From contig JAXHNP010000007.1 of assembly GCA_034520365.1 (NCBI GenBank), positions 558,001-622,000 on the forward strand: 64,000 bases of DNA. The letters run 5' to 3'. Both the position numbers and the translations under genes were made by a program. The notes beneath the pieces are model-generated. The model made no database searches. It had not been told where the DNA came from and saw only the letters and a program-made list of their open reading frames with translations. Each line of letters begins with the position of its first letter. The first letter of the stretch is position 1. Shown here one piece after another: positions 1 to 64,000 of this stretch. The DNA comes from Desulfobacterales bacterium. GTDB taxonomy: Bacteria; Desulfobacterota; Desulfobacteria; Desulfobacterales; Desulfosalsimonadaceae.

Positions 1-1174
1 TTTGGGCGTCGGTCTCACATAAAATCTGGGCGGCCAGTTCCTGGAAGGCCTGAATAAGCGGGTAATATGGGATGTCCCGTTTGTATCGCTCGGCTTTGCC
101 GACAATGAAATAGGCGCGGTTTTGCACCACAGGTTTTTGTATTTCATTGACCAGGGTGGATTTGCCGATACCAGGGGGGCCTGCCACCAAAAAAATTTCA
201 TTACTGCCGCCGGCCGCCCGGTCAAAGGCAGCCATTAGGCTTTTGGCTTCGCTTTGGCGACCGAAAAGCTTCTCCGGTATATGCAAGCCGGGTGGGATAT
301 CATGTCTCGCCAAGGCAAAGGGACTGATCTCGCCGGCAGTTTTGAGCTGCCGGGCGCACTCCTCGAAATCCGCCGCTAAACCATAGCCGCTTTGATATCG
401 GTTTTCCACTGTTTTTGAAATTAGTTTCATCACGATATCAGAGATAATCTGCGGCAAATCGGTCCTACGTTTGACAGGCGGTTCAGGGCGCCGGGCGATA
501 TGGGCATGGATGATTTCAATTGGATCATCGGATGAAAACGGCAAGCCACCGGTCAAGAGTTCGTAAAAAATAATGCCGGCAGCGTAAAGATCAACCCGGT
601 GGTCTACCGAGCAGTTCATCCGGCCGGTCTGTTCCGGGGCCATGTAGGGCAGAACCGACTTGATTACCACTGGGTCATAAATTTCTTCATGAATGCGGGA
701 GATCAGACGGGTGGCGCCAAACCCCAGTACTTTGACCCCATCTGAATGGTTGTTGCAAAGTATGTTAGCCGGAGTGATGGCGCCATGGACAATGCCGCAG
801 GAATGGATGTCACCCAGTGCCCGGCTCAGATTTGCGGCAAGCTTCAAAAATTTGTCGATATCCATCTCGCCGGGGGTAAACCGGTTGTAAAGGGGATTTT
901 CAGTGAATTCTTCTGTTACAATGGCAATGCCATCTTGGTAATCGAATACTTCGTAGACTGGAATGACAGAGTTTCTGTCAAGTTTTTGAATTTTTTTGTA
1001 TTCGTTTTTCAGGCGGGCAATTTTCGAATGCGATGCAAGGTCGACATTGATGAACTCGATGATAACGGGTGGACTTTGAGCGGTTTTGCGGCCTCGGTAA
1101 TAAGTGACGCCCCGAATGTCGGCAATTTTTTCAATAATCTGATAGTCATTGATAGCTTCCATGGGAAATGTCAT
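1..1174 (-). CDS. Protein-kinase-like/AAA ATPase signalling protein, N-terminal part (runs off the window edge)
   Basis: Read on the minus strand from ATG at 1174 (a second in-frame ATG lies at 1162; neither has a clear ribosome site) to the window edge, about 391 codons without a stop. Residues 1-290 resemble a Ser/Thr kinase domain: the activation-loop block MAPEQTGRMN and the following DHRVDLYAAG are conserved as in the large kinase/ATPase/histidine-kinase proteins. The catalytic positions are changed: the VAIK-type lysine is Glu (VIIE, about residue 40), the catalytic loop reads HGAITPANI (Asp replaced by Ala, about 132) and DFG is GFG (about 151). A second domain follows with an intact Walker A, GPPGIGKST (about residue 328). 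The family normally continues with TPR-like, GAF and histidine-kinase parts, which lie outside. Inferred role: a scaffold or regulatory pseudokinase coupled to an ATPase. Confidence 0.85.
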   Translation of the reverse strand, partial: MTFPMEAINDYQIIEKIADIRGVTYYRGRKTAQSPPVIIEFINVDLASHSKIARLKNEYKKIQKLDRNSVIPVYEVFDYQDGIAIVTEEFTENPLYNRFTPGEMDIDKFLKLAANLSRALGDIHSCGIVHGAITPANILCNNHSDGVKVLGFGATRLISRIHEEIYDPVVIKSVLPYMAPEQTGRMNCSVDHRVDLYAAGIIFYELLTGGLPFSSDDPIEIIHAHIARRPEPPVKRRTDLPQIISDIVMKLISKTVENRYQSGYGLAADFEECARQLKTAGEISPFALARHDIPPGLHIPEKLFGRQSEAKSLMAAFDRAAGGSNEIFLVAGPPGIGKSTLVNEIQKPVVQNRAYFIVGKAERYKRDIPYYPLIQAFQELAAQILCETDAQ

Positions 1175-1242
1175 TGGCAATTCAATTGCTTGATATTACA
1201 ACCTTTCCATGTAAATAAAATAAGCATACAAATTTTTTGGGT

Positions 1243-1271
1243 ATTATCACAGATCCCGCCGGGAATGTCAA
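1243..1271 (-). promoter_or_regulatory. Sigma70-type promoter of the kinase-like gene
   Basis: On the minus strand TTGACA (1266-1271) is followed after exactly 17 bases by GATAAT (1243-1248), giving a leader of roughly 60 bases to the ATG at 1174. The upstream edge lies 10 bp from the target duplication of the mobile element at 1291-1442. Confidence 0.6.
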
Positions 1272-1290
1272 CTCCCTGATATCATTGAGC

Positions 1291-1442
1291 CACGGTAAAT
1301 TTGTTCTATCTATTTTTCAGGCGGGCACGGTGGCCCGCCCTACGCGACAATGCCGACATTTTGTAGGGTCGGCCACCGTGCCGACCTTACATGCGAGAAA
1401 CCCCATGGTTATGGGGTTTCTCGCCAGAACAAATTCACCGTG
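1291..1442. mobile_element. 152-bp non-autonomous element (MITE-like), copy A
   Basis: Ends are inverted repeats: left CACGGTAAATTTGTTCT, right (reverse complement) CACGGTGAATTTGTTCT. It is flanked by a 10-bp direct repeat with one mismatch, ATCATTGAGC (1281-1290) and ATCAGTGAGC (1443-1452), as expected for a target-site duplication. The interior holds a GGCACGGTGGCC/GGCCACCGTGCC palindrome and a strong hairpin (1394-1406 with 1411-1423). There is no coding capacity. A second 152-bp copy in opposite orientation lies at 44247-44398. The same termini bound the two elements that carry an S23-type gene. The 1175-1574 gap otherwise holds only the promoter and a terminator. Confidence 0.85.
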
Positions 1443-1510
1443 ATCAGTGAGCAGGTCCGCATGGTGGAGGGGAGAACAATGGTTTTGAAAACGATTGTTC
1501 GGATTGATTC

Positions 1511-1549
1511 AAAAAATTAATGGCGGGCTCTGCATCGAGAGAGCCCGCC
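1511..1549 (-). terminator. Rho-independent terminator of pckA
   Basis: A 10-bp perfect stem, GGCGGGCTCT (1522-1531) with AGAGCCCGCC (1540-1549), has an 8-base loop. Read on the minus strand it is followed by ATTAATTTTTT. It sits 26 bp past the pckA stop. Confidence 0.8.
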
Positions 1550-1574
1550 AAGAAAACCGATTCTTGCCGGATGC

Positions 1575-3200
1575 CTATTTCGACTGGAACGGCCCGGCGC
1601 AATACACCTGGTTATCAACGAAGTCCTTGTATTGTTCGAAGTTTTCGGTGAACAGATCCGCCAGTTCCCGGGCTTTCTTATCATAAGCGGCCTTGTCAGG
1701 CCAGGTGTTTCGGGGTGTCAGTATTTCGGAGGGGACCCCCGGGCATGAGGTCGGCACACTCAGGCAGAAGGTTGGATCCTGAACATATTCCACATCATCG
1801 AGCCGGCCGTCCAGTGCGGCGTTTAAAAGCGCCCGGGTATATTTAATGGAAATCCGCTCCCCCACCCCATAGGGGCCGCCGGTCCAGCCGGTGTTTAAGA
1901 GCCAGCAGCGGACGTTGTGTTTTTCAATTTTTTTGGCCAGCAGCCTGGCATATTCACTTGGGCGCAGCGGCATAAAGGGCGCCCCGAAGCAGGTACTGAA
2001 TGTGGCTTTAGGTTCGGTCACGCCTTCTTCGGTGCCCGCGACCTTTGCCGTGTAGCCGAGGAGGAAGTGGTATGATGCCTGATCCGTTGTTAATTTTGAG
2101 ATAGGCGGCAGAACGCCGAAGGCATCGGCGGTTAAGAAGACAATGTTTTTTGGATGCCCTCCCTTGCCCTCTTTGACAATGTTTTCCAGGTGCGTCAGGG
2201 GATAGGCGCCCCGGGTGTTTTCCGTTATGCTGTCATCATTTAAATCCACCATCCGGGTCTCCTCATCACAGACCACATTCTCCAAGATGGTGCCGAACCT
2301 GCGCGTGGTTTCGTATATCTCCGGTTCAGCTTCTTTTGACAGGCGAATCACTTTGGCGTAGCAGCCGCCTTCAAAATTAAAAATCCCGTCATCACTCCAG
2401 CCATGCTCGTCATCGCCGATTAAAGCCCGCTTCGGGTCAGCCGAAAGCGTGGTTTTCCCCGTGCCGGAAAGGCCGAACAGCAGGGCTGTGTCGCCTTTTT
2501 CGCCCACATTGGCGCTGCAGTGCATGGACAGCACATCTTTCTGGGGCAGGATATAGTTTAAGGCGGTAAATACGGATTTCTTGATTTCCCCGCCATAGTA
2601 GGTGCCGCCGATTAATACGAGTTTCTCGGAGAAATTGACCAGAATAAAGGTTTCGGAATGGATGCCGTCAAGCTCGGGATTGGCCAGGAATTTGGGCATG
2701 GCAATCACGGTGAACTCGGGCGTAAAATCTTTCAGTTTGCTGCGATCGCGGATTCGGAGCAGGAGGTTTCGGGCAAAAAGGGACTGCCAGGCATATTCGG
2801 TAATGACCCGGATGGCCAGCCGATATTTCTCATCCGCCCCGGCATATACGTCCTGGACGAAAATCTCCCGGTCCTGCATATAGGCCTTAAGCCGCTCAAA
2901 AATATTATTAAATTTGTCCGGATCATAAGCGATATTCACCTTGCCCCAGTTGATTTTGTCCTCCGTATTTTCATCCCGGACAATGAACTTGTCATTTGGG
3001 GCCCGGCCCGTGCTGATGGGGGATTCCGAAGGCCGGACGACCACCAGCGGCCCCAAGTGCGACATGACCCCTTCGCCTCTTTTTGTCGCCTGTTCATAAA
3101 GTTTGGGAGAATTTAAGTTCCAGTGGACTTTTTTGATATTCCGGATACCTAAATATTCAAGCCCGGGCTCCAGTTTTTTCAGCTCATGGAAAGGTTTCAT
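1575..3200 (-). CDS. pckA: Phosphoenolpyruvate carboxykinase (ATP)
   Basis: 541 aa, the usual length of ATP-dependent PEPCK, which converts oxaloacetate plus ATP to PEP, CO2 and ADP in the cytoplasm, the first committed step of gluconeogenesis. The sequence shows the kinase-1a P-loop [14 protein letters not shown] and, just after it, the metal and nucleotide-binding stretch [19 protein letters not shown]. The substrate-binding signature with [12 protein letters not shown] and the C-terminal [15 protein letters not shown] are also present. The ATG is preceded by an AGGAGC ribosome site. It is transcribed alone from its own promoter (3264-3291) and ends in a hairpin terminator, divergent from the helicase operon. 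With GlpX FBPase and citrate synthase nearby it suits a cell growing on small organic acids. Confidence 0.97.
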
Positions 3201-3263
3201 AACGGCTCCTTAAACAACAACCTGTTTTAAACAAAGATTTTCGGCTTGGGGACACCTTAGTTT

Positions 3264-3291
3264 ATCATAAACGCGACTGCCGGCTTGTCAA
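3264..3291 (-). promoter_or_regulatory. Sigma70-type promoter of pckA
   Basis: On the minus strand TTGACA (3286-3291), a 16-base spacer, then TATGAT (3264-3269); leader of about 60 bases to the pckA ATG. No operator was recognised. Confidence 0.55.
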
Positions 3292-3475
3292 ATTGAGCTG
3301 TCCGGTTCCTGAAGAAAATAAAAGTCAGGTGGATAAAAAATGCATTTTGGACTTTAATTGTTTGCTTGTATCTTTTAAGCTGACCGCTTACAAGAAATGC
3401 TGCCGCAGCATGTGGCTGCAACCTTTATTGATTGAATAAGCCTAATACAATTTTTAAAGTTTTTAAGGAGCGACC

Positions 3476-6214
3476 ATGCAGATGCTGACCCTGGACTATA
3501 TTCGAAACGCAGTGGCAGATACGGATATTATTTTCAAACGCGGCGAGCGGCTCTTTGAATACGGGGCCTGTGTGGGTGGGTGTCTGGATGCAGAAAACGG
3601 GCGATTCGAATATACGGTGGACGGCAATTACGGCGACTATACCATTGAAATCCAGTTTAACGGCGATCGGCTTGAAACCTATTGTGACTGCCCGTATCCC
3701 GGCGCGGGATGCAAGCACACGGTGGCGGCGCTGCTCGATATAACACAGAATTTTAACTTCAAATCCTCTAAAAAGCCCCCGGAACCGGCATCCGAAGCAG
3801 TGCCGTCCCCCTATCTGAGCCGTGAGGAAATCAGGGCCCAGGCCCTTGAGGACCGCCAAAAACGGGCCAAAACCGAAAATTTTCAGATCACCGTGGGGGA
3901 TATGTATAAGGGCGAGCATCTGGTGGAAACCCCGGCCGGCAAACAGTATACGGTGACCCTCCATGATCCGGAAAACGGCACCGGCCATTGCTCCTGTCCG
4001 GATTTTGAAACCAACCGGCTCCAGATCTGCAAACATTTGATCGCGGTCCACCGGCTGCTTAAAGAGCATAAAGGGTTTAAGGAGAAAGTCGCTAAGGAGA
4101 TATTCCCGTTTGTGGATATTTTCTGGGATGCAGCGGCTGAACGGCCCCGGGTTTTCTGTGAGCATCCGGAAAACGAGCCGGAATCGCTCCGCCGGGTCAT
4201 CAAAGATAATTTCGACCCGGATGGCCCCTTTAAAACCTCGGATTTGGGCGAATTTACCTCCCTTCTGGATCTGCCGGACCAGTTCAAGCGCGTGCGCATT
4301 GCCGGCACCGTATATAAAAAGTTGGAAACCTACTGGGCGGAGCGGCAGCTGGCCGAACTTTCCCGGCAGACGGAACCGGATTTTTCCGTGATCAAAACCC
4401 GGCTGTACCCGTATCAGGAGGAAGGCGTCCGGTTTGCCCTGTACAAAAAGGCCGCGCTCATCGGCGATGAGATGGGGCTTGGCAAAACGCTGCAGGCCAT
4501 CGCCGCTTCCATACTCAAACGGGATATATTTGGGTTCTCCCGGGTGCTGGTGGTCACCCTGGCCTCCCTAAAGGAGCAGTGGAAGCGGGAGATTGACCGG
4601 TTTACTGACGAAAAGGCGGTGATCATCGCGGGCAGCGCGGCCAAGCGCAGGCAAATCTATGATAATGATGATGCCCTCTTCAAAATCACCAACTACGAGG
4701 CCGTGCTGCGGGACGTGGGCCCGATTTCCCGCTTTAAGCCGGATATTGTTATTCTTGACGAGGCGCAGCGGATCAAGAACTTTAACACCAAGACCGCGGA
4801 TGCCGTCAAGCGCCTGCCCCGCAAGCATGCCATGGTGCTTACCGGCACCCCGCTTGAGAACAAGCTGGAGGATGTCTACTCCATCATTCAGTTCCTGGAC
4901 CCGGAACGGCTGTCGCCCCTATGGGCGTTTGCGGCTGAACATTTTATGTTAAGCCGTGAGAAAAAAGGCAAAATCCTGGGCTATCGGAACCTGGACAAGC
5001 TCCATCAGGAGCTTCAACCCATTGTCATCCGCCGGAAAAAGATGGATGTGCTGGAGCAGCTGCCGGAAGAGCTGGTCAATAACTATTATATCGAACTGAC
5101 CGAACAGCAGTACAAGATCCATGGCGGCTATGCCCAGTCACTGCTGCCCCTCATGAACAAGAAATTCCTAACGCCCATGGATCTGCGGCGCATCCAGGAG
5201 CTTTTGCTCAAAATGCGGCAGGTATGCAACTCCACGTACCTGATCGATCGCAAAACCCAGATTTCGCCTAAATTAAAAGAGCTTGAATCGATTCTCTCTG
5301 ATCTGGCTATCCAGGAGGGCCGCAAGATCGTTATTTTCTCCGAATGGACGACCATGACCTACCTGATCGCGCGGCACCTCTCCAATGCGGGGATACCCTT
5401 TGTGGAGCTTTCCGGCAAGATACCGGTCAACCGCCGCCAGGCGCTGATTGATGAATTTACCAACAATCCGGACTGCCGCGTATTTCTGTCCACGGATGCC
5501 GGGGGGACGGGCTTGAATCTGCAGGCCGCTGACTGCGTGATCAACTTCGAACTCCCCTGGAATCCGGCGCGGATGAACCAGCGCATCGGCCGGGTCAGCC
5601 GGATCGGCCAGGAGAGCGGCACGGTCAATGTGATCAACCTGATCGCCAAAAACAGCATTGAAGAAAGAATTTATGCGGGCATTCAGCTGAAAACCGATCT
5701 GTTTCAGGGGGTTTTTGACGGCACCACGGATATGGTGGAGTTTTCCCGGGAAAAGCGCACAGAGATGTTAAACCAGCTTCGGGAAATGATGCAGGAGGCG
5801 CCCGAGCCGGTTTCGCCGGAGCCTTCGGCTGCAGAGGAAATTCCCGAGGATACGCCGCATTATTTAAACCCCGAGGTGTTCAAGGACCAGGCGGAAGGGG
5901 CGTTTGCCTATGATGCGGAGGAGACGGGCGGGGCGGCCAACGAGCAGGCCGGGACAGATGAATCCCCCGGAGAGGCGGCCGCCGCTGCGGAGCGCCCGGA
6001 ATCGGCCGGCGGGGAATCGGCGGCCGCGGTTTTGGCGGATCAGCCCCCGGAGAAAATGGAGGCGGTGCTCAATTCCGGTATGGAGTTTATCGGCGGGCTC
6101 CTTGAAATGGCCACCGGCCAAAAGATAGAAACCAGTGCAGCATCGGACAAAATGGTTAAAATCGACAAGGAAACCGGAGAAGTCACCATGAAATTCAAAC
6201 TGCCCGGATTTTAG
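3476..6214 (+). CDS. SWIM zinc-finger SNF2-family DEAD/DEAH helicase
   Basis: 912 aa. Two SWIM-type zinc motifs occur at the N-terminus: CDCPYPGAGCKHTVAALLD (about 74-92) and CSCPDFETNRLQICKH (about 178-193). The SNF2 motor follows: motif I DEMGLGKTLQAIA, motif II ILDEAQRIKN, and the C-lobe with STDAGGTGLNLQAADCVINF and the arginine-finger motif QRIGRVSRIGQ. The last 130 residues are acidic, Ala/Glu-rich and low complexity. SNF2 enzymes translocate on double-stranded DNA and remodel protein-DNA complexes; bacterial SWIM-SNF2 proteins (HepA/RapA relatives) are usually tied to transcription recycling or repair. AAGGAG lies just before the ATG. The next helicase starts 10 bp after the stop, so the two form an operon. 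The exact substrate is unknown. Confidence 0.92.
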   Translation: MQMLTLDYIRNAVADTDIIFKRGERLFEYGACVGGCLDAENGRFEYTVDGNYGDYTIEIQFNGDRLETYCDCPYPGAGCKHTVAALLDITQNFNFKSSKKPPEPASEAVPSPYLSREEIRAQALEDRQKRAKTENFQITVGDMYKGEHLVETPAGKQYTVTLHDPENGTGHCSCPDFETNRLQICKHLIAVHRLLKEHKGFKEKVAKEIFPFVDIFWDAAAERPRVFCEHPENEPESLRRVIKDNFDPDGPFKTSDLGEFTSLLDLPDQFKRVRIAGTVYKKLETYWAERQLAELSRQTEPDFSVIKTRLYPYQEEGVRFALYKKAALIGDEMGLGKTLQAIAASILKRDIFGFSRVLVVTLASLKEQWKREIDRFTDEKAVIIAGSAAKRRQIYDNDDALFKITNYEAVLRDVGPISRFKPDIVILDEAQRIKNFNTKTADAVKRLPRKHAMVLTGTPLENKLEDVYSIIQFLDPERLSPLWAFAAEHFMLSREKKGKILGYRNLDKLHQELQPIVIRRKKMDVLEQLPEELVNNYYIELTEQQYKIHGGYAQSLLPLMNKKFLTPMDLRRIQELLLKMRQVCNSTYLIDRKTQISPKLKELESILSDLAIQEGRKIVIFSEWTTMTYLIARHLSNAGIPFVELSGKIPVNRRQALIDEFTNNPDCRVFLSTDAGGTGLNLQAADCVINFELPWNPARMNQRIGRVSRIGQESGTVNVINLIAKNSIEERIYAGIQLKTDLFQGVFDGTTDMVEFSREKRTEMLNQLREMMQEAPEPVSPEPSAAEEIPEDTPHYLNPEVFKDQAEGAFAYDAEETGGAANEQAGTDESPGEAAAAAERPESAGGESAAAVLADQPPEKMEAVLNSGMEFIGGLLEMATGQKIETSAASDKMVKIDKETGEVTMKFKLPGF

Positions 6215-6224
6215 AAGGATCGGT

Positions 6225-8450
6225 ATGCCCCGATGGACAGACAATGCCGCCCTCATGGCGTCGAAATTTGTAAACAGCACCAACCATCACGTGTTTTTGA
6301 CCGGCCGGGCCGGCACCGGCAAGACCACATTTCTGCATGATATCAGCCGGCGCACCCACAAAAACACGATTATTGCAGCGCCCACCGGCATTGCCGCCAT
6401 CAATGCCGAGGGCGTTACCCTCCACTCCCTGTTTCAGCTGCCGTTTGGGGCGTTTATCCCCACTGAACAGTATCCAGGGGAGGAGGCGCCCGCGTTTGAA
6501 CTGAATACCCCGCAGACGCTCCGCCGGCATGTCAAAATGCAGGCGGCCAAGCGTAATATGCTAAAGAAACTGGAACTCCTGGTAATTGATGAGGTGAGCA
6601 TGCTGCGGGCGGATCTTTTGGATGCCATTGATGCGGTGCTCAGGTGGATCCGGCGGCAGCCGCATCTGCCATTCGGCGGGGTCCAGATCCTCTTTATCGG
6701 CGATCTCCTGCAGCTGCCGCCGGTGGTTAAGGATCCGGAATGGAAGGTGCTCGGCCAGTATTATCCGACCCTTTTTTTCTTCGGCGCCCGGGCGCTTGCC
6801 GAGAAGCCGCCCATTTATCTGGAACTCGAGCATATTTACCGGCAGAGCGATGAAACATTTATATCAATCCTAAACAACTTGCGGGATGGAGCGCTAAGTG
6901 CTGAGGACATCGAGCGGTTGAACCGGCATCACCGGCCGGACTTCAAGGCCGCCCCCGGCGACGGGCATGTCTATCTTACCACCCATAACCGCAAGGCGGA
7001 CCGGATCAATGAGGCGGAGCTAAACAAACTGCCCGGTAAAGCCTTTCGCTATCATGCGGAAGTGGAAGGGACCTTTGATGCGCATACATTTCCGTTGGAC
7101 GCGGTGCTGATGCTTAAAAAGGATGCCCAGGTCATGTTTATCAAAAACGATCCCTCCGGTGATCAGCGGTTTTTTAACGGTAAAATCGGCCGTGTTGAGG
7201 CCCTGCGCGAGGACGGGGTGAAGGTGGGGTTTGCCGACGGCAGTGCCTCGGTCTGGGTGGAATCCTATAAATGGGAGAACAAGCGCTACACCCTTGACAA
7301 GGAAACAAACGAAATCCAGGAAAAAGTAGTGGGCAAGTTTTCCCATTTTCCGCTGAAGCTGGCCTGGGCGATCACGATTCATAAAAGTCAGGGCTTGACC
7401 TTTGACAAGGCGGTTATCGATGTCTCCCAGGCCTTTGCCGCCGGCCAGGTATATGTGGCGCTCTCCCGGCTGACTTCCCTGGAGGGGCTGGTGCTGACCG
7501 CCCCCTTCCGCTGGGAGGCCATGCCGCCGGAACCCGCGCTTTTGGACTTTATGAGCCGGAAAACCGATACCCAAAGCCTGGAGCCATCCCTACAATCCGC
7601 CTCCCTGGCCTATCTGGCAGAGATGGTCCGGGATGCGTTTAATTTTAACGCATTATGGTCGGGGGTCAGCTATCACCGGCGCACCTATACCAAGGATGCC
7701 GCGCACTCGAAAAAGCAGACCTTTCTGGACTGGGCGCAGTCCATACAGACAGACCTCCGGCCCGTAAAAGAGGTGGGGGATAAGTTTTTAAAACAGCTGG
7801 ACCGGATCCTGCAGACCGGGGGGGATGACGATTTATCCTACCTTCAGGAGCGGATCGAGGCGGCCAGAGGCTATTTTGAGCCGATATTTGCCGGATTTTC
7901 CGAACGGATCGGGCGGCATATCGCGGACTTGAAAAAACAGAAGAAGGGCGTCAAACAGTATATCCGGGAACTCGAGGAGCTTGAGCTTTTATTTTACAGC
8001 CAGGTCCAGAAAATCTATAAGGCCCGGGATTTGGCCGCATCGGTCCGAAGCGGTAAAGAGTTGACCAAAGCCGGCATGCAGGTCCCGCCGCATGAAAATG
8101 CCCCGGTCCCGGGCCAGGGCCCGGTCAAAAAGGATTCGGATACCCGGAAAAAGCCGAACACCAAAACCGTCAGCCTGGAGTTGTTCAATCAGGGCAAGAC
8201 CGTCGAGGAGATCGCCGCTGAACGCTCGCTGGCCATCACGACCATTCAGGGCCACATTGCGCACTGCGTTGAAGCGGGCGAAATCGACATCTCCCGGTTG
8301 GTCTCTCAGGCGGCGCTTGATGAAATCGATGCCGCATTCAAGCAGCTGGAGACCAATTACCTCAAACCGGTGTATGAATTTTTTGCTGAAAAATACGATT
8401 ACGGCACTCTAAAATATGCCGCGGCGTTTATCCGTCAGAAACGAGAGTAA
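6225..8450 (+). CDS. PIF1-like superfamily 1 helicase with C-terminal helix-turn-helix
   Basis: 741 aa. Walker A GRAGTGKTTFLHDI lies at about 25-38, Walker B/motif II VIDEVSMLRADLLDAID at about 114, and motif III GDLLQLPPVV soon after. The UvrD_C_2-type motif AWAITIHKSQGLTFDKAVID is followed by VYVALSRLTSLEGL, the arrangement of PIF1/RecD2-type 5'-3' DNA helicases. After a coiled region (about 500-610), residues near 650-690 (TVEEIAAERSLAITTIQGHI) form an HTH_40/RQC-like helical domain often appended to such helicases. The gene follows the SWIM-SNF2 helicase by 10 bp with AGAAGGATCGGT before the ATG, so the two are probably co-expressed and act together on DNA. The specific role is inferred, not shown. 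Confidence 0.9.
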   Translation: MPRWTDNAALMASKFVNSTNHHVFLTGRAGTGKTTFLHDISRRTHKNTIIAAPTGIAAINAEGVTLHSLFQLPFGAFIPTEQYPGEEAPAFELNTPQTLRRHVKMQAAKRNMLKKLELLVIDEVSMLRADLLDAIDAVLRWIRRQPHLPFGGVQILFIGDLLQLPPVVKDPEWKVLGQYYPTLFFFGARALAEKPPIYLELEHIYRQSDETFISILNNLRDGALSAEDIERLNRHHRPDFKAAPGDGHVYLTTHNRKADRINEAELNKLPGKAFRYHAEVEGTFDAHTFPLDAVLMLKKDAQVMFIKNDPSGDQRFFNGKIGRVEALREDGVKVGFADGSASVWVESYKWENKRYTLDKETNEIQEKVVGKFSHFPLKLAWAITIHKSQGLTFDKAVIDVSQAFAAGQVYVALSRLTSLEGLVLTAPFRWEAMPPEPALLDFMSRKTDTQSLEPSLQSASLAYLAEMVRDAFNFNALWSGVSYHRRTYTKDAAHSKKQTFLDWAQSIQTDLRPVKEVGDKFLKQLDRILQTGGDDDLSYLQERIEAARGYFEPIFAGFSERIGRHIADLKKQKKGVKQYIRELEELELLFYSQVQKIYKARDLAASVRSGKELTKAGMQVPPHENAPVPGQGPVKKDSDTRKKPNTKTVSLELFNQGKTVEEIAAERSLAITTIQGHIAHCVEAGEIDISRLVSQAALDEIDAAFKQLETNYLKPVYEFFAEKYDYGTLKYAAAFIRQKRE

Positions 8451-8510
8451 TCCCCCCGGGCCGCAGCCCGGGACCGAGCGTAAAAGTAACTTCATTTGCA
8501 CCTTAAAGGT

Positions 8511-8646
8511 ACTAAGGCACTAAGGCACTGAGGCACTGAGGCATTAAGTTTGTATAACATTTAACTGTGAATCCTGAACTGTGAACTTCGGTGTTCAGGT
8601 TTCAGGAAAAACGCTAAACCGCTACTAAAACCTGAAACCTGAACAC
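8511..8646. repeat. 8-bp tandem repeats followed by a 16-bp perfect inverted repeat
   Basis: Four tandem octamers (ACTAAGGC twice, ACTGAGGC twice) run 8511-8542. A perfect inverted repeat follows, GTGTTCAGGTTTCAGG (8591-8606) with its complement at 8631-8646, loop 24 bases. It sits between the convergent PIF1-like and SGNH hydrolase genes and may act as a bidirectional transcript end. There is no gene in the 218-bp gap. Confidence 0.7.
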
Positions 8647-8668
8647 TGAAACCTCTTAAACGGGATTG

Positions 8669-9655
8669 CTAATCGGCTGCCACCGCTTTAATAAAGCATG
8701 TGTCGCTGTCATCAAAATCCCGCGGGCCGGGGGCCGTCTCCACAGTCGTGGCGGCTTCTTCTCCGATGATGGCGTGCGCCCGGGTCATGGGATGGATGGG
8801 ATCATAGAAGAGAAAATCCTCGGCATCGCCGTTGACATTGCCGGTCCATTCGAGGTTTTCGTCGAGTTCCAGGTAAGTGTCCGTGGTGTTGTTAAAAACT
8901 CCCTGGTTAATCAGGCTGTTCATAAGAGAAAAGGCGTCCAGAGTAACCACAGAAACGCCCGAGTTCTGGAATTCAATGGCCTCAAGGGATACGGAAAGCC
9001 CTTTATTAAAGCCTTGAGTCAGCTCGCTGATTTGGGCCCGTTTGTCCTCCGGCAGTTGGTTAAAGGCCGGGGTTTTGGATAAATCCGGGAGGGTTAAGGC
9101 CAGAAAATTCCGGGCGCCGGCATCAATTAAATCGGTCACCGCCGCCTTGATGTTGGCCATGGCCCCTTGGACAAGCGCCTCGGGGGTCGCGGCGGAAGAC
9201 TCTTCCCGGAGGAATTCGAGCAGATCGTTGCCGCCGATCCAGATGGTAAACAGGGTGTCTTCGGAGTTAAATTCCGGGACTTCGCTTAGATAGGTGCCGA
9301 CCTGGCCCACCATGCCGAGCGGCGGGAGATTGCCCGCATCAATGGCGGCCTGAAGCTTTTCATCCGAGTGCCCTTTGCTCATGGCTCCGCCGATGGCATT
9401 ATTGTCTATACTTTCCGGATCAATATCCAGTTCGGCGGCCATGTATTCAACCCAAACGCAAGGGGTCCCCTGGCAGTTCGTAAAGGCTTCGGGTGCCTCG
9501 GAGACATACTGGTTCAGTCCGTTATGGTCGGTCAGGCTGTCCCCGAAGGCCACGACATGGGAATACTGCTCAGCATACAGCGAAGTTGACAGGGAAAGGA
9601 TCAATACAATACAGGTAAGGGTGCAAATGGTGATGCGGGTCAATTTTCTGCTCAT
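8669..9655 (-). CDS. Secreted SGNH/GDSL-family esterase or lipase
   Basis: 328 aa from the ATG at 9655. The GGAGG ribosome site lies inside the longer open frame (in-frame ATG at 9667), which fixes the shorter start. A positively charged N-terminus (MSRKLTR) and a hydrophobic run ending SLYA-EQ form a signal peptide, so the enzyme should be exported. SGNH blocks are visible: AFGDSLTD (nucleophile Ser), a Gly block, WIGGNDLLEFL (Asn block) and DPIHPMTRAHA (catalytic Asp and His). The length and the SDxCF tail resemble the phospholipase/lecithinase/haemolysin subgroup. The substrate is unknown; it likely hydrolyses acyl esters outside the inner membrane. Monocistronic. Confidence 0.88.
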   Translation of the reverse strand: MSRKLTRITICTLTCIVLILSLSTSLYAEQYSHVVAFGDSLTDHNGLNQYVSEAPEAFTNCQGTPCVWVEYMAAELDIDPESIDNNAIGGAMSKGHSDEKLQAAIDAGNLPPLGMVGQVGTYLSEVPEFNSEDTLFTIWIGGNDLLEFLREESSAATPEALVQGAMANIKAAVTDLIDAGARNFLALTLPDLSKTPAFNQLPEDKRAQISELTQGFNKGLSVSLEAIEFQNSGVSVVTLDAFSLMNSLINQGVFNNTTDTYLELDENLEWTGNVNGDAEDFLFYDPIHPMTRAHAIIGEEAATTVETAPGPRDFDDSDTCFIKAVAAD

Positions 9656-9786
9656 TGGAACCTCCATTTTTTTGCCGGTTGTTATTGAATCGCCAATTGC
9701 TGCAATTGGCTGTCACATAAAATTTGGACATGACGTAAGGGTTGCGACTGAAGAACCGATTCCAAGTATGATGGATTTTTCATAAA

Positions 9787-10305
9787 ATGCAAGCGTTAAA
9801 CTGGAAGCAGTCGGTTCTGGCCTTTCTGCATCCCCGAGTCGTTACCATGCTCTTTTTCGGCTTTTCCGCCGGTCTTCCGCTTCTGCTGATTTTTTCCTCC
9901 CTTTCCCTATGGCTCCGGGAGGCCGGCGTGGAGCGCGCTGATGTCACCTTTTTCAGCTGGGCCGCCCTGGGCTATTCCTTTAAATTCGTATGGGCCCCGC
10001 TGGTGGACCGGCTGCCGGTTTTGTACTTGTCAAAAAAATTCGGCCGGCGGCGCGGATGGATTCTTTTGGCCCAGTTAATGATCATTCTGGCGCTTTTGTG
10101 GATCGGGCTAACCGATCCCCAGCAGAGCCGGCCCCATGTCTATATAATGGCGCTGGCTGCGGTCATGCTTGGATTTTCCGCGGCAACCCAGGACATCGTT
10201 ATAGACGCCTACCGCATTGAATCCGCCGGCAGTGAGCTGCAGGCCATGATGGCGTCCGCCTATATTGCGGGCTACCGCATCGGCATGCTGGCCGCCGGGC
10301 CGGAT
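9787..10305 (+). pseudogene. ampG: Truncated AmpG-like muropeptide MFS transporter
   Basis: The first 170 or so residues match the N-terminal half of AmpG, an inner-membrane permease that recycles anhydromuropeptides: FFGFSAGLPLLL, LGYSFKFVWAPLVDRLP and GFSAATQDIVIDAYRIE. Five or six membrane segments are present. Homology stops after YIAGYRIGMLAAG at about 10300, and 24 unrelated codons then run antisense to the 3' end of dnaE2 to a stop at 10374. The family is about 400 aa or longer, so more than half is missing and no second half is seen elsewhere in the window. The break coincides with the end of the dnaE2 gene, which suggests a recombination joint where the mutagenesis genes arrived. Confidence 0.8.
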
Positions 10306-10308
10306 GAT

Positions 10309-13290
10309 TCAAACCGTCCGCACCCCGTCCACGGTAAGCGTAGTCACCCCCCAGTTTTCCTCGACTTTGCCTGAGAGTAAAAACGGCCGGCCGTAGTCCA
10401 GGATGTGGCAGAAGCGGTTGTAGGCGGCCGGGAAGAAGGTGGTCTCCACGAGTCCGGTCTCGTCCTCGAAGGTCACAAACTTCATGGGATCGCCCGTTTT
10501 TGTTGCCACGGTCTTTCCGGTGATCAGCCAGCCGGCAAACCGGATGCGGCGGCCGAGGTGTACAGGGATGCTCTCGGCCTTGACGGTGTTTAAGGGGTTT
10601 AGCTGATCCGCAAACAGGGTGATGGGATGGCGGTCGCATAAAAACCCCAGCACGGAGAACTGCCGGCGCAGCCTTTGCCGGGGGTCGTCTTCGGGGAGAT
10701 CCGGCATGGCCGGCGGATCGGGATCGGAGAACAGGGAGGGCTCTATGTTCTGTCGGCTGCGGCGTTTCTGCCAGGCGGAGAACTGCCAGCGGATAGCGGC
10801 CCGGTGTTTTTTGGGGTGAAGCCGGTCTAAGGCGCCGCAGTGGATCAACGCCCGGGCTTCCGTGTCATCCGGCCGGACGCGCTCGAAAAAGTCGATCGGA
10901 TCGGCAAACAGGCGTTTTTTCCGCTCATTGAGGATGCGCGCCCGGGTGGCGGCGGAGAGATCTTTTATGGATAAAAACCCTACCCGTAAGCAATCGTCCC
11001 GTCCGGTCCAGCGGATTCGGCTTTCCATAATATCCGGCGGGAGAATGGAGAGCCCCAGGCGGCGGGCCTCGGACACGTAGGCGAATGCGGAATAGAACCC
11101 GCCCTGGTTGCTGATCACCGCGGCCATGAATTCCGCCGGGTGGTGGGTCTTTAAATACGCGGCCTGGAATGAAACCCGCGCATAGGAAGCGCTGTGGGGC
11201 TTGCAGAAGGAATAGCCGTTAAAGCTCATGATCATCCGCCAGATCTGCTCGATTCGGTCATCATCCAGCCCTTTGGCCCGCGCCCCGGCCGAGAACCGGT
11301 AGAAGTAATCCCGCAGCCGGCGCTCGCGGTCCTTTTTGGCCATCACCTTGCGAAGCCCGTCCGCCTCGGCATGGGAAAATCCGGCCACCCGGACGGCCAC
11401 CCGGGAAACGTCCTCCTGGTAGACCATCAGGCCGAAGGTTTCGGATAGCACGTCCGCCATCAGGGGGTGGATCGGCGTCCACGCGCCGCCGTGCAGGCGG
11501 TGAATGTATTCCTGGATCACCTCGTTGGCCGCCGGCCGGATAATGGAGGAATGAATCACCAGGTGCTCGAAATCGCCCACCCGGCTTTTCTGCTGTAGAA
11601 GCCGCATGGCCGGACTTTCAATGTAGAAGCAGCCCATGGTGCCGCCCCGGGCAAGCGCCTCCTGGGTGGCATAATCGTCTTCCGGTTCCCAGCGGGATTC
11701 ATCCAGTTCGACGCCGTTTTCGCCCATATTGGCAAGCGCATCGCGGATGACGCCCAGGCTGCGGTTTCCCAGAAGATCGATCTTGACCAGCCCGGCGTCT
11801 TCCACCGCATCCTTTTCCCACTGCACAATGGGCACCCCCTTGGGCGCGGTCTGGATGGGCACGTAGGTGTCGATCCGCTTTGGGGTTATCACCACGCCGC
11901 CCGGGTGCACCGAGAGATACCGGGGCAGCCCGATAAGCCGCCGGGCAATGGCGAGAATTTCCGGCCATGGCTCGGGAAAATCGATGCCCCGCATTTGGGG
12001 GAGCGTAGCCATCCGCTCCTGAAGGCTCTGATCCCCGTCGGATTCCCAGAACCATGGCAGGCGCGTGGCAATCTGGTTGATTTCCCGGTCGGTGAGGCCG
12101 AAGACCCGGGCGGTCTCGCGAACTGCCATTCTGGGCTTGAAGCAGACGTGATTGGCCACCAGGGCGGCGCGGCCGCTATACTTGGAAAGGACCCTGGCAA
12201 TGACATCATCGCGTTCGTCCCAGGCAAAATCCACATCAATGTCCGGGGCATCCGTCCGACCCGGGTTCAAAAAGCGTTCAAAGTAGAGGTTGTGCTTGAC
12301 CGGGCAGACATTGGTGATGCCCAGGCAGTAGGCCGCCAGGGAGGCCGCGCCCGAGCCCCGGCCGCAGGTCCGGGGGCTGTGGCTGACAATGTCGGAGACG
12401 ATCAGGAAATACCCGGAAAATCCCATTTTTGAGATAATCCGGAGTTCATGCTCCAGGCGATCCGCCACGGTATCGGATATCTCGCCGTATCGTCTTTTTG
12501 CCCCTTCATAGACGGCTTGGCGCAAATGGGCGGCGGCCTTTTCCGGCGGGCCGAACTCATAGGGCGGCATAATCAGGCCGAAATCCGGGCCGGTAAAGGA
12601 CAGGCGCTCGGCGATCGTCTTTGTATTCTCGATGGCTTCGGGGCAGGGGGCAAACCGCTGCCGGTAAGTTTCAGGCGAGGCCAGAAAGGCATCCGGCGGG
12701 GCGGTATCTTCATTTTTTAAGCGGGAGAGGGCCGTGTTCCTGTCAATGGTCCGCAGCACCCGGTGGATGGTAAAGTCCGCCGGGTGATTGAAGAAACTCC
12801 CGGGCGTGGCAACAACTGGAAGCCCTAAGCGGCGGGCAGTTTCGCGCAGTGGGTGGGCTTTGGGAACGGGTTTTCGCGGCAGGGCGGCCGCGATATCGAT
12901 CCCGGCGTCATGGCCGGTGCGCAGCAGTTCCGGGCTGCTCGTCAGCACGGTCAGCCCGTCGGAGTATTTTATGAGCGCGAATTTGAGATCAAAATCAGCG
13001 CAGGTGTGACGCCGGGTGAGCAGGCGGCAGAGACGGCCGTATCCGCGGTTATTTTTGACCAGGCACACCGCGCGGGCCGAAGTGTTTTTGTCCGTGACCT
13101 CGGCGCCGATGATCGGCCGGATGCCTTCATTTCTGCAGGCAGCCAGAAACGGCCAGAGCCCATAGAGGTTGTCCGTGTCAGTCAGGGCCAGCCGGTTGTA
13201 GCCCAAGTTTTTTGCATGCCGGCAGAGGGATTTAATACCGGATACGCCCCACATGAGCGAATATGCGGATCGGACGGTTAAGGGGATCAT
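10309..13290 (-). CDS. dnaE2: Error-prone DNA polymerase III alpha subunit
   Basis: 993 aa from ATG at 13290 (an in-frame TTG lies at 13299). An N-terminal PHP domain (PLTVRSAYSLMWGVSG, LALTDTDNLYG) is followed by the C-family polymerase core with the catalytic-acid motif DAPDIDVDFAWDERDD, SVHPGGVVIT and LDKIDLLG-type sequence VKIDLLGNRSLG. A C-terminal OB-fold (RRIRFAGWLITG, VTFEDETGLVE) completes the DnaE2/ImuC layout at the usual length of about 1000 aa. DnaE2 is the catalytic polymerase of the SOS-induced translesion mutasome. It lies 148 bp downstream of the imuB-like gene, with no LexA-like box of its own in the gap, so it is probably read from the imuB promoter. Its 3' end abuts the truncated ampG. 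Confidence 0.94.
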   Translation of the reverse strand: MIPLTVRSAYSLMWGVSGIKSLCRHAKNLGYNRLALTDTDNLYGLWPFLAACRNEGIRPIIGAEVTDKNTSARAVCLVKNNRGYGRLCRLLTRRHTCADFDLKFALIKYSDGLTVLTSSPELLRTGHDAGIDIAAALPRKPVPKAHPLRETARRLGLPVVATPGSFFNHPADFTIHRVLRTIDRNTALSRLKNEDTAPPDAFLASPETYRQRFAPCPEAIENTKTIAERLSFTGPDFGLIMPPYEFGPPEKAAAHLRQAVYEGAKRRYGEISDTVADRLEHELRIISKMGFSGYFLIVSDIVSHSPRTCGRGSGAASLAAYCLGITNVCPVKHNLYFERFLNPGRTDAPDIDVDFAWDERDDVIARVLSKYSGRAALVANHVCFKPRMAVRETARVFGLTDREINQIATRLPWFWESDGDQSLQERMATLPQMRGIDFPEPWPEILAIARRLIGLPRYLSVHPGGVVITPKRIDTYVPIQTAPKGVPIVQWEKDAVEDAGLVKIDLLGNRSLGVIRDALANMGENGVELDESRWEPEDDYATQEALARGGTMGCFYIESPAMRLLQQKSRVGDFEHLVIHSSIIRPAANEVIQEYIHRLHGGAWTPIHPLMADVLSETFGLMVYQEDVSRVAVRVAGFSHAEADGLRKVMAKKDRERRLRDYFYRFSAGARAKGLDDDRIEQIWRMIMSFNGYSFCKPHSASYARVSFQAAYLKTHHPAEFMAAVISNQGGFYSAFAYVSEARRLGLSILPPDIMESRIRWTGRDDCLRVGFLSIKDLSAATRARILNERKKRLFADPIDFFERVRPDDTEARALIHCGALDRLHPKKHRAAIRWQFSAWQKRRSRQNIEPSLFSDPDPPAMPDLPEDDPRQRLRRQFSVLGFLCDRHPITLFADQLNPLNTVKAESIPVHLGRRIRFAGWLITGKTVATKTGDPMKFVTFEDETGLVETTFFPAAYNRFCHILDYGRPFLLSGKVEENWGVTTLTVDGVRTV

Positions 13291-13331
13291 GGTTTTCAAT
13301 TGATTGATAGCTTCTTCAAAAGCAATTTTGT

Positions 13332-13389
13332 CCGCCGCATCGGCGGTTTTTTAACGTCTTAATCTTACTCTTAATCTTGCTCTTAATCT
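13332..13389. repeat. Short hairpin with T-run and 12-bp tandem repeats between imuB and dnaE2
   Basis: The CCGCCG/CGGCGG stem (13332-13346) is followed on the plus strand by TTTTTT. Next come two and a half copies of CTTAATCTTRCT (13359-13389), which read as alternating hexamers. The T-run faces away from dnaE2, so it would not stop the imuB transcript. No gene. Confidence 0.5.
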
Positions 13390-13438
13390 CAAATTGCCAA
13401 TTGTGAACCTCCAGCGATAAAATCATTCATCAGCTTTC

Positions 13439-14635
13439 TCAAGAAGCCAACATCCGGCCAATGTTTATAGCCTCCTTTCCAAACCGCTCCCGAATATCAT
13501 CCATCGCCCCGATCACCGCCTCGCGTTTTTCCTTGACCGCCGGGGCTTCGGAAAAAAGATCCATCTGGGCCTGGGGGTGAACCGGTTTCGGACAGGTCAG
13601 GCGCACGTGCCGCAGCCGAACCCGCCGGATCCAGGCTTTGTACAGAAGCGATTGCGCTGTTTCGAACAGGGTGATGTCATTGGCTGATGGCGGCGTAACC
13701 GCCAGCTGCCGGAAGCAGCGCAGGCCGTCGGCATAATCGATGGTGATCACCAGGCTCCGGGCGGCTTTTCGGCGTTTCCTCAGCCGGGCGCCGATGGTTT
13801 CTGCAAGCAGATACACCGCGCGTTCTACTGTGGCGACATCGTTGGTGTCATTGCCGAATTCATGGGATGCTTTGATTTTCGGCGGCTCCCGGCCGGCCGG
13901 CAGCACCGGTGACGGATCGATCCCGCGCACGGATTCGTAGATGAAATCCGCGCGTTTGCCAAAAGGCACTGCCAGCTGATCCTTGGCCAGATCGGCCACT
14001 TGTTTCACGTGAAATAGATTGAATTCCTTTAGGCGGAATAGATCGGCGGATTCAATGCCGGGGATTAAGGAGAGGGGCAGCGGCGAAAGCAATGCCCGCT
14101 CCTCACCTTCCCCGACGATGTATTCCCCAATGGGTTTGACCAGGCGGGTGGCGACCTTGGAGATCAGCTTGTTCGGGGCCACCGACCAGATGGGGGAAAG
14201 CCCCAGCCGGTCCCGGATCCCCCGGTACATGCGCCAGGCCACGTCAACCGAAGGACCGAGCAGCCGGCTGGTGCCGGTCACATCGATAAACAGGTGGCCG
14301 TCGATTTCCCCGGGTTCGATAAGCGGGGAATAAGGGAGCACTTCCCGGAAAAGCTCCCGCATGGCCCGCTCGTACCGGTCGGGGTGTGGCGGCAGTATGC
14401 GGGCGTCCCGGCAGATGCGCCGGGCCCGCTTAAGCGGCATGCCCTTTCGGATGCCGGCCTGGTAAGATTCTTCGCTCATGTCATGGACCACGGCGCGCGC
14501 CGCCCCCTCCGGGGCGATGACTACGGGCCGGTCCTTGAGCCCCCCGTCTACCAGCCGTTCGACGGCCACGGCAAAGTCCGCGACGTTTAGGTGGATGACG
14601 GCGCGCGAGCGGTATGTTGTTGCATGAAAGGCCAT
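13439..14635 (-). CDS. imuB: Y-family DNA polymerase, ImuB-like (catalytic acids not conserved)
   Basis: 398 aa from ATG at 14635; the longer open frame to 14677 would run through the promoter. It has the Y-family fold with finger, palm, helix-hairpin-helix (LIPGIESADLFRLKEFN) and little-finger regions. The first catalytic motif, HVDMDAF in DinB, reads HLNVADF (Asp to Asn), and SxDE reads EIDGH (Glu to Gly), so at least two of the three metal-binding acids are absent, as in ImuB. A beta-clamp-binding pentapeptide QMDLF lies near residue 357. ImuB is thought to be a non-catalytic hub linking DnaE2 to the clamp. No ImuA gene is present. The promoter carries the same direct repeat as lexA, which places it under SOS control by inference. 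Confidence 0.85.
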   Translation of the reverse strand: MAFHATTYRSRAVIHLNVADFAVAVERLVDGGLKDRPVVIAPEGAARAVVHDMSEESYQAGIRKGMPLKRARRICRDARILPPHPDRYERAMRELFREVLPYSPLIEPGEIDGHLFIDVTGTSRLLGPSVDVAWRMYRGIRDRLGLSPIWSVAPNKLISKVATRLVKPIGEYIVGEGEERALLSPLPLSLIPGIESADLFRLKEFNLFHVKQVADLAKDQLAVPFGKRADFIYESVRGIDPSPVLPAGREPPKIKASHEFGNDTNDVATVERAVYLLAETIGARLRKRRKAARSLVITIDYADGLRCFRQLAVTPPSANDITLFETAQSLLYKAWIRRVRLRHVRLTCPKPVHPQAQMDLFSEAPAVKEKREAVIGAMDDIRERFGKEAINIGRMLAS

Positions 14636-14648
14636 AGGTTTTAATAAA

Positions 14649-14683
14649 AGATTACAAAAGAAAAATGTAAAGTTCAATGTAAA
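14649..14683 (-). promoter_or_regulatory. imuB promoter with candidate LexA operator
   Basis: Two TTTACATT half-sites (complement at 14664-14671 and 14676-14683), 12 bp start to start, overlap a -35 TTGAAC (14672-14677); a 17-base spacer leads to TAATCT (14649-14654). The -10 ends 13 bases before the ATG, so the transcript would be almost leaderless, in line with the missing Shine-Dalgarno. Same layout as the lexA promoter. Confidence 0.6.
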
Positions 14684-14922
14684 TTTTTAAATTAAAATTT
14701 AACTTAACAATATAGGTTTTAATTAAAGAAATTTTGTTTGATGGGACATCAGAATTTCTTCCGGAAATAGATGCATCCGAGGTAATTGGGGGGGTGCGGG
14801 ATCGTTTTATTTTTGAAGCGGCATCAGGGTTGTTGAGAGGAAGTAATTGTGTGCAAAAAAATCTGGCGGAATCAAACCGGAAAAATGCCGGGCAAAGAAA
14901 ACTTATGGCCGGATTCGATGTT
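14684..14922. other. AT-rich gap with no recognised gene
   Basis: An open frame of 83 codons (14734-14985, plus, TTG start, no ribosome site) crosses this gap but overlaps the antisense conserved small protein and matches nothing I recognise. Nothing else is seen. Confidence 0.4.
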
Positions 14923-15153
14923 TTAAAGGCCTGTTTGCAGGGCTTTCTGAGCCGCGTGCGGCAATTTAATCATAATAAAATATGAATCCGGATAAAGATA
15001 ATCTTCTCCGGATTCATCGATGACTCTAAGATAGCCCTCTGATTCAGCTGAATCGTTAGCAATGACTTGATAAATCTTTCGTTTTTCCAAGTCTTCGGCA
15101 TCCTTATTCTCGATGCAAAGCGCAAATTTTTTTTCTTGTTGTGCTTTTACCAT
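14923..15153 (-). CDS. Conserved small protein of unknown function
   Basis: 76 aa from ATG at 15153 (an upstream in-frame TTG lies at 15168). The sequence has the pattern of a widespread short protein found in Proteobacteria and Planctomycetes: CIENKDAEDLEKRKIYQVI, then YLRVIDESGEDYLYPDSYF and a hydrophobic end. No signal peptide, membrane segment or cysteine motif; probably a compact cytoplasmic beta-rich fold. No strong ribosome site is visible. It lies alone between the DUF72 gene and imuB, on the same strand, with about 180 bp of non-coding sequence upstream. Function unknown. Confidence 0.7.
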   Translation of the reverse strand: MVKAQQEKKFALCIENKDAEDLEKRKIYQVIANDSAESEGYLRVIDESGEDYLYPDSYFIMIKLPHAAQKALQTGL

Positions 15154-15333
15154 ACGAAATAATTTCAATCTGTTTGATATCGCCTAGAATTTCAAAAGGC
15201 ATAAATAAATATTATATTGATTTAGCGTTCATTGCAAGTGAAGTGGCAAATGAGAGTCTTCGATGATACACCTGTCACCTCTACCGAGTTTATCTCTGGA
15301 TGGGGGTAAAAGCAATTCTGCATGAGTTCAAAA

Positions 15334-16170
15334 TTAAGCTCGTCTGATAGGCTGATATCCAAATTTCTCACCCAGCAGCCGCATCATCACCTGCGCATTA
15401 TTTGCCGCCTGAGCGCGGACATGATTGTTGAAAAAAATCAGGCCGGCGTTTGCCTGGGATGCCATCTTGGCAATCCGGGAATCGATCCATTCCTTTAATT
15501 CGGCTTCGGTGTAATCGTAGTCAAACTGCTTCTGCATGTGGCCGGTGCGCCAGCCCGCGGCATTGCGGCCGTGAAACCGGATATAGAAAAAATCGGGGTG
15601 GGTCACCACATCCAGGGGCGGAAACAGGCCGGGCAGCTTCGGCTCGTCCACCGCCGCCAGGGCGACCCGGCGCCGGGAGAGCTCCTCAAACACCCGGTCC
15701 ACGGCCCAGGACTTGTGCCGGAATTCAACAGCCAGGGGCAGGCCTTCGAGTTTTTCCAGCAGGGCGGCAAGATAATGCCGGTTCTTCGGTGAGCGGTCAA
15801 AAGACGGCGGGAGCTGGATTAAAACCGCGGCCAGCTGGCCGGCCTGCACCAGGGGCGCGATGCCGTCCCGGTAGCGGGCCGCCTGGCCGGGCCAGTCGTC
15901 CGGGTCGACTTCATGGGTCAGGGTGCGCGTGAGTTTGGCGGCAAAGGAAAATTCCTCCCCCACCAGCCGGCGCATCCGCTCGATGGCTTCCGCCTTGGGC
16001 ATCTGGTACCATGTGTAGTTCAACTCGGTGATTGAAAACAGGCCCGCATAGTGCGGAAGCATCTCTCCGGCCCGGGTCCCCGGCGGATAAAAGCCCGCTT
16101 CCGTCCACTCGGTATAGGAGTAGCCGCTGGTGCCGACGCGCAGGCGGCATATATCGGCGGTTTCAGTCAT
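15334..16170 (-). CDS. DUF72 (YecE-like) TIM-barrel protein
   Basis: 278 aa, the normal length for DUF72. Family hallmarks are visible: VGTSGYSYTEW at the N-terminus, ITELNYTWYQMP, FAAKLTRTLTH, AVEFRHKSW in the middle and IRFHGRNAAGW followed by IFFNNHVRAQAANNA near the C-terminus. The structure is a TIM barrel; the reaction is not established. Its ATG overlaps the lexA stop by 4 bp (ATGA), so translation is coupled to LexA and the gene should be expressed with the SOS regulon. DUF72 genes beside repair genes are seen in other bacteria, but a repair role is only suggested by context. Confidence 0.9.
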   Translation of the reverse strand: MTETADICRLRVGTSGYSYTEWTEAGFYPPGTRAGEMLPHYAGLFSITELNYTWYQMPKAEAIERMRRLVGEEFSFAAKLTRTLTHEVDPDDWPGQAARYRDGIAPLVQAGQLAAVLIQLPPSFDRSPKNRHYLAALLEKLEGLPLAVEFRHKSWAVDRVFEELSRRRVALAAVDEPKLPGLFPPLDVVTHPDFFYIRFHGRNAAGWRTGHMQKQFDYDYTEAELKEWIDSRIAKMASQANAGLIFFNNHVRAQAANNAQVMMRLLGEKFGYQPIRRA

Positions 16171-16811
16171 GACGACACCCGCTGCATCACATCCGGCCCG
16201 CGCTGGATGCCGATCACCTTGCCCTGCACCAGGATTTCGTCGAATCTGTATCGTACGCTTTCATAGGCGGGGTTTTCGGGTTTCAGGATGATGTGGTCGG
16301 GGCGGGCATGGAACCGTTTGACCGTGGCGTCTTCGCCGTTGATGAGCGCCACCACGATTTCTCCGTCACTGGCGTATTGCCGCGGCGAGCAGATCGCCAG
16401 ATCGCCGGGCAGGATCCCGGCATTGACCATGGAATCCCCCTTGACGCGAAGGGCGAACAAATTTTCCCCCTTGTAGATATCAGCGTCAATGACAATGCTG
16501 TCCTCCCATTCCTGCTGCGCGTACATGGGAAGCCCGGCCGTAATCCGGCCGATGACCGGCACCTCCCGCCACCGGTGAAGGCCCGCGGGTTGCCCGGCCT
16601 GGTTAATCAGATGGACGGTCCGCCCGTATCGGCCCTCCCGCTTGAGGAAGCCCTTTTCTTCCAGGCGATTCAGCGTCTGGGCCACGGCCGTATGGCTTAC
16701 GGCCAGGTCCTGTGCGGCCTGCCGCAGCGAGGGGGAGTCCCCGGATTCGGCTATCCAGTCCTGAAAATAGTCGAGAAGCTGCTGCTGCTTGGCTGTTAAT
16801 GGGGATGACAT
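16167..16811 (-). CDS. lexA: LexA SOS repressor
   Basis: 214 aa from the ATG at 16811, preceded by GGAGGCG at good spacing; the longer frame to 16874 runs into the promoter. The N-terminal winged helix (LTAKQQQLLDYFQDWI, then a recognition helix around SHTAVAQTLNRLEEKG) is followed by the self-cleavage site Ala-Gly in GRITAGLPM. The S24 peptidase domain has the Ser of KGDSMVNAGI and the general-base Lys in EDATVKRFH. RecA-stimulated autocleavage would release repressed genes. The gene is coupled to a DUF72 gene downstream, and its promoter contains the TTTACATT direct repeat shared with imuB, pointing to autoregulation. Confidence 0.95.
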   Translation of the reverse strand: MSSPLTAKQQQLLDYFQDWIAESGDSPSLRQAAQDLAVSHTAVAQTLNRLEEKGFLKREGRYGRTVHLINQAGQPAGLHRWREVPVIGRITAGLPMYAQQEWEDSIVIDADIYKGENLFALRVKGDSMVNAGILPGDLAICSPRQYASDGEIVVALINGEDATVKRFHARPDHIILKPENPAYESVRYRFDEILVQGKVIGIQRGPDVMQRVSS

Positions 16812-16845
16812 ATAGATCGCCTCCGTATTTTTATCAGTTGAGAAA

Positions 16846-16880
16846 AAAATACAAAGGCATAATGTAAATGTCAATGTAAA
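16846..16880 (-). promoter_or_regulatory. lexA promoter with candidate LexA operator
   Basis: TTTACATT half-sites (complement at 16861-16868 and 16873-16880), 12 bp apart, flank and overlap the -35 TTGACA (16869-16874). A 17-base spacer leads to TATTTT (16846-16851). Aligned with the imuB promoter, both half-sites, the -35 and the -10 fall at identical spacing. Confidence 0.65.
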
Positions 16881-16931
16881 GTTTAAGTAAAAATTGTAAA
16901 TAGCGAATGAGTCGGGAAAATGCCCGGCGGC

Positions 16932-17582
16932 TCAGGTCAATATTTTCTCCAGCGCCGCAATGGTTTCAGAAGGATCCGGCCGCACCGTGTAATCGGCATT
17001 AACTGCGGCATACCGGATCAGGTTGTCCGTGTCGATAATATAGCGGGCGGACATGGGCAGCTGCCAGGAGCCGTCGTCATTATATTGGGACACGTCAATT
17101 CCCAGCTGTTTGTAAACCTTCTGCAGGTCCTCGGGCACGGTATAGACCAATCCGTATTTTTGTGCGATTTGGTTGCCGGCATCGATCAAAAGTTCCATTG
17201 AAAGGCCTTTTTCTTCGATAAATGCCTGGGAATGCGCCTGGGACTGCGGGGAAATCATGGCCAGGGTGGCGCCCAGATCCCGGATTTTGGCATGGGCTGC
17301 TTCAAGAGCTTCCAGCTCCAGATTGCAGAACGGTCACCACCGGCCCCGGTAAAAACCGAGCACCAAGGGGCCTTCCGACAGCATCTGGTCAAGGCCTCTG
17401 GGCTGGCCTTTCGCATTATTGAGGGTGAAGTCCGGCGCTTTGTCGCCTTCTTTCTTGGCCTGTTTCACCAGTTCCGAGTTTGCCAAATCCTCGGTCGCCC
17501 GGTGCATGACTGCCACCGCCTCCTTGGGCGCCGCGGATTCCAGTTCATTTCTTTGGGCATCTAATTTTTCCTGCAGGCTCAT
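16932..17582 (-). CDS. Peroxiredoxin-like (AhpC/TSA fold) selenoprotein with UxxC motif
   Basis: Two open frames separated by one in-frame UGA (17334-17336) are one gene: 216 residues with selenocysteine at residue 83. The text around it, GFYRGRW-U-PFCNLELEAL, aligns exactly with the redox motif GxWCPxC of peroxiredoxin-like proteins, with Sec at the first Cys. The sequence continues in the same frame through ATLAMISPQSQAHSQAF to the stop. An upstream helical part (residues 1-45) and the redoxin motif DKAPDFTLNNAKG are typical. A hairpin suited to a bacterial SECIS follows the UGA. AAGGAG precedes the ATG at 17582. The likely role is thiol-dependent peroxide or disulfide reduction in the cytoplasm. 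The Sec machinery (selABCD) is not in the window. Confidence 0.85.
17297..17336 (-). promoter_or_regulatory. UGA codon and candidate SECIS hairpin
   Basis: Downstream of the UGA the RNA can form GAGCU-GGA-AGCUC with an outer CUGC/GCAG pairing. The apical loop lies about 20 nt after the UGA, within the distance known for bacterial SelB-bound SECIS elements. G residues in the small apical loop also fit. Folding was done by eye. Confidence 0.6.
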
Positions 17583-17716
17583 TTGATTCTCCTTTGTTAA
17601 GGGGTTGACAAGGGTTTTGCTTTATAAACAAAGTGTAACCATATCGGATGCTCCCGCAAATCCATAAAAATGCTTGGATTTGTTTTTTTCTTTGTGTATC
17701 TGCCTTTTTGGTGATA

Positions 17717-17727
17717 TGGTATTACCA
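17717..17727 (+). promoter_or_regulatory. Candidate GntR/FadR-type operator
   Basis: The perfect 11-bp palindrome TGGTATTACCA matches the TGGT-N3-ACCA form bound by many FCD-domain GntR regulators. It lies 21 bp before the start of the regulator gene, so it may mediate autoregulation of the operon. Confidence 0.45.
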
Positions 17728-17748
17728 CCAGCCAAAAAAGGAGTGTTC

Positions 17749-18477
17749 ATGTTAGACGGATTAAAGCCAGTCAGAACAGAGCGTTTAAAGGATGTTTGCG
17801 TTGCCCGCTTTGAGGCGCTGATCCTGTCCGGGGCGGTCCGGGTGGGGGAAAAGCTGCCGCCGGAGCGGGATATGGCCCAGCAGCTGGGGGTGAGCCGGCC
17901 GGTGGTGCACGATGCGCTTGTCGATATTTCGGCCAAGGGGCTGATTTCAATGATTCCCCGCCAGGGCGCGGTGGTCAATGACTACCGCCGTGAAGGGTCG
18001 CTTACACTTTTAAATTCGCTGCTTAATTACAACGAGGGGAAACTCGACCCCAAGCTTTTGGACGGGCTCCTGAACATGCGGATGCTGTTTGAGACGGAAA
18101 ACGCCCGGCTTGCCGCGAAAAACCGGACCGATGAGCACCTGGAACAGTTTCGCGAGCTGCGAAAGCGGGAGGCCGGGGCGTCTGCCAATGATGTGGATGC
18201 ACTGGTGGCGCTTGATTTTGAATTTCATCTGCTGCTCGCCATGGCCACGGACAACCTGCTCTACCCCCTGCTGCTCAATTCCTTCAAACCGATCTATACC
18301 AACCTGGCCCGCCAGTTTTTCCGGAACCCGGAGGTGGTGGCGTCCGTGTTTGACTATCACGGGCAATTGGCGACGGCCATCGAGGCCGGTGACGGTGAAC
18401 TGGCCGAAGCCGTGATGCGGGAGATGCTCGCAAACGGCGAGGACCGTCTGCGCCAAATCATCGCCAAACAGACATAG
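17749..18477 (+). CDS. FadR/GntR-family transcriptional regulator (FCD domain)
   Basis: 242 aa from ATG at 17749, which has AAAAAGGAG upstream; a longer in-frame start at 17674 is less likely. The N-terminal winged helix has GEKLPPERDMAQQLGVSRP, the classic GntR helix-turn-helix. The C-terminal helical FCD ligand domain (about 95-235) includes a conserved Arg/Glu run at MRMLFETENARLAA and metal-ligand-type His residues in DFEFHLLLAMA and the later DYHGQL. It is followed after 22 bp by the glycyl-radical enzyme gene, so it probably senses that enzyme's substrate or product, likely a small carboxylate. A TGGTATTACCA palindrome just upstream may be its site. Confidence 0.9.
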   Translation: MLDGLKPVRTERLKDVCVARFEALILSGAVRVGEKLPPERDMAQQLGVSRPVVHDALVDISAKGLISMIPRQGAVVNDYRREGSLTLLNSLLNYNEGKLDPKLLDGLLNMRMLFETENARLAAKNRTDEHLEQFRELRKREAGASANDVDALVALDFEFHLLLAMATDNLLYPLLLNSFKPIYTNLARQFFRNPEVVASVFDYHGQLATAIEAGDGELAEAVMREMLANGEDRLRQIIAKQT

Positions 18478-18499
18478 TTTTTAAACAGGGAGGTGGCCC

Positions 18500-21016
18500 A
18501 TGAAAGCGGCTGCTGCAGTAACCGAGCGTTTTCCGATCAAGGCACCCGAAGGGCTTTCGGATAGGATCGCGAACCTTCGCGATTATTATTTCATGGGCGC
18601 CTGCCGGCAGTGGAACAACGAATACACCGCCTGGAGCACCGGCACGCCATGGGATGTCCAGTTCAACGAGACGACCTATTACATCGTCCCGGAAACCTAC
18701 CTGCTGCTCCAGACGCTAAGAAGCTCCTACCGGCAGGCGGCGCGGCCGGTGGATCTGCCGGCGGAGTTCTGGGACTGGCCGCAGGTCAGGCGCCGCGCCT
18801 GGTTTGTGCGGGAGGTTATGGTCAATTATCTCCCACAGGAAATCCTCCCGGGCGACCTGATTGCGGGCGGCCGCTTTAACATCCAGACCTCGCTCTGCCT
18901 CACGGAAAAGGCGCAGAAGGCATTTGACCGGCTGACCATGGGCAGAAACGGGGGGCGGGCAGCGGTTAAGTGGTTTCACGACCACGGGTACGGAAATTCC
19001 GGCGCCACCTGCGGCCACCTGGTGCCGGATTATCCAAGGGCGCTCTCCATAGGGTGGAAGGGGATTCATGATGATCTCAAGGCCCGATACGATAAGCTCT
19101 CAGAAGCGGAAAAGCGCGGGGAAAAAGGCGCTCAGCTTGCCGCCATGATGACCTCCGCCGCCATGCCGCGCGACCTGGCGGAAAAGTATGCCGATTTGTG
19201 CAAAAAGCTGGCTGAAGACGAGGCAGACCCGGCGCGAAAAAATGAGCTTCGGCAGATGGCCGAGAACCTGCGCCGGGTACCCTGGGCGCCGCCGAAAACC
19301 TTCTGGGAGGCGGTCCAGGCGCTGTGGCTTACCCACATGCTGATCATGAGCGATGAAAACTACCCCGGTCCGGGCGTTTCCTTCGGCCGGATCGACCAGT
19401 ACCTCTATCCCTATTGGCAGTATTCCATTGAAAACGGCATGGACCGCGAATTCGGAAAAGAGATTCTCAAATGCTTCTGGGTTCACTGCAATACGGTCTA
19501 TGACGCCATGATCCGAAACGGAAACGACGGTATCACATCGGGCTTCGGGCAACTCATCACCCTGGCCGGCGTAGGTCCGGACCGCAAAGACATGGCCAAT
19601 GACCTCACTTATGCCATGCTCGAGGTGATCGATGAAATGAGCCCTATTCTTGAGCCCAAGCCGAACGTGCGGCTGCACAAAAACACTCCGGACGCGCTTT
19701 TGGATAAAGCGGCGGACATGATTTCCGCCAGCCAGGGCGCGCCGTTTCTGTTAAATTTTGACGAGCGGTCCATGGCCGGCATGCTGCGCGAGGCGAAAAA
19801 AAGCGGCAATACCCAATTGATCCGAGAGGATAACGTTCATGACTATTCGCCGGTGGGATGCCTGGAGAACACCATGTGCGGAAACGACCGCTCCGGCACC
19901 GTGGACAACAACCTAAACCTGTTAAAGGCGGTTGAACTGGCGCTTGCCGGGGGCCGGGACCTGGTGCCGTTTTTCGACCCCATGACCGGAAAAACCGATA
20001 GGGTCCGGCAGGACGGGCCGAATACCGGGAATTCGGAAACCTTTGCCACCTGGGAACATTTCTGGAAGGCCTATCAGGAGCAGACTGAGTATATCATTCA
20101 AAAGTGTGTTGATCTTTACGAGCGCTCCGAATCACTCCGGGCCAAGTATTTCCCCACCCCTTATCTTTCCTGCTTGGTCCGGGGGTGCGCGGAAAAGGGG
20201 ATGGATATCACGCAGGGCGGGGCGGAGCTCAGTTTTACCACCCTTGAGGCGGTAACTTTTGCCACCACGGTGGATGCGCTTTTGGCCGTTAAGTATCTGG
20301 TGTTTGACGAGAAGAAATGCACCATGGTCGAGCTTGTCCGGGCGTTGAAGGACAACTGGGAGGGGCATGAAAAGCTCCAGGCCATTGCCAGAAACAAGGC
20401 GCCCAAGTACGGCCGGGATGATGATGCGGCGGATAAGATGGCCCGAAAGGTGATGGATTATTGGACCGAGGCGACCTGGCGGCACAAAACCCAGTCCACC
20501 AATCGGCAGTTCCGGCCCGGGATGCTCAGCTGGAACTACTGGGCGGGGGACGGCTTTGTGATGGCCGCCAGCGCGGACGGCCGGAAAAAGGGCCAGTTTC
20601 TGTCCAACGCGATCTGCCCGTCAAACGGCGCGGATATTAACGGCCCGACCGCCAATGCCAACTCCGTGGGAAAAGCCCTGGGCGGAAAAACCGGGCCGGA
20701 TCAGGGAGACTGGGACGGCTATCTGAACAGCCTGCCCAACGGGGCAAGCCATACCATCACCTTTAATCCGTCAATCATAAAAGACCCGGAACATAAGGAG
20801 AAGTTCAAGGCGTTTCTGCGGGGATATGCGGAAAACGGGGGTACATCGCTCCAGGTGAATATGCTGGATCCGGACATGCTGCGCGATGCCCAGGAAAATC
20901 CCCAGAACTACCGGCACCTGCTGGTACGCATCACCGGATACAATGCCTATTTCACGGCTGTTGGGAAAGAACTGCAGAACGAGGTGATTGCGCGGCTGAG
21001 CCATAGCCGGTTTTGA
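18500..21016 (+). CDS. Glycyl-radical enzyme of the pyruvate formate-lyase family, substrate unassigned
   Basis: 838 aa, a full-length GRE. The thiyl-radical loop reads GCLENTMCGND with Cys454 followed two residues later by Glu456, the CxE pattern shared by GRE dehydratases, C-N lyases and hydroxyphenylacetate decarboxylase, and unlike the Cys-Cys of true pyruvate formate-lyase. The glycyl-radical motif near the C-terminus is RITGYNAYF with Gly813. The first residue variation (GCLEN rather than GCVEP) and GYNAYF rather than GYSAxF set it apart from the well-known dehydratases. GGAGG precedes the ATG. It lies between a GntR regulator and its activase, a self-contained catabolic operon. The substrate cannot be named from the sequence. 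It must work anaerobically in the cytoplasm or a compartment; no encapsulation peptide or shell gene is seen. Confidence 0.92.
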   Translation: MKAAAAVTERFPIKAPEGLSDRIANLRDYYFMGACRQWNNEYTAWSTGTPWDVQFNETTYYIVPETYLLLQTLRSSYRQAARPVDLPAEFWDWPQVRRRAWFVREVMVNYLPQEILPGDLIAGGRFNIQTSLCLTEKAQKAFDRLTMGRNGGRAAVKWFHDHGYGNSGATCGHLVPDYPRALSIGWKGIHDDLKARYDKLSEAEKRGEKGAQLAAMMTSAAMPRDLAEKYADLCKKLAEDEADPARKNELRQMAENLRRVPWAPPKTFWEAVQALWLTHMLIMSDENYPGPGVSFGRIDQYLYPYWQYSIENGMDREFGKEILKCFWVHCNTVYDAMIRNGNDGITSGFGQLITLAGVGPDRKDMANDLTYAMLEVIDEMSPILEPKPNVRLHKNTPDALLDKAADMISASQGAPFLLNFDERSMAGMLREAKKSGNTQLIREDNVHDYSPVGCLENTMCGNDRSGTVDNNLNLLKAVELALAGGRDLVPFFDPMTGKTDRVRQDGPNTGNSETFATWEHFWKAYQEQTEYIIQKCVDLYERSESLRAKYFPTPYLSCLVRGCAEKGMDITQGGAELSFTTLEAVTFATTVDALLAVKYLVFDEKKCTMVELVRALKDNWEGHEKLQAIARNKAPKYGRDDDAADKMARKVMDYWTEATWRHKTQSTNRQFRPGMLSWNYWAGDGFVMAASADGRKKGQFLSNAICPSNGADINGPTANANSVGKALGGKTGPDQGDWDGYLNSLPNGASHTITFNPSIIKDPEHKEKFKAFLRGYAENGGTSLQVNMLDPDMLRDAQENPQNYRHLLVRITGYNAYFTAVGKELQNEVIARLSHSRF

Positions 21017-21020
21017 TAAA

Positions 21021-21066
21021 TCGTACTCGTACTCGGGTTTAACTTCGATTACGAGAACGAGTACGA
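21021..21066. repeat. Short palindromic hexamer repeat between the GRE and activase genes
   Basis: TCGTACTCGTACTCG is followed by a short loop and ATTACGAGAACGAGTACGA, a small version of the 23.4, 35.9 and 60.8 kb repeats. It fills nearly all of the 56-bp gap and would form an RNA hairpin in the operon transcript. Confidence 0.75.
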
Positions 21067-21072
21067 GCAGCA

Positions 21073-22059
21073 ATGAAGAAATCCATCATGACCCAGGAAA
21101 CCAAATACGCCACGGTCCTTGAAATTGTCCGCATGTCCACCGAAGACGGGCCGGGTATCCGCACGACCGTGTTTTTCAAGGGGTGCTCGCTCAGATGCGC
21201 CTGGTGCCACAACCCGGAGAGCATATCGGCAAAGCCCCAGCTGTGCTGGTTTGCTAACCGGTGCATCGGGTGCCGCACCTGCGAGGACATCTGCCCCAAT
21301 GAGGCCCTGACGATTGACGATACCGGCGTGCACATCGACCGGGACTGTTGCCGTGCCTGCGGGACCTGCGCGGCGGAATGCCCGGGAACCGCCCTGGAGC
21401 TTCTGGGCACCCGGTGGGAGCTTGGCGGCCTTGTGACCGAGGTGCTCAAAGACCGGGCCTATTTTGAAACCTCGGGCGGCGGCATCACCGCATCCGGCGG
21501 AGACCCGGCCATGCAGCCCGAATTTGTGGGCGAGTTTTTCAAAGTTCTCAGGGGCCGCGGCATCCACACCGCCCTGGATACCTGCGGCTACTGCTCAAAA
21601 ACCGCCCTTGACCGGATACTGCCGTATGCGGCCATGGTGCTGTTTGACATCAAGGTGATGGATCCCGAGAGGCATCGGCAGTATACCGGGCATGACAACC
21701 AGAAGATTTTGGAAAACCTTTTGTATATCGCCGATTTTATCCGCTCCCATGTTCACCCGAGCGCGCTATGGATCCGCACCCCGCTGATTCCGGGGGCAAC
21801 CGCGGATCACGACAACATCGACCGGATTGCCCGGTTTATTTCCACGGAAATCTCCGACGTGGTCAACCGGTGGGAGCTTTGCGCCTTCAACAACCTGTGC
21901 CGGGATAAGTACCTGAGGCTCGGGCAGAAATGGGCGTTTGAGGCGGCTGAACTGCTCACTAACGCGGAACTGGACGGTTATGTCCGCACGGCTGTGGCAG
22001 CCGGGATATCCAAAGAAAAGGTATGTTGGACGGGTTCATCAAAGCTGATGGCTTCGTAA
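21073..22059 (+). CDS. Glycyl-radical enzyme activase (radical SAM)
   Basis: 328 aa from ATG at 21073 (an alternative ATG at 21088; neither has a strong ribosome site). The radical-SAM cluster motif CSLRCAWC is followed by NPE. A ferredoxin-like insert with two 4Fe-4S motifs, CIGCRTCEDICP and CCRACGTCAAECP, separates it from the SAM-binding GGG-type sequence SGGGITASGGDP. This is the layout of GRE activases for non-PFL enzymes (HpdA, CutD, BssD type), which abstract hydrogen from the glycine of the partner. The partner is the GRE encoded immediately upstream. The 56-bp gap holds a palindromic hexamer repeat. Confidence 0.94.
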   Translation: MKKSIMTQETKYATVLEIVRMSTEDGPGIRTTVFFKGCSLRCAWCHNPESISAKPQLCWFANRCIGCRTCEDICPNEALTIDDTGVHIDRDCCRACGTCAAECPGTALELLGTRWELGGLVTEVLKDRAYFETSGGGITASGGDPAMQPEFVGEFFKVLRGRGIHTALDTCGYCSKTALDRILPYAAMVLFDIKVMDPERHRQYTGHDNQKILENLLYIADFIRSHVHPSALWIRTPLIPGATADHDNIDRIARFISTEISDVVNRWELCAFNNLCRDKYLRLGQKWAFEAAELLTNAELDGYVRTAVAAGISKEKVCWTGSSKLMAS

Positions 22060-22077
22060 AGGGCTCTATCATCTTGG

Positions 22078-22180
22078 CCCCCCTTAAAAGGGGGCTGTGG
22101 GGGGATTTCGATTTTCAAAGGCTGAGAAATCCCCCTAAATCCCCCTTTAAAGGGGACTTAAAGGAATCTTTTTATAAGCC
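22078..22180. repeat. CCCCCT/AGGGGG dispersed repeat, copy 1
   Basis: CCCCCTTAAAAGGGGG, then a loop and AAATCCCCCTAAATCCCCC, ending with a TTAAAGGAATCTTTTTATAAGC tail. The tail and G/C runs recur at 25600-25690. It lies between the activase and the split-barrel gene. Confidence 0.65.
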
Positions 22181-22248
22181 TTTTTCAGCTCAGTTTCTAA
22201 CAAAACTGAAATGATATTCAAATTGATAATCAGGAAAGGAGGCAGCGG

Positions 22249-23121
22249 GTGGCAAATCAGCGGACGGCATTTAATGCCGAAGACATCCAGGCGTTTTTCC
22301 CGGCGGAAAAGATCGGTGTCGTGGCCTCGGTCAACCCGGACGGGCTGCCCCACATCACCCTGATCACATCCATCCGGGCGAACAATGAGCGCCAGCTCAC
22401 CCTGGGTGAGTTCTGCCGGGGAAACAGCAAGGCTTTTATCCAGGAGAATCCGGAAATCGCATTCATGGTGCTGACCATGGACAAGCGGATGTGGCGGGGA
22501 ACCGCCCGGTGGACCCATTTTCGAAAAGACGGCCCGGAATATCAATCCTACAATGACCTGCCCATGTTCCGGTACAATGCGTACTTCGGCATCAACACCG
22601 TGCATTACCTGGACCTGGTTTCCGTTGCCGGGCCCATGGGGCTGCCGATTCCAAGGATCCTGATGGCCACCCTGATGACGCGGTTTTCCCGCGGGGCTTT
22701 GACCACCGGCAGCGCGGAGCGGATTCTAACGCCGTTTGCCGAGCGCCTCTTCAACCAGCTGGGCACTTTAAAATTTTTAAGTTACATAGGGACCGACGGA
22801 TTCCCGGTCCTGATGCCGCTTTTGCAGTGCCAGGCCGCGGACAGCCGCCGGCTGGTGTTTTCCCAAACTGCCTACAAGTCGGAACTATGTCAAATCCCCG
22901 AAGGCCAACCCGTGGCCGTATTCTGTCTTTCCATGAAGATGGAGGACGTCCTGGTCCGCGGGACATTCAACGGGTTTTCAAAACATCGCATGGTCCATGC
23001 CGGCAGCGTTGACATCAACTGGGTGTATAATTCCATGCCGCCGGCCCACGGGCAGATTTATCCGCAAAAACCTTTGGAGCCAGTCACCGAGTGGCCGGAT
23101 TTTCCCCGAAAGACTGCCTGA
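22249..23121 (+). CDS. Pyridoxamine 5'-phosphate oxidase-family (FMN split-barrel) protein
   Basis: 290 aa starting with GTG at 22249, preceded by AAAGGAGG. The N-terminal half has the split-barrel signature KIGVVASVNPDGLPHITLI and a later repeat LSYIGTDGFPVLMPLLQCQ, suggesting two copies of the fold in one chain. Such proteins bind FMN, haem or F420 and act as small-molecule oxidoreductases; the substrate is unknown. It follows the activase after 190 bp containing a repeat, on the same strand, so it could belong to the glycyl-radical operon but this is not certain. Confidence 0.75.
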   Translation: MANQRTAFNAEDIQAFFPAEKIGVVASVNPDGLPHITLITSIRANNERQLTLGEFCRGNSKAFIQENPEIAFMVLTMDKRMWRGTARWTHFRKDGPEYQSYNDLPMFRYNAYFGINTVHYLDLVSVAGPMGLPIPRILMATLMTRFSRGALTTGSAERILTPFAERLFNQLGTLKFLSYIGTDGFPVLMPLLQCQAADSRRLVFSQTAYKSELCQIPEGQPVAVFCLSMKMEDVLVRGTFNGFSKHRMVHAGSVDINWVYNSMPPAHGQIYPQKPLEPVTEWPDFPRKTA

Positions 23122-23152
23122 CGCCTGAAAGTCCGTTCACCGGAGGCTGATC

Positions 23153-23392
23153 TTATCCTCCGCCGACCGGCGGGAAAAGGCTTACCGCATCCCCGTCTGA
23201 GAGCCGGGTCTGCTTATTCGCCCGCCCGCCGTTTACGAAAATGAGTTTGACGTATCGCGCGGGTATATTTAATTGATCCGCGATATCCGCGACTTCGGCC
23301 CCGTCCGGAAGCCGCACGGAAACCGTTTTCTGCCGGGCCCCTTCAGGCAGAAATTTGGTCAGGGATACATGCAGGCGGACGGTAATTTCCAT
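23153..23392 (-). CDS. MoaD/ThiS-family sulfur-carrier protein
   Basis: 79 aa with a beta-grasp pattern: RLHVSLTKFLPEGA at the start, VRLPDGAEVADIADQL, then NGGRANKQTRLSDGDAVSLF and a C-terminal PPVGGG. The terminal Gly-Gly is the site adenylated and thiocarboxylated in MoaD and ThiS. It could serve molybdopterin or tungstopterin synthesis (as in tungsten enzymes) or another sulfur transfer. No MoaE, MoeB or ThiF partner is next to it. It is convergent with the split-barrel gene and shares its strand with the TonB receptor upstream; a palindromic repeat lies between them. Confidence 0.8.
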   Translation of the reverse strand: MEITVRLHVSLTKFLPEGARQKTVSVRLPDGAEVADIADQLNIPARYVKLIFVNGGRANKQTRLSDGDAVSLFPPVGGG

Positions 23393-23414
23393 TTTTCTTC
23401 TTGAAAGAATTGTT

Positions 23415-23568
23415 CGTACTCAGTCCTGCGTGAGCGGGACGGTTCTCGTACTCGTAATCGTACTCGGAAGTTTTAAATGCCGATTACGAGTACGAGAACG
23501 AGAACGAGAACGAGTACGATTTAAATTTAAGAATTGTTTTCTGCAAAATGCCGTTGCAGCGGCACAAG
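23415..23568. repeat. Palindromic hexamer repeat (tactcg family), copy 1
   Basis: It contains a small hairpin (GTCCTGC/GCGGGAC), then CTCGTACTCGTAATCGTACTCG and its inverted partner at 23481-23519 built of GAGTAC/GAGAAC hexamers, then a tail (TTCTGCAAAATGCCG) shared with copies at 35886-36040 and 60794-60932. AAGAATTGTT occurs on both sides of the palindrome (23405-23414 and 23529-23538). Confidence 0.8.
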
Positions 23569-23569
23569 C

Positions 23570-25399
23570 CTAATCCCAGCTGAATTTCACCCCGGCCTTA
23601 ATCCACCGGCCCGGCATGGGCGTGAAACCGGATTCAATGTAGTCTTCATCAAACAGGTTGGCGGCCTCAACAAAGACCTCATAATCTGAAACCGTATAAG
23701 CCAGCCGTGTGTCCACCACCGTATAGCTGTCCCCGGCCATCCGCTCGCCGTATCTGGCTTTGACGACATGCGTCAACGCAGGCAGCCATTTAAATACCAG
23801 GGACCCGTTGACCTGATGCTTTAAGTAATCCAGCACATATTTGGATTCTAAGCCGTGCGTGCGCCGCTTGGAATCCAGATATGTATAGGCAATGCCCGCG
23901 GATGAAAAAAAATCCATATCCCAAAAAGCGGGCGGATAAACCGTAACGCCGGCAGACCCGCCTTTTGTCTCAACGCTTGAAATGTTTGTGACCTGCCAGA
24001 CGGTTTGCCCGGGCTCGCGCGACCAGTCGATCACATCTTCCGCATCCCGGTAAAAGAAACTCAGATCCGCGGAGATTCCCTCGCTCAGCCACCGCAGCCC
24101 GGTTTCCGCGGTCCATGCCTCTTCGGGCTTTAAATCTGGATTTCCCCGGTTGGCCGGCGTGGAATAATAGAGTTCCGTATACGTGGGCACCCGGAATGCG
24201 TTTTCAAAAGAAGTAAACCAGCTTAACCCGTCAATCAGCTTGAGGCTTACGTCCGCCCCGGGCCAGTATTCCCAGCCCCAGCTGCTGTAATGGACGGCCG
24301 AGGCGCCCACGCCGATGTTTACCCGGTCAAGCGGCTTAAACCGGTGTTCCAGAAAAATGGACCGGCGGCTGCGGTCATGATCCCCAAGACTTGAACTCTC
24401 TATATCTTCGCGTTCAGCATCCGCGCCGATGGCGGTTTCGCCCCAGTCAGAACGGATCAGGGTTTTTACCCGGCTGCCCAATACATCCGTCTGGTGGTCG
24501 TTGACGTTCCAGTTTCCGTTGATATTGATTTTAAATTCATCCTCATGCCGGCGCCAGTAAAGCCGGGGGGTAATTTCCGCATCTGCCATGTATAGATCCG
24601 CATCGCCGTATAGCAGAAGGGTTTCCGTCTTTTCCCGCTGCTCCGGAAAGGCGTCGCTGTAAAATTTATACGCGCCGAAATCCTTGTCCGTAAACCCGGC
24701 GCCCAGCCGGAAGGTGTTGGGATCGTTTTCAAAAACGCCCTTATAATTGATGGTTTTAATGTCAAAATCCGTATCTTTTCCGCTGAGATAGTCGGATGCT
24801 GACCGGCGGCCTGTCGACAGCCGGCTGGATATGTTCCCCCGCCGCACCGCCGCATAGCCGCCTATATCATAATAGCCGTGTTCCCCATAGGCTGCGCGGC
24901 CGCCTACAGCATTCTCTTTTACGTCCCGGGTAATGATATTGATGACCCCGCCCATGGCATTGGGCCCGTAAATCCGTGCCGCCGGCCCCTTGACCACCTC
25001 AATGCGTTCGATATCCGAAAGATTTATCGGCAGATTCATATTGTGATGGCCGGTCTGCGGATCACTTATAGCAACCCCGTCCACCATGATCAGGGTCTGC
25101 TCAAAGGAGGCGCCCCGGATCCCGATATCTGTCTGGACGCCGCCGGCCCCGCGCTGGCGCACATCCACCCCGTTTACATACTCCAGGACATCTGTAACAT
25201 TATCCGCCGGCAGCACCGCGATATCCTCCCGGGTGATGACCGATACCGAGACACCGGATTCCGATAGCCGGGCGGGCGCATGGCTGCCGGTCACGACCAC
25301 CGGGTCGAGCTCATGGTATCGTTTTGCGGCTTGCTCCGCCTTAACCGGCATAATGCCTGCCAGCCATATCAGGATTATCGCTGCAAATAGTCTGTACAT
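23570..25399 (-). CDS. TonB-dependent outer-membrane receptor (BtuB/CirA-like)
   Basis: 609 aa from ATG at 25399. The N-terminus MYRLFAAIILIWLAGIMPV ending KAEQ is a signal peptide. The plug domain is clear: VVVTGSHAPARLSESGVSV, then VTDVLEYVNGVDVRQRG, IRGASFEQTLIMVDG and GPNAMGGVINIITRD. A 22-strand barrel follows, with AFRVPTYTELYYS and NPDLKPEEAWTAE near the C-terminus and a last strand IKAGVKFSWD. Such receptors import siderophores, cobalamin or other scarce ligands with energy from TonB-ExbBD, none of which is in the window. The 5' region has no cobalamin riboswitch that I can see, so the ligand is open. Confidence 0.92.
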   Translation of the reverse strand: MYRLFAAIILIWLAGIMPVKAEQAAKRYHELDPVVVTGSHAPARLSESGVSVSVITREDIAVLPADNVTDVLEYVNGVDVRQRGAGGVQTDIGIRGASFEQTLIMVDGVAISDPQTGHHNMNLPINLSDIERIEVVKGPAARIYGPNAMGGVINIITRDVKENAVGGRAAYGEHGYYDIGGYAAVRRGNISSRLSTGRRSASDYLSGKDTDFDIKTINYKGVFENDPNTFRLGAGFTDKDFGAYKFYSDAFPEQREKTETLLLYGDADLYMADAEITPRLYWRRHEDEFKININGNWNVNDHQTDVLGSRVKTLIRSDWGETAIGADAEREDIESSSLGDHDRSRRSIFLEHRFKPLDRVNIGVGASAVHYSSWGWEYWPGADVSLKLIDGLSWFTSFENAFRVPTYTELYYSTPANRGNPDLKPEEAWTAETGLRWLSEGISADLSFFYRDAEDVIDWSREPGQTVWQVTNISSVETKGGSAGVTVYPPAFWDMDFFSSAGIAYTYLDSKRRTHGLESKYVLDYLKHQVNGSLVFKWLPALTHVVKARYGERMAGDSYTVVDTRLAYTVSDYEVFVEAANLFDEDYIESGFTPMPGRWIKAGVKFSWD

Positions 25400-25599
25400 G
25401 AATTCCCGTGCATTAAAAAATCTTCGCCGCCTGTTATTGAATCCTCCCGGTAGCATGTTTTTCCGGCACCGGACAAGATAATTTGGGTTTTGCCGGCAAG
25501 TCTTAACCTGTTGGGCGATGACAGAATTCCTGCAGTACTGTCTTAACCCTACACTCGATCATTTTGTTTTTCTGATAATAGGATCTAAATTGCGATAAG
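25400..25599. other. Upstream region of the TonB receptor, nothing recognised
   Basis: No gene, clear promoter or riboswitch was recognised here. A cobalamin element was looked for and not found. Confidence 0.4.
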
Positions 25600-25690
25600 C
25601 GGCGCCCCCAATCCCCCACTTTGAAAAAGGGGGGGATTGGGGGGATTTAAAGGAATCTTTTGACAAGCAGTCAATTTTGCATTTAAACGG
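25600..25690. repeat. CCCCCT/AGGGGG dispersed repeat, copy 2
   Basis: CCCCCAATCCCCCACTTTG, then AAAGGGGGGGATTGGGGG, an inverted repeat, with the tail TTTAAAGGAATCTTTTGACAAGC close to that of copy 1 at 22078-22180. Confidence 0.65.
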
Positions 25691-25768
25691 GAATATGGCT
25701 TCTGATTCCGGAAGCGATTCGCTCCGGCGCCTTGAAAAGCCCAATTCACGCTGAGAGAAAGACACCCT

Positions 25769-26023
25769 ATGCATCTGAAATTCATTCTGTTCTTGCTCCT
25801 GTCCTTTGCCCTGGTATTCGGCCTGCATTTCGTCTTTTTCAGGTCCTGCATTTATTTCTTCAACATCACCCGGCTGTTGTATGCCGGCCATGATTACGGC
25901 TTAAGCACGGACGGCGGATTTCAGCTCTACACCACCAGCGGCAACGGCTCCTGGGGGCCGCCCATGCGGACTGCCGGCAGGGGCGAGATCGTCCGGATCC
26001 AACTGGTGCAGAAACAGGAATAG
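25769..26023 (+). CDS. Possible small membrane protein
   Basis: 84 codons from ATG. Residues 4-22 (KFILFLLLSFALVFGLHFV) form one strong membrane segment; the rest is short and polar (STDGGFQLYTTSGNGSWG, then EIVRIQLVQK). No homologue recognised and only a weak GAGAGAAAG upstream as ribosome site. It lies alone between the TonB receptor (divergent) and glpX (same strand, 100 bp on). It may be real, or a chance frame. Confidence 0.4.
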   Translation: MHLKFILFLLLSFALVFGLHFVFFRSCIYFFNITRLLYAGHDYGLSTDGGFQLYTTSGNGSWGPPMRTAGRGEIVRIQLVQKQE

Positions 26024-26061
26024 CGGCGTAAAAACCCTATGCTTAAGGCGCCGCTTGCCTC

Positions 26062-26080
26062 CTTCTCCCTCCGGGAGAAG
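26062..26080. repeat. CTTCTCCC/GGGAGAAG hairpin repeat
   Basis: An 8-bp stem with a 3-base loop followed by GCCGGGATGAGGG, a form of dispersed intergenic repeat common in bacterial genomes. It lies 45 bp upstream of glpX. Confidence 0.5.
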
Positions 26081-26123
26081 GCCGGGATGAGGGTAAAAAG
26101 TATATTTAGGGAGGAGTATTCTG

Positions 26124-27107
26124 ATGGAAGCACCCCAGCGCAATCTGGCCCTTGACCTGGTGCGGACCACCGAGGCCGCGGCCCTGGCCTCCGCCCGGTG
26201 GCTGGGCAGGGGCGAAAAAGAGGCCGGGGATATGGCCGCGGTGGAAGCCATGCGCCTTTCTTTCGGGGCCCTGGATATCGACGGCACGGTGATCATCGGT
26301 GAAGGGGAAAAGGATAACGCCCCGATGCTGTTTAAAGGCGAAAAGCTGGGTACAGGCCGGGGGCCGCAGGTGGATGCGGCCGTGGACCCGGTGGAGGGGA
26401 CAAACCTTCTGGCATACGGCCGGCCCAATGCCATTTCCGTTGTCGGGGTGTCGCCGGCCGGCACCATGTTTGATCCCGGGCCCAGCTACTACATGGAAAA
26501 ACTCGTGGTCTCCGCCGAAGCCCGCGATGCGGTTGATCTTTCCGCACCGGTGGCGGCGAATCTGTCCAACATCGCCAGGGCGCTGGGCAAGGATGTCGGT
26601 GACCTGGTGGTATTTGTGCTGGACAAACCCCGGCACAAGGACCTGATTAACACGATCCGGGAGGCCGGTGCGCGCATCCAGCTGCATTCGGACGGCGATG
26701 TGGCCGGTTCACTCATGGCCGTTGATCCGAATTCGGAAGTCGATGTGATGATGGGCACCGGCGGCACCCCCGAGGGGGTGTTGTCCGCCTGCGCCATACG
26801 GGCCATGGGCGGGGAGATGCGCTGCCGCCTGGATCCCCAGAAGGACTGGGAAAAGAAGGCGCTTGCCGAAGCCGGTACGGATCTCTCGCGCATATTTTCG
26901 GTCAGCGACCTGGTCAAAACCGACGATGTGTTCTTTGCCGCCACCGGTATCTCCGGCGGAAGCTTTCTCGCAGGGGTGACGTATACCGGCACCGGCGCAA
27001 TCACCCATTCACTGGTCATCCGGGGTAAAACCGGCACCGTCCGCTACATTGAATCCCGCCACAACTGGAGCAAACTCATGCGCTTCAGCGCGGTGAAATA
27101 CGATTGA
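26124..27107 (+). CDS. glpX: Fructose-1,6-bisphosphatase class II
   Basis: 327 aa, the usual GlpX length. Signatures: TEAAALASARWLGRGEK at the N-terminus, IDGTVIIGEGEKDNAPML, then the metal and phosphate motif DAAVDPVEGTNLLAYG, and LVVTG-type block DVMMGTGGTPEGVLSA. It removes the 1-phosphate from fructose-1,6-bisphosphate, a gluconeogenic step, and complements PEP carboxykinase earlier in the window. GGGAGGAG lies before the ATG. It is convergent with the flavin oxidoreductase gene, 9 bp away. Confidence 0.96.
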   Translation: MEAPQRNLALDLVRTTEAAALASARWLGRGEKEAGDMAAVEAMRLSFGALDIDGTVIIGEGEKDNAPMLFKGEKLGTGRGPQVDAAVDPVEGTNLLAYGRPNAISVVGVSPAGTMFDPGPSYYMEKLVVSAEARDAVDLSAPVAANLSNIARALGKDVGDLVVFVLDKPRHKDLINTIREAGARIQLHSDGDVAGSLMAVDPNSEVDVMMGTGGTPEGVLSACAIRAMGGEMRCRLDPQKDWEKKALAEAGTDLSRIFSVSDLVKTDDVFFAATGISGGSFLAGVTYTGTGAITHSLVIRGKTGTVRYIESRHNWSKLMRFSAVKYD

Positions 27108-27116
27108 AAGGGATTC

Positions 27117-28232
27117 CTAATCCGTCTCCTTCTGCTCGCGCTCCCGGGAGACGCAATAGATCCCTTCGCCCTTAAGGGCCGGTCCGAAGCACAGGTTGTC
27201 CGAATTGCATTCCGCTTTTCTTAAATCCCCGGCCTTCCACCTGTTGACCAGGTCCGGCTCCCGGATCAGGGGGCGGGCCAGCGATACCAGATCGGCCGCG
27301 CCGCCTTCTATTACCTCACGGATAACGGAGAAGGAGCGCATCCCGCCCACCAGGATCAAGGGAATATCGATATTATCCCTGAAACTCCGGGCTTCATCGC
27401 TGAAATAGGCTTCTTTTTCTTCAGATTTGATGCCGGTCCGGCTCGGCAGGGATGTGCCGGCGCCGGTCACCACCCCGCCGCTTAATTCAAGGGCGTCAAG
27501 CCCGCCTTCCTCAAGCATTTTTGCTGCCGCCAGCGAGTCTTCCGGGGAAAGCCCCTCGTCCGTAAAATCCCGGCAGTTGAGTTTGATAAGAATCGGATAA
27601 TCGTCTCCCACCGCTTTCCGGACGGCGTTTAAGACTTCCAGGTGGATCCGGGTTCGGTTTTCGATGCTGCCGCCGTATGCGTCCGCCCGCCGGTTGTAAT
27701 CGGGGGAGAGAAACTGGCTGAGAAGATAGCCGTGGGCGGAATGGATCTGCACGCCGTCAAACCCGGCGGTTTTTGCCCGAAGCGCGGCATCGGCAAACGC
27801 TTTCGTCAGGGTGTCGATATATTCTTGGGTGATTTCGGTCCGGGGGGCGTCGGCCAGTCCGTCGAACACCGACACGGCCATGGGGGTATGCCCGGATAAT
27901 TGCTCCGCCGCGTGGGTGCCGGCGTGGGCGAGCTGGGCCACGATTTTTCCCCCGGAATCATGCACCGCCTTGGTCATCCCGCGCAGCCCGGCAATCAGGT
28001 CGTCCTTGTAAATGCCCATCTGCCAGGGGCCAGCCTGCCCCTCCGGCAGAATATAGGCGTGGCCGCTTATAATCAGGCCGACACCGCCGTCTGCCAGTTC
28101 CTTCATGGTATGGATCAGTTTCGGGGTCACGGCCCCGTCGTCTGTGGCCATGGCTTCCCATGTGGCCGAGCGGACGAACCGGTTCGGGATTTCCATGCCG
28201 TTTATAACAATCGGCTCGAATGGCTTACTCAT
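27117..28232 (-). CDS. NADH:flavin oxidoreductase, old yellow enzyme family
   Basis: 371 aa FMN TIM-barrel enzyme. Visible motifs: NRFVRSATWEAMATDDG at the phosphate-binding N-terminus, QLAHAGTHA, GFDGVQIHSAHGYLLSQFL (substrate His pair with HSAH), FLSPDYNRRADAYGGSIENR, and LVGGMRSF near the FMN phosphate site. The C-terminus carries CNSDNLCFG, with two Cys, but the second iron-sulfur and pyridine-nucleotide domains of the long 2,4-dienoyl-CoA reductase type are absent, so it is the short single-domain (YqjM-like) form. It reduces activated alkenes; the physiological substrate is unknown. Followed on the same strand, upstream, by the coiled-coil gene. Confidence 0.92.
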   Translation of the reverse strand: MSKPFEPIVINGMEIPNRFVRSATWEAMATDDGAVTPKLIHTMKELADGGVGLIISGHAYILPEGQAGPWQMGIYKDDLIAGLRGMTKAVHDSGGKIVAQLAHAGTHAAEQLSGHTPMAVSVFDGLADAPRTEITQEYIDTLTKAFADAALRAKTAGFDGVQIHSAHGYLLSQFLSPDYNRRADAYGGSIENRTRIHLEVLNAVRKAVGDDYPILIKLNCRDFTDEGLSPEDSLAAAKMLEEGGLDALELSGGVVTGAGTSLPSRTGIKSEEKEAYFSDEARSFRDNIDIPLILVGGMRSFSVIREVIEGGAADLVSLARPLIREPDLVNRWKAGDLRKAECNSDNLCFGPALKGEGIYCVSREREQKETD

Positions 28233-28252
28233 ATCAATTGCTCCTTATCCCC

Positions 28253-29347
28253 TTATCCTCTGGAACCGCTTTCAGATTGATCGCGATGTTCTCTCGCCAT
28301 TGGCTGCAGCGTATCCTGGCCTTTGCCGGAGACGGCCTTAACGGCAATTTCCTGAACCTTGCCGTAGGCGGTATCGATCTGTTTGGAAAGCGTATCAATG
28401 TGTTTCTGCTGGTCTGCCACCAATTTTTCAAGGGAGTCAATTTTGGTCTGCAGCACATTTTTCTCCCCTTCAAATTCCTTCTGCAGCAGCTGTTCATTCT
28501 TTTTGGCCTCATTTTGAAGCCGCTCAGTGGTTTCAGCAACCGCCTTATCCACCTGCTTTTTGAGCTCTTCCGGAAATTGGGCCACTTTCTGCTGGAGTTC
28601 GTCCAGGTATTTTTCTCGCTCGGCAACAACGGTTTCCCGCTCCTGAATCGTTTTTTCCCGTTCCGCTATCTCCTTATCAAACGCCTCCTGCCGATCAGTT
28701 AGCGATTTTTTCAATTTTTCCAGCTCATCCGTTACTTCCTGCTTTTTCTGCTCTTTTTCCCGATTAAAGGCATATTCAAACTCTTCCTTTTCGCGCTTCC
28801 GGCGTTTATCCTCTTCCGCCTGGGCCTCCTTAAGCTGCTGGTTTCGCGCCTGCTTTTCTTTTTCCCATTGGTTCCGGGTCTCCTGGATTTCCTTTTCCAG
28901 TTCCTGGCGGCGCTGCGCCATTTCCGCTTCAAATTCCGCTTTCTTCTGCTTCTGGGCCTCCAGGAGGGCCGCCAGGGAATAGGCGGATTGTTCAATGTCA
29001 TATATCTCTTTTAATTCCTGATTCTTGGCCTCAATGGCCGCCTTGACGTCTTCATAGCGCTTGTTTTCCGATTCGATTTTATCGGCCATACCGGTCAGGA
29101 ATCGGCTGATTTCATCCTTCAAACCCGTAATCCGGCTGCTGACATCGCTTTCCACGGATTTTTCCGCGGCCTCAATGACGGTTTTTTCCTTTTTCGCCTT
29201 CTGCTCCTTTTCCGGCTTCAGCTCTGTTTTCGCCTGGGCTTCCAGCTTTTCTTTTAACTGCTGGTAGGCCTGGAGCATTTCTTTTTTGGTGTTGGCCATG
29301 GAAATGTCCGGAATTTCGTTGGGTTCCCCTGGACTTTGCTCTGCCAT
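28253..29347 (-). CDS. Long coiled-coil protein of unknown function
   Basis: 364 aa from the ATG at 29347, chosen because GGAGG precedes it at 6-7 bases; an in-frame TTG lies 12 bp earlier. After a short N-terminal tail (AEQSPGEPNEIPDISMAN) nearly the entire chain is charged heptad repeat with Lys/Glu/Gln, for example EKEQKKQEVTDELEKLKKSL. No signal peptide, membrane segment or Cys. It probably forms a rod-like homodimer in the cytoplasm. It sits 20 bp upstream of the old-yellow-enzyme gene in the same direction, so the two may share a transcript. I do not recognise a family beyond coiled coils. Confidence 0.8.
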   Translation of the reverse strand: MAEQSPGEPNEIPDISMANTKKEMLQAYQQLKEKLEAQAKTELKPEKEQKAKKEKTVIEAAEKSVESDVSSRITGLKDEISRFLTGMADKIESENKRYEDVKAAIEAKNQELKEIYDIEQSAYSLAALLEAQKQKKAEFEAEMAQRRQELEKEIQETRNQWEKEKQARNQQLKEAQAEEDKRRKREKEEFEYAFNREKEQKKQEVTDELEKLKKSLTDRQEAFDKEIAEREKTIQERETVVAEREKYLDELQQKVAQFPEELKKQVDKAVAETTERLQNEAKKNEQLLQKEFEGEKNVLQTKIDSLEKLVADQQKHIDTLSKQIDTAYGKVQEIAVKAVSGKGQDTLQPMAREHRDQSESGSRG

Positions 29348-29473
29348 AATTGCCTCCAAAAGAATTATTGATTTTTAAGTGGATGGTTTTTTGTAAAATA
29401 CACTTAAACAACACATATTATGTAAAAGTAAGAAAGAGGTATTTTTACATAAATTTTTAAAAGGATAGCTTAG

Positions 29474-30303
29474 CTAAAAAAGAAATTCCAGATCGCTTTG
29501 CAGAAAATCTTTTAATTCAATGCCGCCCGGCCCGATGAGCCAGGTTTTTGCTGTTGGCCAGCGTTTACGGAAAAGCTGAAGCCCGGAATGAGGCTTTTCA
29601 AAAGCACCGCTTTTTACCTCAATTGCGGCGACGTCATTTTTGCGGGAGAGAACAAAATCAACTTCTTTATCTCTTTCACGCCAGTAATAGACATTAATTC
29701 CCTTTTCTTCAGCCTGATTGACGATATGGGCGCCAACACCAATTTCAATCAGACGACCCCATCGTTTCGAATCCTCTTGCCAATGGTCAAGGGATAATCC
29801 GGACTGTGAGGTGACAAGGGCGGTATTTCGAGGCTGCCATTTAGGGCTTGAAGCACGGGTTCGCAGTTTTGTTCCGTGCCATTTTGGAAGGCCCCTAATG
29901 AGAAATGCGCCTTCAAGAAGCCTTTGATAATGCGCAAGTGTTGTTGTGTTACCCGCATCCTGGAGCTGCCCGGTAAGTTTTTGGTAAGAAATAATTTGCC
30001 CGGCATAGTCACAGCTGAAGGCGTATAACTGCCTGAGCAGGGCCGGTTTTTCTACCCGGTGCAGCAGTAAAACATCCTTTCAATCCAGTCCGGGCCCGGC
30101 GGGGCAGGACCATCTGCCGTAGCGTATATCGCCGGGCCGTCCCATTTTTTGATAATTTGGAGCAATGCCGTGGTTTTTCCGACCTGACGCGGTCCGATAA
30201 TAACCTGGATGAGCGGGCGCGGTTCCTGAAGTCTTTTAATAAGAGTGTCGACTTTTTTTCTTTCAAATTCAGGAAGTTGTTCTGTGTTTTGCATTTTACT
30301 CAT
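29474..30303 (-). pseudogene. AAA ATPase/DUF4143 protein with an internal deletion and frameshift
   Basis: The 5' part (start 30303) has VIIGPRQVGKTTALLQI, the P-loop of the ATP-binding DUF4143 proteins, and continues to GPAPPGPDWIE. The family then needs Walker B and the centre of the ATPase. Here the sequence jumps to VLLLHRVEKPALLRQL in another frame, then follows the normal C-terminal part (GNTTTLAHYQRLLEGA, NVYYWRERDKEVDFVLSRK, VAAIEVKSG) to a stop at 29474. About 100 residues are gone and the frame is broken. Intact relatives are about 400 aa and often toxin-antitoxin-like or of unknown role. Non-functional by inspection. Confidence 0.85.
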
Positions 30304-30404
30304 TATGTTGTGTAAAAATACTCAAGCTATTAAGTAAATTGTTTTAATGCTGAAATATATAACAAGGTTCGAATTGCATGTAAAGAGTGTTGCACGGGTT
30401 CTGG

Positions 30405-30557
30405 CTACCGCTGATGCTGTTTACGGATATTTTTCATATGTTCTTTAAGCTCGATGCCATTGTCCGTGGCGCCAAGAGACGGTTCTTTGATCTCGCTTTT
30501 AATTACGCCCACCGGGTAAATGGTAAAGCCAGCCGGACTCTGATCGCCTGCAGTCAT
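30405..30557 (-). pseudogene. N-terminal remnant of a TrmO-like tRNA methyltransferase
   Basis: A 50-codon frame with ATG at 30557 and TGGAGG upstream. Its sequence, FTIYPVGVIKSEIKEPS and later NGIELKEHMKNIRKQH, matches the start of TsaA/TrmO-type SAM-dependent tRNA methyltransferases, which are about 150 aa or longer. It stops at 30405, before the catalytic barrel. The rest is not found downstream, so this is a truncated gene. The assignment rests on a short stretch. Confidence 0.5.
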
Positions 30558-30721
30558 AATGCCTCCATTCAAATCGTTTAAAATTTAATTTGAGATAATG
30601 CTCATAAATGATAATTTATAAGTCAAGCGTCAATTTGGGCCAAATAGTTTAATCCGGTTATCCGATTTACTCCAGTGCGAAGGAATCAGCGAGTCAGAAA
30701 AATGATGGGAATGGTTGATCC

Positions 30722-30793
30722 AAATCGGGATCGGGATCGCTATCGAAATCGAAATGTTTCGATCCCGATCCCGATAGCGATTTCGATCCCGAT
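30722..30793. repeat. Orphan ATCGNN hexamer hairpin
   Basis: Left arm AAATCGGGATCGGGATCG..., right arm CGATCCCGATCCCGATAGCG..., with a loop of only a few bases. It is made of the same hexamers (ATCGAA, ATCGCT, ATCGGG) as the arms of the S23-carrying elements at 48.6 and 52.7 kb, but has no gene inside and no terminal inverted repeats. It lies 57 bp upstream of the MBL-rhodanese gene. Confidence 0.7.
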
Positions 30794-30850
30794 ACAATTT
30801 CCACTGGAGTCAAACAGATAACCAAATAGCTTAATTTAAGGAGGTAGCGC

Positions 30851-32233
30851 ATGTATTTCAAACAGATTACCGTCCCCGGTCTGGGCTGCAACTCATATGT
30901 TATCGGCTGCCCCGGGGCCAGGCAGGCGGTGGTTGTGGATCCGAAGCGCGACGTGCAGGATTATATGGATATATCCCGGGACGAGGGGATGAAAATCACC
31001 CACATCATCGAAACCCACGTGCATGCCGACCACGTGAGCGGCAACCAGGAGTTAAAATCCCGCACCGGCGCGGATATCTATTACAGCGAGCATGCGCCCG
31101 TGGCCTTTGACCACAAAAAGTTAAAGGAGGGCGATGTGATTGAATTCGGCATGGTGAAACTGGAAATCCTGAATACGCCCGGGCATACGCCGAATTCCAT
31201 ATCCATCCTGGTAACAGACAAGGCCCGCGCGGATGAACCCTGGATGATTTTAACCGGCGATCTTCTGTTCGTGGGCTCCATCGGGCGGCCGGATCTCGCC
31301 GGCGAGGAAATCCTGGAGGATCAGGTCAAAAATCTCTATAACTCGCTTTATGAAAAGCTAAATCGCCTGCCCGATCACCTGGAGGTCTATCCGGCCCACG
31401 GCCAGGGATCGCTCTGCGGCAAGGGGCTTAGCGCCAAGTCGAGCAGCACCCTGGGCTATGAGCGCCGGACCCAGCCGGTGCTGAAATTTTCCGGCTTCGA
31501 CGCATTCCACGATGAGATTGCCGGTGCTTTTCCGGTGCGGCCGAAGAGTTTTACCCACATCATCAATACCAATACCCAGGGGGTGCCGCTTCTGGAGCGC
31601 TGCCCCCTGGAGCAGACCCTGAATCCGGATCAGTTCGACAAAATCCGCAAGCAGGGGGCCACCATTATCGATACCCGGGATACGGCTTCATTCGGCGGTT
31701 TTCATATTCCGGGGGCCATTAACATCGGGTTTGAAAAGCAGATGGCCAACTGGATCGGCATGGTGATCGATCCAACGGAAAACCTTCTTCTCGTAGTGGA
31801 TGACCGGGAAAAATATGATCAGATGACCACCGAGCTCCATCGGATCGGCTATGACAACGTCTTTGGATGGCTTTCCGGCGGGATGTCGGCCTGGATCGCC
31901 CACGGCATGCCGATTGACAGCCTCTCCCCCATTTCCGTTCAGGCTTTAAAGGAGCAGTTCGACCGCCGGGAATACGGCCATATCGTGGACGTCCGCACCC
32001 CGGAAGAACGCGCCCAAGCCTATATTCAGGGCTCCACCCATGTGCCCATGACCGACATTCTGGCCCAAAGCCTGGATATTGCCAAAACCGAGGAGGTGAT
32101 CACGGTCTGCGGCACCGGCTACCGGGCCAATATCGTGGCAAGCCGGCTAAAGCAGGATGGCTTCACCCACGTGCACAGCCTCGCCGGTGGACTTACCGCC
32201 TGGCAAAATGCGGGCTACGGGCTTTCCGCCTAA
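30851..32233 (+). CDS. MBL-fold hydrolase fused to two rhodanese domains (persulfide dioxygenase-like)
   Basis: 460 aa. The N-terminal metallo-beta-lactamase domain has the metal motif ETHVHADHVSGN and the following LKEGDVIEFG, TPGHTPNS and VYPAHGQGS, with a DLLFVGSIGRPDL stretch typical of persulfide dioxygenase (ETHE1)-like enzymes. Two rhodanese domains follow. The first (IDTRDTASFGGFHIPGA) has no Cys at its active loop (VVDDREKYD). The second (HIVDVRTPEERAQAYIQG) has the catalytic Cys in VITVCGTGYRANI. Likely role: oxidation or transfer of sulfane sulfur, useful in a sulfur-metabolising cell. AGGAGG precedes the ATG. It is convergent with the phosphoesterase gene. Confidence 0.92.
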   Translation: MYFKQITVPGLGCNSYVIGCPGARQAVVVDPKRDVQDYMDISRDEGMKITHIIETHVHADHVSGNQELKSRTGADIYYSEHAPVAFDHKKLKEGDVIEFGMVKLEILNTPGHTPNSISILVTDKARADEPWMILTGDLLFVGSIGRPDLAGEEILEDQVKNLYNSLYEKLNRLPDHLEVYPAHGQGSLCGKGLSAKSSSTLGYERRTQPVLKFSGFDAFHDEIAGAFPVRPKSFTHIINTNTQGVPLLERCPLEQTLNPDQFDKIRKQGATIIDTRDTASFGGFHIPGAINIGFEKQMANWIGMVIDPTENLLLVVDDREKYDQMTTELHRIGYDNVFGWLSGGMSAWIAHGMPIDSLSPISVQALKEQFDRREYGHIVDVRTPEERAQAYIQGSTHVPMTDILAQSLDIAKTEEVITVCGTGYRANIVASRLKQDGFTHVHSLAGGLTAWQNAGYGLSA

Positions 32234-32270
32234 ATCGGAAATCGCCTAAATCGGAAATCGCCTAAATCGG
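32228..32270. repeat. 16-bp tandem repeat joining two convergent genes
   Basis: GCCTAAATCGGAAATC is repeated 2.7 times. It contains the stop codons of the MBL-rhodanese gene (32231-32233) and, on the other strand, of the phosphoesterase gene (32262-32264). Confidence 0.75.
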
Positions 32271-32753
32271 GATCCGACGGACATCCCGGGTTTCCGTATT
32301 CACTATGCAGAAGCCCGGATCGCCGTCTTTTCCCATGATTTCGCCGGGATTGAGAATCAGGGTGTCGCTTTTTTGGTCTTTGAAAAACGTGTGGGAGTGG
32401 CCGAAGCAGACCAGATCATACTTGCCCGTAGCGGCCAGGCCTTCGGCCACCGGCCACTGATGGGTGTAGGCGATACGGAGGCCGTTGACGGTTGTTTCTC
32501 CGATCAGGCTGGCCAGGCGGAACAGCCCGTCTGACTGCATGGCGGTCCGGGTGAGGAGAAACTGATCCCCGTCATTGTTGCCGAATACGCCGTTTACGGC
32601 AATGCCGGCCGCGATCAGCTCTTTCAGCACAAACGGGGCCACAAAATCCCCGCAGTGGATGATCTGTTCGGCGTTTTCGGCTTTGATCAGATTCAGGGCT
32701 TTTTTCAGGTTTTCCAGATGATCATGGCTGTCGCTCATTACCGCAATCCGCAT
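32262..32753 (-). CDS. YfcE/MJ0936-type metallophosphoesterase
   Basis: 163 aa. Calcineurin-like metal motifs are present in order: MSDSHDHLENL, then HCGDFVAPFV, FGNNDGDQ, and GHSHTFF. This small family hydrolyses phosphodiesters in vitro with two metal ions. The physiological substrate is not known. Monocistronic, convergent with the MBL-rhodanese gene; the ATG follows a plausible AGGAGG six or so bases upstream (AGGAAAAC). Confidence 0.9.
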   Translation of the reverse strand: MRIAVMSDSHDHLENLKKALNLIKAENAEQIIHCGDFVAPFVLKELIAAGIAVNGVFGNNDGDQFLLTRTAMQSDGLFRLASLIGETTVNGLRIAYTHQWPVAEGLAATGKYDLVCFGHSHTFFKDQKSDTLILNPGEIMGKDGDPGFCIVNTETRDVRRIPI

Positions 32754-32996
32754 TGGTTGTGTTTTCCTCCTGTACTGTTTGATATATTTGCCCTATATAA
32801 TAAATGTATTCGCATTAAAAAAATAGGGGTTCGTATGGAATTTTTCAAATTATCCGGTTTGGCGGGCGGCCGCTGACCGGGAAGTCAGGAAAATATTTGA
32901 TATTATAGCTGTCCGGTTTATTTTTGATATAATGAGCTGTGGCATCCGAAATCGACTTTTTATGACTTTCTCAAATAACCGATGGAGCCGGAGATT

Positions 32997-34145
32997 ATGG
33001 AAGAAAATAATTCCCGTAAAAAGGCGGCGGCAAAAACCGAAAAACCGGCTGCGGGTGCGAAACTGGCCGAATTTTTGAAATCCCACAAGAGTGAGCATCA
33101 TGTGATCGTGCTCCAGGAGTTTCCGGATCCGGATGCCATTGCCGCGGGATTTGCGCATCAGTGCATCAGCCGCCATTTTGATATTGAAACCGACATGTTA
33201 TACAGCGGGCGGATCAGCCATCAGCAAAATCTGGCCCTGGTGCGGCTGCTTGGGATTGAAATGACCCGGTTTGATTCATCCGTGGATCTTTCCGGCTATG
33301 ACGGGGCCGTTTTTGTGGACAACCAGGGCACTTCGGCGGGTGCCATCACGGATGCCCTGGAGGAAAAAGCCGTGCCCCCGCTGGTGGTGGTTGATCACCA
33401 TGAGTCCCAGGACCGGCTCTCCCCGGAGTTTTCGGACGTGCGCCGTGATATCGGGGCCGCCGCCACCATCTATACCCAGTATCTGCAGGATGGCATCATC
33501 GACATTGATAAAACCAATAAAATCCACACCATGATGGCCACCGCCTTAACCCACGGTATCATGACCGACACCCGGGGCTTTATCCAGGCACGGCCGGAGG
33601 ATTTTGAGGCAGCGGCATTTCTTTCCGGCTACCGGGATTCGGAACTGCTGGATCAGATCATGAATCAGGACCGCTCCAAACAGTCCATGAAGGTGATTCA
33701 CCGGGCCCTGGGCTCCCGGGAGACGGTGGAGAGCTTCTCCATTGCCGGCATCGGCTATCTGCGGGCCGAAGATCGGGACGCCATCCCCCAGGCCGCGGAT
33801 TTTCTGATCACCGAGGAAAACGTGCACACCGCCATTGTTTATGGGATTGTGACCGGGGAGGACTGGGCGGAAGCCGTGATCGGCTCCCTTCGGACCAACC
33901 GGATCACCCTGGACCCGGATCAGTTTATCAAGGAAGTTTTCGGCAAGGATGCCAAGGGCCAGTATTTCGGTGGCGGCAAGGTTTCGGCCGGCGGGTTTCA
34001 TATCCCCATCGGCTTTCTCTCCGGCAGCAATGAAGAGGAATTCCGGGAGCAGAAATGGGAGGTTTTTGATGAGCAGATCAAAAAGAAGATTTTCGCCAAA
34101 ATCGGGGCCAAGCCCGATAAAGCCAAGGAGGAGAACAAACAGTAA
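32997..34145 (+). CDS. DHH-family phosphoesterase (NrnA-like)
   Basis: 382 aa from ATG at 32997 with CCGGAG just upstream; an in-frame ATG at 32982 overlaps that site. The DHH signature is clear: FPDPDAIAAG (motif I), FVDNQG (motif II) and VVDHHESQ (the DHH motif), then MATALTHGIMTDT (motif IV). The C-terminal DHHA1 domain ends with QYFGGGKVSAGGFHIPI. Members hydrolyse nano-RNA, pAp or cyclic-dinucleotide products. A charged Lys-rich N-terminus precedes the fold and a Lys-rich tail follows. The gene is monocistronic, convergent with glucan phosphorylase 6 bp away. Confidence 0.9.
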   Translation: MEENNSRKKAAAKTEKPAAGAKLAEFLKSHKSEHHVIVLQEFPDPDAIAAGFAHQCISRHFDIETDMLYSGRISHQQNLALVRLLGIEMTRFDSSVDLSGYDGAVFVDNQGTSAGAITDALEEKAVPPLVVVDHHESQDRLSPEFSDVRRDIGAAATIYTQYLQDGIIDIDKTNKIHTMMATALTHGIMTDTRGFIQARPEDFEAAAFLSGYRDSELLDQIMNQDRSKQSMKVIHRALGSRETVESFSIAGIGYLRAEDRDAIPQAADFLITEENVHTAIVYGIVTGEDWAEAVIGSLRTNRITLDPDQFIKEVFGKDAKGQYFGGGKVSAGGFHIPIGFLSGSNEEEFREQKWEVFDEQIKKKIFAKIGAKPDKAKEENKQ

Positions 34146-34151
34146 AAGCGG

Positions 34152-35849
34152 CTACTGAAAATAGGCCTGCATCACATACTGGGAGACCATCCGGTGAGTG
34201 TTGAAGAACGAGCCGTTTAACGCAATGTTGTAGGCCATCATATCCAGCCAGTGTTCGCGGTTTTCATAGAAATAGGGGAGCACCTTGTCCTCGAGTTTGG
34301 CGTAAAGGTCGGCCGCATCCTTTTTCCGGGAGTTTTCCGGTTCTTCCCCCTCATCCCGCTGCCGCCTGCCGATGCGCCAGCCGGTAAAGTCCTCGATATG
34401 GCCCTCCAGCCACCAGCCGTCTAAAACAGACAGATTGATCACGCCGTTAAGCGCAGCCTTCATGCCCGAGGTCCCTGATGCCTCCATGGGCCGAAGCGGC
34501 GTGTTAAGCCAGACATCCACACCGCCGACCAGGAGTTTGGCCCGGTACATGTCATAGTTTTCCAGATAACAGATGTCGATCTTATCCTTTATGGCATCCA
34601 TTTTTTCATGAATGGCTTTAATCAGGGCTTTCCCCTTTTCATCTTTGGGGTGGGCTTTTCCGGCATAAAGGATCTGAATCGGGCCATGCGTATCCACGAG
34701 CTTTATCAGCCGATCCGTGTCGGAGAGGAGAAGATCCGCCCGTTTATAGGCCGCCGCCCGGCGGGCAAAACCGATGGTCAGGACATCCGGCTGCATGCTT
34801 AATCCGCACCGTTCATTGACAAAATCCAGGAGCTCCTGCTTGGCCGCCGTGTGCGCGGCCCAGATTTTTTCCCGGGGGATGTTTAAGGCGTTTCGAAGCG
34901 CGGACGGGTCGTTGGGCCAGCTCGGTATGTACCGGTCAAAAAGCCTGGCCATGGACTCCGCCACCCAGGTCCGGGTATGGATGCCGTTGGTGATGGCATC
35001 GATCCGGTATTCGGGAAACATCTTCTGGGCAGTTTCCCCGTGCTTTTTGGCCACCCCGTTGATGTATTCCGAATGATAAAGGGCCAGGTAGGTCATGTTC
35101 AGGCGCGCCTGGTCATCAATAATATTGTCGTGATCCAGGCTTTCCACATCAAAGTTCTCGCCGAACACCTCGCGTACCATATCCTTGGGGAACCGATCAT
35201 GGCCGGCCGGCACCGGCGTGTGGGTGGTAAATACGCACATTTCGCGGACGGTTTCGATATCCTGCAATCTGTCCATCAGCTCTAAAGTGAGAAGCGCGGA
35301 ATGCCCCTCATTCATGTGATACGCCTCAAGGTTGTCGTGACCCAGGAGCTGGAGGATTCGAACCCCGCCGAAACCTAAAACCATTTCCTGTTTCAGGCGG
35401 TAGCGTTCTTCGCCCCCATAGAGGTAGGCCGCAATTTCGCGGTCTTGCGAAGCGTTTATCTCAATATCCGTATCCAGAAACAGAATCGGCACGCTGTCGC
35501 CCTTGATGCCTTTGACGTCATAGACCCATGCCTGAATAATCACGGTCCGGTCCTCAATGGTGATGGTGATTTTTTCCGGAAGCAGGGTCATATATTCCGA
35601 AGGGTCCCATGCCACGGGGATTTCGATCTGATTGCCCGATGTATCGATTTCCTGGTGGAAATAGCCTTTTTTGTAAAGAAGCGATACGCCGACCGCCGGA
35701 ATACCCAGATCGGCAAAGGATTTAATGGTGTCTCCGGCCAACACGCCAAGCCCGCCTGAATAGATGGGCAGTTCAGCGGCCAGGCCGATTTCCATGGAAA
35801 AATAGGCGACTTTTCGCTCCTGGGGATTATATTGGGCGTATGGATTCAT
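34152..35849 (-). CDS. glgP: Alpha-glucan (glycogen) phosphorylase
   Basis: 565 aa. Sequence matches the short alpha-glucan family phosphorylases: VAYFSMEIGLAAELPIYSGG at the N-terminus, YHMNEGHSALLTLELMD in the middle and TPLRPMEASGTSGMKAALN around the pyridoxal-phosphate lysine near residue 460. Shorter than plant and E. coli forms (over 800 aa) and lacking the N-terminal DUF3417 part. It releases glucose-1-phosphate from storage glucan with PLP as cofactor, in the cytoplasm. Adjacent on its 5' side is a palindromic hexamer repeat (35886-36040) that likely contains or lies near its promoter. Confidence 0.93.
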   Translation of the reverse strand: MNPYAQYNPQERKVAYFSMEIGLAAELPIYSGGLGVLAGDTIKSFADLGIPAVGVSLLYKKGYFHQEIDTSGNQIEIPVAWDPSEYMTLLPEKITITIEDRTVIIQAWVYDVKGIKGDSVPILFLDTDIEINASQDREIAAYLYGGEERYRLKQEMVLGFGGVRILQLLGHDNLEAYHMNEGHSALLTLELMDRLQDIETVREMCVFTTHTPVPAGHDRFPKDMVREVFGENFDVESLDHDNIIDDQARLNMTYLALYHSEYINGVAKKHGETAQKMFPEYRIDAITNGIHTRTWVAESMARLFDRYIPSWPNDPSALRNALNIPREKIWAAHTAAKQELLDFVNERCGLSMQPDVLTIGFARRAAAYKRADLLLSDTDRLIKLVDTHGPIQILYAGKAHPKDEKGKALIKAIHEKMDAIKDKIDICYLENYDMYRAKLLVGGVDVWLNTPLRPMEASGTSGMKAALNGVINLSVLDGWWLEGHIEDFTGWRIGRRQRDEGEEPENSRKKDAADLYAKLEDKVLPYFYENREHWLDMMAYNIALNGSFFNTHRMVSQYVMQAYFQ

Positions 35850-35885
35850 TGGGGTTGTCCTTTTTGTCTTTTTTCTGAGTAACTT

Positions 35886-36040
35886 AATCGTACTCAGTCC
35901 CGCGTGAGCGGGACGGTTCTCGTACTCGTAATCGTACTCGAAAAAATCAAAAGCCGATTACGAGAACGAAAACGAGTACGATTAGGAATTAGACGCTCCT
36001 TCCGGCAAAAATGCCGCGCAGCGGAATAAATCGCTTTTTG
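35886..36040. repeat. Palindromic hexamer repeat (tactcg family), copy 2
   Basis: Same composition as copy 1: GTCCCGC/GCGGGAC hairpin, CTCGTACTCGTAATCGTACTCG, its inverted partner of GAGAAC/GAAAAC hexamers, and the tail GGCAAAAATGCCG...ATAAATCGCTTTTT. It lies in the gap between glgP and the antiporter (divergent genes). Confidence 0.8.
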
Positions 36041-36105
36041 CGAAACCGGCCAAATGATATCCTATTTTTTAATTAAAATCATTCCAAAATTTGGATCTGG
36101 TCATT

Positions 36106-38010
36106 ATGGATGCTGCTATTTTTAACAATCCTGCGTTAACGATTGCTTTGGCCCTGGTCGTGGGTATCGGGATGCAGGCAATCGCCCATCATATCCGGGT
36201 GCCGGGGATTGTGCTGCTGCTGGCCGCCGGGGTGGTCTGCGGCCCGGACGGCCTCGGGATAATCCGGCCGGAAACACTGGGCCCTGCACTTAATATCATC
36301 ATCGGCTTTGCCGTGGCCGTTATTTTGTTTGAAGGCGGCCTAAGCCTCAGGTTCAGCCGTTTGAAGCAGGAACGCCGCTCCATCCGGTATTTGATTCTGA
36401 TCGGCGGCGCCATTACGGTGGCCGGCGGTGCGGTTTCCGCAAGGTTTATTTTGGGCTGGCCCTGGCAGACCGCGGCGCTTTTCGGCACCCTGGTGATGGT
36501 GACCGGGCCGACGGTGATCAATCCGCTGTTAAAACGGCTGAAAGTCAAGCGATCCGTGGCCACTGTCCTGGAAGCTGAAGGTGTAATGATTGACGCCATC
36601 GGGGCGGTGGTTGCGATTGTGGCTTTGGAGGCGGCGTTAAGCCCCGCGCACAGCAGCCCGGCCATATGGCTTTGGCATGTGATCTCCCGGCTTGGCTTCG
36701 GCATGATCTGCGGGGCGGTTATCGGTATGGTGCTGGTCTGGGCTTTCCGTGTGCGCCGGCTCATTCCGGAGGGCACGGAAAATGTGTTTACCCTGTGCAC
36801 GGTTTTGGGGCTCTATCAGGCTTCCAATGCCATCCTGCCGGAAAGCGGCATTGCGGCGGTTACCATGGCGGGCGTTATGGTGGGTAACTTCGGCACCCAT
36901 TTTCTGGAGGATTTGTCGGAGTTTAAGGAAGAGCTGACAGTCATGCTGATCGGCATGCTGTTTGTACTTTTGGCCGCAGATGTCCGGATGGAGCAGGTCC
37001 AGGCGCTGGGCTGGCCTGGAGTGGCCACGGTTTTAGCCCTTATGCTGGTTGTCCGGCCGGCGGCGGTGTTTGCCGGCACCCAGCTCTCTGAGCTTAATTG
37101 GCGCGAGAAACTCTTTATCGCCTGGATCGGCCCGAGGGGCATTGTGGCCGCGGCGGTGGCCTCGCTTTTTGCCGCCGGTTTGATTAACAGAGGAATGCCG
37201 GGCGGTTATGAACTGAGAGCCTTGGTGTTTCTGGTTATTGCGGCCACGGTGTTATCCGCCGGACTGACCGGCGGAATCGTTGCCTCCATCTTGGGTGTGC
37301 GCCGGCCCAGCAATTTCGGCTGGGTGATCATGGGCGCCAATGAACTCGGCCGGGCGGTGGCAAAGCTCCTTAAGGAATCCGGCCAGGAGGTGCTTTGTAT
37401 TGACGCCAACACCCAGCACTGCCGGGCCGCGGAAGGGGACTGTACCCGGGTGATATGCGGTAACGCCCTGCATGCCCGTTATCTGGCCCGGGCGGAAATC
37501 GATACCCGAAAAGGGGCCATCGCCTTGACCCCTAACGAAGAGGTGAACTATCTGTTTCTTCAGCGGGTAAAAGCGGAAATCAAGGAGATCTATCTTTTTT
37601 CCGCGCTTCAGGCTGGCAGCACCTCGCTTACCGAGGAGATGATCAGCCGCTATAGCACGGAAGTGGTGTTTGGGGTGCCGGTGGACGTGGATCTGTGGAC
37701 GCACCGGTTTCAGCAGCGGCAGGTGCTCCTTCAAAAATGTGCGTATGCCGGCGGTTCCGCGGAAGAGTTCAGTGTGCTTGAATATTCTCCCAAATCGCTT
37801 ATTCTCGCCGGGGTGTTCCGCGGCGGCGCCTTGTGGCCGGTTGGCAGCTGGCTGAAGCTGAAAAAAGGGGATGAAGCGTATTTTTTTGTTTATAAGCCGG
37901 ATGCGGAAGCGGTGGATGAATATTTGTCAGGCGCCGGCTGGGAGCCGCTGGAGCGGCAGACCGAAGAGTACTTCTCAACCTCTATTTGCGAACTTGTGGA
38001 AAACCGTTAA
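36106..38010 (+). CDS. Monovalent cation/proton antiporter (CPA1-type) with TrkA-N domain
   Basis: 634 aa from ATG at 36106 (an in-frame TTG lies at 36091). Residues 1-395 form about 12 membrane segments; family motifs include LFEGGLSL and VLEAEGVMIDAIGAVVAIV with acidic residues in membrane segments, and GPRGIVAAAVASLFA. A cytoplasmic RCK/TrkA-N nucleotide-binding domain follows (WVIMGANELGRAVAKLL, VLCIDANTQHC), with a C-terminal TrkA-C-like part. It exchanges Na+ or K+ for protons across the inner membrane and may be gated by NAD(H). It ends one base from the priA stop on the other strand. Confidence 0.92.
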   Translation: MDAAIFNNPALTIALALVVGIGMQAIAHHIRVPGIVLLLAAGVVCGPDGLGIIRPETLGPALNIIIGFAVAVILFEGGLSLRFSRLKQERRSIRYLILIGGAITVAGGAVSARFILGWPWQTAALFGTLVMVTGPTVINPLLKRLKVKRSVATVLEAEGVMIDAIGAVVAIVALEAALSPAHSSPAIWLWHVISRLGFGMICGAVIGMVLVWAFRVRRLIPEGTENVFTLCTVLGLYQASNAILPESGIAAVTMAGVMVGNFGTHFLEDLSEFKEELTVMLIGMLFVLLAADVRMEQVQALGWPGVATVLALMLVVRPAAVFAGTQLSELNWREKLFIAWIGPRGIVAAAVASLFAAGLINRGMPGGYELRALVFLVIAATVLSAGLTGGIVASILGVRRPSNFGWVIMGANELGRAVAKLLKESGQEVLCIDANTQHCRAAEGDCTRVICGNALHARYLARAEIDTRKGAIALTPNEEVNYLFLQRVKAEIKEIYLFSALQAGSTSLTEEMISRYSTEVVFGVPVDVDLWTHRFQQRQVLLQKCAYAGGSAEEFSVLEYSPKSLILAGVFRGGALWPVGSWLKLKKGDEAYFFVYKPDAEAVDEYLSGAGWEPLERQTEEYFSTSICELVENR

Positions 38011-38011
38011 T

Positions 38012-40462
38012 TCACATCATCATCATCGGATCCACATCGATGGCCATGCGGGCATCCTTATGATTTAAGGCAACGCCGTTTTCAAAGATCAGGGAGCGGA
38101 TGAATTCGTGAAGCGGTTTTGTGTAGGCGGATTTTAAAAGGATCTGCCATCGGTAGCGGTTGGCGATGCGCGAGAGCGGCGCTTCGATGGGGCCGAACAC
38201 CTGGATCGTATTCTGAAAAGCGGGCGCGGACTGCTTAAGCTTTCGGCACTTTTCACCGATGGCGGCCGCGTGCGTTTTTGTTTTTTCGAAATCCCGGCCG
38301 GAGATTTTAAGCTGGATCATCCGGGCATAGGGCGGGTAATTGAAGGTTTTTCGAAACTTGATCTCTTCCTTGTAAAAGTTCATGAAATCCTGGTGCCGGG
38401 CCGCGGTAATGCTGAAATTCTCCGGGTTATAGGTTTGGAGCAGCACGGTTCCCGGCTGTGTTCCGCGGCCGGCCCGGCCCGCCACCTGCGCAAGGATTTG
38501 AAAGGTGGTCTCTCCGGCCCGGAAATCCGGAAAATTAAGCGACAGATCCGCGCAGATAATCCCCACCAGGGTGATGTTCGGGAAATCATGGCCCTTGGCC
38601 ACCATCTGAGTGCCCACCAGGATGTCGATGTTTTGCTCCCGCAGATCCTTTAAAATTTTGACCAGGGCACCTTTGCGCTTTGTGGTATCCCGATCCATTC
38701 GGGCCACCCGGGCCTCGGGAAAGAGGTTGGTGACCATTTCCTCGATTTTTTCCGTGCCCAGACCCAGCTGCTTGATGCTTGGCGCTCCGCAGATTTCGCA
38801 TTTGGCCGCAGATGGGCGGGTATAGCCGCAAAGATGGCATTTATACGCGTTGATGCCTTTGTGGAGGGTCAGCGTGATGTCGCAGTTTTTGCATTTTACC
38901 GCCTCCCCGCAGACGGCGCATACCGGAAAGCTGGCAAACCCCCGGCGGTTTAAGAACAGCAGCACCTGCTCGCCGCGGGCCAGGGTTTCTCTGACGGCTG
39001 AAATCATCTGTGTGGTGATGATGCGCCGGATGCCCCGCATGTCCTGGTGCTCCCGCAGATCAATGAGCTGAATATCCGGGGGCGGCTGCCGGTAGATCCG
39101 GTGTTTGAGGTTCACCTCGCGGAACTTGCGGGCGGCCACGTTATAGATCGATTGGATGGACGGGGTGGCCGATCCCAGCAGAACCACCGCGTCAGCCTGC
39201 TTGGCCCGGACCACCGCCAGGTCCCGGGCATTGTAGCGGCACCGGGATTCCTGCTTGTATGAGGCGTCGTGCTCCTCGTCCACGATAATCAGCCCCGGAT
39301 CGGTAAACGGGGCGAAGATGGCGGAGCGGGCGCCAATGGCAATGGGGCTTTCTTTGTTTACGATCCGCATCCACTGGTCATAGCGTTCGCCCGCGGAAAG
39401 CCCGGAGTGAAGCACCGCCACGCATTCCCCGAACCGGGCCCGGAACCGGCGCTCAATTTCCGAGATCAGGGCGATCTCCGGCACCAGGATAAGGACGTTG
39501 AAGCCTAAGTTTAAGGCATTGGCTGCGGCCTGCATATAAACCTCGGTCTTGCCGCTCCCTGTCACCCCGGCCAGCAGAAAGGCGGAAAATCCCTTGCCGA
39601 TTTCCCGGGAAACCTCCGAGAGCACGTGCTGCTGATCCAGGGTAAGGGCCGGCGGGGTGTCCGGCGTGACCGTTTCGCCGAACGGGTCCCGGTAAACGGC
39701 TTTTTCAAAAATTTGAATAAATTCCTTTTCCTGAAGGGCTTTTAAATGCCGGCCGGCGTTAGGGGCTTTCTGGCTGAGCGACTGCGTGGAAATTTCGCCT
39801 GTGGATTGAATCGTTTCAAGGATTTCTCGTTTGGCCTCGGATAGCGCCGCCGTATCCGGCATATTCGGGCTGGGCGCGACATGGCGTTCGGTTTTCGGCC
39901 GGGTGCGGCCGCCCCGGATTTCGCGGCGGCGTTCTATCCAGCCGTATTTTTCCATCCGGTGGATGGCGGCCTGGGAAATATTTAAGCCCAGGCATTTTTC
40001 GATTTCTGTTATCCGAAGGGATTGATTGCCGATGGCGTTTAAGATTTCGCGGTCGGTATCGGCTGTTGAGTTATCCGCGGCCGCTTTTTGGCCGGCTTCC
40101 GTGCGGGTGAGCGTCAGGTACTCCCCGAGGTTGATCCCGCCGGGCAGGGCCTCTGAGATCACCTCGCCGATGGGATGCACATAATAATCGGCAATCCATT
40201 GAAAAAACGGGAGCATCTCCGCCGGAAACAAGGGCGTGGCATCCAGGATGTCTTCAATCGGCTTGATGCCGGCAACCTCCGGGGGCTCGGCCGGGCCGAT
40301 CACATAACCGCTCACTTTCCGGCTGCCGAAGGGCACGAGCACGCGTTTGCCCTTATCAATCAGGGGCTGCATGGGTTCGGGGACCGCATAGGTATAAGTG
40401 CCGTAAACCGGCAGCGGGACGGCGACTGTGATGTATGAATAGTCCGTGGTCATGGGGCTCAT
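38012..40462 (-). CDS. priA: Primosomal replication-restart helicase PriA
   Basis: 816 aa from ATG at 40462 with GGGAG ten bases upstream (a second ATG lies at 40453); the 34 additional codons of the longer frame lack PriA similarity. N-terminal 3'-DNA-binding domain (VAVPLPVYGTYTYAVPE), then helicase motifs GVTGSGKTEVYMQ, VDEEHDASYKQ, GSATPSI and QMVAKGHDFPNIT. The zinc-binding insert has CAVCGEAVKCKNC and CHLCGYTR...CEICGAP. PriA reloads DnaB at stalled forks and ties replication restart to recombination. The C-terminal four Met codons end in a CATCAT run adjacent to the antiporter stop. Confidence 0.95.
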   Translation of the reverse strand: MSPMTTDYSYITVAVPLPVYGTYTYAVPEPMQPLIDKGKRVLVPFGSRKVSGYVIGPAEPPEVAGIKPIEDILDATPLFPAEMLPFFQWIADYYVHPIGEVISEALPGGINLGEYLTLTRTEAGQKAAADNSTADTDREILNAIGNQSLRITEIEKCLGLNISQAAIHRMEKYGWIERRREIRGGRTRPKTERHVAPSPNMPDTAALSEAKREILETIQSTGEISTQSLSQKAPNAGRHLKALQEKEFIQIFEKAVYRDPFGETVTPDTPPALTLDQQHVLSEVSREIGKGFSAFLLAGVTGSGKTEVYMQAAANALNLGFNVLILVPEIALISEIERRFRARFGECVAVLHSGLSAGERYDQWMRIVNKESPIAIGARSAIFAPFTDPGLIIVDEEHDASYKQESRCRYNARDLAVVRAKQADAVVLLGSATPSIQSIYNVAARKFREVNLKHRIYRQPPPDIQLIDLREHQDMRGIRRIITTQMISAVRETLARGEQVLLFLNRRGFASFPVCAVCGEAVKCKNCDITLTLHKGINAYKCHLCGYTRPSAAKCEICGAPSIKQLGLGTEKIEEMVTNLFPEARVARMDRDTTKRKGALVKILKDLREQNIDILVGTQMVAKGHDFPNITLVGIICADLSLNFPDFRAGETTFQILAQVAGRAGRGTQPGTVLLQTYNPENFSITAARHQDFMNFYKEEIKFRKTFNYPPYARMIQLKISGRDFEKTKTHAAAIGEKCRKLKQSAPAFQNTIQVFGPIEAPLSRIANRYRWQILLKSAYTKPLHEFIRSLIFENGVALNHKDARMAIDVDPMMMM

Positions 40463-40686
40463 CTGATAACTTGCTCCCGCAAAGACTCTAAGAGCGCAGA
40501 GGGATTGGTAAAAATATGATAAAACCTTAACGGATGAAGTAATGGATCTATGCAAAATTTTCAACAGGGATTCATTGGGGCAAGAACTGAATTCCGTTCA
40601 AAAAAAGATGGCGGTTGAAAAAAAAGCGGATTCGGCGTATTTAATTTTTTACCATTTATTCTAAAACCCAAAAGGAGCGCCAGCCC

Positions 40687-41673
40687 ATGGCAGAAGAAAT
40701 ATTTCCCAATCTTTTTCGGATACAGGTCCCGCTGCCCGATACCCCGCTCAAATATTTAAACTCATATGTGATAAAGGCAGAGCCGCGCAGCCTGATCATA
40801 GACACGGGGCTGAACCATGACGCATGCCTGACCGCCATGCACGAGGGTCTGGCCGAAATCGGCCTGGACCTCAATCAGGCGGATATTTTTATCACCCACC
40901 TGCATGCGGATCATTTTGGCCTGGTCGCTAAACTGGCCAATGAAAACACCCGCGTGTTTTTCAACCGTCCGGATGCGGAAATCATCGAAAACTGGCAGGG
41001 GTTTGAGCCGATGATCCAATATGCCGTAAAAAACGGCCTGTCCGAGGAGACCCTGCGGCAATCGCTCAACAAACACCCGGGCCGCAAATTCGGCACGGAC
41101 TGGCGGCCGCCGCTTAGCATTCTGACCGACGGCCAGCAGATGCAGGTGGGCGGCTATCAATTTACCTGCCTGCACACGCCGGGTCACACCCGGGGCCATA
41201 TGTGCCTGTATGAACCGGAAAAAAAGATTTTAATCGCCGGCGATCATATTTTAATCGATATCACGCCCAATATTCAGTGCTGGACAGAAGAAGACGATCC
41301 CCTGGAAAGCTACCTGGAAAGCCTGGACAAGACCCGCGCCCTGGATGTTGATATGGTGCTGCCCGGCCATCGCCGGCTGTTTGAAGACTGCCGGGCGCGC
41401 ATTGATGAGTTAAAAGCCCACCACTACAATCGTCTGGAAGAGGTGATCGAGATTTTGGCTGAAAAATCCCCGCTAAACGGTTTTGAGACAGCTTCTTACA
41501 TGACATGGGATATTGAGGCCGAAAACTGGGAGGCCTTTCCCCCGGCCCAGAAGTGGTTTGCCACGGGGGAAGCGATTTCCCACCTGCGCTATCTGGAAAA
41601 CGCCGGCCGGATTTCCCGGATGACCGATGATCCGGTGATTACCTATGCCCTGGCGGACAGTCATTGGGAATGA
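40687..41673 (+). CDS. MBL-fold metallo-hydrolase (glyoxalase II/LACTB2-like)
   Basis: 328 aa. Metal-binding HLHADHFGL, then TPGHTRGHMCLYEPEKK, AGDHILIDITP and VLPGHRRLF complete the MBL signature. A C-terminal helical part (about 240-328, for example HHYNRLEEVIEILAEKS) resembles the winged-helix tail of LACTB2-type enzymes. The substrate is unknown; thioester or phosphodiester bonds are possible. AGGAG lies before the ATG. It is divergent from priA and convergent with katG, ending just before the katG terminator. Confidence 0.92.
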   Translation: MAEEIFPNLFRIQVPLPDTPLKYLNSYVIKAEPRSLIIDTGLNHDACLTAMHEGLAEIGLDLNQADIFITHLHADHFGLVAKLANENTRVFFNRPDAEIIENWQGFEPMIQYAVKNGLSEETLRQSLNKHPGRKFGTDWRPPLSILTDGQQMQVGGYQFTCLHTPGHTRGHMCLYEPEKKILIAGDHILIDITPNIQCWTEEDDPLESYLESLDKTRALDVDMVLPGHRRLFEDCRARIDELKAHHYNRLEEVIEILAEKSPLNGFETASYMTWDIEAENWEAFPPAQKWFATGEAISHLRYLENAGRISRMTDDPVITYALADSHWE

Positions 41674-41720
41674 TCTGTTGAGGTTATGCCCCGGAGATCA
41701 ATGGCAGCAGGGAGGCTATG

Positions 41721-41764
41721 TCAAAAAAAGCGCGGCCTTTCACATTGTATTGAAACGCCGCGCT
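41721..41764 (-). terminator. Rho-independent terminator of katG
   Basis: AGCGCGGC (41729-41736) pairs with GCCGCGCT (41757-41764). On the minus strand the stem is followed by TTTTTTT, 42 bp past the katG stop. Confidence 0.75.
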
Positions 41765-41805
41765 CATATGTTACTGACAGCTTCTGTGAGCGTTTCTGCC
41801 TGCGA

Positions 41806-44016
<2,211 letters not shown>

Positions 44017-44137
44017 TTACCTTGTGCGAAATTATGGTCCGTCATTTTATGAATATAGTTCTTCTGAGTCCGTCTATCCAATAAATTTAGGTTCACCAAA
44101 AGCATTTGTGGAAAAAATATTAATCAGTAAGAATGAT

Positions 44138-44535
44138 GGACTCGTAAAAAGCCGTCAAGAATGGGGAAGCACAGGATGTGGGGGTGACTTAAGGGGATGG
44201 GGCAGAGTCCCGGATTACGGGCTTTTCTGTTTGACTGGGCTGAGGCCACGGTGAATTTGTTCTGGCGAACAACCCCATAACCATGGGGTTTCTCGCATGT
44301 AAGGTCGGCACGGTGGCCGACCCTACAAAATGTCGGCATTGTCGCGAAGGGCGGGCCACCGTGCCCGCCTGAAAAATAGATAGAACAAATTTACCGTGGG
44401 GCTGAGGCAATTTAGGTTGCATAAGGAGGTTTAGATTCCATGGAGCCCACTTATCTTGTCAAATCTTTCCAAATGGCTTCCATCAATCTCAGTTTTTTTC
44501 TTTGCCGTCCCGGAATCGCCCTTTTACGAGTCCAT
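44138..44535. repeat. Older inverted-repeat element split by a MITE
   Basis: TGGACTCGTAAAA (44141-44153) and its complement TTTTACGAGTCCA near 44523-44535 bound the stretch. The CTTTTTTTCTTTGCCGTCCC-like side (44497-44516) matches the intact 150-bp element at 49972-50121. The 152-bp MITE copy B sits inside. There is no gene in the 44005-44541 gap apart from these elements and the katG promoter region. Confidence 0.6.
44247..44398. mobile_element. 152-bp non-autonomous element (MITE-like), copy B
   Basis: Same length and interior as copy A at 1291-1442, inverted. Ends are CACGGTGAATTTGTTCT and, on the other side, CACGGTAAATTTGTTCT. Perfect 10-bp target duplication GGGCTGAGGC at 44237-44246 and 44399-44408. 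No coding capacity. Confidence 0.88.
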
Positions 44536-44541
44536 TAAAAA

Positions 44542-45825
44542 TCACGCCCGATCCTTGATCGGTATATACGGCGCCTGATTGGGGCCCGTGTAGATCTGGC
44601 GGGGCCGGCAGAGCTTCTGTTCCGGATCAACCCGGTTTTCCTTCCACTGGGCCAGCCAGCCCGGCAGCCGCCCGATGGCAAACATCACGGTGAACATGTT
44701 GGTGGGAATCCCCATGGCTCTAAGCAGAATACCGCTGTAGAAGTCCACGTTGGGATACAGGTTGTGGTCGATGAAATAGGCATCGCTCAATGCAATCTCT
44801 TCAAGTCTTTTCGCGATGTCCAGCAGCGGATCTTTAATATTTAACTTGGGCAGCACCTTGTCGCACACCGTTTTCATGATCTTGGCGCGCGGATCATAGG
44901 TTTTATAGACCCGGTGCCCGAATCCCATGAGCCGGAACGGATCGGTCTTGTCCTTGGCCCGGGTGATCACCTCTTCAATGGCCAGTCCTTCCTGCCAGAT
45001 TTTGGACAGCATCTCCACCACCGCCTGGTTGGCGCCCCCGTGCAGCGGCCCCCAAAGCGCGGCAATGCCGGCGGACAGCGAGGCAAAGATATTGGCCTGG
45101 GCGCTGCCCACGGTTTTGACCGCTGAGGTGGAACAGTTCTGTTCATGATCGGCGTGCAGAATCCAGAACACATTTAGCGCTTGCACCAGGTCCTGGTCGA
45201 TCACATAGGGCTTGACCGGCGTGTCAAACATCATGTGGAGAAAATTGGCGCAATAGGTGTAATCCGGGCGCGGATAGATCACCTTGTGCCCCCGGGATAT
45301 TTTATAGGACATGGCCGCCATGGTGCGCACCTTGGAGAGAAGGCGCAGGAAAATCAATTCAACCTGCTCGTCGGTTTCCACCAGTTCCGGGTAGAAGCTT
45401 CGCAGCGCATTGACCATGGCGGACAGAATCCCCATGGGATGCGAGGCCCGGGGAAAGTTCTGATAGAAATTCTGCATATCCTCGTGAACCAGGGAAAAGT
45501 CATTTAACATCACGCTGGTCCGGGTCAGCTCCTTGCGGGTCGGCAGCCGGCCGTTGATCAGGAGATAGGCGGTCTCCACAAAGGTTGAGTTTGCGGCCAG
45601 TTCCTCGATGGGAATGCCGCGGTAGCGCAAAATACCCTGCTCTCCGTTCATAAAGGTGATCTGGCTTTTGCAGGCGCCGGTATTGCCGTAGCCGGGGTCA
45701 AAGGTCACATATCCGGTTTTCTGCCGAAGCGCCCGAATGTCAACGGCCTTTTCGCCTTCCGTACCGGTAATGACCGGCAGCTCCAGTGTTTTTCCGTCAA
45801 TTGTCAGTGTGGCGTACTCAGTCAT
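44542..45825 (-). CDS. gltA: Citrate (Si)-synthase
   Basis: 427 aa from ATG at 45825, preceded by AGGGAT; the longer frame to 45891 is not family-like. Type II synthase signature GFGHRVYKTYDPRAK, with the catalytic His in LHGGANQAVVEML and His/Asp in ILHADHEQNCSTS. Oxaloacetate plus acetyl-CoA to citrate, first step of the TCA cycle; in sulfate reducers part of complete acetate oxidation or of biosynthesis. Monocistronic. Confidence 0.96.
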   Translation of the reverse strand: MTEYATLTIDGKTLELPVITGTEGEKAVDIRALRQKTGYVTFDPGYGNTGACKSQITFMNGEQGILRYRGIPIEELAANSTFVETAYLLINGRLPTRKELTRTSVMLNDFSLVHEDMQNFYQNFPRASHPMGILSAMVNALRSFYPELVETDEQVELIFLRLLSKVRTMAAMSYKISRGHKVIYPRPDYTYCANFLHMMFDTPVKPYVIDQDLVQALNVFWILHADHEQNCSTSAVKTVGSAQANIFASLSAGIAALWGPLHGGANQAVVEMLSKIWQEGLAIEEVITRAKDKTDPFRLMGFGHRVYKTYDPRAKIMKTVCDKVLPKLNIKDPLLDIAKRLEEIALSDAYFIDHNLYPNVDFYSGILLRAMGIPTNMFTVMFAIGRLPGWLAQWKENRVDPEQKLCRPRQIYTGPNQAPYIPIKDRA

Positions 45826-45983
45826 CTTGGATATCCCTGAACGCTGATTTGTTTGATGGTTGACAAAACAATCATTTAAGCTAAAAAACAAATATTTATA
45901 TCCTACCCTGGATAAAGGGTCAAGGGTTTATGGCAGGGCCGGATAATTTTTGCCTTCCCGGGGCGAGGAAGATGCATTTTCAG

Positions 45984-46085
45984 CACGGTAAATTGCTTCC
46001 ACCAATTTTTCAGGCAGGCACGCTGGCCCTCCCTTCGCGATTGGCGACATTTTGTAGAGTCGGCCACCGTGCCGTTACATGCTAA
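45984..46085. mobile_element. Decayed remnant of the MITE-like family
   Basis: The left end CACGGTAAATTGCTTCC is a diverged terminal repeat; the interior GGCAGGCACGCTGGCC...CGGCCACCGTGCCG matches copies A and B, but the right end is lost after TTACATGC. Lies between recN (its 3' end) and gltA. Confidence 0.65.
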
Positions 46086-46093
46086 CGGATGAG

Positions 46094-47815
46094 TTAGTTT
46101 ATGCTTGAGACTTTTCTCCGCTTGTCCAGCATCTCCCGGGCATGCTGGCGCGTGGTTTGGGTGATTTCCGCGCCGCTGATCATACGGGCAGTCTCCTCCA
46201 CCCGCTCCTCGTGGGAAAGCTCCTGGATAAGGGTCCGGGTTCGGCGGGCACGGATTTCCTTGGATATTTTGTGGTGATGGTCACCGAACTTGGCGATCTG
46301 GGCCAGGTGGGTGATGCAGACCACCTGATGGAGCCGGGCGAGCTCGGCCAGTTTTTTGCCCACCATTTCCGCTACTTCGCCGCCGATGCCGGCGTCCACT
46401 TCGTCAAAGATAAGCGTCGATGGCGTGTCCGTATCCGCCATGATGGCCTTAAGCCCCAGGATGACGCGGGAGAGCTCACCGCCCGAGGCAATGGCGGAAA
46501 GCGGCCGCAGGTCCTCCCCCGGATTGGGGGCGATCATGAATTTGGCCCGTTCCATCCCCGTCTCGGAGATGCCGGTCTGGTCCACGCGCAAATACGGGGA
46601 TTGGGCCTGGCTGGCTGGGATTTCTTCAAACACAACGGAAAATTGGGTGTTTTTCATTTTAAGGGAGTGGAGTTCGGCCTCGATTTTTCTGGAAAGCCCA
46701 TCGGCTGCCTGCCGGCGATGTTCGGAGAGGGTTTGGCAGAGCTGTGCCAGATGCGTTTTCTTTGTTTCTATTGCCTTTTCCGTTTCGGAAATCTCGCCCG
46801 ATAGGTTTTCCAGGTCGGAGAGCTCATGTTCAATTTTTTCCCGGTAATCGAATATCGCCTCAAGGCTCCCCCCGTATTTTCGCTTAAGCCGGGTCAAATA
46901 ATCCAGCCGGGACTCGATTTCCTCCAGCCGCCGGTTGTCAAAACTGATGCGGTCGGCATAGCCCCGCAGCTGATCGGCCACATCCTCCACCCGAAAGGCA
47001 ATATCCGCCAGGGCCTCCGATGATGGGGAGAGTCCGGAATCAATGTCTGCAGCCTTTTCAAGGGATTTACAGATTTCAGACAGCCGCTCATACACCGCGC
47101 CCTCCGCGCTGTATAGGGTCTCCGTCCCCTGGCAGACTGTTTGATAAAGCATCTCCGCATGTTTTAGCCGGGAAAGCTCGTCTTTTAGCTGTGCATCCTC
47201 ATCCGCGGCAATGGCGGCATCATCGATCTCCTGCTTCTGATAGCTGAGCAGTTCAATGCGTTCATCCTGCTGCTGCCGGGAATTTTTGAGATCGTTTAGT
47301 TTTTCAATCCGGGGAACGATGTCGTGATAGCTATCATAAATTTTTTTGCGAAGCGGCATCAGCCCCGCAAACTGATCCAGAATCAACAAATGCTGGGATT
47401 CTTTGAGCAGCCGCTGGTGCTCGTGCTGCCCGGAGATGGCGGCCAGGTTGTCCGTAACCGCGGAGAGCAGCTGCATGGTGGCAAGCCGGTCATTGATATA
47501 AATTTTATGCCGGTCCCGGCTGGAGATAATCCGCCGGATCAGGAGTTCCTCCGGTTCCTCATAGCCGTTTTCCGAAAGCACCTGCCGGGCCGGGCTGTTT
47601 TCCGGAAGATGAAACAGCGCCGAAAGTTCCGCAGTTTCCGCCCCGGTCCGGATCATCCTGGCCGACGCCCGGCTGCCCAAAAGCAGATTTACCGCATTGA
47701 TAATAATCGATTTGCCCGCCCCGGTCTCGCCGCTTAGGATGGTGAGTCCATCCGAGAACCGGATGGTCAAATCATCAATGATGGCGAAATTTTTGATGGT
47801 CAGCTCACTGAGCAT
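46094..47815 (-). CDS. recN: DNA repair ATPase RecN
   Basis: 573 aa from ATG at 47815 (the frame extends to a GTG at 47848, which would overlap the upstream gene by more). SMC-like: Walker A GETGAGKSIIINAVNLLLG, a long coiled-coil centre (for example LKNSRQQQDERIELLSYQK), then signature LSAIASGGELSRVILGLK and Walker B TLIFDEVDAGIGG. RecN binds broken DNA ends and works with RecA in double-strand break repair; often SOS-induced in other bacteria, but no TTTACATT repeat was found upstream here. The start overlaps the degenerate glycosyltransferase frame by 11 bp. Confidence 0.94.
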   Translation of the reverse strand: MLSELTIKNFAIIDDLTIRFSDGLTILSGETGAGKSIIINAVNLLLGSRASARMIRTGAETAELSALFHLPENSPARQVLSENGYEEPEELLIRRIISSRDRHKIYINDRLATMQLLSAVTDNLAAISGQHEHQRLLKESQHLLILDQFAGLMPLRKKIYDSYHDIVPRIEKLNDLKNSRQQQDERIELLSYQKQEIDDAAIAADEDAQLKDELSRLKHAEMLYQTVCQGTETLYSAEGAVYERLSEICKSLEKAADIDSGLSPSSEALADIAFRVEDVADQLRGYADRISFDNRRLEEIESRLDYLTRLKRKYGGSLEAIFDYREKIEHELSDLENLSGEISETEKAIETKKTHLAQLCQTLSEHRRQAADGLSRKIEAELHSLKMKNTQFSVVFEEIPASQAQSPYLRVDQTGISETGMERAKFMIAPNPGEDLRPLSAIASGGELSRVILGLKAIMADTDTPSTLIFDEVDAGIGGEVAEMVGKKLAELARLHQVVCITHLAQIAKFGDHHHKISKEIRARRTRTLIQELSHEERVEETARMISGAEITQTTRQHAREMLDKRRKVSSIN

Positions 47816-48380
47816 TTTGCTTCGGGTTTTTGGCCGGTTGGTTATCACATGTTAACTGCGGCAGGGGTGCCACTGACTGGATGACGCCTGAGAGCTTCTG
47901 CTCCAGCACGGCATAGGAGTAAAAGCGGCTGGCCACATTATAGTTATGCTCGACCATGTGCTTGCCATACATTTCATCCTTCAGCACCCTTTTGGCCTGC
48001 TCAATGGCCTTGGTATTGACATAGCCGTCCAGTTCAATGGCAAGCTCGATGCCCTTTCGCTTGATCACCCGGGTGGGCTGCAGAATAAAGTATTCATCGT
48101 CTTTGATGCCAAAGGACTTCCGGACATCCGAGGCGAATTCATCCGGCTGGGGCGGGGGATTTTTAAAATGCGCCTTTTCGCACAGGTAGGAGCGTTGGGA
48201 CGGGGTCTCGAGTTCCCCGGCAAAATAGAAGGATTTTATCCCCTGTTTTTCAAGGACGTTAGCCAATTTTAGGGTTTCCAGGGACACGCCGTCGGTCCCC
48301 GCGATCCGGGTGGAAATAAATCCGGCGTGCACGGTGGTGGTGCAGAAGAAGCATTCACAGTTGTCCGGGTGAAAATTCAA
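47805..48380 (-). pseudogene. Glycosyltransferase remnant with in-frame internal deletions
   Basis: 191 codons without a stop, starting TTG at 48380. Three blocks match different parts of a group-1 glycosyltransferase of about 430 aa: VHAGFISTRIAGTDGVSLET (N-terminus), PPPQPDEFASDVRKSFGI plus DEYFILQPTRVIKRKGIEL (sugar-nucleotide domain start) and MVEHNYNVASRFYSYAVLEQ (C-terminal helix). The region between block 1 and 2 and the donor-site region between 2 and 3 are missing, so it cannot be a normal enzyme. That the frame stays open across both deletions is odd. It ends inside the start of recN. Confidence 0.7.
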
Positions 48381-48564
48381 TAGGGGGTATTCTTTAAATA
48401 TTTGTCGTTATTGGGCAAAGAATTGAATTTGGCCGGCGAACCGGCCGGTGGCCTCCCGATAAAATTATTTTACCAGGATTTCAATTAACTTTATTATTAT
48501 ATGGAATATAATGAGATTGTCAAGCAAAGCGAAACCGCCGGATTTTTTGAAAAAGCCCGTTATG

Positions 48565-48596
48565 CGGCCGCCCTGCCTGCCTGAAAAATTTACCGT
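48565..48596. repeat. Partial end of the MITE-like family next to S23 element 1
   Basis: CCTGCCTGAAAAATTTACCG resembles the right side of copy B with the AGAACA part deleted. It ends where the target duplication of the S23-carrying element begins. Confidence 0.45.
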
Positions 48597-48606
48597 CCGA
48601 TTTGCC

Positions 48607-49153
48607 CAGGGCTAATTTGTTCTGTATCCAAATCGAAATCGCTATCGGGATCGGGATCGAAAAAAATATGACCCTTGGACACGAAAAACTGGACGTCTAT
48701 CGCCTTTCAATAGGCTACGTTGCATGGGTTTACGAGAAGGCCGACAGCCTGAACGGAGTCCATCGGCCCGCCCGGGATCAATGGCTTCGGGCCAGCCAGT
48801 CGATACCGCTCAATATCGCCGAAGGTAATGGCAAGACCGCGGAAGCCGACCGAAGGCGTTATTTCGAAATCGCTCGTGGCTCCGCGCTTGAGTGCGCGGC
48901 GATTCAAGATGTGCTGGTTGTCGGCAAGGCGCTGGACAAGATGGAAAGCCGGAACCGCAAGGATGAACTCGACCGTATGGCCGCGATGCTCAGCCGTCTC
49001 GGCGGAAGAGGATACCAAGTTCGAAAGGATCAGGAAGTCTACAGCATCGATTTCGATCCCGATAGCGATTTCGATCCCGAGGAAAACGAATCCCAACCTT
49101 AGCGTTAACAGGACCGGGGGTATGGATTTTGCGGTTAGAACAAATTAGCCGTG
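48607..49153. mobile_element. Mobile element carrying an S23-type gene, copy 1
   Basis: 547 bp bounded by CAGGGCTAATTTGTTCT and the inverted CACGGCTAATTTGTTCT. It is flanked by perfect 10-bp repeats CCGATTTGCC (48597-48606 and 49154-49163). Inside, complementary hexamer arms (48631-48659 and 49048-49080, 22 bp perfect) enclose the four-helix-bundle gene. No transposase. Confidence 0.88.
48668..49102 (+). CDS. Four-helix-bundle protein (S23 / 23S rRNA intervening-sequence protein family), copy 1
   Basis: 144 aa from ATG at 48668. Family pattern: EKLDVYRLSIGYVAWVYEKA, then ASQSIPLNIAEGNGKTAEAD, and the conserved RRRYFEIARGSALECAAIQD. Related proteins are encoded by intervening sequences in 23S rRNA and by diversity-generating systems (Avd), all small helical bundles of unknown or RNA/DNA-binding role. 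The C-terminus, SIDFDPDSDFDPEENESQP, is read from the right hexamer arm. The 97% or more similar second copy is 4 kb downstream. The flanking hexamer arms would pair and enclose the whole frame in RNA or single-strand DNA. No ribosome site stronger than GATCGAAAAAAAT is seen, so expression level is uncertain. Confidence 0.88.
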   Translation: MTLGHEKLDVYRLSIGYVAWVYEKADSLNGVHRPARDQWLRASQSIPLNIAEGNGKTAEADRRRYFEIARGSALECAAIQDVLVVGKALDKMESRNRKDELDRMAAMLSRLGGRGYQVRKDQEVYSIDFDPDSDFDPEENESQP

Positions 49154-49283
49154 CCGATTTGCCGCCTTGTGCTTTACAATAGCCTGGTAATGGCGGTAAA
49201 ATATACGTCTCTAAATTTTAGGGCGTCGTATCTGTATCAGCGACCCCGTATGAAGGCCAGTTTCAAGAAAGTGGGGATGTCGG

Positions 49284-49964
49284 ATGCAAATGAGCAGCAA
49301 TAGGGGGGCCGTGTTTATGCGGGTGGTGATCCTGCTTCTTCTGGTACTGGCCGGAATTTTCGGGGGCGCCCTGTTTTACGGCACCAAAACGGTCCATGAC
49401 CTGTTTGAAAACAACCGGAAACTCAAGCAGGCCATTGCCAACCTGACCCATACGGATCAGATCGGCTATGCCAAGGTGATTGGTCAGGAAACGAAAAACG
49501 GCACCCTTTATACCACGCTCCGGTTTGTGGAAACCGCCCGGGACAACAAGCAGGAGCAGGTGCTTACGCGGCAGTATACCATTGAAGGCGATGTGGTGCA
49601 CTTTGATGCGCTCATCGTGACATTTGATGACCAGATGGTGATGGGCGGCGGCAAGCGGGCCCTGTACTTATGGCGAAGGGTTTACGGCGAGTACATGGCG
49701 CCTTCCGAGGGATATCCCATAGAGACGGCCGCCCGGGCGCCGGCCCGGTATGCGGATTTTTTGGATCAGCTGCCGGTGGATGCGCAGGAGATGTTCTGGG
49801 ATGCGATCTGGAATCTGGCCAATGATCCGGAAGCCCTGGAAAAACATGGGATCAAGGCGGTTTACGGCAATGCGGTTTATAAAAAACTTCGGCCCGGTCT
49901 GATTTATGTCTTTAAAATCAGCGCCGGCGGGCAGGTGTATCCTGAATCGGTGCCGGATTTGTAA
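49284..49964 (+). CDS. Membrane-anchored protein of unknown function
   Basis: 226 aa. A single N-terminal membrane segment (VVILLLLVLAGIFGGALFYG, about 14-33) with a following soluble domain that ends TAARAPARYADFLDQLPVD and later GLIYVFKISAGGQVYPES. No lipobox, no Cys. GGGGATGTCGG lies before the ATG. The soluble part would face the periplasm. No family recognised; it seems unrelated to the nearby mobile elements. Located between S23 element 1 and the histidine kinase. Confidence 0.7.
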   Translation: MQMSSNRGAVFMRVVILLLLVLAGIFGGALFYGTKTVHDLFENNRKLKQAIANLTHTDQIGYAKVIGQETKNGTLYTTLRFVETARDNKQEQVLTRQYTIEGDVVHFDALIVTFDDQMVMGGGKRALYLWRRVYGEYMAPSEGYPIETAARAPARYADFLDQLPVDAQEMFWDAIWNLANDPEALEKHGIKAVYGNAVYKKLRPGLIYVFKISAGGQVYPESVPDL

Positions 49965-49971
49965 CTGATTG

Positions 49972-50121
49972 ACGGCTTCGCAAAAAGTCCAATATCTTTG
50001 TTGCGCTGCATCCCTCGGAATTTTACGTACGAGTAAGTACTCTGCATTCCTCGGGATTTGCGCGCCGCGATCTTGAACTTTTTTCTTTGCCGTCCCAGAA
50101 TCGACTTTTCACGAGTCCATC
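49972..50121. mobile_element. 150-bp inverted-repeat element, intact copy
   Basis: Ends ACGGCTTCGCAAAAAGTC and (reverse complement) GATGGACTCGTGAAAAGTC form imperfect inverted repeats. The 9-bp direct repeat AACTGATTG at 49963-49971 and 50122-50130 looks like a target duplication. No coding capacity. A related, split copy is at 44138-44535. The rest of the 49965-50291 gap shows no gene. Confidence 0.7.
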
Positions 50122-50291
50122 AACTGATTGTTCGTACTCGGTCACGTGTAAATTGACTAATAGATTTTTACGCATATATTTTCTTTTTTTCCTTGAAAAA
50201 AGGGGCGAAATTTATTAATTACTGAGTTGGAATGTTAATAGAGCTGATTTACCGTACTATGCAGTTGCCTCATATTCAGCGGTGATTATTT

Positions 50292-51806
50292 ATGCACGCG
50301 CCCCGGGTCAAAACCCTGTTAGCCCATAAAGCCTCCCTTGAGAGCATTTTTGATGCGCTTCCCGCACTGATCTACTGCAAGGATACCCAGGGCCGCATTG
50401 TTTGCGTCAACGAAACATTTGTGGCGCAATTTAATATGAAAAAAGCCGATTTTGAGGGAAAACGGGTTAAAGACCTGTTTCCCCGGACAGCCGGTCATTT
50501 GATGCGTAATGATGCGGATATTATTGAGACCGGAACCCCCCAAAAACGGATGTTTCTCTCCTATGAAACCCCTGCCGGCGAGCGCTGGGCGCATACGTAT
50601 AAATTCCCCTTCCGTGATACGGACGGGACGATCATCGCCATTATCGGGTATGCCACCGATATTACCGAGATCAAGCAGATGCAGGATGAGCTGAGGCAAA
50701 GTGAGCAAAAGTACCGCAATTTTTTTGAAACCGCCCTGGACTGTATCTATATTACCGCGCTGGACGGCACCATTTTAGAGTCCAATGATGCGGCCCTGGA
50801 CATGTTTGGCTATGCCTCCAAAGAGGAATTCATGCAGGTGCCGGTCCAGAATCTGTATAAAAATCAGGAGGACCGGAAACGGCTTCAGGAAAAGGTTGCG
50901 CGGGAGGGGATGGCGGATCGCTTTCCGGTTGATCTGCTGCGAAAGGATGGCTCGGTGGTCCACGCGTTGATCACCGCCCTGCCGGTAAAGGATGCCGGCG
51001 GCCGCATTTGCGGATACCAGGGAACCATCCATGATGTGACCGAGCTTAAGGAGGCGGAGGAGCAGAAGAACCTATTGGAGGCCGAACTCCGGCAGGCCCA
51101 GAAGATGGAAGCGGTGGCCAAACTCTCCGGCGGCATTGCCCATGATTTTAACAACCTGCTCTTTACCATCATGGGAAGCATCGAGCTGGCCCAGAGTTTT
51201 ACGGATACAGGCCAGGCAAAACAGCTCGATCGGGCCTACCGGGCCTGCCTGGAAGCCAAGCAGCTGATCCGGCGGTTCCTTGAGCTCTCCGAAAGACCGC
51301 CTGCTGCAAAATCCAAGGGTTCCATTGCCGAGATGATACAGCACGCCCTGAGCAGCCGGATCGATACCTCGGACCGGATTCATTATAAACTCCAGATCGC
51401 CGGCGGCCTCTACCGGGCGGCCTTTGTCTATGATCAGATGCTGCAGGTGATGGAAAACCTCTTGTCCAATGCGGAAAACGCCCTGGTCGATGGCGGCACC
51501 ATCACGGTTACCGCCAAAAACATCGAACTGGAGCACGGTCTTCCGGATAAGGGCAAACCCCTGGCACCGGGCAAGTATGTAAAGATCAATGTGTCAGACA
51601 CCGGGGTGGGGATCCCGGCGGAGCAGATCGATAAAATCTTTGACCCCTATTTTTCCACTCAAAAAACCCCCGCCAACAAAGGCCAGGGTTTGGGCCTTAC
51701 CACCGTATACGCCACAATAAAGCGGCATAAAGGCGGCATTACAGTGGACTCCACACCCGGAGAAGGCACCACCGTGACCCTTTATCTGCCGGCAGCAGAG
51801 GTTTGA
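50292..51806 (+). CDS. PAS-domain sensor histidine kinase
   Basis: 504 aa. Two PAS domains, first about 15-125 (IFDALPALIYCKDTQGRI) and second about 138-250 (ALDCIYITALDGTILESND) with PAC-type GYQGTIHDVTELKEAEEQ, then the dimerisation box LSGGIAHDFNNLLFTIMG (His-phosphorylation) and the ATPase boxes MENLLSNAENAL, SDTGVGIPAEQIDKIFDPYF and GQGLGLTTVYATIKRHKGG. No membrane segment, so it senses a cytoplasmic signal. No receiver domain or adjacent response regulator, so the partner is elsewhere (orphan kinase). Monocistronic. Confidence 0.93.
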   Translation: MHAPRVKTLLAHKASLESIFDALPALIYCKDTQGRIVCVNETFVAQFNMKKADFEGKRVKDLFPRTAGHLMRNDADIIETGTPQKRMFLSYETPAGERWAHTYKFPFRDTDGTIIAIIGYATDITEIKQMQDELRQSEQKYRNFFETALDCIYITALDGTILESNDAALDMFGYASKEEFMQVPVQNLYKNQEDRKRLQEKVAREGMADRFPVDLLRKDGSVVHALITALPVKDAGGRICGYQGTIHDVTELKEAEEQKNLLEAELRQAQKMEAVAKLSGGIAHDFNNLLFTIMGSIELAQSFTDTGQAKQLDRAYRACLEAKQLIRRFLELSERPPAAKSKGSIAEMIQHALSSRIDTSDRIHYKLQIAGGLYRAAFVYDQMLQVMENLLSNAENALVDGGTITVTAKNIELEHGLPDKGKPLAPGKYVKINVSDTGVGIPAEQIDKIFDPYFSTQKTPANKGQGLGLTTVYATIKRHKGGITVDSTPGEGTTVTLYLPAAEV

Positions 51807-51839
51807 TCGACCCAGGGCCGCCTGGTCGGCCGGTGCAGC

Positions 51840-52598
51840 TTATGCCTGGCCGGCCATATCCCCGGACTCGATCAGCATGCCCATGTTAGTGGCGAGTTTT
51901 TTCACTTTTGCCGCATCCAGTGTTTGCAGCTGACTGCCGGATAAAAAGTCAAATGTGGTTTCCTCAAGAAAGAGCGAGGGGTTTTGCCGGCACAGGTAAT
52001 AGAGAAAGTTTCGAAACAAGGCGATGGGTTTTTCCAGCTGTTTAATGGGAAAATCATCGTACTTGATGTTTTCGATATGGCAGGCTACAGGCCGCGCCTG
52101 TTCGTCAATAAAGAGGAGCAGGGTGTTTTTATCATCCACCGTATAGGCGGTTAGGGCGGTGATCCGATCATAGGCCACATCCTCAAAATCCGGTATATTT
52201 AAATTCAGGCCGTTGGCTGAGGCGGATATCTTATCCAGCATTTGCGGGGAAAAGCGTTCTTCCTCTTTGTGTCTCAAGTGGATGGGCACCACGCGGGGTT
52301 CTGTCCTGGCCGCCGGTTCCTCAGGCGGGGCCGCCGCCTGCTGCCGGGGTGTCACGGCTTCCGGCGCCGGCGGATCCATGCGGCAGACAGCGCCCGCGGA
52401 TTCAATGGCCCGCACGTATTTCCGGGCGGTTTCAATGTCGGTATCCTTTTTGATAACGACATTATTGCGCTTTAAAAGCCCGTCGATTTTTTCAGGCGTG
52501 GTTTTAAAGAGTTTGGCCAGACGCGGTTTGACCTCTTCAATGGATTTGCCCTGGCTTAGTTCGCCTGTCATTAACACCCGGTAATTGGTATCAGCCAT
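51840..52598 (-). CDS. Conserved hypothetical protein, two-part
   Basis: 252 aa from ATG at 52598 (GGGATGAC upstream); the longer frame to 52652 is unlikely. The first 75 residues (YRVLMTGELSQGKSIEEVK, then LFKTTPEKIDGLLKRNNVV) look like a small helical motif seen at the start of other Desulfobacterota proteins. A Pro/Ala-rich linker (about 85-115) leads to a C-terminal domain with LFIDEQARPVACHIENIKY and LYYLCRQNPSLFLEET. No transmembrane segment or signal peptide. Convergent with the histidine kinase gene. Function not recognised. Confidence 0.75.
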   Translation of the reverse strand: MADTNYRVLMTGELSQGKSIEEVKPRLAKLFKTTPEKIDGLLKRNNVVIKKDTDIETARKYVRAIESAGAVCRMDPPAPEAVTPRQQAAAPPEEPAARTEPRVVPIHLRHKEEERFSPQMLDKISASANGLNLNIPDFEDVAYDRITALTAYTVDDKNTLLLFIDEQARPVACHIENIKYDDFPIKQLEKPIALFRNFLYYLCRQNPSLFLEETTFDFLSGSQLQTLDAAKVKKLATNMGMLIESGDMAGQA

Positions 52599-52689
52599 AA
52601 TGTCATCCCATGGTTGGCGGTTGGCATTGATTATTTTCGTTAGTTTATGCAATAACGGGCTTATTAGTCAAGCAGGATTATCTGAAGAT

Positions 52690-53254
52690 CAGGGCTAATT
52701 TGTTCTGTATCCAAATCGAAATCGCTATCGGGATCGGGATCGAAAAAAATATGACCCTTGGACGTGAAAAACTGGACGTCTATCGCCTTTCAATAGGCTA
52801 CGTTGCATGGGTTTACGAGAAGGCCGACAGCCTGAACGGAGTCCATCGGCCCGCCCGGGATCAATGGCTTCGGGCCAGCCAGTCGATACCGCTCAATATC
52901 GCCGAAGGTAATGGCAAGACCGCGGAAGCCGACCGAAGGCGTTATTTCGAAATCGCTCGTGGCTCCGCGCTTGAGTGCGCGGCGATTCAAGATGTGCTGG
53001 TTGTCGGCAAGGCGCTGGACAAGATGGAAAGCCGGAACCGCAAGGATGAACTCGACCGTATGGCCGCGATGCTCAGCCGTCTCGGCGGAAGAGGATACCA
53101 AGTTCGAGAGGATCAGGAAGTCTACAGCATCGATTTCGATCCCGATAGCGATTTTGATTCCGATTTCGATCCCGATAGCGAAGAAAACGAATCCCAACCT
53201 TAGCGTTAACAGCACCGGGGGTATGGATTTTGCAGTTAGAACAAATTAGCCGTG
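52690..53254. mobile_element. Mobile element carrying an S23-type gene, copy 2
   Basis: 565 bp, same ends as copy 1 (CAGGGCTAATTTGTTCT; right end inverted CACGGCTAATTTGTTCT). Perfect 10-bp repeat ATCTGAAGAT at 52680-52689 and 53255-53264. The right duplication reaches into the stop codon of tex. Longer than copy 1 by 18 bp, three hexamers in the right arm; otherwise only a handful of base changes are visible. Confidence 0.9.
52751..53203 (+). CDS. Four-helix-bundle protein (S23 family), copy 2
   Basis: 150 aa, as copy 1 apart from His to Arg at residue 5, Lys to Glu near residue 122 and six more residues in the acidic tail (DFDPDSDFDSDFDPDSEEN in place of DFDPDSDFDPEEN). The tail is encoded by the right hexamer arm. 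Both copies keep the frame open, which suggests recent spread and possibly selection on the protein. Same doubts about translation signals as copy 1. Confidence 0.88.
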   Translation: MTLGREKLDVYRLSIGYVAWVYEKADSLNGVHRPARDQWLRASQSIPLNIAEGNGKTAEADRRRYFEIARGSALECAAIQDVLVVGKALDKMESRNRKDELDRMAAMLSRLGGRGYQVREDQEVYSIDFDPDSDFDSDFDPDSEENESQP

Positions 53255-53263
53255 ATCTGAAGA

Positions 53264-55546
53264 TTATTTCAACCCCTTTTTTCTGAAGGCATCAGCGAAC
53301 GGATTATTGAAGGTTTCGGGCTTATTTGTTTTCGGCTTTTTTTGGGGACGGGATTTCCGGGGTTTTTCCGTTTTTTCGGTATTTCCCCGGTCCGGGGCGG
53401 GGGACAGCCCCGCATCTGTTTTCATAGACAGAGAAATCCGGTTCCTCGGCCGGTCAATATCTATGATTGTTACCTGGACTTTTTGATGCACCGAGACGAT
53501 GTCCGCCGGGTTTTTCACATATCTGTCGGCCATCTGGCTGATATGGACCAGGCCGTCCTGGTGGACGCCGATGTCCACAAACGCGCCGAATGCGGTGATA
53601 TTGGTCACAATTCCCGGAAGCCTCATACCGGGTTTCAGGTCATCCAGGGTTTCCACGCCTTCGGCAAAGGAAAAAGCCTCGAATTTTTCCCGCGGATCGC
53701 GGCCGGGCTTGGCCAGCTCCGCCATTATGTCCCGGAGCGTCGGCAGGCCCACTGCATCTGTTACATAGGCGGAAATATCGATTCTTTCCCGTAAATTCTG
53801 ACTATGCATCAGATCCTTCACGGCAGCGCCCAGATCAGCCGCCATTTGATCCACTATGGGATAGCTCTCCGGATGCACGGCGCTGGCGTCCAGGGGATTG
53901 TCCCCGTCCGGAATGCGCAAAAACCCGGCGCATTGTTCAAACGCCTTGGGTCCCAGCCGGGACACCTTCATCAGTGCCTGCCTGGAAGCAAAGGGGCCGT
54001 TTTCTTCCCTGTATGCGACAATGTTTTTCGCAATTGCGGCGTTTAATCCGGAAACATAGGTCAAGAGCTGGGCGCTGGCCCGGTTTAAATCAACGCCCAC
54101 GGCGTTCACACAGCTCATCACCACATCATCCAGGGCCTGCTTTAAGGCCTTCTGATCCACATCATGCTGATATTGGCCCACTCCGATGGATTTGGCGTCG
54201 ATCTTGACCAGCTCCGCCAGGGGATCCATGAGCCGGCGGCCGATGGAGACCGCGCCCCGGACGGTCAAGTCGTGATTTGGAAATTCCTCCCGGGCCACCT
54301 CGGATGCGGAATAGACCGACGCCCCGCTTTCATTGACCATGACCACCTGCGGGGGCGGGGAGAACTCAATGGCCTTGACAAAGGCCTCGGTTTCCCGGCC
54401 GGCTGTACCGTTTCCCACAGCCACCGCTTCAATTTGATACGTCTCACATAAAGACTTGATTTTGTCTCTTTCGGCGGCTCTCTGTTTTTCCGACATATGG
54501 GGATAGATGGTATCCGTGAGCAGGAGCTTGCCCTGTGCGTCCAGGCAGACCACCTTGCAGCCGGTGCGAAAGCCCGGGTCAATGCCCATGACCCGTTTGG
54601 TGCCCAGGGGCGGGGCCAGCAGGAGCTGCCGGAGGTTTTCGGCAAATATGCGTATGGCTTCGGTGTCTGCGGTTTTTTTGGCCCGGATCCGGGCTTCGGT
54701 TTCCATGGAATTGGAAAGCAGCCGTTTATAGGCGTCTTTAACCGCCTGCCGCACCTGTTCGGCATCCGGGCCGTCGCCTTTAACGAAAAGCGATTCAAGC
54801 AGGGCCGTCGCCTGGTCCGCATCCGGCTGAATACGGAAATGGAGAATATCCTCGGTCTCCCCCCGCCGGATGGCCAGCATCCGGTGCGAGGGAATAGCGG
54901 TCAAAGGTTCTTCCCAGTCAAAATAATCCCGGTATTTGGCGCCTTTTTCCGCCATATCCGCGGCAACCCAGCTTTTAATGATTCCCTTGGTAAAGAAAAT
55001 CTCCCGCAGGGCGGCCCGGGCGTCCTCGTTTTCATTGACCGTTTCGGCGATGATGTCCCGGGCGCCGGAAAGGGCCTCGTCAATGGTGTTAAAGCCTTTT
55101 TCCGGATCAATAAAGGGGTCGGCCGCCGCCTGCGGATCCTTGCCGGTCTGCTCGAAAAGAGCTGTGGCCAGCGGCTCAAGCCCTTTTTCCCGGGCGATGA
55201 CCCCTTTGGTCCGGCGCTTGGGTTTGTAGGGCAGATACAGGTCTTCAAGCGTGGCCAGGGAATCGGCCGCAAGGACTTTCTGCTTGAGCTCATCGGTCAG
55301 GTGCCCGTTTTTCTCAAGGGATTTAAGCACGGTCTCTTTTCGGTCCGACAACTCTTTCAGCTGGTTCAGCCGGTCCCGAATAGCGGTTACCGCCACTTCA
55401 TCCAGGCTGCCGGTGGCCTCCTTCCGGTAGCGGGCGATAAACGGGATAGTGGCGCCCGACTCAAGCAGGGAGGCGGCTGCTTCGACCTGACCGGGGTTGA
55501 GCGTTAATTCTTCGGATATAGCGGCAATAAAGCGATCTGTTTCCAT
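53264..55546 (-). CDS. tex: Tex-family RNA-binding transcription accessory protein
   Basis: 760 aa from ATG at 55546 with GAGCG upstream; the longer frame to 55654 is not family-like. N-terminal TEX helical domain (GATIPFIARYRKEATGSLDEV), central YqgF-like nuclease fold (GIDPGFRTGCKVVCLDAQG), helix-hairpin-helix (IAKNIVAYREENGPFASRQ) and C-terminal S1 domain (LPGIVTNITAFGAFVDIGVH). The last 40 residues are Lys/Pro-rich. Tex homologues bind RNA and affect transcription elongation and toxin gene expression. The gene ends at the insertion point of the S23 element copy 2. Confidence 0.95.
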   Translation of the reverse strand: METDRFIAAISEELTLNPGQVEAAASLLESGATIPFIARYRKEATGSLDEVAVTAIRDRLNQLKELSDRKETVLKSLEKNGHLTDELKQKVLAADSLATLEDLYLPYKPKRRTKGVIAREKGLEPLATALFEQTGKDPQAAADPFIDPEKGFNTIDEALSGARDIIAETVNENEDARAALREIFFTKGIIKSWVAADMAEKGAKYRDYFDWEEPLTAIPSHRMLAIRRGETEDILHFRIQPDADQATALLESLFVKGDGPDAEQVRQAVKDAYKRLLSNSMETEARIRAKKTADTEAIRIFAENLRQLLLAPPLGTKRVMGIDPGFRTGCKVVCLDAQGKLLLTDTIYPHMSEKQRAAERDKIKSLCETYQIEAVAVGNGTAGRETEAFVKAIEFSPPPQVVMVNESGASVYSASEVAREEFPNHDLTVRGAVSIGRRLMDPLAELVKIDAKSIGVGQYQHDVDQKALKQALDDVVMSCVNAVGVDLNRASAQLLTYVSGLNAAIAKNIVAYREENGPFASRQALMKVSRLGPKAFEQCAGFLRIPDGDNPLDASAVHPESYPIVDQMAADLGAAVKDLMHSQNLRERIDISAYVTDAVGLPTLRDIMAELAKPGRDPREKFEAFSFAEGVETLDDLKPGMRLPGIVTNITAFGAFVDIGVHQDGLVHISQMADRYVKNPADIVSVHQKVQVTIIDIDRPRNRISLSMKTDAGLSPAPDRGNTEKTEKPRKSRPQKKPKTNKPETFNNPFADAFRKKGLK

Positions 55547-55672
55547 ACGCTCGTTTAATCGGTTTGTTTGCGGTTTTTGGATGCAGGGATGGTATCCCGA
55601 AAAGCGGGTGTAATTACGCCGGACGGGCAAGGAACGGGGGTAGCTGTCAGCCATACCCCCGAACTTTCAGGC

Positions 55673-56038
55673 TTACCGGGGGGTAATAATCCGGGAATCG
55701 CTCTGCTGAGGCTGTTGCTGCTGTTCCTGCTGCATATTTCGCAGGTGTTCGATTGTTTCATTCAGCGACTGCTTCATGGCCTGCGGAAACTCCTTCATGG
55801 CCTCATCCATGGTAGTGGCGTTTAGTTTGGCCTGGAGCGGCAGCGGCCCTTCCGGGGTCATGAGCTGCGAGTTGCCGATAAATACCGGGTTCCGGTTGGT
55901 ATCCTCCGTGCCGTCCGGGTTAACCGGCACCATTTTCCGGATGGACGCCACTTTTAGATCGGTAATGGATTCTTCCCGGTAAAGATTGTCCTTATCAATT
56001 GTAAAATCAATATCATTGGCTGAGTTCACGCCGTTCAT
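55673..56038 (-). CDS. Conserved hypothetical cytoplasmic protein
   Basis: 121 aa from ATG at 56038 with AAGGAGG upstream, the best ribosome site in this part of the window. Begins NGVNSANDIDFTIDKDNLY, then a segment VNPDGTEDTNRNPVFIGNS with a proline/Asn character and a C-terminal Gln-rich run (QQEQQQQPQQ). No Cys, no membrane segment. I have seen similar short proteins called cytoplasmic protein in Desulfobacterota, but no function is known. It may be transcribed with tex, whose start is 127 bp downstream on the same strand. Confidence 0.7.
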   Translation of the reverse strand: MNGVNSANDIDFTIDKDNLYREESITDLKVASIRKMVPVNPDGTEDTNRNPVFIGNSQLMTPEGPLPLQAKLNATTMDEAMKEFPQAMKQSLNETIEHLRNMQQEQQQQPQQSDSRIITPR

Positions 56039-56175
56039 AATTAACCTCCTTGTTTTTTTGTTTTCGGACACCTACAATTAATTATCAGGTGTTGTCAAAT
56101 TGAATCGTTGTTTCGGGCAAACATATTAAAACATAACCATAGAAGACTATTATGCATTTAAATTCTTTGGGTTTT

Positions 56176-57336
56176 TTATTCCATCCGGACAGTTTCCGGC
56201 ATTTTCCGGGAGAGGATATCCACGGTCTCGGCTACCATCTCTTCCACAACCTGCCGGGCGGGCTTGATGTCATGGATAATCCCCGAGACCTGACCGGCCA
56301 GTCCCCCGACATAATCGGTTTTGCCGGCTTCAATAAAGGCGGAGAGAAGATAAGAGGAGACAACCACCTGGGCCGGAAACGGCAGCGGCTCCAGGCCTGA
56401 CTGATTCCAAAGATCATGGAATTTGCTGTAGTTCGCCCGCAGGGTTTTGCCTGTATAGGCGGTACTGACCCGGGTGTCCTCATCGGTCGATTTGACAATC
56501 AATTGTTTGTTGATATCAAGGGCGCCGCCCTCTTCGGTGGCCAGAAACCGGGTGCCGATCCAGACGCCGGTGCATCCCATGGCCAAAGCGGCGGCAACGC
56601 CGCGGCCGTCTCCGATACCCCCGGCGCCAAGCACGGGTACCGGGTGGGCCGCGTCAATGGCCGCAGGTAAAAGCGCCATGGTCCCGATGCGCCCGGTATG
56701 ACCGCCGCCTTCGTGGCCCTGGGCAACCAGCAGATCAATGCCGGAATCGGCCATGCGTTTGGCGTTTTTTGAATTGCCGGTGATTCCCAGCACTTTCATT
56801 CCGACGGCATGGGCCCGTTCCACCATGAATCCCGGATTTCCAAGGCCTGCGCAGAACAAGGGCACTTTCTCTTCGATGCAGACGTCCACCGCCTCCTTGG
56901 GCCGCATGGTCGTGGTGTTTAAGCGGAGGATGGTGTCCACGTCCGGCAGCTGCATCTCTTCAATCATTTGGTTCAGCCAGTCCAGGTGCTCTTTCGGAAT
57001 CGTCTGGATGATATCTTTTAAGGGCATCTCCGTGGGACCGCCGCCGGAGGCCGCAGCATCGGCTTCCGCCGACAGGCTTTTGGGCAGCAGCAGATCCACG
57101 CCGAACGGCTTGTCCGTCTGGGCCTTGATTTCCCGAATGGCCTCGCGAAGTTCTTCGACGGTAAAGCCGCTGCCGCCCAGGACGCCCAGACCGCCGGCCT
57201 CGGATACCGCCACCACCAGCTCCACCGGGGCGCCGGTGTTTTCGCCGATCAGTGTGGGGCCCATGCCGGCACTCAGAATTGGGTATTCAATGCCCAGCAT
57301 ATCGCATAAGGGGGTCTTTAGTACATGTCTGCTCAT
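56176..57336 (-). CDS. Nitronate monooxygenase/2-nitropropane dioxygenase-like flavoenzyme
   Basis: 386 aa. FMN TIM barrel with PLCDMLGIEYPILSAGMGP at the N-terminus, LLVAQGHEGGGHTGRIGTM carrying the catalytic-type His, VLGAGGIGDGRGVAAALAMG and GCTGVWIGTRFLATEEG. The family oxidises nitronates or acts as enoyl reductase-like (FabK) enzymes. The extended N-terminal segment ending ELREAIREIKAQTDKPFGVD fits. Monocistronic on the minus strand. The physiological reaction in an anaerobe is unclear. Confidence 0.93.
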   Translation of the reverse strand: MSRHVLKTPLCDMLGIEYPILSAGMGPTLIGENTGAPVELVVAVSEAGGLGVLGGSGFTVEELREAIREIKAQTDKPFGVDLLLPKSLSAEADAAASGGGPTEMPLKDIIQTIPKEHLDWLNQMIEEMQLPDVDTILRLNTTTMRPKEAVDVCIEEKVPLFCAGLGNPGFMVERAHAVGMKVLGITGNSKNAKRMADSGIDLLVAQGHEGGGHTGRIGTMALLPAAIDAAHPVPVLGAGGIGDGRGVAAALAMGCTGVWIGTRFLATEEGGALDINKQLIVKSTDEDTRVSTAYTGKTLRANYSKFHDLWNQSGLEPLPFPAQVVVSSYLLSAFIEAGKTDYVGGLAGQVSGIIHDIKPARQVVEEMVAETVDILSRKMPETVRME

Positions 57337-57506
57337 GATGGTCTCCTCGTATGGGAAATGGTTTGGCAGGTCTGAAGGAAGAACTCTGACAATTTGTTTT
57401 TGATGTCAAACTGTATAGCAGGACTCGACTTGTATGTAAAGCTATGCGTTGATTGCTTCTTCAAGTTCCTTCTGAATTTTAGCCATATCAAACCGATATT
57501 TTTCTA

Positions 57507-58096
57507 CTAAAAACCGAAGGCCGCCTGGACCGTAATGATATCGGTTTCGCCGATCTCGTCATTGTCGCTGTCCACCCGCGTGTATTCAGCGGTCAGCTTG
57601 TTGGCCAGGCCCTTGATATAGTAATTTAACCCAGCGCCGTAAACATTGGTGTCCTCAGCCCCGCTTGCATCCGGCATAACAACTTCCGCAAGCACATTGC
57701 CCCATAGGGTGACGCTGTCATCCCGGCCAACCTTGCTGGGATAAAAAATCCCGCTCCGGATGCCGCCCTGACCCCAATCAAGCTCCGTGGTTAAAAGCGC
57801 CTTGGTGGAGGTGGTCCCGTAATTCCGGGTAAACGGAATATACATGCGCCCTGCCTGGATCATCAGGTCATTGCCCAAAACCTTGTATGTCACCCAGGCA
57901 TCCCGGACAGCCAGTCCCGTGCCCAGGCCCATTCCCGAATTGTCGCGCCCTTGCTGGCCGATACGGTCGGCGGCATAATGCATGAAAAAGCTAAGCTCCG
58001 GCGTGGCAGTCCCCTTGACGCTGAAGTAGGTGCGACGGCACCGATAAACGCCCCGACGCCAATGATTCCCCATCGTGTAGCAAAAAAATTCTTCAT
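57507..58096 (-). pseudogene. Porin-like outer-membrane protein with internal losses and a frame change
   Basis: GGGAGG precedes the ATG at 58096, and MKNFFATRWGIIGVGAFIGA is a signal peptide. After about 20 codons the frame is lost; the rest in another frame matches a phosphate-type porin: TYFSVKGTATPELSFFMHY, AVRDAWVTYK, GRMYIPFTRNYG, then KLTAEYTRVDSDNDEIGE and the terminal strand ending AAFGF with the C-terminal Phe needed for barrel assembly. Intact relatives are longer (over 350 aa), so central segments are also gone. It looks dead. Confidence 0.78.
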
Positions 58097-58109
58097 AACC
58101 TCCCGCCTT

Positions 58110-58195
58110 TCATTGTTCTGTTTTTTAGGCAGGCACGGTGGCCTGCCCTTCGAAGGCATGCCGGCATTTCGTAGGGTCGGCCACCGTGCCGACCG
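58110..58195. mobile_element. Remnant of the MITE-like family
   Basis: It starts TTGTTCTGTTTTTTAGGC, then GCACGGTGGCC...GGCCACCGTGCCGACC as in copies A and B; the outer ends are lost. Lies just upstream of the porin pseudogene. Beyond it (to 58383) no gene is seen; there is a run of nine C at 58211-58219. Confidence 0.55.
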
Positions 58196-58383
58196 ATAAA
58201 TGCGGCCAACGCCCCCCCCCGTGTGATAAGCCCAAGGTTTGTGGGGTTTAGGTTAGATCAAATGTATCGTGCCATAGTTAAAAAAAATCGTTTACATCAT
58301 AAAATTCTATATTACAAATTGTTAATATCTATGATTTGGTGCGCAGAAATAGAAAAATTCTATTCTTTGGGAGCTTTATTGAA

Positions 58384-59148
58384 TCAGCCGATATAGGGTT
58401 TTATTTGTGGGGCAATGGCCGACCAGTTCCAGGGCGGCGCGTTTTGATCGTCGTCGAGGGTCGGCCAGGGCCAGCAATGGGGGTAAGGGGCGGTAAATGT
58501 TCGGGTGTCCTTGAGGGTCGGATGGAGGATCGAGAGTTCGGTGGCGCAAAGGGCGATCTGTTTTTCCGGAAGCGGCGCGCCTGCGCCGTAGCGGAGGTCG
58601 CCCAGCACGGGATGGCCGATATGGGCAAACTGGGCCCGGATCTGGTGGTGCCGGCCGGTCTCCAGGTTGATTTCAACCAGGCTTTTTGATTGGCCGGTAT
58701 CAAGCACCTGATAAGAAAGCCGGGCTTCCCGGGATTTCGGGGTGGGCTGGTCCATGATCCGGCTGGATCTGCCGTTGATGCGCTCAATTGAATGTACCAG
58801 ATGACCGGCAGCCTGCCTGATAGTGCCTTCCACAATAGCCGTGTATTTTTTTTCCACTATCCCGCTCCGGAACTGTTCGCTTAACCGGCCGGCCGCCTTT
58901 GATGTGCGGGCAAATAATATGACGCCGGCCACCGGGCGGTCCAGGCGATGGACCAGCCCCAGAAACACCCGGCCGGGTTTTTCATGCCGCTGTTTCAGCC
59001 AGCTCTTGGCAAGCTCCAGGAGTGACGGATCTTTGGTCTGATCCGCCTGCACCAGCAGGCCGGCCGGTTTATATAAGGTCAGGAGATGGTTGTCTTCATA
59101 AAAAACCGGCCAGCTGGGTATAAAGAAATAAGAATCAGAAGACGTCAT
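58384..59148 (-). CDS. RluA-family pseudouridine synthase
   Basis: 254 aa. Catalytic motif GLVHRLDRPVAGVILFART carries the active-site Asp. DNHLLTLYKPAGLLVQADQ precedes it and ETGRHHQIRAQFAHIGHPV follows, standard for RluA/RluC/RluD. No S4 domain, so it is the short RluA-like form. It isomerises specific uridines in rRNA or tRNA. The next gene is divergent. No strong ribosome site is visible before the ATG at 59148. Confidence 0.93.
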   Translation of the reverse strand: MTSSDSYFFIPSWPVFYEDNHLLTLYKPAGLLVQADQTKDPSLLELAKSWLKQRHEKPGRVFLGLVHRLDRPVAGVILFARTSKAAGRLSEQFRSGIVEKKYTAIVEGTIRQAAGHLVHSIERINGRSSRIMDQPTPKSREARLSYQVLDTGQSKSLVEINLETGRHHQIRAQFAHIGHPVLGDLRYGAGAPLPEKQIALCATELSILHPTLKDTRTFTAPYPHCWPWPTLDDDQNAPPWNWSAIAPQIKPYIG

Positions 59149-59292
59149 GGATTAGTTGTTCAGTAAATATTTAAAATGGTGATTTTTGATTGAGTTGGTT
59201 AGGTAATAATAGGAAAGTAATGCTGTTTTGACATTATTGTCAATTGCGTTAAGCTTGATTTTTTAAAGTGGGGGTCAAATCGAGAAATATTG

Positions 59293-60759
59293 ATGAAAAA
59301 ACCATCCAAATTTCAGAATACCAAGAAACACAGCCAGACCGACATGGCCGTGCTGCTGGAGGGCGCCGGGATTTTTCTGTCCGATGCCCAGCTGCATCAG
59401 TTATGGTCCTATCACAACCTGCTGCGCCGTTACAATCCGGAGTTAAACCTCACCCGGATTCATAATTTCACCAACATGGTGCAAAAGCTCTATGTGGATT
59501 CCATCCTGCCCGGCCAGATGGTGAAGCTCCCGTCGCCGCTTTTAGATATCGGCACCGGCCCGGGTATGCCCGGGATTCCTCTGAAAATCGTATTTCCGGA
59601 CCTGGAAATCATCCTGGCGGAAAGCCGGCAGCACCGGGCGGAGTTTTTAGAAACCGTCATAACTACTTTGAATCTTGAGAGTATATCAGTGGTCGGCCAT
59701 GGCATTACTTCGAAATTTGCCCGGCCCGTATCCGGCGTGATTACCCGGGCGGTGGAGTCCATTGAAAAAACCCTTTTGCGCATCAACGGGTGCCTGGCCG
59801 AGGACGGACTGGCCGTCTTTATGAAGGGGCCGGCCTGTGATGATGAGATTTCCGCTGCCGGCGACCGGTTCAACCAATCCTATACGCTGCTGATAAATCA
59901 ATCCTACCAGATTCCTGATACTCCGCATCACCGGCGCCTGGTGGTTTTTCGGCGGATTGATGCGCCGGGGTGGGAGAAGGAGAAAAGGGCCATGAGCAAA
60001 CATGCGGCTCGCAAAATTGAAAGCGAGCAGAACGATACGTTTAAGGAGCTCAAAAAACTGTTGACCAGCCGGGGCATTAAAAAACAGGAAAAGGCGTTGA
60101 TTGCGGGCGCCAAGCAGGTCCGGGAGATTATGAGGGATTTTCCGGACCGCTGCGATGCCTGGATCTCCGAAGGCGAGCATCTGCCGTCGCCGGAAGAAGC
60201 GCCGGGCGCTCTCTCCTGGTATCAGTTAAGCCCCAGGCTTTTTCAGGACCTTGACGTAAACGGCACCCAGTCGCCGCTGCTTCTGGTCACCACCCCGCGC
60301 ATCGGCAAATGGGATGTAAAGGAGGGGTTTGCGGGCGGCTGCACGCTTCTGGTGCCGTTTCAGGATCCAGAAAATGTGGGGGCGGTGATCCGCTCCGCGG
60401 TGGCCTTTGGGGTCAAAACCATCGTTCTTTTGGCTGAAAGCGCCCATCCCTATCATCCGAAGGCAATCCGGGCCTCCGGCGGCGCAGTGCTCTATGCCAG
60501 CCTTTACCAGGGGCCGTCCATTGCGGATCTGCCCGCTGATCTGCCGATAGCGGCTTTATCCGGCGAAGGAAAAGATATTTCCGAATTTGTGTTTCCGGAC
60601 GCTTTTGGCCTGCTGCCCGGTGTTGAGGGAACCGGGCTGCCGAAACATCTGCGGGCCAACAGCGTCGCGATTCCGGTCAGCGATTGTGTGGAATCCCTTA
60701 ATGCCGCCACCGCCGCGGGCATTGCGCTGTATCTCTGGTCCCGGTCGGTTAAAAGATAA
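59293..60759 (+). CDS. Fusion of RsmG 16S rRNA methyltransferase and SpoU/TrmH methyltransferase
   Basis: 488 aa from ATG at 59293. Residues 1-220 match RsmG (GidB), which makes m7G527 in 16S rRNA: NLTRIHNFTNMVQKLYVDS, the SAM motif LLDIGTGPGMPGIPLKIVFP and VITRAVESIEKTL. After a short linker (about 225-245) residues 245-488 match the SpoU family: ENVGAVIRSAVAFGVKTIVL, then GLLPGVEGTGLPK and SVAIPVSDCVESLNAATAAG, the trefoil-knot SAM site. RsmG alone is usually near 210 aa and TrmH-type near 250, so both are complete. Separate genes can be fused in this phylum, but I do not know how common this is. The product likely modifies two rRNA or tRNA sites. Confidence 0.92.
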   Translation: MKKPSKFQNTKKHSQTDMAVLLEGAGIFLSDAQLHQLWSYHNLLRRYNPELNLTRIHNFTNMVQKLYVDSILPGQMVKLPSPLLDIGTGPGMPGIPLKIVFPDLEIILAESRQHRAEFLETVITTLNLESISVVGHGITSKFARPVSGVITRAVESIEKTLLRINGCLAEDGLAVFMKGPACDDEISAAGDRFNQSYTLLINQSYQIPDTPHHRRLVVFRRIDAPGWEKEKRAMSKHAARKIESEQNDTFKELKKLLTSRGIKKQEKALIAGAKQVREIMRDFPDRCDAWISEGEHLPSPEEAPGALSWYQLSPRLFQDLDVNGTQSPLLLVTTPRIGKWDVKEGFAGGCTLLVPFQDPENVGAVIRSAVAFGVKTIVLLAESAHPYHPKAIRASGGAVLYASLYQGPSIADLPADLPIAALSGEGKDISEFVFPDAFGLLPGVEGTGLPKHLRANSVAIPVSDCVESLNAATAAGIALYLWSRSVKR

Positions 60760-60793
60760 ACGCGTCATCACACAATCGACTTTTAAGGCACTT

Positions 60794-60932
60794 GATCGTA
60801 CTCAGTCCCGCGTTAGCGGGACGGTACTCGTAATCGTACTCGAAAATATTCGATGCCGATTACGAGTACGAGCACGAATCAAAAGTTACTTTCTGCAAAA
60901 ATACCGACGCGGCGGCATAAATCGCTTTTTAA
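60794..60932. repeat. Palindromic hexamer repeat (tactcg family), copy 3
   Basis: GTCCCGC/GCGGGAC hairpin, ACTCGTAATCGTACTCG with its inverted partner ATTACGAGTACGAGCACGA, and the tail TTTCTGCAAAAATACCG...ATAAATCGCTTTTT. It fills the gap between the RsmG-SpoU fusion and the YgiQ gene. Confidence 0.8.
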
Positions 60933-60941
60933 GGGAAACCC

Positions 60942-62645
60942 ATGTTTCTGCCCACCACGAAAAAAGAGATGAGAGCCCTGGGCTGGGAGCGCCTCGACGT
61001 GATCCTGATCACGGGTGACACCTACATCGATGCCCCGCATATCGGGGTGGCGGTGATCGGGAAAACCCTTGTGAATGCTGGCTATCGTGTGGGCATCATC
61101 GCCCAGCCGGACAAGGATTCGGATGCGGATATTGCCCGGCTCGGGGAGCCGGCCCTTTTCTGGGGGGTCACCGCCGGGTGCATGGACTCGATGATCGCCA
61201 ACTATACGCCCACCAAAAAGCCGCGCAAAGCAGATGACCTGACTGCCGGCGGGCAGAACACCCGCCGTCCGGACCGGGCCACCATCGTCTACACCAACCT
61301 GATCCGCCGGTATTTTAAACAGACCGTCCCTATTGTGTTGGGTGGCATTGAGGCAAGCCTGCGGCGGATCTCGCATTATGATTTCTGGTCCAACCGCATC
61401 CGTCGTTCGGTTTTGTTTGATGCCAAGGCGGATCTCCTGGTCTACGGCATGGGGGAGAAAACGGTACTTGATCTGGCCGCGCGCCTGGCAGCCGCCGAAC
61501 CGGTGACCGATATCCGGGGGATCTGCTATATTTCAGGAAAAAAGCCTGCGGGATTTATTGAACTGCCCGGCCATGAAGCGGTGAAAACCGATCAATCGGC
61601 GTTTCAAAGCATGTTTCAGGCCTTTTATGAGAACAATGACCCGGTTTCTGCAAAGGGATTGGTGCAGCAGCAGGATACCCGCTGCTTGGTCCACAATCCG
61701 CCGCAGGTGCTGCCAAGCACGGATGAACTGGACCGAATTTACGAGGCCGGATATGAGCGCGAGGTGGCCCCGTATTATCTATCATTCGGTGCCGTCAAGG
61801 CCATGGACACCATCCGGTTTTCCATCACCACCCACCGGGGCTGCTACGGTGAATGTCATTTCTGCGCCATTGCCGTGCACCAGGGGAGCACAATTATAGG
61901 GCGAAGCGAGGCCTCGATATTGCGGGAAGCCCGGGAATTGACCGAACATCTAAAGTTTAAAGGCATTATTCAGGACGTGGGCGGCCCGACCGCCAACATG
62001 TATGGCTTTGAATGCAAGCGCAAGCTGGAAAAGGGGGCCTGCCGGAACAAGCGTTGCCTGACGCCCGAGCCCTGTAAGCACATGCCGGTCAATCACACCC
62101 GCCAGGTGCGCCTCCTTGAGAAAATCCGTAAAATTCCGGGCGTCAAAAAGGTCTTTGTGGGCTCCGGCATCCGCCATGACCTGATCCTGGCAGATCGCAA
62201 TCAGGGGAATAGATATCTTGAAACCCTGATCAAGCATCACATCTCCGGCCAGTTAAAGATCGCCCCGGAGCATTCAGAGGATCATATCCTGTCGCTTATG
62301 GGAAAGCCGGACATTGAAAAGACCCGGCAATTTATCCAATGGTTTCATAAAAAGAACCGACAAATAGGGAAAAAGCAGTTTCTGACCTGTTATTTTATCG
62401 CCGCCTACCCGGGCTGCACCCTGAAAGACATGCAGCGTTTGAAGGATTTCGCCCGCACTGAACTTAAATTTACGCCCGAGCAGGTTCAGATTTTTACCCC
62501 GTCGCCGTCAACCATCGCCACCCTGATGTATCACACCGAGGCTGATTGGCCGTCCGGCCGCCCCATTTTCGTTGAGAAAACAGCCGCCGGCAAGGAGAAG
62601 CAGAAGCAGGTGATTCTAAACGGAAATCAGAAAAGGAAGCGGTAA
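60942..62645 (+). CDS. YgiQ-family radical SAM protein
   Basis: 567 aa, a little shorter than many YgiQ proteins (600-700). N-terminal corrinoid/UPF0313 region (LDVILITGDTYIDAPHIG, PIVLGGIEASLRRISHYDF) and radical SAM cluster motif CYGECHFCAIAVHQG, then CRNKRCLTPEPC with three Cys that may bind another cluster. GSGIRHDLIL and ISGQLKIAPEHSEDHIL follow. The reaction of YgiQ is not established. It is preceded by AAGGGAAACCC as a weak ribosome site and by a palindromic repeat. Confidence 0.92.
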   Translation: MFLPTTKKEMRALGWERLDVILITGDTYIDAPHIGVAVIGKTLVNAGYRVGIIAQPDKDSDADIARLGEPALFWGVTAGCMDSMIANYTPTKKPRKADDLTAGGQNTRRPDRATIVYTNLIRRYFKQTVPIVLGGIEASLRRISHYDFWSNRIRRSVLFDAKADLLVYGMGEKTVLDLAARLAAAEPVTDIRGICYISGKKPAGFIELPGHEAVKTDQSAFQSMFQAFYENNDPVSAKGLVQQQDTRCLVHNPPQVLPSTDELDRIYEAGYEREVAPYYLSFGAVKAMDTIRFSITTHRGCYGECHFCAIAVHQGSTIIGRSEASILREARELTEHLKFKGIIQDVGGPTANMYGFECKRKLEKGACRNKRCLTPEPCKHMPVNHTRQVRLLEKIRKIPGVKKVFVGSGIRHDLILADRNQGNRYLETLIKHHISGQLKIAPEHSEDHILSLMGKPDIEKTRQFIQWFHKKNRQIGKKQFLTCYFIAAYPGCTLKDMQRLKDFARTELKFTPEQVQIFTPSPSTIATLMYHTEADWPSGRPIFVEKTAAGKEKQKQVILNGNQKRKR

Positions 62646-62731
62646 AACTGTATTATTGGTGCTGTTCTTGGAGAAATTCTGCCGGCCGCATTATCCGTAT
62701 CCCTTCAAATGATTGAAGCCTTAATTTATGA

Positions 62732-63319
62732 TTACTGGGTCAGATAGACCAGGCGTTCACGGATATCCCAATCTGTAAGAAGTCTTGCCGCAGCCGGCGG
62801 CACAAGGTGGGTCCAGGGCGCTTTTTCGAGCATTCGCGTTCGAATATCAGTGGCACTCAAGCCCTTTTTCTCCGGCGGCACCTCCCAAAGCACATGCGTG
62901 GCCAAGCCTAGGTCGGAAAAATACCCCAGCTTTCTTTTTCCCCATTCGTCATAGATGGTCAGAAAAAACACGGCGTCCATGGGCACGTAATACTTGTAGA
63001 GGTCGGGAAAATTAACGGGAAACGGCACGATCGAAAATGCATCAGAAGAAATGCCCTGCTCGCGGAAAACGGTTCTGACCAGAAGCTGGCGCTCATAATA
63101 GGTAAGCGGATTGGCAGCCGGATCATCTCTGCCCGGGGCGCTGTTCTCCGTTTTGGTCAGCACCGGATCCGGATTGGTGATGCCGACGACCAGATGCGCA
63201 CATTTTTCTTTCCCGGCCAGCAGATATTTCAGATGATCATTGTGCAGTATCTGAAAACGGCCATGGATGACGCCCACATCAAAAGCTGCGGCCCCGTTGG
63301 TTTGAAGCGTATTATTCAT
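62732..63319 (-). CDS. Nicotinamide-nucleotide adenylyltransferase-like nucleotidyltransferase
   Basis: 195 aa. The N-terminal cytidylyltransferase-fold motif reads GVIHGRFQILHNDHLKYLL with HNDH in place of HxGH, and SATDIRTRMLEKA near the C-terminus matches the ISSTxIR motif. Between lie GITNPDPVLTKTENS and PLTYYERQLLVRTVF. It probably transfers AMP to NMN or a similar nucleotide. The upstream gene (phosphoglycerate mutase-like) ends 22 bp before its start, so they form an operon. Confidence 0.85.
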   Translation of the reverse strand: MNNTLQTNGAAAFDVGVIHGRFQILHNDHLKYLLAGKEKCAHLVVGITNPDPVLTKTENSAPGRDDPAANPLTYYERQLLVRTVFREQGISSDAFSIVPFPVNFPDLYKYYVPMDAVFFLTIYDEWGKRKLGYFSDLGLATHVLWEVPPEKKGLSATDIRTRMLEKAPWTHLVPPAAARLLTDWDIRERLVYLTQ

Positions 63320-63341
63320 CGGTTCACCCGCATTTTACATT

Positions 63342-64000
63342 TCAAGAAAAATCCACGCGAAACGGCTCATAATCCCCGGGCCAGTATGGCTGGTCCGCCG
63401 GGGTATCCATAAGTCCGCCAAGCTTGGCGCGATCCAGATGATTAAGGATCAAATACATGATTTCTTTTCCCCGCAGCCCGCCCAGCGCGCCATGGGCGGC
63501 ATGAATTTCATCAAACCGGCATACGGTATCCTTTCTGACCCCTCTGCCGGCCATGATAAGGGGAACACTTTCTCCGGAATGAATCAGGGGCCCGCCGCTC
63601 GGGGTGGAGTGGTCTGCGGTCACCACAAGGAGGATATCCGGGTCATCCATCATCGGGCTGATAGCCCGGCCGATCCCTGCATCCAGCGATTCAATCACCG
63701 TTTTTTTCAGCATGGGGTCCTTTTCATGAGCGGCTTCATCCGGGGTTTTGGTATGTATATGGAAAAAATCATAGTCCTTGATACCGGCAAAGGCCGTCCG
63801 CAGGCGGCCTTCGATATCGGCTCCGGCATCATCGGTGTCCGCTGCCTTTTTAATATCCATGCCGAGGTATGTGCCAAGTCCCTGGTAAACCAGCCCCGAT
63901 GCCATGCTAAGGCCCCGCAGCCCATACTTTCGGCGAAAGGGAACCACCTTTTTTAAGCGGCCGGCCCTCTGGCTGACAAGGCCATTGACCGGCGCCTGCC
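63342..64000 (-). CDS. apgM: 2,3-bisphosphoglycerate-independent phosphoglycerate mutase, archaeal type (partial, 5' end outside)
   Basis: The frame is open to the window edge, about 219 codons, of a protein normally near 400 aa. Alkaline-phosphatase superfamily residues are visible: KYGLRGLSMASGLVYQGLG, FFHIHTKTPDEAAHEKDP, the metal motif VTADHSTPSGGPLIHSGES, and HAAHGALGGLRG. This matches the C-terminal part of ApgM-type (non-AP-like iPGM) mutases. It interconverts 3- and 2-phosphoglycerate. A related phosphonopyruvate-hydrolase-like fold cannot be fully excluded. Transcribed ahead of the NMN adenylyltransferase-like gene. Confidence 0.8.
   Translation of the reverse strand, partial: QAPVNGLVSQRAGRLKKVVPFRRKYGLRGLSMASGLVYQGLGTYLGMDIKKAADTDDAGADIEGRLRTAFAGIKDYDFFHIHTKTPDEAAHEKDPMLKKTVIESLDAGIGRAISPMMDDPDILLVVTADHSTPSGGPLIHSGESVPLIMAGRGVRKDTVCRFDEIHAAHGALGGLRGKEIMYLILNHLDRAKLGGLMDTPADQPYWPGDYEPFRVDFS

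Follow-up and report, generated by a model that had tools for sequence, protein, structure and literature searches.

A predicted peroxiredoxin-like UxxC selenoprotein with an internal UGA codon and a coding-region SECIS-like hairpin in a Desulfobacterales genome

Introduction

Gene calling with translation table 11 yields two open reading frames at the locus described here, one of 82 residues (17334..17582) and one of 108 residues (16932..17258), and raises the question of whether they are the remains of a broken gene or the two parts of a single protein that is read through a TGA codon. The locus lies in a stretch of 64,000 nucleotides, referred to as the window, from a Desulfobacterales bacterium. 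A first-pass annotation, made from the letters of the window, had proposed a peroxiredoxin-like selenoprotein and had foreseen exactly this split by automatic annotation. The evidence set out below indicates that the two apparent fragments are most likely one redox enzyme with selenocysteine (Sec) at its active site.

Results

Reading frame and domain match

Read through codon 83, the single internal TGA, the minus-strand frame encodes a protein of 216 residues of the AhpC/TSA family (Table 1). The surrounding motif is GFYRGRW-U-PFC; the first-pass annotation had placed gene, strand, TGA and motif position correctly, and the motif itself reads GRW-U-PFC. The read-through protein matches PF00578 (AhpC-TSA) over residues 46-191 with 91.9 bits against a curated cut-off of 26. 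Both fragments also match PF00578 when taken separately, as had been claimed for the two sides of the TGA, but the N-terminal one does so below the cut-off (21.1 versus 26 bits). The best NCBIfam match, over residues 48-209, is the SelL-related redox protein NF040769, which at 46.3 bits does not reach its cut-off of 120.

Table 1. Features of the locus, in window coordinates.
Feature	Position	Strand	Basis
Predicted selenoprotein gene, AhpC/TSA (Prx-like), 216 aa with Sec83	16932..17582	-	frame, PF00578 match, TGA conserved in class
Start codon ATG	17582..17580	-	sequence
Putative ribosome-binding site AAGGAG, upstream of ATG	17589..17594	-	sequence alone
UGA codon, predicted selenocysteine residue 83, first position of UxxC	17334..17336	-	frame, alignment of relatives
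TGC codon, Cys86, partner Cys of UxxC	17325..17327	-	Cys in 153/153 alignment rows
Bacterial SECIS-like hairpin inside the coding sequence	17297..17328	-	fold, comparison with relatives
Hairpin conserved core GAGC-UGGAA-GCUC	17318..17306	-	relatives
Hairpin apical loop GGA	17313..17311	-	fold
Terminal stop TGA	16934..16932	-	sequence

Selenocysteine machinery of the source genome

The source assembly (4.33 Mb, given as 99.39% complete) was searched for selA, selB, selC and selD, whose absence would speak against a selenoprotein, and all four are present. SelA scored 537.5 bits (E 1.8e-161), SelB 361.2 bits (one of 13 matches above the cut-off), and SelD, which itself carries one internal TGA, 381.7 bits. 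The tRNA-Sec gene scored 78.2 bits (one of 11 matches above the cut-off), and ARAGORN assigned it the anticodon TCA. Rfam at the gathering score and ARAGORN gave no match in the window; this is no argument against a selenoprotein because the tRNA-Sec gene sits on another contig.

Conservation of the TGA among relatives

In a family sample of 36 genomes, the source genome included, 24 contained a match to the protein at E 0.001, which in 14 genomes was full-length with one internal TGA; of the three further genomes of the genus, two (G021 and G022, 94% and 92% complete) gave no match. In a class sample of 389 genomes, 221 matched at the same threshold. The 74 class genes analyzed comprise 73 full-length matches listed down to E 1.6e-46 and one gene found in the family search only; class matches past that value, being partial, split or weak, were left out. 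Six genes from other genomes of the family (L117, L118, L119, L121, L122 and L127), which form a separate Prx-like subfamily whose TGA lies in F(Y/F)RGHW-U-PFC with I(S/R)QLAE after it, were likewise kept out of the Sec counts. As a contrast set we used 79 Cys genes drawn from the best 80 of 94 relatives, after two loci outside the motif pattern (L071, L085) had been dropped and one (L024) had contributed two genes; the query had Cys at this position and one of the six patterns used spans it, so that this set is not a census. Its hosts are Cyanobacteria, Paenibacillus and other bacilli, Gammaproteobacteria, Actinobacteria, Bacteroidetes and others.

When the homologues were aligned, as the first-pass annotation had suggested, the Cys homologues lined up at the Sec site. 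Among the matches listed, the 74 class genes have TGA in 68 cases, Cys in five (from four genomes) and TAA in one, which together with the 79 Cys genes from elsewhere documents Sec/Cys exchange at this position. The partner position of UxxC holds Cys in every one of the 74 class genes and of the 79 Cys homologues. Identity of the class genes to the query is about 38-67%; over 67 Sec genes, mean identity to the window protein is 48.6% before the site and 50.4% after it, and third codon positions carry more substitutions than first or second positions on both sides in all five genes compared.

These data bear on the reading in which the TGA would be an artefact of sequencing or a recent nonsense mutation, in a gene for an ordinary Cys enzyme or in a pseudogene. 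The Cys homologues inside and outside the class, and the one relative with TAA at the Sec codon (L153), are what such a reading would draw upon. Against it stand the recurrence of TGA in many genera and the presence of the Sec machinery in the genome. Since the TGA is conserved in the class, both sides of it are similarly conserved and substitutions concentrate at third positions, sequencing error, which the first-pass annotation had itself named as one possible refutation, and decay are excluded for practical purposes.

Two relatives deserve separate mention. L153 (G250:C378, gene 3984-4625 on the minus strand) has a hairpin that fails the bacterial SECIS criteria, and its genome contains a tRNA-Sec with anticodon TCA and a SelD with TGA; its TAA seems more likely to reflect gene decay or a fault of the assembly than Sec at UAA. 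In the in-class genome G122, L150 consists of two tandem Cys-type paralogues of the enzyme (codons at 6568 and 7857), and this genome also has tRNA-Sec and selD.

The hairpin downstream of the UGA

The hairpin with its loop about 20 nt downstream of the UGA that had been noted at the outset is present, with a spacing of exactly 20 nt. It consists of a 6-bp upper stem (GGAGCU/AGCUCU) closed by the loop GGA and an outer stem, and folds with -12.6 kcal/mol. The constraints published for bacterial SECIS (bSECIS) elements, as given in the Fig 2 legend of PMC13188914, are a loop of 3-9 nt, an upper stem of 4-16 bp, a G within the first two loop positions, a spacing of 16-37 nt and a minimum free energy of at most -7.5 kcal/mol. 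The window hairpin satisfies these constraints in loop, stem, spacing and energy, in line with the SECIS role that the first-pass annotation had proposed for it.

Two lines of evidence were considered as proof of a SECIS and rejected. The hairpin's own stability does not exceed that of dinucleotide shuffles of its 57 nt (z 0.22), 107 of 200 shuffles being equally stable. Nor does column-wise covariation exceed the shuffled level (score 0.079, shuffled mean 0.088), because the core stem barely varies. It is the comparison with relatives, and not the stability of the hairpin itself, that marks it as more than a chance structure.

Among the matches listed, the published constraints are passed by 58 of the 68 Sec genes, 8 of the 79 Cys genes and none of the five in-class Cys genes, against pass rates of 18%, 14% and 2%, respectively, for synonymous shuffles; the remaining 10 of the 68 listed Sec genes fail the hairpin criteria used. 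Codon-level statistics were computed on 32 Sec genes, before the remaining 36 of the 68 were added, and one further analysis used 30 of the 32 segments, with two exact duplicates left out. In these 32 genes, codon U+6 is GAG in 32, U+7 is CTG in 32 and U+9 is GCT in 30, whereas elsewhere in the same genes GAG, CTG and GCT account for 33%, 42% and 11% of the codons for their amino acids. The two exceptions at U+9 (L133 and L134, with GCG) form an 8-bp stem in which the 3' arm is shifted two bases further on. The 4-bp core stem is perfect in 29 of the 32 Sec genes and in none of the 79 Cys genes. Relative to synonymous shuffles, the mean folding z score is -1.93 for the 32 Sec genes versus +0.18 for the 79 Cys genes (Mann-Whitney p 7e-13), related genes being taken as independent in these Sec-versus-Cys statistics. 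The case for a predicted SECIS stands on this synonymous constraint and on the Sec-versus-Cys contrast, both of which support it. Constraint on the synonymous codons of the hairpin is a further point against an error or a nonsense mutation at the TGA, and we consider the probability of such an origin negligible.

Readthrough of the UGA by a route other than Sec, whether by a near-cognate Trp or Cys tRNA or by general reassignment of UGA, has to be weighed with the same data. The selenoprotein is known here from sequence, and a frame that is open under a given code is not evidence that the code is used, which leaves some room for this alternative. It is nevertheless very improbable: UGA doubles as the terminal stop of the same gene, the genome encodes tRNA-Sec(UCA) and SelB, the site is occupied in the homologues by Cys, the residue with which Sec usually exchanges, and the hairpin lies within the bSECIS constraints. 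The locus would then almost certainly encode one thioredoxin-fold, Prx-like selenoenzyme, with Sec83 inserted at the UGA by means of SelB and the hairpin.

Fold and active site

An AlphaFold2 model, calculated with the site as Cys, has a pLDDT of 96.9 and places the Sec position directly before helix 84-95, so that UPFC forms a UxxC motif in a thioredoxin-like position just ahead of this predicted helix. A Foldseek search against the PDB returned Bcp/PrxQ peroxiredoxins on top and ResA thiol-disulfide oxidoreductases within the first ten. The peroxiredoxin motif is PxxxT/SxxC, in which the peroxidatic Cys or Sec comes last. This canonical motif was not found in the window protein, where Arg79 occupies the position of Pro and Sec83 that of Thr/Ser.

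The enzyme might still act as a true peroxidase, with Cys86 as the peroxidatic residue and Sec83 confined to resolution or modulation. The first rank of Bcp/PrxQ in Foldseek points in this direction, as do the phmmer alignments to 2cx3 and 5epf, which put Cys86 on the peroxidatic Cys and Sec83 on Ser/Thr. On the other side, Sec is a stronger nucleophile than Cys, and Arg79, which replaces the Pro of PxxxTxxC, is invariant in the 48 proteins aligned (26 of 32 Sec genes and 22 of 80 Cys loci). In the thioredoxin-family protein 3kcm, Cys is aligned to both Sec83 and Cys86. We regard a true peroxidase of this kind as unlikely. Because Sec falls on the Thr/Ser of true peroxiredoxins instead of on their peroxidatic Cys, we prefer the term Prx-like thiol:disulfide oxidoreductase; the earlier description as a peroxiredoxin-like selenoprotein holds for the Sec in the redox motif, and 'peroxiredoxin' is the less fitting part of it.

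For a Prx-like thiol:disulfide oxidoreductase we infer a thioredoxin-like cycle, with the first-attacking residue, the substrate class and the reductant assigned as follows. SelB with GTP and Sec-tRNA(UCA) would bind the hairpin just 3' of the UGA, and selenium would enter the chain as Sec at residue 83 instead of termination. Sec83, at the N-terminus of the active-site helix, would serve as the nucleophile and attack a disulfide or a peroxide, Cys86 would resolve the intermediate as an Se-S bond, and a thioredoxin-type reductant would recycle that bond.

Genomic context

Gene context was compared in regions of 20 relatives (15 Sec, 4 Cys and 1 TAA; 3.2 to 17.5 kb each). Of the ORFs lying at 10 to 26 kb in the window, only the gene itself, its antisense shadow ORF and imuB matched an ORF in these regions, the last of these once, near one end of L160. 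A 504-residue ORF at window position 50292, 33 kb from the gene, was matched in 4 of the 20 regions. Once the gene and its shadow ORF were set aside, no family of ORFs was common to more than five of the 20 regions, and no recurrent neighbour among them hints at a substrate.

The stretch 10309..16874 encodes, all on one strand, a LexA-like repressor, a DUF72 protein, a small unassigned ORF (14923..15168), an ImuB/DinB-like polymerase and a DnaE-type polymerase, a set that resembles an SOS mutagenesis cassette. Divergent from the gene, 17674..22059 encodes a FadR/GntR-type regulator, a glycyl radical enzyme and, resembling the activase of that enzyme, a radical-SAM protein. We considered whether the gene is functionally tied in a conserved way to its lexA/imuB/dnaE-type neighbours and rejected this, since of these neighbours only imuB recurs in the 20 regions, and only once.

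Two hairpin architectures in the class

The Sec genes among the matches listed fall into two groups. In the main group of 61 genes, the stem is GAGC/GCUC and the loop lies 17-20 nt from the UGA, with 51 of the 61 passing the bSECIS criteria. In the second group of seven genes (L213, L216, L220, L221, L223, L225 and L226, of which L225 and L226 are identical in protein sequence), the stem is GAGCUG/CAGYUY and the loop lies 21-23 nt from the UGA, and all seven pass.

A quick tree search on 153 rows (68 Sec, 5 in-class Cys, 1 TAA and 79 Cys genes) grouped 61 Sec genes with the TAA gene at an SH-aLRT of 100 and placed the other seven Sec genes among Cys homologues. A more careful tree, with the Sec/Cys residue masked, was built from 58 rows, namely 30 of the 68 Sec genes, all five in-class Cys genes and 23 of the 79 Cys genes from elsewhere. 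Here the 24 rows of the main Sec group form a single clade with support of 100/100, the Sec label needs three changes, and 0% of 200 bootstrap trees unite all Sec rows. An AU test of a single Sec clade on the 58 rows, carried out with the 153-row tree known beforehand, gave p 0.0892 and did not reject it. That Sec was acquired, or reacquired, at this codon on more than one occasion within the class, with a different in-gene SECIS each time, is a tentative proposal to which we assign a little less than an even chance; one origin of Sec with losses and a remodelled SECIS is the alternative.

Discussion

Prx-like UxxC selenoproteins have been described before. PMC1088965 reports 22 such sequences from the Sargasso Sea, and Table 3 of PMC1794560 includes Deltaproteobacteria such as Syntrophus, Desulfotalea and Geobacter. 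Prx-like UxxC proteins are given under PF00578 as a predicted selenoprotein family in two reviews (PMC9312934, PMC13188914), and Table 1 of PMC13188914 lists a Prx-like thiol:disulfide oxidoreductase with UxxC/UxxU, PF00578 and WP_010940744.1 as the example. With these selenoproteins, reported in anaerobic Deltaproteobacteria, the window gene shares PF00578, a UxxC motif with Sec first, Cys homologues and a bSECIS. Placement of the window gene as a further member of this published family is well supported by these described features.

Three other groups are similar and differ in defined respects. The Sec-peroxiredoxins belong, like the window protein, to the AhpC/TSA family, but in the descriptions of PMC1088965 and PMC13188914 their Sec comes last (TxxU), whereas it comes first (UxxC) in the window protein. 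The SelL-related redox protein family is the best NCBIfam match of the window protein, yet the score stays well under the family cut-off. We take cd02970 to cover FYRGxWCPxC proteins. The cd02970 Prx-like/AhpC-TSA selenoprotein in PMC13188914 likewise is Prx-like with Sec first in its motif, but the motif printed there is UxxS, in contrast to UxxC in the window protein.

The protein itself should therefore not surprise a selenoprotein specialist. Reading through the UGA turns two seemingly broken ORFs into one complete redox selenoenzyme, and the SECIS predicted here has a measurable constraint at the codon level. The family is well suited to studying the frequency of Cys/Sec exchange and the way in which a SECIS can evolve inside a gene while the protein hardly changes.
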